From Candidatus Poribacteria bacterium (lineage in GTDB: Bacteria; Poribacteria; DTPJ01; WJIO01): a stretch of DNA of 36,764 nucleotides. The DNA is taken from assembly GCA_014730235.1 (NCBI GenBank), contig WJIO01000288.1, forward strand, positions 1-36,764, read 5' to 3'. Shown in pieces: positions 1-36,764 of the stretch. How positions within the stretch are numbered: position 1 is the stretch's first letter; every line of letters begins with the position of its first letter. Under the pieces are notes generated by a model, which made no database searches, was not told the origin of the DNA, and saw nothing but the letters and a program-made list of their open reading frames with translations. The translations under genes and the position numbers were made by a program.

Positions 1-510
1 GTGATAGACAAAAAAGAGCATAAACCTACTGAAGACGAAGCCGTAAATATAATAAAAAGAGTTATAAGGGATTTTGAAAAGGCAGATGTGATTCTGGCTA
101 TTGAAAATCACGACCGATTTAATACCAAAGCACTGGTTCGTATAATGCAAGGAGTTGATAGCCCTTGTATAGGTATATGCCTGGATACGGCCAATTCTTT
201 CGGCGCGCTGGAAGGGCCTGAGGTTGTGGTAAAAGCTCTAATTCCCTGGGCTGTAAACCTTCATCTTAAAGATTTTGTCGTATACCGTTCACAGGGCAGG
301 ATGGGATTTGTTATTGAGGGTAGACCGGCAGGACAGGGGCAGTTGGATATTCCTGGACTGATTCAGGATGTTAATAAGCAAAAACCTGAAATAAACGCTA
401 TTCTGGAGTTGTGGACTCCGCCGGATGAATCTCTGGATGATACTATAAATAAAGAGCAGGCATGGGTCCGGGAAAGCGTTGAATATATGCGTCAGTTTAT
501 CCCAGAATAA
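1..510 (+). CDS. Sugar phosphate isomerase/epimerase (TIM barrel), 3' part only
   Basis: This is the C-terminal 169 residues of a xylose-isomerase-like TIM-barrel protein, the AP-endonuclease-2-like superfamily of sugar epimerases and isomerases. Visible strand motifs are ILAIENHDRF (metal-ligand Glu/His type strand), CLDTANSFGALEG and VNLHLKDF, followed by a C-terminal LELWTPP strand; these are typical of the divalent-metal site of the family. Full-length members are about 270-290 residues, so roughly 100 or more N-terminal residues lie upstream of the window. The GTG at position 1 is therefore unlikely to be the true start. The gene converges on the DUF6785 gene, with only 5 bases between the two stop codons. 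The sugar substrate cannot be told from the sequence. Confidence 0.8.
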   Translation: MIDKKEHKPTEDEAVNIIKRVIRDFEKADVILAIENHDRFNTKALVRIMQGVDSPCIGICLDTANSFGALEGPEVVVKALIPWAVNLHLKDFVVYRSQGRMGFVIEGRPAGQGQLDIPGLIQDVNKQKPEINAILELWTPPDESLDDTINKEQAWVRESVEYMRQFIPE

Positions 511-515
511 AACAC

Positions 516-2468
516 CTATATCCAGAAAATCATATTACCCCTGCCGCCTGCAATGGCATCTATCACCAGCCATGTGCCGTTGCAGGTAAACTGCCCCAAT
601 ATTAACCCCAGGAATAATGGACGCATTTTCTGGAACAGCTTTAACCCCCCGTATCTGACGACTATAGTCTTGATCAACCAGGCCATGAAGATAGTAAACC
701 AGATGTGATCCATGATCCACACGGGCCCGATAGCAAATCCTATAGGATGAAAAGGCCACCAGAGAAACCTGGCTCTCATAAACATAAGAAGCCACATAAC
801 AGCCGCTCCGCCGGCTGTTATGTACCATCCTAGCCAGTTGGGTTCTGTCGGATTCATGATCTTGCTGACAAAAAAGTCAAAAGGTGCTCTTGCGCCGCCG
901 CCAAAAAACCAGCTATTGCAGTTCAGCCCACCTTGATCATAGGCCAATCTCAGTAAAACCCATGCTGAAGAAATCATTGTTATAATAATTGCCAGGATCA
1001 TAGCACCAAAAAGAGGTTTTCTGCTTTTCCCCTCACCTTCCATAACCTTCAGGCTGTTGGCTGAAGAAGCCATGACAAAAGTCCTCAGGTCGCCAGACCA
1101 TACATAAGTCAGACTCATGGCTGTCAATCCCTGAGGGCCAAGGGGGCCAGTTCCTAGACCTGAGACAACGAAAGATGACGATATGGTGGAGGCTACAGCC
1201 TCGGCCATTCCGCTTTCTGCTACAACCCTTGTCAAACCTATAAATAAAAGCATCGCGCCGAATAAAAACAAAAGTGTTACGGATAGCGGCATCCCCGACA
1301 TGTTAAGCCAGATGGTCATTATAATTAAGCCTATAATAGTTCCAAAGACTGCGGTTCTATATGAAAGCATTTCCCCAGAGTCATCCACATCCGCATTTCG
1401 GGTAAAGGCCTTTTTAAGGACATCTTTCAGGTGGCTTCTGCCTATCCATAATCCTGCCAGAACCAGGGTAATCATGGCTCCCATACCCTGATGGGCAAAT
1501 ACCGGGGAGGGTGTTCCATATATACCCAGGCTTTCCCGCATGGATACACCAAATGTATTCATAATCCCCCTTACCATAAGACTCAGCAGATTGAAAAACC
1601 ATAAGCTGAAAGCCGTATCAAGATGAACCAGGTAAAAGAAACCCAGCATGGGAAAGCTCAACCTGAAATGCAAACCAAGAGACCGACGGAATATCGGCAC
1701 GCTTTGCACCAGTTCCATACTGGGCACAGATGGAAAATAATGATGCAAACCCTTCATACTGCTTAAAATAAAAGGAATACCAAATCCTATCCACATAACA
1801 CCGTTTTTAAAAAAAGGTTTAACAGGTGAATTACCTTCATCTTTTACCATTTCCAGAGGTAATTGAGCCAGGGGATATACCAGCCGTTCCCTGTCCATCC
1901 ACTGTTTCCGCAGAATTACGGTTATGCAGATCATTACAAAATACAGGGATAGCAGTAGTATGCTCCATATTAGAAGGGGTTTGATCCATATACCCCAGGG
2001 AACACCTGAATCCCATGCAGGAGAACCTTCGTAGAAGTATTTTATCTGCCTTTTTCCCTGGGGAACAAGCCAGGGCTTTATATGGGGATGAAGCACCTCC
2101 GCCCAGCTATTCTCCGGTAGGGCATAATAAAAAGGTGCGGTAAGAATAGGCAATATCTGGGCCGTCAAACCCATGGTGGGAATAGCACAGGCTACAGTCA
2201 TCATGGTGTAGACGGTTTTCAGTTCTGATGATGTAAGAGATGCTCTCAGGCTTAATTTACCAATAAAAGCATTTATCAAAGCCACCAGGACGAAAAATAA
2301 AAATATTGCCCCGGCAGTACTGAAATCAATGGCCATATACGAACCATGTATAACCATCAAGCCATATTGAGTACCTACGCCAATAGCCAATGAACCCAGA
2401 GAACCAGCAAGGAAGGCCCGCCAGGTGAAGGGATTATCTATGGATTTATTAATAATGGTGTTTTCCAT
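516..2468 (-). CDS. DUF6785-type polytopic membrane protein (putative transporter)
   Basis: A 650-residue protein with a dozen or more hydrophobic segments. It has the pattern of the DUF6785/DUF6784 family, whose arrangement recalls OPT-type oligopeptide transporters; its substrate is unknown. It shares blocks with the second copy at 7537: RxxAE (here RVVAESGM), FLWWPFHP near the C-terminus, and a final KYGG...LILGQF block. It lies 7 bases downstream of the kbaZ-like gene on the same strand and has no convincing Shine-Dalgarno sequence of its own, so it is probably translated by coupling in a two-gene operon. That pairing suggests uptake of a carbohydrate-related compound, but this is inference from neighbourhood only. 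Confidence 0.75.
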   Translation of the reverse strand: MENTIINKSIDNPFTWRAFLAGSLGSLAIGVGTQYGLMVIHGSYMAIDFSTAGAIFLFFVLVALINAFIGKLSLRASLTSSELKTVYTMMTVACAIPTMGLTAQILPILTAPFYYALPENSWAEVLHPHIKPWLVPQGKRQIKYFYEGSPAWDSGVPWGIWIKPLLIWSILLLSLYFVMICITVILRKQWMDRERLVYPLAQLPLEMVKDEGNSPVKPFFKNGVMWIGFGIPFILSSMKGLHHYFPSVPSMELVQSVPIFRRSLGLHFRLSFPMLGFFYLVHLDTAFSLWFFNLLSLMVRGIMNTFGVSMRESLGIYGTPSPVFAHQGMGAMITLVLAGLWIGRSHLKDVLKKAFTRNADVDDSGEMLSYRTAVFGTIIGLIIMTIWLNMSGMPLSVTLLFLFGAMLLFIGLTRVVAESGMAEAVASTISSSFVVSGLGTGPLGPQGLTAMSLTYVWSGDLRTFVMASSANSLKVMEGEGKSRKPLFGAMILAIIITMISSAWVLLRLAYDQGGLNCNSWFFGGGARAPFDFFVSKIMNPTEPNWLGWYITAGGAAVMWLLMFMRARFLWWPFHPIGFAIGPVWIMDHIWFTIFMAWLIKTIVVRYGGLKLFQKMRPLFLGLILGQFTCNGTWLVIDAIAGGRGNMIFWI

Positions 2469-2475
2469 TACTCAA

Positions 2476-3738
2476 TTACAGGACTTTATTGCTTATCCCC
2501 TTCATATTAAATGCGTTCACATAACTCATTATAGAATCTTTAACGGCATCCACCAAAACTCTCTCAGGTGATTCTGCGATACCCAGGGTTTTTACGTTGT
2601 CATAAAGCCTTTTACGGGAAGCTTTTACTTCATCAACCTCAAAGACATAATGACCGCAAACTGATGTTACATCATCCAATTTTTCCCTGTTACCGGCAAT
2701 ATCTTCTCCTGTAAGTCCTTCATCCTCTTTCAAGAGCCACTTTTTCCATCTTTTACAGTCCAAAGCGGCTTTTTGTATGACCTTTTTAAAACCCGATGGA
2801 GTTAAATCCTTTTTATTAGCAATAGCTTCTGCCTCTTTTTCCGCCAGGGATATTAAAGCCCTGGTTTCCACCAGACCATACTCCGGGGCTACGTTTGCTC
2901 CGGTTATTCCCAGTTCGGGATGGTGTTTCAGAATATCCAGAGGTAAATAATCGGCGTTATGCTCCTTAAATCCGATATTGTATTTTTTGGCAATTTCACA
3001 AAGCTGTTTTGCGCTTTCAGCATCAAAAGTTCCCACGTTTTGATCCATTTTCACCAGTGTTCCTGTTTGACCCACTATAAATGCAGGATGCGAAAGGTTA
3101 CGTTTGTCCAGTTCTGCCAGCAGATCGGCGATAAATTTCTCGAAGGCCTCCGGTGATATAAGACCACCTGCGGTTTCCTCAGTGCCTATTTCATAAGATA
3201 CAGGTGGAAGGTTTAATTCTTTTACTTTACCCTCTGTAAATTCTATCAACTCCAGTGTCCGTTCGATTACCATATCCATAGCAACAGGTCCATCTGCACA
3301 ATGGGGATCTTTTGTAGGGTCAATATGCAGAAGATTGAATCCGGCTTCTATATCCTCTAAATACGATTGTTTGGCTATTTCCATAGCTTCATCCGGCGGA
3401 AGTTTGCTGTTTTTTTCTTTATCTCTCTGCCATGGTCCTCCATGATCCCTACATAGATACAACAGACCGTCAAAACCCACATCGTCAGCAATCTGCCTGA
3501 TGGCATCGGCAAACTGCTTTTGATCCCATCCCATAACGTATCCGCCGCCGAATTTATGGGAATCTATCTGATTTCTGCTGGCGATAAACAAAACCGGAAA
3601 ATCCATATCCCGGCCCAGTTCCAGGGCGGCGATCATAACCACTTTTGACATGGGACCAATCCCCAGAATCGTGGCTTCAATATTTTTTTCATACATCCTA
3701 CTTACAAAATCCCTGAGGGATACAGCAGTTTTCGGCAC
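2476..3738 (-). CDS. D-tagatose-bisphosphate aldolase class II, non-catalytic subunit-like (KbaZ/GatZ family)
   Basis: A 420-residue TIM-barrel protein of the GatZ/KbaZ family. Family signatures seen are SRNQID followed by GGYVMGWDQ, LCRDHGGPWQ, NLLHIDPTKD, YEIGTEETAGG, VGQTGTLVKMDQN, KEHNADYL and ANVAPEYGLVETRAL. In enterobacteria the partner (KbaY/GatY) carries out aldol cleavage of tagatose-1,6-bisphosphate and this subunit stabilises it. No KbaY/GatY gene is in the window, so the protein may act alone on another sugar phosphate, as in many genomes with lone family members. The start is GTG at 3738, chosen because AAGGAG (complement of 3746-3751) sits about 7 bases upstream. It heads an operon with the DUF6785 gene. 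Confidence 0.85.
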   Translation of the reverse strand: MPKTAVSLRDFVSRMYEKNIEATILGIGPMSKVVMIAALELGRDMDFPVLFIASRNQIDSHKFGGGYVMGWDQKQFADAIRQIADDVGFDGLLYLCRDHGGPWQRDKEKNSKLPPDEAMEIAKQSYLEDIEAGFNLLHIDPTKDPHCADGPVAMDMVIERTLELIEFTEGKVKELNLPPVSYEIGTEETAGGLISPEAFEKFIADLLAELDKRNLSHPAFIVGQTGTLVKMDQNVGTFDAESAKQLCEIAKKYNIGFKEHNADYLPLDILKHHPELGITGANVAPEYGLVETRALISLAEKEAEAIANKKDLTPSGFKKVIQKAALDCKRWKKWLLKEDEGLTGEDIAGNREKLDDVTSVCGHYVFEVDEVKASRKRLYDNVKTLGIAESPERVLVDAVKDSIMSYVNAFNMKGISNKVL

Positions 3739-3791
3739 CTCTATTCTCCTTTTAGTTATTCGGCTTTTACGACTTAAGTAATTTGTCAGAA

Positions 3792-3821
3792 AATATATTC
3801 AGCTTTTCCCTTAATGGGCAA
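3792..3821 (-). promoter_or_regulatory. Candidate promoter for kbaZ-like/DUF6785 operon
   Basis: On the minus strand TTGCCC (3821-3816) and TATATT (3797-3792) are separated by 18 bases and lie about 55 bases ahead of the GTG start. The -35 matches only partly. The -35 lies inside an imperfect inverted repeat (TTCCCTTAATGGG at 3806-3818 against CCCATTTAATAAGGGAA downstream), which could be an operator. Confidence 0.4.
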
Positions 3822-3914
3822 GGTCCATTATTCCCATTTAATAAGGGAACTAGGGTTATTTTCAGCGCGCTGAAGACTTTGAGATCTTGAAAGAATATTC
3901 TTGAAATTGCTTAC

Positions 3915-4037
3915 CTTCTATTCGGCATTCCTGCGAAAGCAGGAATCCAGTAGCTTAACATGATAACTGAATTTCTGTTTTCGCAGGAATAACAAGCTGA
4001 GAGATTTTTTTTATTAAAACAATAAACCCGTAAGAAC
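3915..4037. repeat. MITE-like palindromic repeat, copy 1 (double-hairpin form)
   Basis: The core ATTCCTGCGAAAGCAGGAAT at 3927-3946 is a perfect hairpin. It is followed by CCAGTAG, a short spacer and a second TTTCGCAGGAAT arm with ACAAGCTGAGAG after it. The right terminal part AAACCCGTAAGAAC (4024-4037) is the inverted form of the family end TTCTTCCGGGTTT. The left terminal part is too decayed to delimit. It fills the gap between the kbaZ-like gene and the 3' end of the MBL gene. Confidence 0.75.
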
Positions 4038-4040
4038 TAA

Positions 4041-5405
4041 TCATTCTTTAATTTTAACCGGACAAGTAATAGAACTCCAACCAGCAAGACCACCTAAAAT
4101 TACAGCAACATTATCCCAACCGTTATTCTGCAAAAAGCTGGCTGCTACCATTGATCGCAGACCGCTGCCGCAAAAGACATAAACAGGCTTATCTTTAGGC
4201 ACTTCGTCAATACGCTCAGGTAATTGGGTCAGATGGATATTATGAGCATCGGTAATACGGGCGGATTCAATTTCTTCTTCACTCCGAACATCCAGGATCC
4301 ATGCTTTCTTTCGATCGTCCAGAAGATGACATAAATCATGTACCTCAACCAACTTTATAGACTGGGTTTCCTTACCTGACATAAACCACTCATGCATTTC
4401 GTTATACAGGTATCCTGCAATATTGTCAAATCCTATCCTGATTAACATTCTTACGACTGTTTCAGGATTATTTGTTTCATTGACCAGCAGTATAGGTTTA
4501 TCGTAGGTTAAAAACCATCCGGCAAAACTGGGCACACCCTTTAACCATATAGCTTTAGAGTCGGGAACATGAGCAGCCCCAAAGCCTGTCTCTGTCCTGG
4601 TATCCAAAACAATAGCGTTTTCAGCCATTTCAGCAAATTTATCCGGTGATAAGGGCGGTGGAGAAGGTAGATTTCCCAATACAGGCGCACCTTCCAGATT
4701 CAGCTTTTCCATCATGCGGAAATAGGGTGGCCTTTCCAGTTCCACAGCCATCTTTTCCACAAACTCAGCTTTATCCGTATACCTCAGTTTTGGATTATTT
4801 TTACGCTCTATTCCAATGGTGGTCATAGGACGACTGGCAATAGCCGTTCCACAAACCGAACCTGAGCCATGTCCGGGACATACTATAACATCATCACCCA
4901 GGGGAAGAAGTTTATTAAAAAGCGAGTCATACAAAAGTCCAGCCATTTCATCCATCAAATCCAACCCCGGCAGATCAACCCGACCAATATCACCCGCAAA
5001 CAGTGCATCACCGGTAAACACAATCCAGGGAATACCAGCAGAATCATGAAGCAGGTAACTCATAGAGCCAGGTGTATGACCGGGAGTGCAAATAACCTTT
5101 AATTCAAGGCTTCCAATACTCCATGTCTGACCATCCTCGGATGGTTTCCCATACTGATAATCCAGTTCAGCATCAGCATGCCATATTTCAGCACCACATC
5201 TTGCCGCCAATTCCACTGAGCCAATGATATAGTCCTCATTTCGATGGGTTTCCATAATATATTTTATCTGATAACCACCCTCAGCCGCCATATCCATGTA
5301 AACGCCGCAGTCCCGGCGCGGATCTATAACAACAGCCTGGTTGCCATCACCAATAATATAAGAATAATGGGCCAAACCTTTCGATTCAATACGTTCAAAA
5401 AGCAT
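4041..5405 (-). CDS. MBL-fold hydrolase fused to two rhodanese domains (ETHE1/persulfide dioxygenase-like)
   Basis: 454 residues. An N-terminal metallo-beta-lactamase domain (about 1-200) is followed by two rhodanese domains (about 255-335 and 350-450). The usual HxHxDH motif reads H54-R-N56-E-D58-Y59, so the second and last histidines are replaced. The residues matching the mononuclear iron ligands of human ETHE1 (His, His, Asp) are all present as H54, H110 (TPGHTPGS) and D133 (FTGDALFAGD). H179 of CPGHGSG is also kept. The first rhodanese domain lacks a catalytic Cys (LLVNETNN), whereas the second has C412 in the loop CGSGLRS. The likely role is glutathione or other low-molecular persulfide oxidation and sulfane-sulfur transfer; this is inferred from the family. 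ATG start, with GGAGGT (complement of 5414-5419) about 8 bases upstream. Confidence 0.85.
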   Translation of the reverse strand: MLFERIESKGLAHYSYIIGDGNQAVVIDPRRDCGVYMDMAAEGGYQIKYIMETHRNEDYIIGSVELAARCGAEIWHADAELDYQYGKPSEDGQTWSIGSLELKVICTPGHTPGSMSYLLHDSAGIPWIVFTGDALFAGDIGRVDLPGLDLMDEMAGLLYDSLFNKLLPLGDDVIVCPGHGSGSVCGTAIASRPMTTIGIERKNNPKLRYTDKAEFVEKMAVELERPPYFRMMEKLNLEGAPVLGNLPSPPPLSPDKFAEMAENAIVLDTRTETGFGAAHVPDSKAIWLKGVPSFAGWFLTYDKPILLVNETNNPETVVRMLIRIGFDNIAGYLYNEMHEWFMSGKETQSIKLVEVHDLCHLLDDRKKAWILDVRSEEEIESARITDAHNIHLTQLPERIDEVPKDKPVYVFCGSGLRSMVAASFLQNNGWDNVAVILGGLAGWSSITCPVKIKE

Positions 5406-5439
5406 TCGTCAATACCTCCATTAAGTATATATAAATAAT

Positions 5440-5650
5440 TTGGTTCTTCCGGGTTTGCTTTGGTAATAATTTGAAAATTCTCTCAACTTGTCATTCCCAC
5501 ATACTTTATTCGTCATTCCTGCGAAAGCATGAATCCAGTCATTATCTTAAGCTCCTGGATTCATGCTTTCGCAGGAATGACGAATAGAGGATATTTTTTC
5601 TTAATTAGACAATGTTTTTTATATTTCCACACTTAAGTCGGAAGAACGAA
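5440..5650. repeat. MITE-like repeat, copy 2 (long form, 31-bp perfect stem)
   Basis: The left end GGTTCTTCCGGGTTTGC (5442) and right end CTTAAGTCGGAAGAAC (inverted) bound about 210 bases. The centre has perfectly complementary 31-base arms at 5508-5538 and 5555-5585 around a 16-base loop; this stem contains the family core GTCATTCCTGCGAAAGC. The inner right half resembles the left half of copy 3 (inverted), so the two define a long subfamily. The element fills most of the gap between the MBL gene and the first LamG gene. Confidence 0.85.
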
Positions 5651-5730
5651 GAATTTTAATTCCAGAAACAGGATAACAAATTTTATCTGTCATATCAAGC
5701 ATTATTAAGCAGAAACGGCAAATTAAAGCC

Positions 5731-5759
5731 TTGACTTAAAAACTATGTTGGTTTATGAT
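5731..5759 (+). promoter_or_regulatory. Sigma70-type promoter for tandem LamG genes
   Basis: TTGACT (5731-5736) and TATGAT (5754-5759) are separated by exactly 17 bases and lie about 70 bases before the ATG at 5829. Transcription would start near 5766. This is the best -35/-10 match in the gap. Confidence 0.65.
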
Positions 5760-5828
5760 TGTTAATTGATAGCTTGGTATATTTGTTTTACAAAGCTTTT
5801 TAGTTTTACCTTAAAAGGAGGTATAAGA

Positions 5829-6653
5829 ATGAGGTTTTCGCATTTAATATTAGCATCGCTTATATGCCTTTTATCTACAATTGGTATACATGCAGCGGTT
5901 GTAGATGGAGTGGTATTACATCTTCCATTTGACGAAGGTTCAGGCACAGTTACCCAGGACATGTCAGGTAATGGAAATGATGCCACGCTTGTTGGAAATC
6001 CACAGTGGGTTGATGGCAAATTCGGTATGGCTTTGCAGTTTAATGGTGAAGAAAATTCCAATTATGTGGAAGTTCCCGATAGCCCAAGCCTTAACCCGGA
6101 ACTGGAAATTACATGCGCAGCGTGGATCTACTTTGATGAATTTCATCCTTCAGCAGGTATAATATCCAAGTATATAGGTTCAGGAAACCAGAGAAGTTAT
6201 AATATCCATATGAACCATACTGAGGATTCTTTGGCTATCGCTTCTGGATGTTCATCAAATGGAATATACCAGGCCGGGGTTAGCACTACAGTGACTAATA
6301 CAGAAGAAGGAACACTAACGGCTGGTGAATGGCAGCATGTGGCCATGACTTTCAGAGCCAGTGAATTTCTGAGAATTTATATAAATGGAGAATTAAAAGC
6401 CGATGAAGATGCTTCAGCGACAGAAAGTATCTTTGATAATGAAGTTCCTTTGCTTATTGGTACCGATTTTGAAATAGGTGGAGAACATAATGGACAGCCA
6501 CGAGAATTTACCGGTATTATAGACGAGGTTATGGTTTTCAATAGAGCCTTGTCTGATGAAGAAATTGGCGAGATAATGGAAGGAACATCAACGGCTGCCT
6601 TAGACGCAACAGGAAAACTTACAACAACATGGGCATCAATGAAGGAGGAATAA
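5829..6653 (+). CDS. Secreted LamG (concanavalin A-like) domain protein 1
   Basis: 274 residues. A signal peptide (MRFSHLILAS... ending near IHAA) is followed by one LamG/laminin-G_3 jelly-roll domain: LHLPFDEGSG, DMSGNGNDATL, GKFGMALQFNGEE, AAWIYFDEF, ISKYIG, GEWQHVAMTF, LRIYINGELKAD, GIIDEVMVFNRALSDEEI. The protein ends in the tail GKLTTTWASMKEE, shared with four other proteins here. The start is the ATG preceded by AGGAGGT with 6-base spacing; an upstream in-frame ATG at 5766 is rejected because it lacks such a site and would put a non-signal stretch in front. The domain usually binds glycans or proteins at the cell surface; the ligand is unknown. It is probably co-transcribed with the near-identical downstream copy. 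Confidence 0.88.
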   Translation: MRFSHLILASLICLLSTIGIHAAVVDGVVLHLPFDEGSGTVTQDMSGNGNDATLVGNPQWVDGKFGMALQFNGEENSNYVEVPDSPSLNPELEITCAAWIYFDEFHPSAGIISKYIGSGNQRSYNIHMNHTEDSLAIASGCSSNGIYQAGVSTTVTNTEEGTLTAGEWQHVAMTFRASEFLRIYINGELKADEDASATESIFDNEVPLLIGTDFEIGGEHNGQPREFTGIIDEVMVFNRALSDEEIGEIMEGTSTAALDATGKLTTTWASMKEE

Positions 6654-6656
6654 TCA

Positions 6657-7478
6657 ATGAAATTCTGGAAGACGCTGACTATATCAGTGATTTTCTGCAT
6701 GATGGTCGCTCTTTCCAGCAGTGCTGCACCAATTGAAGGGGTGGTTCTTTATCTTCCATTTGATGAAGGTGAAGGGGACACGGCGGAAGATCAATCAGGA
6801 AATGGAAATGACGGAGCTTTAATGGGAAACCCTGAATGGGTTAATGGTAAATTTGGTAAAGCTTTACAATTTAATGGTGAAGAAAACACTAATTATGTAG
6901 AAATTCCTGACAGCCCGGACCTTAATCCACCTGAAGAAATTTCTCTGACCGCCTGGATATTTATTGATGATTTTGTACCTACAGGAGGTATAATATCCAA
7001 ATATATCGGAGCAGGAAATCAGAGAAGTTATAATCTTCATATGAATCATACTCCCGGAGCTTTTGCAATAACTTCAGGAGTATCTTCAAATGGTGCTTTC
7101 CAGGCAGGCGTCAGCACTACGTCGGTAAGCATGGAAAACGGAACGTTAGTAGCCGGGGAATGGCAGCATGTAGGCATGACCTTTAAGGCAAGTGATTTTC
7201 TCAGAATTTATCACAACGGGGAAATGAAAGCCGAAGCTGATGCAGCAGCTACTGAAAGTATATTTGACAATAATGTCACATTACTTATTGGAACAGACTT
7301 CGATGTAGGTGGGGCACATAATGGCCAAGCCCGTGAATTTACAGGTATAATTGACGAGGTGGCTATCTTCAATCGAGCTCTTTCTGACGGGGAAATGATG
7401 ACAGTCATGGAAGGCAATATAATGCCTGTGGAATATGCTGGAAAACTGGCTTCAACCTGGGCTTCAATTAAAAGATAA
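6657..7478 (+). CDS. Secreted LamG domain protein 2 (tandem duplicate)
   Basis: 273 residues, co-linear with the preceding protein over the whole LamG domain (VLYLPFDEGEGD, QSGNGNDGALMGN, NYVEIPDSPDLNP, ISKYIGAGNQRSYN, GEWQHVGMTF, GIIDEVAIFNRALSD). It is clearly a tandem duplicate with diverged codons. The signal peptide is MKFWKTLTISVIFCMMVALS up to SSAA. The tail is GKLASTWASIKR. Its Shine-Dalgarno GGAGG lies inside the last codons of gene 1, and only 3 bases separate the two reading frames, so the pair is an operon. A perfect 14-bp-arm hairpin follows the stop. Confidence 0.88.
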   Translation: MKFWKTLTISVIFCMMVALSSSAAPIEGVVLYLPFDEGEGDTAEDQSGNGNDGALMGNPEWVNGKFGKALQFNGEENTNYVEIPDSPDLNPPEEISLTAWIFIDDFVPTGGIISKYIGAGNQRSYNLHMNHTPGAFAITSGVSSNGAFQAGVSTTSVSMENGTLVAGEWQHVGMTFKASDFLRIYHNGEMKAEADAAATESIFDNNVTLLIGTDFDVGGAHNGQAREFTGIIDEVAIFNRALSDGEMMTVMEGNIMPVEYAGKLASTWASIKR

Positions 7479-7494
7479 AATACGTTTTAAATTA

Positions 7495-7524
7495 TTTACA
7501 GCGGAATTTTAATTCCGCTGTAAA
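7495..7524 (+). terminator. Hairpin after tandem LamG genes
   Basis: Perfect 14-base arms (TTTACAGCGGAATT and its complement) flank a 2-base centre, starting 16 bases after the stop of LamG 2. There is no U-run after it, so it may be a weak terminator or an mRNA-stabilising hairpin. It ends 12 bases before the next ATG and could also limit translation of that gene. Confidence 0.55.
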
Positions 7525-7536
7525 TACAGATATTCT

Positions 7537-9453
7537 ATGAGTTATAATAATACCGAGAGAAAAAAAGTAACCCTTCGCGCTCTCCTTATAGTTTTAATAT
7601 TCCTGCCTGTAAACAGCTACTGGATCATACAAACAGAGTTGGTGCATTATTCATCCCACCCCACCACCCTTTCCCTGCTTTTTAACGTAATACTTTTTAT
7701 ATTCTTCCTCATAGGCATAAATCTATTTCTATCGAAAATATTACCTAAATATGCCTTTACCCAGCAGGAGTTACTGACTATATATATACTTTTGTCCATA
7801 GGCTCTACCATGAGCGGTCATGACATGGTTCAGGTAATTGCTCCTATGCTTGGGCATGCTTATCGTTTCGCCACGCCGGAAAACGAATGGAAGGAGATAT
7901 TCTGGCAGTACCTACCCCGCGACCTGACAATTGATAACCAGAAAGCTCTGGACGGTCTATATACAGGAGAATCCACTATATACAATGTGGATATCATCAA
8001 GGCGTGGTTGGAAAGTATTCTCAGATGGACAGTCTTTTATGTGCTGTTGCTGTGGGTAATGCTGTGTATAAACATTGTCTTCAGAAAAAGGTGGACAGAA
8101 AACGAAAAACTTACATATCCCATTATACAACTACCGATGGAAATGACCCAGGAAGGCGGCAAGAGGCTGTTTGCTAACCGATTGCTGTGGATCGGATTTG
8201 CCATTGCCGGTGGGATAAGCCTTGTAAATGGGCTTCATTTTATTTATCCATCTGTACCGGAGATTCATGTCCGGCATTATAACCTCGTCCAGTTTTTCCC
8301 CGAAAAGCCCTGGAGTGCCATAGGCAGAACACGCTTGACACTATATCCATTTGCCATAGGCATGGGATATTTTATACCCCTGGAGCTTTCCTTTTCCTGC
8401 TGGTTTTTCTACTGGGTTGGAAAAGCTGTTATGGTGACCGGAAGCGCAGTGGGATGGAAGAGCATACCCGGTTTCCCGTTTATGAGCGAACAGGCTCTGG
8501 GGGGGAGCCTGGGGATTGTCATTGCCGTAACATGGGCTGCCCGGAAGTATCTGTTGAATATACTGAAAAACATCTTTAATGCAAATTCGGATGATTCAAA
8601 CGAACCGATGAAATATCGCACAGCATTTATCGGCGGTTTTGCAGGTATGATACTTCTGCTATTATTTTTGTGGTCTGCCGGAACTTCCCTTTGGGTGTCA
8701 GTGGTTTTCTTTATATTCTACTTTGGTATATCTATCGCCTTAACCAGAATCCGGGCGGAACTCGGGCCTCCCATTATCAGCCTCTGGGTGTGGGGGGAAA
8801 GTTCAACGGACCCGGGACAGAAGCTGGTTAAATTTTTCGGCACTCGTCGTGTAGGTTCTACAAACTTGACAATACTGACGCTGCTTTTCTGGTTCAACCG
8901 GGATCATCGCTGTCATCCCATGCCCCATCAACTTGAGGGATTGGAGATTGCCCGGCGCACAAAAATTAAATCAAGTTCCCTTGTATTTCCTATGATGCTT
9001 GTGGCTGGTTTAAGTTCCCTGACTGCTTTCTGGGCTTATCTGCATATATACTATAAGCTGGGGATAACCGGAGGTTTTGCATGGGAACCGTTTAATCGTT
9101 TACAAAACTGGCTTACTGTATCCCAATCACCTGACTGGATGGCCATAGGAGCTACAGGTTTCAGCTTTGTGTTTACCCTGTTTCTCATGTTTATGCGTCG
9201 GCAGTTTCTGTGGTGGCCCTTTCATCCTGTAGGATATATACTGGCCGGCACATGGAGCGTTGACAATATATGGATGCCATTATTCATAAGCTGGACAGCC
9301 AAATTATTATTAACGAAATACGGTGGTATCAAGGCCTATCGTCGGGCTGTGCCGTTTTTCGCCGGGCTTATACTTGGTCAGTTTATTATTGGTGGTTTAT
9401 GGAGCATACTGGGAACGATCTTTGAAATACCAATAAATTTTTATTTTGTATAA
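7537..9453 (+). CDS. DUF6785-type polytopic membrane protein, second copy
   Basis: 638 residues with many membrane segments, the first being RALLIVLIFLPVNSYWI. It is a distant paralogue of the 516-2468 protein. Both have RxxAE (here RIRAELGPP), FLWWPFHPVGY near residue 560 and a C-terminal KYGGIKAYRRA...LILGQF block. It differs by a region rich in Arg/His between membrane segments (FWFNRDHRCHPMPHQLEG). The family is thought to be transport-related from its topology; no substrate is known. No clear Shine-Dalgarno precedes the ATG, and the preceding hairpin is very close. It is co-directional with the LamG pair, but the hairpin may separate it. Confidence 0.75.
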   Translation: MSYNNTERKKVTLRALLIVLIFLPVNSYWIIQTELVHYSSHPTTLSLLFNVILFIFFLIGINLFLSKILPKYAFTQQELLTIYILLSIGSTMSGHDMVQVIAPMLGHAYRFATPENEWKEIFWQYLPRDLTIDNQKALDGLYTGESTIYNVDIIKAWLESILRWTVFYVLLLWVMLCINIVFRKRWTENEKLTYPIIQLPMEMTQEGGKRLFANRLLWIGFAIAGGISLVNGLHFIYPSVPEIHVRHYNLVQFFPEKPWSAIGRTRLTLYPFAIGMGYFIPLELSFSCWFFYWVGKAVMVTGSAVGWKSIPGFPFMSEQALGGSLGIVIAVTWAARKYLLNILKNIFNANSDDSNEPMKYRTAFIGGFAGMILLLLFLWSAGTSLWVSVVFFIFYFGISIALTRIRAELGPPIISLWVWGESSTDPGQKLVKFFGTRRVGSTNLTILTLLFWFNRDHRCHPMPHQLEGLEIARRTKIKSSSLVFPMMLVAGLSSLTAFWAYLHIYYKLGITGGFAWEPFNRLQNWLTVSQSPDWMAIGATGFSFVFTLFLMFMRRQFLWWPFHPVGYILAGTWSVDNIWMPLFISWTAKLLLTKYGGIKAYRRAVPFFAGLILGQFIIGGLWSILGTIFEIPINFYFV

Positions 9454-9655
9454 CTGGTTCTTCCAACTTGAATTTGGAAATATAAAAATCATTGTCTAAT
9501 AAAACAATATTTTCTGTTTATAATTCCTGTATCCTCCGTTTGTCATTCCTGCGGAAGCAGGAATCCAGTAGATCCGCATAAAGACTCGATTCCTGCCTTC
9601 GCAGAGATGACAATCTGATAGAATTTCCAAATTATTAACAACCTAAACCCAAAAC
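9452..9655. repeat. MITE-like repeat, copy 3 (long, double-hairpin form)
   Basis: The left end GGTTCTTCC overlaps the stop of the DUF6785 gene. The following stretch (ATATAAAAATCATTGTCTAA) is the inverted counterpart of the right half of copy 2. The core GTCATTCCTGCGGAAGC is followed by CCAGTAGATCCGCATAAAG and a second CCTTCGCAG arm. The right end (about 9640-9655, ACCTAAACCC) is decayed. It sits between two convergent genes. Confidence 0.75.
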
Positions 9656-9667
9656 AACAGTATAACT

Positions 9668-10468
9668 TTATTGTTTTATCTCTCCCCATGTAACACTAAG
9701 TTTACCCGAAGATGATACTGACAACGCGCTCTCAATACCATTATTCATAAGGTCATTAATCTCAGCTTCCGAAAGGGCTTGTCTGAGTATAATAACTTCG
9801 TCCAGGATACCACCCATAAAACGACCTGTATGACTCATAAAATGTAAAGGCGCATCGTTTGTGCCAACATCAAAATCAGCACCATCCATAGAAGCCTCTT
9901 CAACTCCGTCAATATATAGTCTTATAGTTCCACCTTCCCTTGTGCCAACTAGATGATGCCATTCATCATCATTAACCAAAGTATTACTGGCTATGTGGAA
10001 ATTCGCTGATGCCGCATCTCTAAGGAATAGGCTCATATTACCTGTAGCTGCCTTTGCCTGATCCGCGTAATACAGGGCATACCAGGGCAAAACCTGTGCT
10101 GGGTGGTAATTCTTCGCTATTATCATAGGGGGTGCGTCTTCAGGAGTTGTTATCAAAAGCCAGCAGGCCAGGGTAAAGTCAACACCTTCAGGAAATTCAA
10201 GGCTGTCATCATCAGGTACTTCAACCCATCCGTCTGCGCCATCAAAGCTCAGTGCTCCACCAAATTTTCCATCTGCTGTCCATTCCACGCCACCCATGAT
10301 ATTACCATCGTTGCCATTTTCTGATAGATCTACGGCTGTGTCTCCTTCGTCACTATCAAAAAGCCATATACCCGCAATGTCCTCTATAGCACCGTTGGCG
10401 ACACTAACACCTAAAGTTATACAAAAAATCAGAGAGATTAATATAAAACGCAAATTAATCTTGAGCAT
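9668..10468 (-). CDS. Secreted LamG domain protein 3
   Basis: 266 residues. The signal peptide MLKINLRFILISLIFCITLG is cleaved near VANG, and one LamG domain follows: GIWLFDSDEGD, DLSENGNDGNI, GKFGGALSFDGADGWVEVPD, LACWLLI, DDEWHHLVGTREGG, IRLYIDGVEE, GGILDEVIILRQALSEAEI. The tail SSGKLSVTWGEIKQ matches the other secreted proteins. It is more distant from LamG 1 and 2 than they are from each other. The ATG is preceded by AGGAGG with 7-base spacing. It appears monocistronic, with a repeat element on each side. Confidence 0.87.
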   Translation of the reverse strand: MLKINLRFILISLIFCITLGVSVANGAIEDIAGIWLFDSDEGDTAVDLSENGNDGNIMGGVEWTADGKFGGALSFDGADGWVEVPDDDSLEFPEGVDFTLACWLLITTPEDAPPMIIAKNYHPAQVLPWYALYYADQAKAATGNMSLFLRDAASANFHIASNTLVNDDEWHHLVGTREGGTIRLYIDGVEEASMDGADFDVGTNDAPLHFMSHTGRFMGGILDEVIILRQALSEAEINDLMNNGIESALSVSSSGKLSVTWGEIKQ

Positions 10469-10571
10469 TGTTTATTCCTCCTATTAACAAATATTAAAAA
10501 CAAAACTATAAATTATAAAACTAACTACCAGCTTATCTATTCTATCAAATCTTTATCTTCAAATCAATAAA

Positions 10572-10690
10572 AATGCTCTCAGCTTGTCATTCCTGCTTCC
10601 GCAGGAATGACAGCATAAAGAAGTCTCTTATCTTTACCACACTGAATCCGGAAGAGCCAAAGTTTTCACGGAATAAATTTTATACTTGGA
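10572..10690. repeat. MITE-like repeat, copy 4 (single hairpin plus extended flank)
   Basis: CTCAGCTTGTCATTCCTGC is followed by GCAGGAATGACAGCATAAAG and the right end CACACTGAATCCGGAAGAGCC. The left end is trimmed or decayed. The bases after the right end (AAAGTTTTCACGG and ATAAATTTTATACTTGG, to about 10690) recur next to copies 6 and 7, so the unit is longer than the terminal repeat alone suggests. Confidence 0.75.
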
Positions 10691-10783
10691 AAGCAAACTT
10701 TTTACTGTTATCCTAAAATGCTTTATGTTAAAATAGTAGTAATTTAATACTCATTCATCTTACCGCGATTAAGGAGAAAGGAA

Positions 10784-12580
10784 ATGCAACTTACAGGTGG
10801 GGAAATTATAGCTGAATATCTGACAAGAGAAAAGGTTCCATATATTCTTGGTATACCCGGTCATGGCAGTCTGGGAATTGCCGATGCTTTCAAGGGTAGA
10901 GAAGACAAAATCAAAATAATGCAGGTAAAGCACGAGCAAAGCGCGGTCCATCTGGCTGATGGTTATTACCGGGTTTCGGGACAACCCCTGGCCGTATTCA
11001 CATCCATAGGCCCTGGAGCCATAAATACAGCCATAGGAGTTGCGACAGCCTATGTAGATTCAACACCGGTATTGATTATCACCGGGGATACCCATACCCA
11101 TATGTTTGGAAAAGGTGTTTTACAGGAGATAGAGAGAACTCATAGTTCTAACTTTCCCCGCATATTAGAGCCGGTGGTTAAACGCTATTGGCAGCCCAAC
11201 CACGTATCCCAACTGCCGCATATACTGCAAAGGGCCTTTGGCTACATGATGACCGGCAGGCGCGGGCCTGTCCTGATTGATATACCTATGGATGTCCAGT
11301 GCGATTCTGCCGATGTTGAACTGCCTGAACCTTCGGATCGAAAACCAATGGGTCGGATTTCTGGTGATCCTGATCTGGTATCAAAGGCTGTGGAACTCCT
11401 GTCCCAATCAGAAAGACCTGTTATACTGGCCGGAGGTGGTGTTATAACCTCTGATGCATTTGCTGAATTGCTGGAACTGGCAGAAATGATGGATGCGGCA
11501 GTTGTAACCACCATGATGGGAAAAAGTGCATTTCCTGAAAATCATCCACTGTATGGCTGGCATACTGGCTCAAAAGGAACTACATGCGGAAACAAACTTA
11601 CATCTTCAGCCGACGTTCTTCTTGCCGTAGGTTGCAGGTTTGCCGATGAAACAACATCATCCTATAAGCATGGGGTGAGTTTTTCTATACCTCCCACAAA
11701 GCTTATCCACATTGATCTGGATGAAACAGAGATAGGCAAAAATTACCCGTGTGAAGTAGGTCTTGTAGCCGATGCAAAATCAGCCCTGAATCAGGTGATA
11801 CAACAGTTGAGGGATGTAAAAAAGAAAGACAGAGGGGAATATAAAGCGGAAATAAAATGTTTAGTCAGTAGCTGGTTTGACGAAATGAAAGAATTCAGGG
11901 AATACAATAAAAAACCGGTCACTATTTCCCGAATGTTAAAGGAATTGAGAGAATTTTTAGATGATGATGCTATAGTAGCTTCATCATCCGGCAACACCCA
12001 GGCACAGATACTTCAGGAATTCCCCTTTTACCAACCCCGCACATGTCTTACTACCGGAGGATTCTCCACTATGGGATTCACACTCCCGGCCAGTATGGGG
12101 GCCAAGCTGGCTTTCCCGGACAGGCAGGTGGTGGGAGTATTAGGCGATGGCGATTTCATGATGACCATGCAGGAACTTGCTACAGCGGTCCAGTATAATA
12201 TACCTGTAGTAATATTAATCGCCAATAATCAGGGATGGATTTCCATAAAAGACCTGCAAATAGCTGCCTACGGTGAGGACAGACCCATTGCCACCGATTT
12301 TGTAAATTCAAAGGGTGAAATATATTCACCGGATTTTGAAAAGATCGCAGGTGCCTTTGGATGCCACAGCCAAAAAATTAATAGTGGCGAAGCGGTAAAA
12401 CCAGCATTGAAGAAAGCCTTTGATTCGGGGAAACCGGCGGTCATCGAGGTTATAGTACAACGGGATTTCCCATACTCAGGCGGAAAAGTCGCCGGTTGGT
12501 GGGATGTGCCAGTTCCTACCTATCTTACTGAAAGACGCGCAAAATATGAAAGAGAAAGATCAGAAGAAAAACTCAACTGA
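10784..12580 (+). CDS. Thiamine-pyrophosphate-dependent enzyme, acetolactate synthase-like
   Basis: 598 residues with the three-part architecture of the ALS/benzoylformate decarboxylase family: N-terminal TPP-binding Pyr domain (1-170), central domain (about 190-340) and C-terminal PP domain (about 385-575). The catalytic Glu is E51 in VKHEQSAVHLADGY. The metal/TPP motif GDG (454-456) ends in NN at 481-482 (GVLGDGDFMM ... ILIANNQGW). Members make acetolactate, decarboxylate 2-oxo acids or, as IolD, hydrolyse a cyclic dione; I cannot choose among these. No regulatory subunit (IlvN) or other ilv gene is adjacent, which argues against a standard branched-chain amino acid role. The start has the strong site AAGGAG, 8 bases upstream of ATG. 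It overlaps the next gene. Confidence 0.82.
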   Translation: MQLTGGEIIAEYLTREKVPYILGIPGHGSLGIADAFKGREDKIKIMQVKHEQSAVHLADGYYRVSGQPLAVFTSIGPGAINTAIGVATAYVDSTPVLIITGDTHTHMFGKGVLQEIERTHSSNFPRILEPVVKRYWQPNHVSQLPHILQRAFGYMMTGRRGPVLIDIPMDVQCDSADVELPEPSDRKPMGRISGDPDLVSKAVELLSQSERPVILAGGGVITSDAFAELLELAEMMDAAVVTTMMGKSAFPENHPLYGWHTGSKGTTCGNKLTSSADVLLAVGCRFADETTSSYKHGVSFSIPPTKLIHIDLDETEIGKNYPCEVGLVADAKSALNQVIQQLRDVKKKDRGEYKAEIKCLVSSWFDEMKEFREYNKKPVTISRMLKELREFLDDDAIVASSSGNTQAQILQEFPFYQPRTCLTTGGFSTMGFTLPASMGAKLAFPDRQVVGVLGDGDFMMTMQELATAVQYNIPVVILIANNQGWISIKDLQIAAYGEDRPIATDFVNSKGEIYSPDFEKIAGAFGCHSQKINSGEAVKPALKKAFDSGKPAVIEVIVQRDFPYSGGKVAGWWDVPVPTYLTERRAKYERERSEEKLN

Positions 12581-12965
12581 AAAAACAAATAGAATCACCC
12601 ACGCTGAAATTATTAAGCTGCATCTGCACGCCTTTGTTCTGATGCACAAAGGTATTAGTGTCTGGCGTATAATTGCAGCCTACCTTTTCCTGTTATTTGC
12701 CATATTAAGCTTTGTTTTTACCATAAAGATACCGGTAAGTAATCAATTCCTGACACCTACAGATGCAGCCAAAACCCAGTCCAGGGGCATAACTATATTT
12801 ATGACAGTGGTAAATCTCATTGTATACGGGGTAATATTAAACTGGAATAAACGCAGTGGTTTTCGCGCAGCCATAAGGATTGCACTAATAGGAGTTGCTT
12901 TTTATCTTGATATGTTCCTTGTCCAGGTGTTATATGTTATGATACGGGAAGGTCATTTTTTGTAA
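12546..12965 (+). CDS. Small membrane protein of unknown function (3 TM segments)
   Basis: 139 residues from the ATG at 12546; an in-frame ATG at 12504 exists but would overlap the upstream gene far more. A charged, Lys-rich N-terminus precedes three hydrophobic segments (about WRIIAAYLFLLFAILSFVF, IFMTVVNLIVYGVIL and IALIGVAFYLDMFLVQVLYV). It overlaps the end of the TPP-enzyme gene by 35 bases, which implies translational coupling, and ends 38 bases before the BrxF-like gene. I recognise no family. It could be a partner of either neighbour. Confidence 0.65.
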   Translation: MKEKDQKKNSTEKTNRITHAEIIKLHLHAFVLMHKGISVWRIIAAYLFLLFAILSFVFTIKIPVSNQFLTPTDAAKTQSRGITIFMTVVNLIVYGVILNWNKRSGFRAAIRIALIGVAFYLDMFLVQVLYVMIREGHFL

Positions 12966-13003
12966 TTATACTATATAAGAGATAAAATACAGGAAAATAA
13001 ATC

Positions 13004-13516
13004 TTGTCTGAAAATAACGACATCAACCTCACAGAAAACCAGCAAAAAACCTATGAATTACTTACATCAGCATGTAAATACAGCCTAAGACGTGGTACGC
13101 TGTGCCTTGTAGGTGATTTTCAATCAGGTAAAACAACTCTTGCAAAATACTTCCTGTCACAAAAATTCGACAATCCTGATAAATATTACCTAAATTTGAA
13201 TCTCTTCCTTCTTGAGTATTTGAGAAAAGAGTCAGATGAACTTCCAGTTCTCGGTAACATGCAGGCCAAAACAAGGTTGGTGATGGAAGTTGCTCTTGAA
13301 GAATATATAGAAGATCATTACAAAGAAAATGACATTCTCGTCCTTGATGCAATCGAAATTATTTATCCATATCGTCTCAATCTGGCTTCACTGATTAGCA
13401 GGCATACCCGGGATGGCAAGATATGTATAATCTGCGTTCCTGAAAACGAAAAATTTGTGTTTGATTTTTCATGGGGAAATTGTGAGATAATAAGTTTAGA
13501 AACTAAAGAAAAATAG
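13004..13516 (+). CDS. P-loop ATPase resembling BrxF of type 3 BREX
   Basis: 170 residues, a single small P-loop NTPase domain. Walker A is GDFQSGKT (37-44) and Walker B is ILVLDAIE (111-118, Asp115). Between them is a YYLNLNLFLLEYL stretch, and a CIICVPE strand follows Walker B. Size, motif spacing and position immediately ahead of a DUF6079/BrxC-like giant ATPase match BrxF of type 3 BREX systems, in which brxF and brxC are adjacent. The start is TTG at 13004 with AGGA 9 bases upstream; no better start exists. The next gene begins 13 bases after its stop. Its biochemical role in BREX is not well established. Assignment is by pattern and context, so an unrelated small AAA-type ATPase is still possible. 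Confidence 0.65.
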   Translation: MSENNDINLTENQQKTYELLTSACKYSLRRGTLCLVGDFQSGKTTLAKYFLSQKFDNPDKYYLNLNLFLLEYLRKESDELPVLGNMQAKTRLVMEVALEEYIEDHYKENDILVLDAIEIIYPYRLNLASLISRHTRDGKICIICVPENEKFVFDFSWGNCEIISLETKEK

Positions 13517-13529
13517 GAAAGTGAAACAG

Positions 13530-16500
13530 ATGCCAAAGATAAAAGACATTATTGAAGTACCACCAGTTAAAACCGTCATTGAATTATCAACGGTAAGGGA
13601 TTCAGAAGGTGAAACCCCCGAAGAACTGAATCAATTACTGGATACATTTGTAATAACCGATGATATCGAGCGAAATCTAAAAATAATACTGGACAGGATA
13701 AGCAATTATCCCTATCAGGGTATGGGATTTTTCCTTACAGGAAATTTCGGTTCCGGTAAATCTCATTTTCTCTCTGTGATTAGTTTGCTGCTACAGTATC
13801 CCTGGGCCTGGGAGCATGTAGTTTCTCAAAGCGAAGCTATACAGCAGTATGGGGATAATATTAAAGAACGCAGATATCTGGTGGTGCAGATTCCCCTTCT
13901 TGAATACAGAAAGACTGATTCCCTGGAGGACATCTTCTGGAAAAGCATTGAGGAGACAATGGCATCTTCAAAATATAGAATATTTGCCCCACTTGCCCAA
14001 TCTTCCTACTTTCTTGAACAGTTTGAAAAATACATAATACCAGCCCATTCCAGAGAATTAAACAAATTTATCCAGGGTAAGCTGAGTTCTAAATATACAT
14101 GGGGAACTATTCGCCAGGAAAGCGTTGAGGATGCAATACTTTTTGCCCAGGAATTTCTTAAATTAAACGCGACAAATATACCTTTCAGGTTGACCCTGGA
14201 AAGACAGAAAACCTGGAATAGATTGATGGTTATAATGAAACAAAACGAATTATCAGGTCTGGTGGTTTTAATGGACGAATTGAGCGAATTCCTGAAATCC
14301 AAGCCTGATAACAAGGCCCTTAATGAGGACACACGCTTTCTGCAATTTATCGGAGAAAAATCCACCCATGCACCGGTGTGGATAGTCGGCGCGCTCCAGG
14401 AGGCAATTGAGAGAACCGGCGACATAAGCCAGGTCACTTTTAATAAAATCAAAGACAGATACCAGAGGAATCTTGAGCTATCAACCCGCCATATAAGGGA
14501 ATTGATTGACCGGCGGCTTATCCGCAAGAAAGGCGCAGAATCCATATCGGTCATAAAAGAAGCATACGGCATATTAAAAAGCGGTTTTAGCCACCTGAAA
14601 ATTAGTGAAGATGATTTTTTACAGATTTATCCGGTGCATCCTGAAACTCTGGAACTTCTGGATGTCAACACAAATTTCTTTTCCCAGCGCAGGGGTGTAG
14701 TGGATTTTATACACTATCAGGTCAAAGGTGATCCCATTCGCCAGATACAGGGCATGATGGATGACGAATACACCCAGCTTCTTACACCCGATAAAATCTT
14801 TGACCATTTCTCATTCCGAATAAGGGAAATGGTAGACATAAGCCAGTATTACCAGATTTACCGGGATTATTTTGAGAAGCGAATACTCCGGATTTTTGAT
14901 GATAAAACAGATCAGGAATACGCCCTTAAGCTTGTAAAAATACTGATATTACTAAAGGTTTCCCCTGTTTCTGAAACCCGGACTGTTCGTCAGCTTGCGG
15001 ATATGGTTCTGTATAACTGTACTGATCTGGGCGGCGATTTAAATTATGAATACATACAGGAACAGATTTTAGGCACGCTAAGGACAAAAGCCAGTTACAT
15101 CAAAGTCAATCAGGGAGATGATCCCCTCTCTGATGTTTACTATATTGATCTGGAATCAAAAACAACGGATATAATAGAACATAAGAAAAGGGATATTCTA
15201 CTGAGTTTAACGGAATCTGACCAAAGGGTTCTTGATACAGCCTTTGATCAGTTGGTATACGGCCCTTTACCCCTGGCCCATCTGCGGGGTATATACAGCG
15301 AGAGAAAAAATATTTCGTGGGAAAATACACCAAGATCGGGAATGGCAAAGCTTCAGAATTTAACGGAAATAAGCGAATCAGAAATTGAGGATACCATACA
15401 GCGGCTTAGAACTTCAGAGGATGATTTTGTTTTATATCTGGGAATCCCTTTTGACATTGCCAAACAAAGGGAACACTTTCGAAATATTCTTAATTCATAT
15501 AACGAACGCTTTATCAACGGTCTGGTCTACTGGTTGCCCGAGGAAATAAATAATACAGAAAAAATTCAGATACTAAAGGACTTTTACGCACAACATGAGA
15601 TTTTCGCGGAATATTCTTCTGATGGCAGTAAATCCGGTATAGAACTCAGGGAAAACCTTAAACGTTCTATGGAAGAGATGGTTTTACAGGTTAGGGATGT
15701 TATCGAAGGGGCTTATTTCTCAGGTAAAGTATATACAACTCAGGGTGAAATAACAGGTCTTGAGCTAACCGACTCAAAAACTCAGAATTTCAATACAACC
15801 CTGGCCAGAATAATCAGAGAACCAATAAGAACACTATATCCTGATCATATATCCCCTCAGGTGGAAATATCAACCCGGCGGCTTATAAGCGACCTCATAG
15901 ATGACTTTGTGCGCCCGGGCAGGACAGATGACATAACAGCACCCCATGCAAGATATTTAAGGACTTCTATTGAGGGAATTGCTGTTCCTTTGGGGTTGGC
16001 TAGAAAGCGGGATAATGGTTATGATCTGGATGTGGATGTTAATAAAAATCCTCTCCTTGCCCGGATAGCTGAAATTATACCACAGGCTGAAAATACAGGT
16101 TCAAATTCTGGATCAAACCTTGTTGAATATAAATGGGTTTACCAGCAGTTGCGTAAATCCGAATACGGTATAATCGGGCCTGTCTTTGAGCTATTTATAG
16201 CATCCCTGATGCGTAAAGGTCAGTTAATCGGTTATAAAGGCGGGATACCTGTAAACATATCCCAGGTGGGATTTCCCCTATCCAACTACGTTCAGCAAAT
16301 CGGACAAGGGCAGCTTATCAATGGTGACCTTCGATGGCAGTTGGCGTCAGTTTCTGAGGCGTTATTAGGAGAAAAGCTACAGGATTATGATGTAACAAAA
16401 CAGGAAGAGATATGGGCAAGGCTATGCGATCTCCGGGAAAAGACAATTCGCGGTATTGCAAATATCCGACAGGAGTTGGAAGTCCTTCATGACCGCATGC

Positions 16501-17567
16501 CGTCAGTGGATATTTCAAATATCATGGAAAGTCTTAACAGACTACAATCTTTAATTGCTGAGATCAGACCGAATTTGAGTTCAAAAGAGGGTTTGGAACA
16601 TTTCCTGAAGATTATACCAACCAAACTTTCACCCAATGATGATATATCAAATTTGATGAAACATCTGAAAGCTGTAAAGGTATTTATTGACGAACAGGCC
16701 CAAAACCTTCTTGCCATAAGAAACTACATATTAAGTCCACAGCTTGTAATACCCGAAAGAAAAGAATATTTGGAACTGCGATCATTAAAGAGCAAGGTAG
16801 AGATGCTGATGAAAGTGGATGAAAAATTTATCTTTGGAGATGGTATGGATAAGCTTCAGGGAGCTTTTAAACGCTTCAAAGATGCTTTTACAGCTCGATA
16901 TGCCCAGGAACATAAATCTATCAATGATTCAGTTGATTCCTATAACCTTGAACAGATTAAAAACTCCGACATCTACCAGATATTATCCCAGTTCAGCAAA
17001 ATATCTATGGTTTCAGTACCAAACGATATGGTTAAAATTGGCAAGCTTATTGATAATGAATCCAGAAGATCATGCAATCGGGCAGTTCATGAAGAACTTA
17101 GTCAGTTTCCCATCTGCCAGTGTGGATTTAAGCTTGGAACAGAGCATAAATCTATAAGTGGTTCGAATCTTGCTGAAATGGTAGAATCCGGAATCAGGCA
17201 ATATGTATCATCTTTACAGGAACCACCCTACGGGGAACAGATAGAGGACTATATGACAAAAATGCAGCAGCTTGATCAAAAGATACCCCAGAAGGAACTG
17301 ACGGGCATGTTACGTCTGGATCCTGAGTTACCCATTGATGATCTGAAAGATGAACTGGCCAGGGTTCTCACTCCCACAGCCATACAACATATAAATAGGG
17401 CTTTAGAGGGGGATATTGTCATCGTAAAACGGAATATATCTGAATTATATCAGGATCTTATTGATAGAAAATACCCCAAGGCCAAGGTCCGGGAGATAAT
17501 CAACAGGTGGATGGACGGTGATCAGCATCTCCCGGATGACGTTTACATTATGATTGAAGAAGAATGA
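13530..17567 (+). CDS. BrxC/PglY-like giant ATPase (DUF6079 family)
   Basis: 1345 residues from ATG 13530, numbered here from an in-frame GTG at 13521 whose Shine-Dalgarno would abut it; AGGAAA at 13516-13521 fits the ATG better. N-terminal AAA-type ATPase: Walker A GNFGSGKS (74-81), Walker B VVLMDE (248-253), a sensor-like WIVGALQEAIE near 290, and an Arg-rich KIKDRYQRN/LIDRRLIRKK segment. A long helical, probably coiled-coil remainder follows, with one CxC (ICQCGF) near residue 1195. Length and N-terminal motifs fit DUF6079 proteins, which serve as BrxC/PglY in BREX phage-exclusion systems. In BREX these ATPases work with a PglX methyltransferase and PglZ; none is encoded here. Both ATPase motifs look intact, so it is unlikely to be a dead relic. 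Confidence 0.72.
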   Translation: MPKIKDIIEVPPVKTVIELSTVRDSEGETPEELNQLLDTFVITDDIERNLKIILDRISNYPYQGMGFFLTGNFGSGKSHFLSVISLLLQYPWAWEHVVSQSEAIQQYGDNIKERRYLVVQIPLLEYRKTDSLEDIFWKSIEETMASSKYRIFAPLAQSSYFLEQFEKYIIPAHSRELNKFIQGKLSSKYTWGTIRQESVEDAILFAQEFLKLNATNIPFRLTLERQKTWNRLMVIMKQNELSGLVVLMDELSEFLKSKPDNKALNEDTRFLQFIGEKSTHAPVWIVGALQEAIERTGDISQVTFNKIKDRYQRNLELSTRHIRELIDRRLIRKKGAESISVIKEAYGILKSGFSHLKISEDDFLQIYPVHPETLELLDVNTNFFSQRRGVVDFIHYQVKGDPIRQIQGMMDDEYTQLLTPDKIFDHFSFRIREMVDISQYYQIYRDYFEKRILRIFDDKTDQEYALKLVKILILLKVSPVSETRTVRQLADMVLYNCTDLGGDLNYEYIQEQILGTLRTKASYIKVNQGDDPLSDVYYIDLESKTTDIIEHKKRDILLSLTESDQRVLDTAFDQLVYGPLPLAHLRGIYSERKNISWENTPRSGMAKLQNLTEISESEIEDTIQRLRTSEDDFVLYLGIPFDIAKQREHFRNILNSYNERFINGLVYWLPEEINNTEKIQILKDFYAQHEIFAEYSSDGSKSGIELRENLKRSMEEMVLQVRDVIEGAYFSGKVYTTQGEITGLELTDSKTQNFNTTLARIIREPIRTLYPDHISPQVEISTRRLISDLIDDFVRPGRTDDITAPHARYLRTSIEGIAVPLGLARKRDNGYDLDVDVNKNPLLARIAEIIPQAENTGSNSGSNLVEYKWVYQQLRKSEYGIIGPVFELFIASLMRKGQLIGYKGGIPVNISQVGFPLSNYVQQIGQGQLINGDLRWQLASVSEALLGEKLQDYDVTKQEEIWARLCDLREKTIRGIANIRQELEVLHDRMPSVDISNIMESLNRLQSLIAEIRPNLSSKEGLEHFLKIIPTKLSPNDDISNLMKHLKAVKVFIDEQAQNLLAIRNYILSPQLVIPERKEYLELRSLKSKVEMLMKVDEKFIFGDGMDKLQGAFKRFKDAFTARYAQEHKSINDSVDSYNLEQIKNSDIYQILSQFSKISMVSVPNDMVKIGKLIDNESRRSCNRAVHEELSQFPICQCGFKLGTEHKSISGSNLAEMVESGIRQYVSSLQEPPYGEQIEDYMTKMQQLDQKIPQKELTGMLRLDPELPIDDLKDELARVLTPTAIQHINRALEGDIVIVKRNISELYQDLIDRKYPKAKVREIINRWMDGDQHLPDDVYIMIEEE

Positions 17568-17607
17568 ATATCCTATTCTGTCATTTCTGCAAAAGCAGGA
17601 AGGTTTT

Positions 17608-17633
17608 ATAGGGCACGTTGGTTAGTGCCCTAT
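17608..17633 (+). terminator. Hairpin between convergent brxC-like and GH172 genes
   Basis: Arms ATAGGGCAC (17608-17616) and GTGCCCTAT (17625-17633) with an 8-base loop, 40 bases after the BrxC-like stop. No clear T-run follows on either strand. A degenerate copy of the family core (CATTTCTGCAAAAGCAGGAA, 17582-17601) lies just before it. It may act as a bidirectional terminator. Confidence 0.5.
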
Positions 17634-17654
17634 ACTCAATATAATTTTCTGCCT

Positions 17655-18731
17655 TTAGTATAAAGGCTCATTAGGTCTTGGAAGTCTGTCTTCCACAGTC
17701 AGAAGCTCAGATCCTGAAGCTTTTGGTTCAGATAGATAATAATAAGCTGTGCTGGAATAGTCGTTGCTGAGTTTATTGGCGTGACCATGCTCGATACTAA
17801 CCAGTATGCTTTTGCGGAATCTTATGGGATCTTCAATGTGATACCTGTAAACGGAATTTTTTCCCTTCCAACGCCAGTCGTTTGTTCCACTATATAAAAT
17901 AATACCATGATAAGGGGCATTATACTCCTGGGTGGGACAGTAGGCACAATGATACCAGTCCTCTGTACCTGTGCCATGAAGGGAAGGAGGCCATTCCTCA
18001 CCGTCAATGAATATCATGTCATCACCTTCACCGTACCAGTCGTTGGGATTTCTCTGGAAGCAGTCTATATCAAGATGAGCGCCGCAGTATATACCATTAC
18101 CTTCGGCTTTTAGCATGACGTAATTGTCTTTACCGCCTATATTCCTTATTCTTTCATCTTTCCATATCTGGTCGCGCTTCAGATTTTCTTCATAAGCCCA
18201 TCCTTCGGTATTGGCTTCTCTGTGCCACTGGGTATGGAAATAGGCGTGATCGGCAACGGTAGATTCATCTGGATACAATTCATAATCCACATAGAAATAA
18301 TGGGCATAAGCTTCGGTACCCTGGTTTTCTACCTCAACTACTGCCTTTTTCTTAAAAGGCATAGGCCACCAGGAGTTAAATCCTTTACCATTCTGTGGAC
18401 TCATCTGAAGCGGCAGGCTTATAAAATTCTTCCTCATACCATGACCCAATCCGAAGAAATCGCCAATAGGTGCTTCCACACTGGCATCGGTCATGCCATC
18501 CCAGTAAAACCTCAGTATTATTCGCCGGGTATAATCTTCATTTGGTATACCAAGGGTCATCCAGATATGCTTGATACTGCCCGGAGCGTTGATTTCTGCC
18601 AATACTTTTTTTTCGCCGGGATTAATCCGCCACGCATCACCGTTTCCGCCGCTGGTATCATAGCTGGAAATTCGGTGGGATGTATAATCTCTAAGTAAAG
18701 GTAATCCGCAAAGACTGGTCATTCCAATCAT
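17655..18731 (-). CDS. Glycoside hydrolase family 172 / DUF2961 protein
   Basis: 358 residues. DUF2961 motifs: ISSYDTSGGNGDAW, GSIKHIWMTL, LRFYWDGM, APIGDFFGLGHG, FNSWWPMPF, VENQGTEAYAHYFYVDYELY, GTGTEDWYHCAYCP. Known GH172 enzymes act on fructofuranosyl or arabinofuranosyl linkages, and the conserved acidic residues of the double jelly roll appear kept. No signal peptide is visible, so it may be cytoplasmic. The start ATG at 18731 is preferred over an upstream ATG at 18755 because AAGGAG (complement of 18741-18746) lies 9 bases before it. No other glycosidase is adjacent. Confidence 0.85.
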   Translation of the reverse strand: MIGMTSLCGLPLLRDYTSHRISSYDTSGGNGDAWRINPGEKKVLAEINAPGSIKHIWMTLGIPNEDYTRRIILRFYWDGMTDASVEAPIGDFFGLGHGMRKNFISLPLQMSPQNGKGFNSWWPMPFKKKAVVEVENQGTEAYAHYFYVDYELYPDESTVADHAYFHTQWHREANTEGWAYEENLKRDQIWKDERIRNIGGKDNYVMLKAEGNGIYCGAHLDIDCFQRNPNDWYGEGDDMIFIDGEEWPPSLHGTGTEDWYHCAYCPTQEYNAPYHGIILYSGTNDWRWKGKNSVYRYHIEDPIRFRKSILVSIEHGHANKLSNDYSSTAYYYLSEPKASGSELLTVEDRLPRPNEPLY

Positions 18732-18807
18732 TTTTTGTGTCTCCTTAAAAAACATTACAGGGACAGTAACTCCCCTATCTATACTCTAGTAAATAAAAAC
18801 AACCAGA

Positions 18808-18836
18808 AGTCTAACATTTTATGAAACACAGGTCAA
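18808..18836 (-). promoter_or_regulatory. Candidate promoter for GH172 gene
   Basis: On the minus strand TTGACC (18836-18831) and TAGACT (18813-18808) are 17 bases apart and about 75 bases ahead of the chosen start. The -10 is a weak match. Confidence 0.45.
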
Positions 18837-18862
18837 TGCTTTGTTTTACCTATACTGCAATA

Positions 18863-19084
18863 CTAATTTACTTCGGAATTTTCTAATGGACGGGTAACAT
18901 CCTTTGATTCAAACCATTCTAAGACTTCACTTTTTCTGTATCTGTAGTTTCTTCCTATTCTTTTTACCGGTAATCCCTGGGTCTCTATCCAGCGATATAA
19001 TGCTGGTCTACTTACCGATAAAAGCTTCATTACCTGTTCAGTTGACAAAATTTCATCTTCATTATTCCAGTTAAGATCTTTCAA
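18863..19084 (-). CDS. Small HTH DNA-binding protein (excisionase/MerR-like HTH_17)
   Basis: About 73 residues. Winged-helix DNA-binding domain of the AlpA/excisionase type: LSTEQVMKLLSVSRPALYRW (helix-turn-helix), then GLPVKRIGRNYRYRKSEVLEWFES (wing and helix). I favour the TTG start at 19084 because GAGGTG lies 6 bases upstream; the in-frame GTG at 19093 is itself part of that site and would leave no ribosome site ahead of it. No integrase, relaxase or phage gene is nearby, so a transcription-factor role is more likely than an excisionase. A promoter and a perfect inverted repeat lie directly upstream, suggesting autoregulation. Confidence 0.8.
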   Translation of the reverse strand: MKDLNWNNEDEILSTEQVMKLLSVSRPALYRWIETQGLPVKRIGRNYRYRKSEVLEWFESKDVTRPLENSEVN

Positions 19085-19162
19085 CGGTTTCACCTCAAAA
19101 ATAGTTTAATACCTGAAGGATAGGCTTTGCAGGATAAGTGTGGTTTAGAAATATCATCAATT

Positions 19163-19220
19163 AACCCTATGACAATTTTTGTCATAGGGTTATATTATAC
19201 TAATATTACCTAAATGTCAA
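19163..19220 (-). promoter_or_regulatory. Promoter with perfect inverted-repeat operator upstream of HTH gene
   Basis: On the minus strand TTGACA (19220-19215) is followed by an AT-rich -10 region: TAATAT at 19197-19192 gives 17-base spacing and TATAAT at 19199-19194 gives 15. Immediately after the -10, at the expected transcription start, is a perfect inverted repeat with 13-base arms (AACCCTATGACAA at 19163-19175, complement at 19179-19191, 3-base centre). A site in this position would block RNA polymerase when bound. The same sequence could also form an mRNA 5' hairpin. Confidence 0.65.
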
Positions 19221-19251
19221 GTATCTTTTTGGAATAATGAGTTAATTTACT

Positions 19252-19272
19252 ATCTATTCCTCTGGAATAGAT
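19252..19272. promoter_or_regulatory. Second inverted repeat upstream of HTH gene
   Basis: ATCTATTCC and its exact complement flank TCT. It lies about 32 bases upstream of the -35 box of the HTH promoter, a typical place for an activator site or secondary operator. No regulator is assigned. Confidence 0.4.
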
Positions 19273-19398
19273 AATTCAGTTAATCAAGATATTTATTATC
19301 CACTGTTTTTCTCAGGATTGAAACCGTTAGTCATCTAATTCAATGTTTTATTATAGAATTCTTCATTCCTGCGGAATTCTTATTCTTTGAATATTATT

Positions 19399-19517
19399 GG
19401 TTTTTCCGGGTTCAGTGTGGTAATAATTGAAAATGCTCTCAGCTTGTCATTCCTGCGAAAGCAGGAATGACAGCATAAAGAAGCCTCTTATCTTTACCAC
19501 ATTAAACCCGGAAGAAA
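19399..19517. repeat. MITE-like repeat, copy 5 (best short-form copy)
   Basis: About 119 bases that are almost wholly an inverted repeat. The left end GGTTTTTCCGGGTTCAGTG and right end CATTAAACCCGGAAGAAAC are complementary with few mismatches, and the centre CATTCCTGCGAAAGCAGG is the family core with a GAAA loop. It sits immediately after the stop of the secreted-protein gene at 19522. Confidence 0.88.
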
Positions 19518-19521
19518 CATA

Positions 19522-20232
19522 TTATTTAACTTCTGCCCAGGTTCCCATTACTTTCTCAACAGGTTCTACCGCAGCCGAAGCACCACCTAAGGTTATGGCA
19601 AACAAAGCCGGAACAGCGGCTGTATTCAAGGACACAAAATCAATGGTTTCAATACGCTTTCCCGGATTTGGATTTTCCCATTTTGTGGCTATTACTCCGC
19701 CTCTTGCAACGGTAACAGCCGTTTCCTCCCATATCCACGCAGAATTTTCATCAGAAAGAGGAGCGGGAACCTGATCCCAGTTGTCGGAGTTTACATCGCT
19801 TTCCATAAGCAGTTCTTCAAAGCTTCCATCATCGTAGTTAATAACAAATTTATAGCTTGGTACTCCTACGGCCTCCCAACCTGTCATGTGAACAAAATAT
19901 ACACTTTCGGCAGCCATGCCGATCTGGATACCTTCGACTTTCTCAGGATTATTGGCGGCATTAGTTCCAAAAACGTTAATAACTGCATCAACAATCTTAA
20001 AAGGAACTTCATCGCCGCCAGGGCCTTCAAATACATGTCCATCTTGCGCTATTTCCAGCAGTTCCTCCATGTCTGTATTACCCGGATCTCCTGTCCACCA
20101 GTTTGTATCCAATATCTTGGAGTTGGCATAGGGTTCCAGATCAACAAACACAAAATCCTCACCGTAAGCACAATTAAAAGAGATTATCATAATCAAGCCG
20201 ATGAAAATTGGAAACAGTCTAACACACCTCAT
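19522..20232 (-). CDS. Secreted protein of unknown function with shared C-terminal tail
   Basis: 236 residues. The signal peptide MRCVRLFPIFIGLIMIISFN is cleaved near CAYG. The rest is a predicted all-beta domain (DFVFVDLEPYANSKILD, WWTGDPGNTD, FKIVDAVINVFG, VYFVHMTGW, YKFVINYDDGS, IETIDFVSL), recalling a carbohydrate-binding-like beta-sandwich, but I recognise no named family. It does not have the LamG motifs, yet it ends in EKVMGTWAEVK, a variant of the tail on the LamG proteins. GAGGAGGT precedes the ATG with 6-base spacing. It is the last gene of an operon with LamG 4 (19-base gap) and the URO-D gene. Confidence 0.75.
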   Translation of the reverse strand: MRCVRLFPIFIGLIMIISFNCAYGEDFVFVDLEPYANSKILDTNWWTGDPGNTDMEELLEIAQDGHVFEGPGGDEVPFKIVDAVINVFGTNAANNPEKVEGIQIGMAAESVYFVHMTGWEAVGVPSYKFVINYDDGSFEELLMESDVNSDNWDQVPAPLSDENSAWIWEETAVTVARGGVIATKWENPNPGKRIETIDFVSLNTAAVPALFAITLGGASAAVEPVEKVMGTWAEVK

Positions 20233-20251
20233 TAAAATACCTCCTCATACA

Positions 20252-21058
20252 TTACCAAGTATTTTCCTTTATACTGGACCATGTTGTACTGAGTTTACCT
20301 GAAGGCTGCACCGGGGTGGATTGAGTTTCTTTAAAATTACGCACTTCAGCTTCAGATAAAGCTCTGTTTTTAAAAATAGCCAGTTCGTCCATAATGCCTA
20401 TAAACATATCATTCTGCCCGAAAGCTGTACTTCCCCAGAGCATCAAGGCATTATCATTAGCTGGCAAAGCAAAGGCAGGATCTTTCGAAGATGACTTTTT
20501 CACACCATCAATGTATAAGCTGGCCTCACCTGCTTCATCTCTGGTTATGGCAATATGAAACCATCTATCGGTTTCAAAGGCGGGATTATTGACAGCCAGG
20601 TCAGGTTGCCATCCTCCGTCTTTGTATACATGAAGCAGAAGTTCTCCGGTGCTTAACTTACCCAGGCGGCAGCCGCCGGGATTTTTGTCATCTGCACCTT
20701 TGTCAAAGAAAAACTGATGGCGTTCTCCGGTAATTTCGGTAAAATTTACCCACAGAAGAATGGAATATACCTCAGTAATATCCAGACTATCTGAATCCGC
20801 AACTTCCACATAATTTTCCGGGCTTCCGCTAATCATCAGACCATTGTCATATTTACCTTCCACAAGTTCATAAATTCCCTTTGCTGTGCCAAAATTTTCG
20901 TTACCGGAATAGTCTTCCAGTATATTACCATCCAGTTCATCGAATTTAAAATACAATACCAGTCCTTCTTCTTCTATTGCATAAGAAAAATTAAATATAC
21001 TAATAATAATAATTAATAACAGTGAAATAGGCATCAATTTGCTCAAAGCTACAAGCAT
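20252..21058 (-). CDS. Secreted LamG domain protein 4
   Basis: 268 residues from ATG 21058. An upstream in-frame TTG (21070) overlaps the GGAGG ribosome site and is rejected. Signal peptide LVALSKLMPISLLLIIIISI to about SYA, then a LamG domain: GLVLYFKFDELDGN, DYSGNENFGTA, YVEVADSDSLDI, ILLWVNFTE, RWFHIAITRDEAGEASLYID, MDELAIFKNRALSEAEV. Tail PSGKLSTTWSSIKENTW, four residues longer than in the others. It is the middle gene of the 22159-19522 operon, with gaps of about 20-35 bases on each side. Confidence 0.86.
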   Translation of the reverse strand: MLVALSKLMPISLLLIIIISIFNFSYAIEEEGLVLYFKFDELDGNILEDYSGNENFGTAKGIYELVEGKYDNGLMISGSPENYVEVADSDSLDITEVYSILLWVNFTEITGERHQFFFDKGADDKNPGGCRLGKLSTGELLLHVYKDGGWQPDLAVNNPAFETDRWFHIAITRDEAGEASLYIDGVKKSSSKDPAFALPANDNALMLWGSTAFGQNDMFIGIMDELAIFKNRALSEAEVRNFKETQSTPVQPSGKLSTTWSSIKENTW

Positions 21059-21091
21059 TATTACCTCCAAAACTAGTTTCTACCTGTCACC

Positions 21092-22159
21092 CTAATATTT
21101 GCCATATTTATGAGCGACATCATACATAGCTACTACATTTTCCGTAGGTGAATTATCCTGAAGAGAATGGGTCGGCGCAAAGCAATATCCACCACTGGGC
21201 ATCATAATGTCCAGTATATTACGACAGGCTTCTATTACCTCTTGAACTGTTCCGTTGGCTACAGGCCCGGCAGTGCTTATACAACCGTGAAAGGCCAATC
21301 TCCCGCCGAATGTTTTTTTCAGATATTCCGGCGACATATCTTTCGCTTCCGGTTGAAGGGTATCAACCACATGAATTCCCATCTCGATAAAATCCTCATA
21401 AGCCCAACTGCTGGAACCGCAGGAGTGCATCATGACATACACGTCATAGGCTTTGGCCAGATCGCAGAATTTCTGATAACGGGGACGAATATGTCTTCGG
21501 AATATATCAAGGCTAATCATGGGGCCGATCTGGGTTCCCAGATCCTCACCTATCCATATAAAGTCCACCATACCCTTGGATGCTTCCAGAACACGATGGG
21601 TTATTTCCAGTTGAATATTTATCCTGCGATCAGCCAGCAGAAGTCCTGCCGGATTATCGGTAATCAGGTCTACGAGGGTTTGTTCCATTGTTCTCAGCAT
21701 GCCGTTTCCGTTGATAATATCGCCATACCCTCCAGATCCATTAACGGCAAATTCCTGATTGCGTTTACAGGCATCAGCAACGCCGCTGAAATCATAATCA
21801 TCTGGTGATGGCATGGGCCATCCGGCTATCTCTTCTTCAGTGGCATTTTGCAGAGGAAAGTCACAGTAATCCCAGTATCCACCGCTTTCGTGTTCTATAT
21901 ATCTTCGATGTATACCCCAGTTATCTACAGCTACACCTCTTTCGGGAATATTCTCATGAAGTTTAGGTCCGCGATAAGCTGCACCCACACCTCGAAAGTC
22001 CACACCTAATACTCTCCGTAATCCCTCATTGTCATTAGGCTGCAAACCAAAATGTTTCTTTAATCTTCCATCAATACCCGGGTTTGCTGAATAATTAATA
22101 GGTACTCGATCCGGTTCCTGATTGGCAAATGTTGTTAATACTCTCTCTTTTGACGTCAT
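21092..22159 (-). CDS. Uroporphyrinogen decarboxylase (URO-D) family protein
   Basis: 355 residues. It begins with the URO-D family opening MTSKERVLTTFANQEPDRVP, has the usual IWIGEDLGTQIGPMISLDIF segment, and ends in the PSGGYCFAPTHSLQDNSPTENVVAMYD block with YGKY at the terminus. Many such proteins are not heme enzymes but corrinoid-dependent methyltransferases (MtaA/CmuA-like) acting in demethylation; HSCGSS at about 245 resembles the metal-binding HxCG of that group. It leads an operon with two secreted proteins. No corrinoid-binding protein is in the window, so the methyl-group source is unknown. The start is supported only by a weak AGAGAAAA site. Confidence 0.8.
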   Translation of the reverse strand: MTSKERVLTTFANQEPDRVPINYSANPGIDGRLKKHFGLQPNDNEGLRRVLGVDFRGVGAAYRGPKLHENIPERGVAVDNWGIHRRYIEHESGGYWDYCDFPLQNATEEEIAGWPMPSPDDYDFSGVADACKRNQEFAVNGSGGYGDIINGNGMLRTMEQTLVDLITDNPAGLLLADRRINIQLEITHRVLEASKGMVDFIWIGEDLGTQIGPMISLDIFRRHIRPRYQKFCDLAKAYDVYVMMHSCGSSSWAYEDFIEMGIHVVDTLQPEAKDMSPEYLKKTFGGRLAFHGCISTAGPVANGTVQEVIEACRNILDIMMPSGGYCFAPTHSLQDNSPTENVVAMYDVAHKYGKY

Positions 22160-22203
22160 AATTTTTCTCTTATTTGTTTAGATTTCAGATTCCAGATTAA
22201 TGA

Positions 22204-22220
22204 ATGTAAAATTTTTACAT
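22204..22220. promoter_or_regulatory. Short palindrome upstream of URO-D operon
   Basis: ATGTAAA and TTTACAT flank a 3-base centre about 45 bases before the URO-D start. It is a possible operator; no regulator is known. Confidence 0.3.
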
Positions 22221-22253
22221 AAAATCGCATATATGTCAATCATAAAACATTGT

Positions 22254-22440
22254 TGCCAAGTATAAAATTTATGTCTGCGAAAACTTTGGCTCTTCCAGCT
22301 TAAGTATGGCTATATTTGAAAATTCTCTCAGCTTGTCATCCCTGCGAAAGCAGGAATCCAGTAGAGTTCCATAAAGACGGTATTCCTGCCTTCGCAGGAA
22401 TAACATGCTTATAAAGTTTCTAATGATTACTAAACTTAAT
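22254..22440. repeat. MITE-like repeat, copy 6 (double hairpin, with extended flank)
   Basis: From left: the inverted extended flank (CAAGTATAAAATTTATGTC), the terminus GGCTCTTCCAGCTTAAG, the core CTTGTCATCCCTGCGAAAGC, CCAGTAGAGTTCCATAAAG, a second arm CCTTCGCAGGAAT, and a decayed right end near 22440. It occupies the divergent gap between the URO-D operon and the spondin gene. From 22441 to 22690 I see only AT-rich sequence and one fragment of the core (GTGTCATTCCTGCC at about 22602). Confidence 0.75.
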
Positions 22441-22691
22441 CATGAAAAGCCTGATTTTTATTACTGGCATTTTTCTTGCGATATAGCTATATAGTATGAT
22501 TTACTTTGATATTTCCGGAATATCATATGTCGTTTGTGCCTGGTGCTAAAAAATGATTTTTCAAGATTTAGTATGCAAATAATTTAAAAATCCCCCTAAT
22601 CGTGTCATTCCTGCCTGTATAAGAATTACATGTAAGGTGAATTCTTTGTATTATTTGTGATTTTTCTTCACTATCACAATCGATCCCGAAT

Positions 22692-22709
22692 AACCAAAAA
22701 TTTTTGGTT
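22692..22709. promoter_or_regulatory. Perfect 18-bp palindrome upstream of spondin gene
   Basis: AACCAAAAATTTTTGGTT is a perfect palindrome without a loop, 65 bases ahead of the ATG at 22774. This is a typical operator geometry. No regulator is assigned. Confidence 0.4.
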
Positions 22710-22773
22710 TTCAGCGAACACTGTTGTGTGTTATCCAACATGATATTAATAATTCACAGGAGGAAACATTACT

Positions 22774-25700
22774 ATGATGAAAGTAAAATTCACATTAATC
22801 ATCTCTTTAATTGCTTTGACTATAAGCTCTTTTGCTTATGCCGATTCAGTGGCAAATCTTACAGGCGATCAGGAAGTACCACCAGTGGAAACTCAGGCAA
22901 TGGGTCAGGCTGTATTTACACTTAATGAGGATGGAAGTGAGATTGGATACAAAATACTCGTATCCAATTTAGAAAACATAACCATGGCCCATATCCACAT
23001 TGCCCCGGTAGGCCAGAATGGAGCACCAGTAGTATGGTTATATCCACCCGAACCACCTGCTGTCTTAATTCCGGGTGTGACTAATGGAGTATTGGCAGAG
23101 GGTATTATCAATGAAATGTCTCTGATTGGTGATCTTGAAGGTCAGCCCCTTTCTGAGTTATTGGATTTGATAAAAACAAAACAAGCCTATGTTAATATCC
23201 ACACAGAACAGTATCCGGCTGGTGAGATAAGAGGACAGCTTATGATAACTCACAATGTTATGTTTAAGGCTGTCATAGAGAACATTTCAACACCTACTGC
23301 ATTCTCATCCAGTGGAGTTTTCAACACACCGGATGGTGCCGCAGAACCAGGCCCGGTTACTTCCGGAAGTAGCTATAGTTTCAATATAGGGGCAACACCA
23401 GGATCAAGAGTCTCATTCGCCACCATGTTTGTCCAGTCAAACGACTTATTCTACGCACCTGGTGAGATGGGAATACCACTCTTTGACGAAGATGGAGCAC
23501 CTGTAACTGGTGACGTAACTTCCCAGGTAATGCTCTGGGATGCAGGTACAGAAGTAAACCAGAAACCCGGTATAGGTATGGATCAAGCTCCAAGACAGGC
23601 TGGCCCGGATACCGGTGCAGATGAAAATGGTCCTGTGCAGGTTGTAAACGATGGTTATATGTATCCTGATATTGAGGATTCTATAAGTGTTGTGGTTACA
23701 CCGACTTCAGGAAACGAATTTGAAATTAGCATTAACAATATATCTGTGACACCTGAATTTTCATCCAGTGGAGTCTTTAACACACCCGATGGTGCCGCAG
23801 AACCAGGTCCACTGGCACCGGGATCAGCATATACATTTAGCGTCAGTGGAACACCAGGATCAAGAGTCTCATTCGCTACCATGTATGTCCAGTCAAATGA
23901 TTTATTCTACGCACCGGATGACATGGGAATATCACTCTTTGACGAAAACGGTACACCTTTAAGCGGGGATATTACTGCCCAGGTAATGCTCTGGGATGCA
24001 GGCACTGAGGTAAACCAGGAACCGGGTGTGGGAGAGGATCAAGCACCTCGACAGGCCGGTCCAGATACAGGCCCGGATGAAGATGGTCCTGTTCAGCCCG
24101 TAAATGATGGCTTTACTTATCCAGCCATAACAGATGTTCTGAATATAACAGTTACACCAACATCAGACACAGATTTTGAGATTATGATAGAGAACATTTC
24201 GACGGATGACACATTCCTGCTTGCTCCCGGTGTATGGGTAGTTCATAATGGAGATGCACCCTTATTCGCTGCCGGACAACCGGATATGGGCATGGGATTG
24301 GAAGCATTGGCTGAAGATGGTAATCCCACTATGCTGGCGGAATATCTTGCAACGCACAGCGGGCCTCCGGTAATCCTTGCTCCCGGCGTATGGGCTGTCC
24401 ATACTGAAGATGCACCCTTATTTGTCTCTGGACAGATGGATATGGGCATGGGATTGGAAGCATTAGCTGAAGATGGCGATCCGTCAGGTTTAGCAAATGC
24501 GTTGAGTGAAAAACCAGGTGTCACCTGGAGTGGAATATTTAACACACCTATGGAAGCATCTGAACCTGGGCCTCTTACACCTGGATCAAGCTACGAGTTC
24601 CATTTTAATGCTTTTCCCGGAACGAAGCTGTCATTTGCCACTATGTTTGTCCAGTCAAATGATCTATTCTACAGTCCTGATGAAATGGGAATAGAGCTAT
24701 TTAATCAATACGGTGGTGTTGTAAGTGGCGATGTTACTTCTCAGGTAATGCTCTGGGATGCAGGTACAGAAGTTAATCAACGTCCCGGTACGGGACTGGA
24801 TCAAGCTCCTCGTCAACCAGGACCAAATAATGGAGCAGATGAAAATGGTCCAGTGCAGCTTGTTAATGATGGTTATATGTATCCGGAAATTTCTCAATCC
24901 ATTCGGGTAACTATACATCCTATTATGCCTGAAGAACCGGATGATAAAGATTACAGTCATGTATTCTTCATGAATCTGTCAGCGGGACTTAATATGATCT
25001 CTCTACCTTTAGAGCCGGAAGAACACTATACAGCAAGAAGCTTTGCTGAAATGCTTGATGCCACAGTAGTCATCGAGTATGACAATACGACCGGAAAATT
25101 TGTTGGCTTCACACCAGCTTCACCGGGTGATGGCTTCATGATTAAGGGTGGTATGGGATACATAATAAATAGAAGACATGCCGGGGTTGTCACCTTTACA
25201 GGAGCACCATGGGAAAATGAACCTCAGGTAGATGCAGCTCCGCCGATGGCAAAAGATAATTCCGCATGGGCTTTCGTGGTTGACGGTAAGATAAGTCTGG
25301 ATCCCGGTTCTTATACAGTATCGGTAAGAAACCTTAGAACAAATACAGTAACTGCTAATACAATAAATGGCAAAAACAATTTCACTGCTGTATTTGCTGA
25401 TCTAAGTCGTAATGCCGTAATTCAGACAGGTGATATGGTGGAAATATTGGTGACAGACAACGAAGGTAAAATGGTCACAGAACCATTAATGCATCAAATT
25501 GGTGGTTTTGACATAAAAAGGGCTTTTGTGGATGTTAATATACCTTTGGCACAAATCATGCCAAAGAATAATGCACTTCTGCAAAATTATCCCAATCCCT
25601 TCAACCCGGAAACATGGGTCCCCTTCCAGCTATCTGAACCGTCTGATGTTGTTGTAAGTATATACAATTCAGAAGGTAAATTAGTTCGCGTTCTGGATTT

Positions 25701-25857
25701 GGGTTATAAAACCACAGGTAATTATTTCAGCAAAAGTGAAGCTGTATACTGGGACGGCAAAAACAAAACGGGAGAGCAACTCGCAAGTGGAGTATATTTC
25801 TATACTCTAAAAGCAGGTTCCTTCATATCAACCCGTAAAATGACTGTGCTGAAATAA
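22774..25857 (+). CDS. Large secreted CHRD/triple-spondin protein with FlgD-like C-terminus
   Basis: 1027 residues. Signal peptide 1-23. CHRD domain about 24-158 (TGDQEVPPVET, MAHIHIAPVGQNG, AYVNIHTEQYPAGEIRGQL). Three spondin_N-type repeats follow at about 162-305, 315-460 and 468-715, each with SFATMFVQSNDLFY or a close variant and QVMLWDAGTEVNQ. In the third repeat a segment starting APGVW and ending MGMGLEALAEDG occurs twice (about 484-516 and 536-568); repeats 1 and 2 lack it. After a beta-rich linker (730-915), the end (934-1027) is a FlgD-like Ig domain with LLQNYPNPFNPETW and ASGVYFYTLKAG, as found on exported proteins of Poribacteria and relatives, probably anchoring or sorting it. 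GGAGGAAA precedes the ATG. Likely extracellular or cell-surface; the ligand is unknown. Confidence 0.88.
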   Translation: MMKVKFTLIISLIALTISSFAYADSVANLTGDQEVPPVETQAMGQAVFTLNEDGSEIGYKILVSNLENITMAHIHIAPVGQNGAPVVWLYPPEPPAVLIPGVTNGVLAEGIINEMSLIGDLEGQPLSELLDLIKTKQAYVNIHTEQYPAGEIRGQLMITHNVMFKAVIENISTPTAFSSSGVFNTPDGAAEPGPVTSGSSYSFNIGATPGSRVSFATMFVQSNDLFYAPGEMGIPLFDEDGAPVTGDVTSQVMLWDAGTEVNQKPGIGMDQAPRQAGPDTGADENGPVQVVNDGYMYPDIEDSISVVVTPTSGNEFEISINNISVTPEFSSSGVFNTPDGAAEPGPLAPGSAYTFSVSGTPGSRVSFATMYVQSNDLFYAPDDMGISLFDENGTPLSGDITAQVMLWDAGTEVNQEPGVGEDQAPRQAGPDTGPDEDGPVQPVNDGFTYPAITDVLNITVTPTSDTDFEIMIENISTDDTFLLAPGVWVVHNGDAPLFAAGQPDMGMGLEALAEDGNPTMLAEYLATHSGPPVILAPGVWAVHTEDAPLFVSGQMDMGMGLEALAEDGDPSGLANALSEKPGVTWSGIFNTPMEASEPGPLTPGSSYEFHFNAFPGTKLSFATMFVQSNDLFYSPDEMGIELFNQYGGVVSGDVTSQVMLWDAGTEVNQRPGTGLDQAPRQPGPNNGADENGPVQLVNDGYMYPEISQSIRVTIHPIMPEEPDDKDYSHVFFMNLSAGLNMISLPLEPEEHYTARSFAEMLDATVVIEYDNTTGKFVGFTPASPGDGFMIKGGMGYIINRRHAGVVTFTGAPWENEPQVDAAPPMAKDNSAWAFVVDGKISLDPGSYTVSVRNLRTNTVTANTINGKNNFTAVFADLSRNAVIQTGDMVEILVTDNEGKMVTEPLMHQIGGFDIKRAFVDVNIPLAQIMPKNNALLQNYPNPFNPETWVPFQLSEPSDVVVSIYNSEGKLVRVLDLGYKTTGNYFSKSEAVYWDGKNKTGEQLASGVYFYTLKAGSFISTRKMTVLK

Positions 25858-25873
25858 CCTGATTATTATAAAC

Positions 25874-25906
25874 ACTAAAAAGGCTCTCTTTGAGAGCCTT
25901 TTTAGT
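25874..25906 (+). terminator. Strong Rho-independent terminator after spondin gene
   Basis: Perfect 15-base arms (ACTAAAAAGGCTCTC and its complement) around TTT, with a GC-rich stem and a run of T at the end, 17 bases after the stop. It could terminate in both directions. Confidence 0.9.
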
Positions 25907-25957
25907 TCCTGATATAAATTCCCTTAATGGGCGAAAACCATTTCCACCATTATTAAT

Positions 25958-25990
25958 ATTCACTGTTTTTCTGTGAATATATTTAAAATT
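25958..25990. repeat. Short repeat, ATTCACTGTTTTTCT type, copy a
   Basis: ATTCAC and GTGAAT arms enclose TGTTTTTCT, followed by ATATTTAAAAT. A near-identical unit occurs at 30751. Both lie next to MITE-like repeats, so the unit may be a second small family or a remnant end. Confidence 0.55.
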
Positions 25991-26148
25991 AAGTCCTGTC
26001 ATTCCTGCGGAAGCAGTAATCCAGTAGATCCGCATAAAGAATGGATTACTGCTTCCGCAGGAATGACAAGCTGAGAAAATTTTCAATTATAACCACGCTC
26101 AAACCGGAAGAGCCAAAATTTTCACGGACATAAATTTTATGCTTGCCG
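25990..26148. repeat. MITE-like repeat, copy 7 (double hairpin, with extended flank)
   Basis: GTCATTCCTGCGGAAGCAG is followed by CCAGTAGATCCGCATAAAG (identical to copy 3) and the return arm CTTCCGCAGGAATGACAAG. The right end is CGCTCAAACCGGAAGAGCC, then the extended flank AAAATTTTCACGGACATAAA (to about 26148). It lies between the terminator of the spondin gene and the dppA promoter. Confidence 0.82.
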
Positions 26149-26162
26149 AAGCTAGATTTTCT

Positions 26163-26191
26163 TTGAAATGTAATTATATATCAGATATAAT
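26163..26191 (+). promoter_or_regulatory. Sigma70-type promoter of dppA-like gene
   Basis: TTGAAA (26163-26168), 17 bases, TATAAT (26186-26191). This is a close match to consensus, about 60 bases ahead of the ATG. Confidence 0.75.
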
Positions 26192-26250
26192 AGTTTTTCA
26201 AGAGTATAAGAAACCAAAAATAGTTAAGAATAGGTAAACAGGAGCAAAAA

Positions 26251-27069
26251 ATGAAAATATACATATCTGCTGATATAGAGGGTGCAACAGGAGTAGTTCA
26301 CGGCGACCAGACCGGCGGCTCATCCACTGATTACATGAGGGCGCGAAAGTTTATGACCGGCGATGTAAACGCTGCTATTGAAGGGGCATTAAAAGCCGGT
26401 GCTGATGAAGTCTGGGTCAAAGATGCCCATGCTAACGCGAGGAATATTCTGCTGGAAGAGCTAAACGAAGCCGCATATCTAATATCAGGCTGGGATGTAA
26501 AAAGCACAATGGTTCAGGGTATTGACGACAGTTTCCATGCCCTTATACTTATTGGATACCACAGCATGGCCGGAACTGAAAACGGTATATTATCCCATAC
26601 ATTTTCCGGTGTAGTAAAAAGCCTGAGTATAAACGGTGTGCAGATGGGAGAACCGGAGCTAAGCTCTTTAATAGCGGGATATTACGGCGTTCCGGTAGTG
26701 TTCATCGCCGGAGATCAGACTGCTGTAAAAGAGTTAACCAGTTTTGTAGGCGATATACCCCATGCCATAACAAAATACGGCATGTGGAGGGATTCGGGAA
26801 GGACAATACATCCGTCAGTTACCGGCAAAGCAATAACTGACGGCGTTTCAGAGGCTTTGTCCAATCTGGATAAATTCAAACCTTTTCAGGTAGAAAAACC
26901 CGTCAATATGTCTCTCAGGTTAACATCAACCAAAATGGCTGACTTGATAAGCCTTGTGCCCGGGGTGGAAAAAACTGATATTGATCGGGTGGATTATCAG
27001 ACGGAAGACGTCTTAAAAATGACTCAGATGTTCCGCATAATGCTGGCTTTAGCCAGAAACGCGGGGTAA
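26251..27069 (+). CDS. dppA: D-aminopeptidase, M55 family (DppA-like)
   Basis: 272 residues, the normal size for M55 zinc D-aminopeptidases such as Bacillus subtilis DppA, which removes N-terminal D-Ala from peptides. The residues matching the DppA metal site are present: Asp8 and Glu10 (SADIEGATG), His60 (DAHAN), His104 (GYHSMAG) and a Glu at 134 (QMGEPEL). His116 (LSHTFSG) matches the DppA catalytic His. No signal peptide, so cytoplasmic. It probably recycles peptidoglycan-derived D-amino acid peptides. AGGAG precedes the ATG by 7 bases and the gene has its own promoter. No dpp transporter genes are adjacent. Confidence 0.88.
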   Translation: MKIYISADIEGATGVVHGDQTGGSSTDYMRARKFMTGDVNAAIEGALKAGADEVWVKDAHANARNILLEELNEAAYLISGWDVKSTMVQGIDDSFHALILIGYHSMAGTENGILSHTFSGVVKSLSINGVQMGEPELSSLIAGYYGVPVVFIAGDQTAVKELTSFVGDIPHAITKYGMWRDSGRTIHPSVTGKAITDGVSEALSNLDKFKPFQVEKPVNMSLRLTSTKMADLISLVPGVEKTDIDRVDYQTEDVLKMTQMFRIMLALARNAG

Positions 27070-27112
27070 CGCAGAAATTCCGGGTTACGACCGTAACCAC
27101 AAAAAACTACCG

Positions 27113-27937
27113 TCAGGTGGCACATATCCTGGTCAGATAACGGGACATTTCTTCCGGATTAAATCCACTATGTCCCTTTTTACCTTTATAGTAAATTTTA
27201 CCCTTTTTGTCCACAATGTATAACCTGTCTGGCCAGGCTGCATATGCTTCTTCTACCTTATTATCGATGTCATCCACAACTGCGGTGAATGTGAGTCCAA
27301 GTTTTTTATAACACTCTTTCGCTATTGCCAGACGCTCTTCATAAGTTTGCGGTTTTTTGTAAACAATATTCTCTTCAATGTTAACATCCAACTGTGATTC
27401 GTCAGATGTATGGGATTCCCGGATGTAGACAAACAGCCATTCCGACTTGGACTTAAATTTTTGATAAATTCTTTCCAAAGTCTCGGCCTGAGTTCTGAAA
27501 GTTGGTAATGTGTAGCTGCCAAAGACCAACACAACTGGCTTTTTGCCTTTATATTGGGAAAGGGTTACAGTCTTTTCACCATCCAGAGTTTTAAGGGTAA
27601 AGTCCGGTGCTTCTTGACCAATGCCGGGGCCTTCTTCCTTTCTTCTGCGGTTTGCTATAAACTTGTTTATTTCTGTCTTATCAACCATGCCGTTCCTATC
27701 CAGATCTGCCTCAGCAAAAAATTTTTGATTTTCCTCCAGGGAAATCTGACCGTCCTTGTTTAAGTCCATAAGACGCAGGAACAGGGAGGATAAGCTTAAA
27801 GCTGGTGTTATTGGCCTGCTTTTTCTTTCGCTCTGGGCGTAAACCATGGACGAGATTATGAAAGCTGACAGGATTATATACAATATTAGCTTTTTCAATA
27901 CGTGTTTTCCCTTTGGTCTACTGGTCATATCGTCCAT
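27113..27937 (-). CDS. Secreted EF-hand + deiodinase/redoxin-like protein lacking the redox Cys
   Basis: 274 residues. Two canonical EF-hand loops (DLNKDGQISLEE at 58-69 and DLDRNGMVDKTE at 78-89) precede a thioredoxin-fold domain (about 105-270) of the AhpC/iodothyronine-deiodinase-like type: APDFTLKTLDG, VVLVFGSYTLPTFR, WLFVYIRESH, YIVDKKGKIYYKG. In this family the position after GSxT is Cys or selenocysteine; here it is Leu144, encoded by TTA, so peroxidase or deiodinase chemistry is unlikely. The signal peptide starts at about residue 14. A TTG at 27898, preceded by AAGGGA, would give a tidy MKKLILYIILSAF start, while the ATGs at 27937 and 27928 overlap the upstream gene. The longest form is listed. 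Confidence 0.8.
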   Translation of the reverse strand: MDDMTSRPKGKHVLKKLILYIILSAFIISSMVYAQSERKSRPITPALSLSSLFLRLMDLNKDGQISLEENQKFFAEADLDRNGMVDKTEINKFIANRRRKEEGPGIGQEAPDFTLKTLDGEKTVTLSQYKGKKPVVLVFGSYTLPTFRTQAETLERIYQKFKSKSEWLFVYIRESHTSDESQLDVNIEENIVYKKPQTYEERLAIAKECYKKLGLTFTAVVDDIDNKVEEAYAAWPDRLYIVDKKGKIYYKGKKGHSGFNPEEMSRYLTRICAT

Positions 27938-29123
27938 ATTTCTGTATAGCTGACATTATCAGGCGCATTCCTGTAAGTCGTGAGCCGTTGTTTATGCTTC
28001 CGGCTGTTGCGAAAACAAGCCCGCGCTTTTCCCGGGCCATTTCAAAATCCCTCAGGAATTCTGCCACGATGTTTACCTCTTCGTTGCGGCTGTATGTAAA
28101 CGGAGCCAGAACGCCATTTATTACCGCGTTTGGCATGTATTTTCTTATATGGTCAACCATCACACCCGGGCCGAAATTTACCCCTGTGAGGTTACATCGG
28201 GCCAGAACAGGCACGATATGACCCATATCAGAATCGCTGTGCTGGTAGCGTCTGTCCTTTGGATCGGGGCTGCAATAATCCCATATTCCTTTTACTATGG
28301 GAAGGGCAAAAAACTCATACATCTCAGGATTCAGCAAAACGCAGTTGTCATCGGCGAAGCTAAATCCCCGGGGTCTGTTCTCAAAAGTATAACCGGCTTC
28401 TTCGTCGTGGATACGGATTTTTTCCAGCATTACCTTCAATATGGTATCCCTCAACCGGGCAGCCAGTTTGGGGTTGTCCACTATAAGGAACAAAAGCTCC
28501 TGAGCGCCAAACATGGATGTGGCAAAGGTTACGGGGCCTCTCTGACCCCTGTAAAGGGACGGTTTGATCCCCTGGGGCATGAGTTTTTCTTTTACCTCAT
28601 ACCAGTTATCGGGTAAAATAAAACTGCGCAGGTTTTCCAACCGTTTATCCACCCTGTCAAGAAGGGCTTTTAATTCATCCTCGGTTTCTGCGGCTTTCAT
28701 CAGCCACCAGGACTGGCTATCATCAAGCCACACATTTTCCATTTCAAATACATCATGGATGCCCTTAACACCGGGATAACCGGGACGATTTGGGCCAGGT
28801 CGGGCTTCGCTTAACAACCGTCTGCCGACGATCTTCTCGGATTTATCGTTATAGGCTTTACTGACTGACAGACGCCATTCTGCATTACCCCGATATTTCT
28901 TCCATTGCTGTTCTATCCCAAGTTCAGCAAAGACGCACTCCCAGTTGCATATAGCTCCCAGGGGAACCTGGGGAATATCCTCGCCAAAGGGGTCTCTTCT
29001 TGAAATGTTATGATCAGCCCAGAATTTTTCCAGATCTACAGGTGCAAGTCCATCGTTGGCATGGGCTTGTTTAACCAGGTCTTTTGCTATTTTAATGTGT
29101 TCATCTTTTAGATTTATGCTCAT
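27918..29123 (-). CDS. URO-D-like family protein, second copy
   Basis: 401 residues, longer than the 355-residue copy at 21092 and only distantly related. The C-terminal half carries the URO-D pattern (EMYEFFALPIVKGIWDYCSP, MGHIVPVLARCNLTGVNFGP, and the ending GLVFATAGSINNGSRLTGMR followed by KYGRY). The metal-binding HxC motif is absent (HSDSDMGH instead), so methyltransferase activity is uncertain. AGAGGT lies 6 bases before the ATG. Its 3' end overlaps the start region of the EF-hand gene by up to 20 bases, implying co-transcription. Confidence 0.7.
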   Translation of the reverse strand: MSINLKDEHIKIAKDLVKQAHANDGLAPVDLEKFWADHNISRRDPFGEDIPQVPLGAICNWECVFAELGIEQQWKKYRGNAEWRLSVSKAYNDKSEKIVGRRLLSEARPGPNRPGYPGVKGIHDVFEMENVWLDDSQSWWLMKAAETEDELKALLDRVDKRLENLRSFILPDNWYEVKEKLMPQGIKPSLYRGQRGPVTFATSMFGAQELLFLIVDNPKLAARLRDTILKVMLEKIRIHDEEAGYTFENRPRGFSFADDNCVLLNPEMYEFFALPIVKGIWDYCSPDPKDRRYQHSDSDMGHIVPVLARCNLTGVNFGPGVMVDHIRKYMPNAVINGVLAPFTYSRNEEVNIVAEFLRDFEMAREKRGLVFATAGSINNGSRLTGMRLIMSAIQKYGRYDQ

Positions 29124-29244
29124 GTGTACCTCTCGAATAATTTAGGAGTGATATATTCCGGTTCTTCAATCTCTATAAAACCACAAGTTTTCAAGTTTCT
29201 ATAGAGTTCAGGAATATAATTTTTCTATAAACATTAATGATATT

Positions 29245-30444
29245 TCATATATTGCACTTAATATAATCATAGGACATATCACATGTCCATAGAGTCGCTT
29301 TTGCATTACCGGCTTTTAGATCGAAGGTAATGGTAAATTCGCTCTTTTTTATGATATCTTTGGCATTCGCCTTATCGTAACCAGTGGTGATGCTGTTTTC
29401 AACTATTTTCAGATCATCTAGCCATATATTCGTCGCTGTTCCATCCATTTCAATGCCGGAAGCTCCCAGGGTTGACATGTATCTTCCCCAGTTGTCATCC
29501 TCACCAAAGAATGATGTTTTTACCAATGGTGAACGGGCCAAGGCATGGGCAGCTTTGCTGGCATCCTGGTTTGTTTTAGCACCTTTAATCCTGATTTCAA
29601 CAAATTTGGTAGCACCCTCACCGTCTTTTACAATCATCTTTGCCAGTTTTAGTGTTACAAAATCCAGAGCTTCGCAGAATTTTTTGTAGCTTTTATCTTT
29701 GCTATTTATAACTTCATTTTCAGCCATGCCATTTGCCATGATTATTACCGTGTCATTTGTACTCATATCCCCATCAATGGAGATCATGTTAAAGGATTTA
29801 TCGACTGATGCCTTTAATGCACTCTGAAGCAAAGGCTGATCTATATTTACGTCAGTGGCTAAAAAACAAAGCATGGTGGCCATGTTTGGTTCGATCATAC
29901 CTGCGCCTTTTACTATACCGCCTATCCGGCATTTCTTTTCATTTAGCTGAAATTCCACAGCTATTTCCTTGGGGAACTTATCGGTTGTCATTATTGCATG
30001 GGCTGCCTGATTTCCGCCGTCATAACTCAGTTTATTAAAGGCTTTTTTTATTCCTGCTTCTACTTTTTCCATAGGCATGGGAACACCGATTCGACCTGTT
30101 GAACCGATTAGCACAAGTTCCGGGGATATATTCAATAATTCAGCCGTAAGCTGAGCCATGCGTATTGCGTCTTTTAATCCCTGTTCACCGGTGCAGGCGT
30201 TGGGGTTGCCGCTGTTGGCTACTATGGCCTGGGCTTTACCATTTTTAATATGCTCCTGGGATATTATCACCGGTGCGGCCTTGGCTTTGTTTGTGGTAAA
30301 TGTTCCCGCCGTCGGAGACGGTTTATCACAGACAATCAGGGCTAAATCCCGCTTTTCTTTGTAATATGGGGTTTTTATTCCACATTCTACACCAGCAGCG
30401 CGAATTCCCGGGACTGCCGTTATACCACCGTCTGTTTGTTTCAT
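29245..30444 (-). CDS. argJ: Bifunctional glutamate N-acetyltransferase/ornithine acetyltransferase ArgJ
   Basis: 399 residues, typical ArgJ length. Makes N-acetylglutamate and recycles acetyl from N-acetylornithine in arginine synthesis. Signatures: VANSGNPNACTGEQG, GSTGRIGVPMPM, KGAGMIEPNMATML with the autoproteolysis/nucleophile Thr190, ISIDGDMSTNDT, and the C-terminal TLWTCDMSYDYIK. The precursor cleaves between Ala189 and Thr190. AGGAGG lies 6 bases before the ATG. No other arg gene is in the window, so the pathway is dispersed. Confidence 0.95.
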   Translation of the reverse strand: MKQTDGGITAVPGIRAAGVECGIKTPYYKEKRDLALIVCDKPSPTAGTFTTNKAKAAPVIISQEHIKNGKAQAIVANSGNPNACTGEQGLKDAIRMAQLTAELLNISPELVLIGSTGRIGVPMPMEKVEAGIKKAFNKLSYDGGNQAAHAIMTTDKFPKEIAVEFQLNEKKCRIGGIVKGAGMIEPNMATMLCFLATDVNIDQPLLQSALKASVDKSFNMISIDGDMSTNDTVIIMANGMAENEVINSKDKSYKKFCEALDFVTLKLAKMIVKDGEGATKFVEIRIKGAKTNQDASKAAHALARSPLVKTSFFGEDDNWGRYMSTLGASGIEMDGTATNIWLDDLKIVENSITTGYDKANAKDIIKKSEFTITFDLKAGNAKATLWTCDMSYDYIKCNI

Positions 30445-30599
30445 GTTATCCTCCTGGAATTTAATCGTTAAAAAATGAAAGAGTTGTTATACAATAACCG
30501 AGTTAAAAATACACCTCGCGCCCTTATTGGTCTAAGAATTCTAAAAAATCTCTAAAACCAATGTTTATAAGAATTCAGGATGAAGAAACAGATGAAAAT

Positions 30600-30690
30600 G
30601 CTCAAAGAATATAGTTCTATGTCATTCCTGCTTCAAGCTTTTTGAAAAAGCTTGAAGCAGGAATGACAGCCTGATAGCATTTTCATTTGC
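30600..30690. repeat. MITE-like repeat, copy 8 (47-base perfect palindrome)
   Basis: A perfect 23-base-arm palindrome with a single central G spans 30621-30667. The arms contain the family core GTCATTCCTGC extended by TTCAAGC and TTTTT. Only short terminal parts (GAAAATGCTCAAAG on the left, GATAGCATTTTCA on the right) remain. The extended centre is the same as in copy 10. Confidence 0.8.
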
Positions 30691-30750
30691 TAGTGTCTCT
30701 TTAAGCACTGCAACATCTGGTTTTAGTTAATTTTAGAAATATCAGTTGGT

Positions 30751-30782
30751 ATTCACTGTTTTTCTATGAATAAATTTAAAAC
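30751..30782. repeat. Short repeat, ATTCACTGTTTTTCT type, copy b
   Basis: ATTCACTGTTTTTCT followed by ATGAATAAATTTAAAA matches 25958-25990 at nearly all positions. A weaker relative (CCACTGTTTTTCTCAGG) is at about 19300. Confidence 0.5.
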
Positions 30783-30816
30783 TATACTTTCGCACCTTTT
30801 TAAAAGCCAATAACCT

Positions 30817-31935
30817 TTAACGATCAAGCTCCAGTCTAGCGTTCAGGTATCCTACCAGGTTATCCCTGGCTATCATTCCCACCAGTTGACCATTTTCAAC
30901 CACAGGTAACTGGTTATAACCCTCTTCGGTCATATGCTGCATTACGGTATAGATTTCATCATCAGGGCTTACTGATTTCATCTCATCAAAGGGAGTCATA
31001 ACTTCTTCGATGCGGGTTGTTTCCCATTTCTCTTTTGGAACTTCTTTTGCGCTGTGGAGTGTTATTATGCCCAGAACTTCGTCCTTGTCTACAATGGGAA
31101 AGCAACGACCGGCAGTTTTCAGTATATGTTCATCCACGAAATCTTTGACCACAAGCCCTTTTGGCAATTGGTTGCATTGATTATTCATAACTTGTCGGAC
31201 TTTAACGCCGCTGAGCATTTCACGAACAGCCATTTGACGGTAACTGGTATTGGCGGCATTAAGCAAAAACCAACCTATAAATGCGATCCATATTCCACCG
31301 AACCAATTTCCATTTATGACACTCCATATACCCAGCAAAATAAATATATATGCTACAACCTTACCAACACTTGAGGCTATTCGGGTAGCTTTTCTTAGAT
31401 TACCTGTGATTCTCCATACAATAGAACGGAAAACCCGGCCACCATCCAGAGGAAAACCGGGGATCATATTGAATACAGCCACGATGATGTTTATCCGGGC
31501 AACCCATGCTGTTAAAGCTGAAAATGGAGAATTACTCCGACCAACAGCATAATAAATCGCTCCAAATATAACTCCAATGGCTACACTGGTAGCTGGCCCG
31601 GCTATGGCCATCAGGAATTCACCACCGGGGTTTTTAGGTTCATCTGAGATTCTGGCTACCCCGCCAAATATAAAAAGCGTAATACTATCTACAGGTATAC
31701 CACGAGCTTTTGAAACTAAACTATGGGCTAATTCATGGGCTAATACAGATGCAAAGAAAACCAGAGCAGTAATTATTCCCAGAACCCAGTAAGTACTTGT
31801 GGGCCATCCCTCATATTCTGATGGAAAATAGTGAGTGCTAAGAGATAAAGCTATTAAAGCAAAGACTATAAACCATGTGAAATCAATTCTTATGCTGATT
31901 CCAAATATTTTGCCAATCTGAAATGAATTGCCCAA
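30817..31935 (-). CDS. Site-2 protease family metallopeptidase with CBS domains (M50)
   Basis: 372 residues. About six membrane segments carry the zinc site HELAH (67-71) and NMIPGFPLDGG (156-166, Asp164), followed by a cytosolic pair of CBS domains (about 245-370, ending VVENGQLVGMIARDNLVGYL). This layout (SpoIVFB-like group with CBS) is usual for intramembrane proteases that respond to nucleotide ligands bound by CBS; the substrate is unknown. The start is TTG at 31935, chosen because GGAGG lies 8 bases upstream and the N-terminus GNSFQIGKIFGISIRIDFTW fits the family. Confidence 0.88.
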   Translation of the reverse strand: MGNSFQIGKIFGISIRIDFTWFIVFALIALSLSTHYFPSEYEGWPTSTYWVLGIITALVFFASVLAHELAHSLVSKARGIPVDSITLFIFGGVARISDEPKNPGGEFLMAIAGPATSVAIGVIFGAIYYAVGRSNSPFSALTAWVARINIIVAVFNMIPGFPLDGGRVFRSIVWRITGNLRKATRIASSVGKVVAYIFILLGIWSVINGNWFGGIWIAFIGWFLLNAANTSYRQMAVREMLSGVKVRQVMNNQCNQLPKGLVVKDFVDEHILKTAGRCFPIVDKDEVLGIITLHSAKEVPKEKWETTRIEEVMTPFDEMKSVSPDDEIYTVMQHMTEEGYNQLPVVENGQLVGMIARDNLVGYLNARLELDR

Positions 31936-31994
31936 TATTTTATCCTCCGGGTTTCTCTGGTCGTAACCGTTTAATTATTCAATCTTCATAAAAA

Positions 31995-32894
31995 TCATTC
32001 CAGAAATATAGGGTTACTCCAGGCCATTCTACCCTGATTATCTATACATTCAACGCGGATGTAGTTTTCCGAACCTCTTATTTTGTGTTCTACTTTGGTC
32101 AGATACTCACCATCTTTAGCTTCGTATCTACGCCCACTGGATACTCTGGCGATAAGACTTATGGATTTAACCCTGGATGTTGAAACACTGATTATATCAT
32201 CCTCAAAGTTAATATCTTTTATTGTTGGACCGTTGCTGGAATAAAAGCATCCCGATTTTATGGCTTTCATTATTCCATCCTCGTTTAACTCAGCCGCTTT
32301 TACCATTATCCATGCGTAACAAATATCCAATGGTGCATTTTCATGTTTATGCTGGTGTGTATCATCCACAGCAAATCCCATGAGTCTCCTACCGCGAGCC
32401 AGAAGATCATCCCATTGAATCATGGAGTGACCTTTTGAAATACTCACATGGCATGTGGTATTAAAGACTTCCACACCGAGATAGTCTTCCAGATCAATGG
32501 AATCATTCATAGTAAGACCAGACCAGTAAGGGTGACCCAATATCACTTCGCCGCCTTTGGCTTTAATAAGATTTATCATTCCCTGGGCATCAGGTGCATC
32601 GCTGGACGATACAGCTTCTTTAAGGTTCAGGGCGACTATATGATAAGGTTGACCTAACTCAGCTTTTCCCGCGCCGATTTCTTCACCGTAAAGCACCAGC
32701 ATATTATTGCTGGATAAATTGGCAACATCCGTTACCTTATTGTGGTCTGTTATAAAGAGGAAGTTATAATCATTTTTTTTATATTCGGCTACAACTCTTT
32801 CCGGTGACCATGCACCATCGGAATTGGTGGTGTGGGTGTGTAAATTACCCTTATACCATTTTCCCTCAGCCTTAAAGGGATTTTCAAATGACAT
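31995..32894 (-). CDS. PHP-domain metallohydrolase (CehA/McbA-like)
   Basis: 299 residues. PHP motif I is KGNLHTHTTNSDGAWSP (His19, His21, Asp26), motif II ITDHN (Asp50, His51), then EVILGHPYW and a distal GFAVDDTHQHKH site. These supply the metal cluster of PHP phosphoesterases/hydrolases. There is no signal peptide. The substrate is unknown; CehA-type members hydrolyse esters or carbamates. AGGAGA lies upstream of the ATG. A repeat element lies between this gene and the nitroreductase gene upstream. Confidence 0.85.
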   Translation of the reverse strand: MSFENPFKAEGKWYKGNLHTHTTNSDGAWSPERVVAEYKKNDYNFLFITDHNKVTDVANLSSNNMLVLYGEEIGAGKAELGQPYHIVALNLKEAVSSSDAPDAQGMINLIKAKGGEVILGHPYWSGLTMNDSIDLEDYLGVEVFNTTCHVSISKGHSMIQWDDLLARGRRLMGFAVDDTHQHKHENAPLDICYAWIMVKAAELNEDGIMKAIKSGCFYSSNGPTIKDINFEDDIISVSTSRVKSISLIARVSSGRRYEAKDGEYLTKVEHKIRGSENYIRVECIDNQGRMAWSNPIFLE

Positions 32895-32915
32895 ATTTTT
32901 CTCCTAAAAATGCTT

Positions 32916-33060
32916 TTTAAACAATGTGGTTCTTCCGGGTTTAGTATGGTAATAATTTGCAGATATTCTCAGCTTATCGTTCATGATTTCGCAGAAATAA
33001 CATCATATAAAAGCTTCTTATTATTCCTACATTAAACCCGTAAGAATCACATTGTTTAAA
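32916..33060. repeat. MITE-like repeat, copy 9 (ends kept, core decayed)
   Basis: Outer inverted repeats TTTAAACAATGTGGTTCTTC (left) and its near-complement GTAAGAATCACATTGTTTAAA minus one base (right) bound the element, with AAACCCG/CGGGTTT inside. The core is degraded to CGTTCATGATTTCGCAGAAA. It shows that the conserved termini extend at least 13 bases beyond GGTTCTTCC in this copy. Confidence 0.82.
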
Positions 33061-33069
33061 TTTGCTTAA

Positions 33070-33576
33070 TTATTCATACCTATTTATACACATCACATCT
33101 TCAAGTTTTCTTCTTGGTCTTTGCGATGGTTCCTCGGCTGGATAACCCAGAGGAGTTGAGGCCACAACCCTTATATTATCGGGAACCCCTAACGCTTTGG
33201 CAGCGGCTTTTTCATCAAATGCACCAATCCAGCATGTACCAAGTCCTTTATTTGCTGCGGCGAGAATCAGGTGCTCCATAGCTATACCCGCATCCAGCAT
33301 ATAATATTCCTGATCGCCTTTTGTGCCGGGTTTTGTGGGATCAGCGCATATTGTTATTATAACCGGAGCATTTTCTATCCAGCTATTACCGGCTTTTGCC
33401 AATTGGGATTTTACATCGGGATCAGTTATCACTACGAATTTCCAGCACTGGCTGTTTGCCCATGAAGGGGCAAGTCTTGCGGCTTCGATAATATCTTTAA
33501 TATCTTCCTCGGGAATGGCATCCGGTTTATATTTTCTTATGCTTCTGCGTCTATTAATTACTTCCATAAAATCCAT
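33070..33576 (-). CDS. Nitroreductase family protein
   Basis: 168 residues from ATG 33576, which has GGAGG 8 bases upstream; in-frame starts further up (33591, 33606) overlap that site or lack one. FMN-binding nitroreductase fold: NRRRSIRKYKPDAIPEED, EAARLAPSWANSQCWKFVVI, MEHLILAAANKGLGTCWIGAF, GVPDNIRVVASTPLGYPAEE, RPRRKLEDV. It uses flavin and NAD(P)H; the physiological substrate is unknown. The gene follows a hairpin that probably separates it from the M28 gene. Confidence 0.9.
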   Translation of the reverse strand: MDFMEVINRRRSIRKYKPDAIPEEDIKDIIEAARLAPSWANSQCWKFVVITDPDVKSQLAKAGNSWIENAPVIITICADPTKPGTKGDQEYYMLDAGIAMEHLILAAANKGLGTCWIGAFDEKAAAKALGVPDNIRVVASTPLGYPAEEPSQRPRRKLEDVMCINRYE

Positions 33577-33607
33577 GTTATTTTCCTCCATATTTAAATA
33601 ATCCAAA

Positions 33608-33641
33608 ATCCCCCCGATACTCTTTAAGACATCGGGGGGAT
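33608..33641 (-). terminator. GC-rich hairpin between M28 and nitroreductase genes
   Basis: Perfect 11-base arms ATCCCCCCGAT (33608-33618) and ATCGGGGGGAT (33631-33641) with a 12-base loop. On the minus strand it is followed by a moderately T-rich stretch (TTTTGGATTATTT), so it probably ends the kinase-M28 transcript. Confidence 0.72.
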
Positions 33642-33685
33642 GTCATTGATCAAAGCATTTTTAAATGCGTTATTCATTAAATGTA

Positions 33686-34615
33686 TCAGCGCATATCCAC
33701 CATAAGTCCGGCAGCAAGGGTTAAACGGGTTGACATATATACATTTTCTATATCCACTACATGCGGTTTATCGCTGGGCGCGTGATAATTCGGGTCTGCA
33801 TATGGAGATGAGCCTACGTTTACGATAGCTGAGAGATATCCTTCTTTTATATATGAACCGTCATCATCTCCCGGAGTTTCACGCTTTGCCTTGCGGTGGT
33901 CTAACCCTATTGCAAATTTATCATTCGCTTCAGTTACTATATCAACCAGCCACTCACCCTCTGGTTCGGTGAATAGTGTTACATTGGTCTTTTTACCTGC
34001 GTCGGTATCTTCTTGTGATTTCCCACCCAGACTGTCAATATTTATAACAGCTATTATATTATCCCCGCGCTCCTTTGACTTTTTTGCTGCAGTTACACTT
34101 GTCCAGGGGGTGTGCTCTTCGTTGCAGAATATAAACCACATAGAGCGCTGGGAGGGATAACCTGCGAGGACTTCAGCAATTTCCATATTTGCCACTGTTC
34201 CCACAGCGTTGTCATATGCGCCGGGAGAATCAATCCAGCTTTGAGAATCTTTATGAGAGATGAAAACTATTATTTCATCAGGATATTTATTCCCAGTCTT
34301 TTTTGCATAGAGGTTATATATACTATACCAGGGGTCCTCAGGTTTTGGTGGTGAAAACTGGCTTTTCAGGGGTTTTGATGTATCTCTACGAAAGGCCTGG
34401 GCTTTACATTCTTCCCTCTCTACAGTATATCCTGCCGTTTCCAGATTTTGGGCTATAAAATCATCGGCTTCCTCCAGGGAATTTTTGGTATTTCCTGGTA
34501 TTGTATAATTAACTTTTCTATAGGGGAGAGGATCTTTTGACATGTAAAACAGACGGCTCTTCATCCTTTCCATATCAACTTTATCAATCATTTTTGCAAT
34601 ATTTTCATATGACAT
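33686..34615 (-). CDS. M28 family zinc aminopeptidase-like protein
   Basis: 309 residues. M28 ligands are visible in order: His121 (ISHKDS), Asp135 (GAYDNAVGT), Glu166-Glu167 (CNEEHTPW), Asp194 (NIDSLGG) and His278 (NYHAPSD). No signal peptide is apparent, unlike many M28 enzymes, so it may act on cytoplasmic peptides or modified amino compounds. It starts 9 bases after the GHMP kinase stop with GAGGT ahead of the ATG, forming a two-gene operon. Confidence 0.85.
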   Translation of the reverse strand: MSYENIAKMIDKVDMERMKSRLFYMSKDPLPYRKVNYTIPGNTKNSLEEADDFIAQNLETAGYTVEREECKAQAFRRDTSKPLKSQFSPPKPEDPWYSIYNLYAKKTGNKYPDEIIVFISHKDSQSWIDSPGAYDNAVGTVANMEIAEVLAGYPSQRSMWFIFCNEEHTPWTSVTAAKKSKERGDNIIAVINIDSLGGKSQEDTDAGKKTNVTLFTEPEGEWLVDIVTEANDKFAIGLDHRKAKRETPGDDDGSYIKEGYLSAIVNVGSSPYADPNYHAPSDKPHVVDIENVYMSTRLTLAAGLMVDMR

Positions 34616-34624
34616 ACAACGACC

Positions 34625-35653
34625 TCAATATAAATTTTGGGGCACAGCTTTTTCAAACCTGAAGCCATGCCTGAGATAAGCTTCTTTAAGCTTCAGAAAA
34701 TGTTCCCTATCTCTGTATGTACCGACAATAGTTCCTCCTGAACCTGTGAATTTTGCCGGTGTGTCATGTTTACGGGCAATATCAACCATCTGTAGATTAC
34801 GTTTACCTATTAACTTATCCCCATAAATCTTCCTCCGCAGATCAAAATTCATATCCATTAATTGATTAAATCGCTCATAATCTTCTTCTTCAAGGGCATG
34901 TTTGGCTTCGACAGCAAAACCTGCAAATCTTGACATTGCATCTACTATCTCTTTATCACCCTGATTAAACCTGAATCGTGTGTTATTGTGCATTTTGCCT
35001 GAATCTTTGCCTGAAAAATTTACATAAGCAATAAAAAGATTCGGCAGAGAAGCGGTATCAATTCTTTCATATTTTCCATGCCCGGTTTCATCCATAATAG
35101 ACCTGGCAAAATCCATGAAAATCATCCCACCATAGGTTTGTATTACTCTGTCCTGAAGTCCGGCGTTTATACCCAGTTCTTCAGTTTCTACGCTCAGGAT
35201 TAAATTTGGCTGCATTTTTAACGGGATATCATTATTATTTACATTATAAAAATCCATTAATGCCTTAAAGAGGGAAACGATTATGGCACTGGAGCCACCC
35301 AGGCCCAGTTGCCTGGGTATATTTGTGTTATAACGGATCTCACAATTTTTATCTTCCAATTTTATATTATTCTGTCGGCAGTATTCGCTGAACTTCTTGC
35401 ACGTGGCATATATAAGTCTTAATCCACCGTAATATCCATCTCGTTTTGATGTTGCTTCCAGATCTTCCAGACTTGCGAATTCTGTAGGATCAAACAACTT
35501 ATGCGGAATTATACTGAGGTGCTCGTTTTCAGTAAGGGTAACAGTAGCACAAAAATTTGTTATACATGCGGAAATTGTTTTCCCATAAAAACCATCCGAT
35601 GGATTTCCCATCAAACCTACTCTTGCGTATGTTTTCTTTTCAACTAATTGCAT
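34625..35653 (-). CDS. GHMP kinase, glucuronokinase-like
   Basis: 342 residues. GHMP motifs: RVGLMGNPSDGFYGKTIS (11-28) near the N-terminus, the ATP-binding loop IPRQLGLGGSSA (112-123) and C-terminal KFTGSGGTIVG. The NPSDGFYGKTIS segment resembles plant glucuronokinase, which phosphorylates glucuronate at C1, more than galactokinase or mevalonate kinase. The sugar substrate is inferred only from that similarity. It would feed UDP-uronic acid formation, but no pyrophosphorylase is adjacent. The ATG has only a weak AAAGAA site. Confidence 0.82.
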   Translation of the reverse strand: MQLVEKKTYARVGLMGNPSDGFYGKTISACITNFCATVTLTENEHLSIIPHKLFDPTEFASLEDLEATSKRDGYYGGLRLIYATCKKFSEYCRQNNIKLEDKNCEIRYNTNIPRQLGLGGSSAIIVSLFKALMDFYNVNNNDIPLKMQPNLILSVETEELGINAGLQDRVIQTYGGMIFMDFARSIMDETGHGKYERIDTASLPNLFIAYVNFSGKDSGKMHNNTRFRFNQGDKEIVDAMSRFAGFAVEAKHALEEEDYERFNQLMDMNFDLRRKIYGDKLIGKRNLQMVDIARKHDTPAKFTGSGGTIVGTYRDREHFLKLKEAYLRHGFRFEKAVPQNLY

Positions 35654-35828
35654 AATTCTTTTTAATTGACAATCCTTGTTCTTGGTATTTAACTGTATTT
35701 ATGTTTAGACAAAAGCAGGGATAGCGCATATTACTCCCAGCCAAACCAAAGATAGCATATGTTACATGCCAAGTCAAGTAAAAACTAAACTGAGGTACAT
35801 GTCTCAAATTAGTAGGTTGAAATTTTTG

Positions 35829-35969
35829 ACTCTTCCGGGTTTAGCGTGGTTATAATTGAAAATTCTCCCAGCTTATCATTCCTGCTTCAAGCTTTTTGAA
35901 AAAGCTTGAAGCAGGAATGACAGTATAAAGAAGTTTCTTATATTTAACACACTGAGCTCGGAAGAACCA
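35829..35969. repeat. MITE-like repeat, copy 10 (complete short form)
   Basis: Left end GACTCTTCCGGGTTTAGCG, right end CACTGAGCTCGGAAGAACC. Between them an inverted repeat is centred on the same long palindrome as copy 8 (TCATTCCTGCTTCAAGC with complement). Copies 8 and 10 agree over at least 45 bases at the centre, so they are recent relatives. The rest of the 35654-36080 gap shows nothing else clear. Confidence 0.85.
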
Positions 35970-36085
35970 GTTAGTTTAATTATTGGCAGGGGAATAAATT
36001 TGTTGGATATTGTTTTTTAATTCATCAGGTTAATTTAAGAAGGTGTGAAAGTCAACACTAAAGGAAAGGCTTAATCTTAATAAAA

Positions 36086-36362
36086 AAGACCGTGCACCCG
36101 ATCCTCGACTCACTTTCCCAAGCGATACTTGAGCAGTTTGCTCCAGTCAGGCTTCCCTGCGGCACACTCTCCTGTTGCCTACCGCTGCTCCCTCCCGGGC
36201 CTGACGGGGTTCAGCAAATTTGAGTTGCGCAGGACCCAACCTTCATCACCACTTTCCCAAGCCGGCCTTAAGAAAGTAAAAGCCTCAGATCAGGAATTAA
36301 GTCCCGCTATAGCGGATTGCGGGTACAGGACACCGCTAACTCCCCACCTAGCACGGCCAAGA
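36086..36362 (-). ncRNA. ffs: Signal recognition particle RNA (large bacterial type)
   Basis: About 277 bases. The terminal helix pairs GGCCGTGC (near 36358) with GCACGGTC (near 36089). The 5' domain contains GCTAGGTGGGGAG and GCGGTGTCC as in Alu-type large bacterial SRP RNAs. The 3' domain has the diagnostic helix 8 sequence: GAACCCCGTCAGGCCCGGGA then GGGAGCAGCGGTA. A run of T on the minus strand (36087-36082) ends it. The RNA binds Ffh and targets ribosomes to the membrane. Ends are accurate to a few bases. Confidence 0.93.
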
Positions 36363-36368
36363 AGGATA

Positions 36369-36459
36369 TGGCGGAGAGAGTGGGATTCGAACCCACGAGG
36401 GAGTTTCCTCCCCACACGATTTCCAGTCGCGCACGATCGGCCAACTCTGTCATCTCTCC
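36369..36459 (-). tRNA. tRNA-Ser(GGA)
   Basis: 91 bases including an encoded CCA. Acceptor GGAGAGA pairs with TCTCTCC, the anticodon loop is CTGGAAA (anticodon GGA), a long class II variable arm (GGGGAGGAAACTCCC region) is present, and the T-arm has GTTCGAATC. It is 10 bases or fewer from the SRP RNA and on the same strand. Confidence 0.95.
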
Positions 36460-36503
36460 GACAAAAATAAACGAGTAATTAATTAAAAGAACGATGAGTA
36501 AAA

Positions 36504-36579
36504 TGGTGGAGCAGATGGGGTTCGAACCCACGACCCCCGGACTGCGAGACCGATGCTCTCCCAACTGAGCTACTGCCCC
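36504..36579 (-). tRNA. tRNA-Ala(CGC)
   Basis: 76 bases with encoded CCA. Acceptor GGGGCAG pairs with CTGCTCC and gives the G3-U70 pair that identifies alanine tRNAs. The D-arm is GCTCAGTTGGGAGAGC, the anticodon loop CTCGCAG (anticodon CGC) and the T-loop TTCGAAC. The last anticodon-stem pair (31-39) is T-T, a slight oddity. Confidence 0.93.
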
Positions 36580-36764
36580 ATAATAATATTACAAAATGCT
36601 TAATTTATCAAGCTTAATATCTATTTCATGTTCATGACGGTGTGTATTTGAAAAAATCCGAACCGATTTTGCGACCGATTGGCTCGGTGGGCGGAATTCC
36701 CCCCACCCCCCCTTTCCGCCCGTCGAGTCTTGAAGCGGAAGCGAAAAGGCAAACTGCCAAAGAA

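What the first reader, a model, noticed from the sequence alone, without database searches (positions are those of the whole stretch)
13004..17567. Orphan BrxF/BrxC-like ATPase pair without the rest of a BREX system
Two adjacent P-loop ATPases (170 and about 1345 residues, 13 bases apart) match the brxF-brxC start of type 3 BREX by size, order and motifs (GDFQSGKT/ILVLDAIE and GNFGSGKS/VVLMDE). BREX normally needs a PglX methyltransferase, a PglZ phosphatase-like protein and a helicase. None is encoded within 13 kb upstream or 19 kb downstream. All nucleotide-binding motifs are intact and there is no frameshift, so it looks maintained. It may be a minimal or reassigned BREX-derived ATPase module with its own function. 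Seen: motifs, order, absence of partners in the window. Known: BREX-3 composition. Inferred: a standalone role.
Basis: partly seen in the sequence, partly recalled or inferred. Interest (0 to 1): 0.8.

Follow-up and report, generated by a model that had tools for sequence, protein, structure and literature searches.

The report
BREX-derived core complex lacking its methyltransferase
Two neighbouring ATPase genes from a Poribacteria genome belong to a lineage that split from phage-defence (BREX) genes and lives without the DNA-marking methyltransferase; a BREX-like nuclease-type enzyme elsewhere in the same genome, found fused to the same ATPase in other bacteria, is its probable partner.

Summary
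In detail: an intact BrxF-like ATPase (170 aa) and an intact DUF6079/BrxC ATPase (1348 aa) lie side by side with no pglX, pglZ or helicase in the window. It is not a broken BREX-3 locus. The ATPase falls in a separate DUF6079 clade (support 100/99), and no member seen (Poribacteria, CSSED10-310, Halanaerobiales) has a methyltransferase nearby (159 kb of flanks). In Halanaerobiales it is fused to a PglZ-type domain and preceded by a TPR gene. The same type of PglZ is encoded in the window's genome, unlinked, between prs and groEL. Across 84 Poribacteria genomes the BrxF-like protein and this PglZ occur together (16 both, 1 one only, 67 neither). In three relatives a TPR gene directly precedes the BrxF-like gene. 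Best reading: a methyltransferase-free derivative of the BrxB:BrxC:PglZ core complex, scattered over the chromosome and apparently inherited vertically. Its role is unproven: host DNA or nucleotide maintenance, or defence without self-methylation. Against strict coupling, the BrxC part is missing from 14 of the 16 genomes with the other two. The host also carries a fragmentary BREX-1 locus with its own, interrupted, brxC. Literature read here does not describe this group.

The parts
13004..13516 (+). BrxF-like P-loop ATPase (P0001), 170 aa, TTG start; member of a family found in 17 of 84 Poribacteria genomes
   Evidence: ORF; NCBIfam BrxF E 0.0019; profile-profile to BrxF prob 95.8; homologues; alignment
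13112..13135 (+). Walker A of the BrxF-like protein, GDFQSGKT (residues 37-44); G37, F39 and SGKT invariant in 14 homologues
   Evidence: sequence
13346..13357 (+). Walker B-like DAIE (residues 115-118); D115 and E118 invariant in 14 homologues
13521..17567 (+). DUF6079 / BrxC-like AAA+ ATPase (P0002), 1348 aa from GTG (1345 aa from the ATG at 13530)
   Evidence: ORF; PF19557 2.2e-38; PADLOC BrxC 2.4e-33; orthologue 47%; tree
13740..13763 (+). Walker A of the BrxC-like protein, GNFGSGKS (residues 74-81)
   Evidence: sequence; conserved
14262..14279 (+). Walker B of the BrxC-like protein, VVLMDE (residues 248-253)
   Evidence: sequence; D252 and E253 conserved
17115..17129 (+). C-terminal CQCGF (residues 1199-1203), conserved cysteine pair of the DUF6079 tail
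   Evidence: invariant columns C1199, C1201
12546..12965 (+). small membrane protein of unknown family ending 38 bases before the BrxF-like gene; possibly co-transcribed, membership uncertain (a TPR gene takes this place in three relatives)
   Evidence: ORF; no Pfam match; TPR in relatives

Best explanation
The two genes encode the ATPase half of a BREX-derived machine that has no methyltransferase. By analogy with BREX, the BrxC-like AAA+ protein forms ATP-controlled assemblies on DNA, the BrxF-like protein plays the part of BrxB (bridge and regulator), and the metal-dependent phosphodiesterase or nuclease is a PglZ-type protein encoded elsewhere in the genome (contig C366, between prs and groEL). 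A TPR protein is a probable scaffold or sensor in related genomes. In Halanaerobiales the ATPase and PglZ are one polypeptide. With no PglX, self cannot be marked by methylation the BREX way, so the machine must be triggered otherwise; I favour a chromosomal surveillance or maintenance role on aberrant DNA or nucleotides over phage restriction. Shown: sequence kinship, fusion, co-occurrence, conserved catalytic motifs, absence of a linked methyltransferase. Inferred: physical complex, nuclease activity, trigger and role.
For: Separate clade with 100/99 support, apart from BREX-1, -3 and -5 BrxC. No NPPY-type methyltransferase or PglZ motif in 159 kb of flanks at 15 clade loci; the methyltransferase motif is found in 8 of 9 BREX loci by the same scan. 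The Halanaerobiales fusion C-terminus matches the C366 PglZ family at probability 99.8%, E 1e-28 over 370 columns, against E 3e-3 for PorX and 3e-4 and 9e-5 for two BREX-type PglZ; the C366 protein passes the PglZ cut-off (34.9 against 25 bits), and one fusion passes it too (26.4 bits). Catalytic motifs are kept in the C366 protein and the fusions. BrxF-like protein and this PglZ co-occur 16/1/0/67 in 84 genomes and diverge in parallel (Spearman 0.93). A TPR gene directly precedes the fusion at 8 of 8 loci where that side was examined, and directly precedes the BrxF-like gene in G001, G064 and G059; the G001 and Halanaerobiales TPR proteins align over 323 aa at E 2e-36, against 1e-5 over 171 aa for a control TPR. 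In BREX-1, BrxB:BrxC:PglZ form the core complex (PMC13326643) and PglZ is a nuclease (PMC12205998).
Against: The BrxC-like protein is found in only 2 of the 16 genomes that have both BrxF-like protein and PglZ; even the one-contig genome G035 lacks it. No BrxF-like protein beyond P-loop noise in Halanaerobiales or CSSED10-310. No PglZ of this type found in the CSSED10-310 genome. Co-occurrence follows families and may partly be shared ancestry. BrxF assignment is below the curated cut-off. Predicted structures were poor: P0001 pLDDT 39; fusion C-terminus pLDDT 53, whose best Foldseek match is BREX PglZ 9zn5_B but only at E 0.067. The window has a membrane-protein gene where relatives have TPR. 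Many genomes are incomplete MAGs.
Confidence: 0.55

Rival explanations
1. A remnant of a type 3 BREX locus that lost pglX, pglZ, brxH and brxA and is decaying.
For: brxF-brxC order and size fit BREX-3; the BrxF-like protein matches BrxF best.
Against: Both genes intact with all nucleotide-binding motifs; a 47%-identical full-length orthologue in another family; ATPase branches apart from BREX-3 BrxC; the BrxF-like family is conserved in 17 genomes, in most without any BrxC beside it.
Confidence: 0.08
2. A defence system that works without methylation: the ATPases and the PglZ nuclease recognise invading DNA by another feature (for example ends or replication forks), with genes scattered instead of clustered.
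For: All three protein families are otherwise mostly defence proteins; other BREX-related systems reuse PglZ with BrxC or BrxB homologues outside classic BREX (PMC12839542).
Against: No defence genes around, ordinary GC (0.405 against 0.416 for the window), housekeeping neighbours of the PglZ, parallel descent of BrxF-like protein and PglZ.
Confidence: 0.2
3. The BrxF-like plus PglZ pair is the real unit; the adjacent BrxC-like gene is an optional add-on with a separate role.
For: BrxF-like protein and PglZ co-occur in 16 genomes, BrxC-like protein in 2 of these.
Against: Fusion of the same ATPase type to the same PglZ type in Halanaerobiales and a related TPR neighbour tie them together; identity between G000 and G064 is similar for the three proteins (47, 49 and 40%).
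Confidence: 0.12
4. The pair serves as a spare ATPase module for the host's own BREX-1 locus (contig C118), whose brxC carries an in-frame stop.
For: The same genome has brxA, brxB, an interrupted brxC and a pglX cut by the contig end.
Against: P0002 is only about 24% identical to that BrxC over residues 31-352; the orthologue in G064 exists without a detectable BREX-1 BrxC; the stop may be an assembly error.
Confidence: 0.05

Closest known systems
Type 3 BREX (brxF, brxC/DUF6079, pglXI, brxHII, pglZ, brxA)
   Same: brxF-brxC order, adjacency, sizes and nucleotide-binding motifs
   Different: no methyltransferase, helicase, BrxA or linked PglZ; ATPase is in another clade; BrxF match below cut-off
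BrxB:BrxC:PglZ core complex of type 1 BREX (PMC13326643)
   Same: the same three kinds of protein occur in one genome; in Halanaerobiales two of them are fused
   Different: no PglX to attach; genes unlinked; BrxF-like protein with an intact ATP site instead of the inactive BrxB; contact untested
BREX-related (BR type 3) and BREX-related capture (BRC) systems (PMC12839542)
   Same: BrxC-type ATPase with PglZ and a STAND-type protein outside classic BREX; the STAND protein of BRC is also active
   Different: BR has a methyltransferase and a DUF499 ATPase; BRC always has a HerA/FtsK translocase in a gene cluster; neither is seen near these genes
PorX (T9SS response regulator with PglZ domain)
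   Same: PglZ-type domain used outside defence; a PorX is encoded on contig C67
   Different: response-regulator domain; much weaker profile match to the Halanaerobiales fusion

Membership tests
DUF6079 / BrxC protein family | Pfam PF19557 above its gathering score | tested here: met
   131.9 bits against 23
DUF6079 / BrxC protein family | NCBIfam BREX_BrxC cut-off | tested here: not met
   77.6 bits against 400
BrxF (NF033453) | curated cut-off of 50 bits | tested here: not met
   17.9 bits
BrxF (NF033453) | profile kinship beyond the P-loop | tested here: met
   104 aligned columns, prob 95.8, E 7e-9; an ABC-ATPase control aligns over 22 columns only, E 1.7e-6
Type 3 BREX system | methyltransferase PglXI in the locus | tested here: not met
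   none in window
Type 3 BREX system | PglZ in the locus | tested here: not met
   PglZ-domain proteins only on contigs C67 and C366
Type 3 BREX system | BrxHII helicase and BrxA in the locus | tested here: not met
   no such gene among window ORFs
Type 3 BREX system | BrxC groups with BREX-3 BrxC | tested here: not met
   separate clade
PglZ domain family (unlinked partner on C366) | PF08665 cut-off and catalytic motifs | tested here: met
   34.9 bits against 25; D512, PSTTE at 547, D619/H623, D662/H663, H748
BRC system | HerA/FtsK translocase in the cluster | tested here: not met
   none in window; whole genome not searched
BrxB:BrxC:PglZ-like complex | physical association and nuclease activity | not testable with these tools
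   needs bench work

The most novel reading that the evidence does not exclude
A vertically inherited, non-defence cellular machine built from the BREX core (BrxF/BrxB-like, BrxC, PglZ) plus a TPR protein, doing chromosome or nucleotide maintenance in Poribacteria, Halanaerobiales and relatives, from which, or parallel to which, methyltransferase-bearing BREX systems arose.
Probability: 0.3. Interest if true: 0.85.

Novelty: new variant of a known kind. Interest (0 to 1): 0.62.

Why it matters
How BREX restricts phage is still debated, and PglX methylation is entangled with the action of BrxB, BrxC and PglZ. A natural lineage that kept the ATPase and PglZ parts but dropped the methyltransferase, in one case as a single fused protein, would let that core be studied alone and would show whether it has a cellular role outside defence. 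The recent BREX census discarded hits without complete neighbourhoods (PMC12839542), which is where such genes would have been lost.

Tried and rejected
A first genome-contig scan with P0002 alone found nothing; a scan with the two-sequence alignment found the clade. Phage records and IMG/VR gave no relative, so there is no sign of phage carriage. AlphaFold of P0001 alone was unusable (pLDDT 39) and was not searched. The fusion C-terminus model is weak and its PglZ match (E 0.067) is not used as proof. A BrxF-like partner in Halanaerobiales was sought with a 14-member profile and not found. The idea that the ATPase is simply diverged beyond PF19557 in other Poribacteria was tested with a clade profile and rejected at that sensitivity. 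The TPR gene next to the BrxF-like gene in genus g8 (G035 and others) matches the G001 TPR only about as well as an unrelated TPR does and is not counted.

Full report
What is there. The window is one whole contig (C227, 36,764 bases) of a 5.5 Mb, 451-contig genome. A 47%-identical orthologue lies in a genome of the same phylum (G064), held publicly as a Candidatus Poribacteria MAG. Two + strand genes, 13004-13516 and 13521-17567, are intact. The larger is a DUF6079/BrxC protein, though far below the BREX BrxC equivalog cut-off. The smaller is BrxF-like: weak by single-sequence HMM, clearer by profile against profile. Around them are DUF6785 proteins, a TPP enzyme, laminin-G proteins, URO-D, ArgJ and peptidases; nothing else belongs to BREX. 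GC is close to that of the window. Two tRNA genes lie at the far right end.

BREX elsewhere in the genome. Contig C118 carries brxA, brxB, brxC and the start of pglX of a type 1 BREX; its brxC is interrupted by an in-frame TAG, and the contig ends inside pglX. It has its own BrxC, so the window pair is not its missing part. Only two PglZ-domain proteins were found genome-wide: PorX on C67 and a 774-aa protein on C366.

Relatives of the ATPase. Among 84 Poribacteria genomes only G064 has a true orthologue (47% over the full length). Its 10-kb contig has no methyltransferase or PglZ, and the 286 bases upstream do not encode a BrxF-like protein. A scan of 84,980 genomes found full-length relatives at 31-32% in five Halanaerobiales and a partial one in CSSED10-310; more Halanaerobiales came from a search of the order. 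A tree puts window, G064, CSSED10-310 and Halanaerobiales in one clade (100/99), apart from BREX-1, BREX-3 and BREX-5 BrxC. CSSED10-310 is a long branch and its exact place is less sure. In 159 kb of flanking sequence at 15 loci there is no NPPY-type methyltransferase; the same scan finds one in 8 of 9 BREX loci. Several of these flanks are short, because contigs end.

The fusion. The full-length Halanaerobiales proteins are 1733-1902 aa: the ATPase is followed by about 450 residues ending in motifs of the type LLLDGMRWD, PTNTE, DDKxH, SDHGF and RYLHGG. This is a PglZ-type phosphodiesterase domain. PF08665 sees it weakly or just above cut-off (26.4 bits), but the profile match to the C366 protein family is strong and runs through the helical linker (probability 99.8%, E 1e-28, 370 columns). 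PorX and two BREX-type PglZ proteins give E 3e-3, 3e-4 and 9e-5 over 40-70 columns. So the PglZ fused to this ATPase in Halanaerobiales is of the kind that the window's genome encodes on C366.

Co-occurrence. The BrxF-like protein is found in 17 Poribacteria genomes and the C366-type PglZ in 16; all 16 have both, and 67 have neither (Fisher p 3e-16, which ignores shared ancestry). By genus it is 11 with both against 10 with neither. Their pairwise identities over ten genomes run in parallel (Spearman 0.93), as expected of vertical descent. The genes are unlinked and sit among unrelated genes. The BrxC-like protein occurs in two of the 16 genomes. That both genomes with it have the other two is weak evidence by itself (about 3% by chance).

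TPR link. In Halanaerobiales a TPR gene directly precedes the fusion at all eight loci where that side was examined. In Poribacteria G001 and G064 a TPR gene overlaps the start of the BrxF-like gene, and in G059 it ends just before it. The G001 and Halanaerobiales TPR proteins align end to end (27.6% over 323 aa, E 2e-36), well above a control TPR. TPR proteins resemble each other, so this is suggestive only. The window has a small membrane protein in that place.

How it probably works. In type 1 BREX, BrxB, BrxC and PglZ form a core complex; BrxC binds DNA under ATP control and BrxB bridges it to PglZ (PMC13326643). [quoted passage not shown] The corresponding motifs are kept here. I infer that the BrxF-like protein, the BrxC-like protein and the C366 PglZ form a similar complex without PglX. 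Lacking methylation, it cannot tell self from non-self the BREX way, and its scattered, vertically inherited genes look more like a chromosomal function than a defence island. Defence without methylation remains possible. Complex formation, activity and role are all untested.

Novelty. The 2026 BREX census describes BrxC with PglZ outside classic BREX (BR type 3 with a methyltransferase; BRC with HerA/FtsK) and says that hits with incomplete neighbourhoods were discarded (PMC12839542). The papers I could search do not mention BrxC-PglZ fusions in Halanaerobiales or such genes in Poribacteria. The library covers open-licence papers only. I class it as a new variant of a known kind.

Noticed in passing
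G000 contig C118 (locus L011), 138-6929: Type 1 BREX locus brxA-brxB-brxC-pglX; brxC has an in-frame TAG at 3068-3070 and pglX is cut by the contig end. The host's BREX-1 may be inactive, or the stop is an assembly error.
   Followed up: partly
L076-L079 (Halanaerobiales): Another DUF6079 arrangement with no methyltransferase evident among the listed neighbouring ORFs: about 302 aa + 264 aa + 1304 aa genes in a row, the first two without a confident Pfam or PADLOC match; a separate clade in the tree.
   Followed up: partly
L080-L083 (Halanaerobiales): Stand-alone 409-697 aa proteins matching only the C-terminal part of DUF6079, in a conserved place between a phosphatidyltransferase-like gene and an amidohydrolase-like gene.
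   Followed up: partly
L016 11983-12327, L017 15077-15421, L019 12934-13278: 114-aa protein right after the BrxC-PglZ fusion; its ending resembles a restriction-endonuclease-type fold by eye, but there is no Pfam or NCBIfam match.
   Followed up: partly
L009 (G059 contig C559): A different, truncated DUF6079 (29% to P0002) next to an AAA ATPase and a DUF4276-like gene, possibly a separate defence locus.
   Followed up: no
L013 8255-18077 (Halorarius plasmid): Methyltransferase, BrxA, a BrxF-like 173-aa protein with an eroded P-loop, DUF6079 and PglZ in a row; a BREX-like set that does not fit the BREX-3 or BREX-5 models well.
   Followed up: partly
window 5766-10468 and 20252-21070: Four laminin-G-like proteins, and two DUF6785/DUF6784 proteins (516-2468 and 7537-9453), in one contig: a local family expansion.
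   Followed up: no
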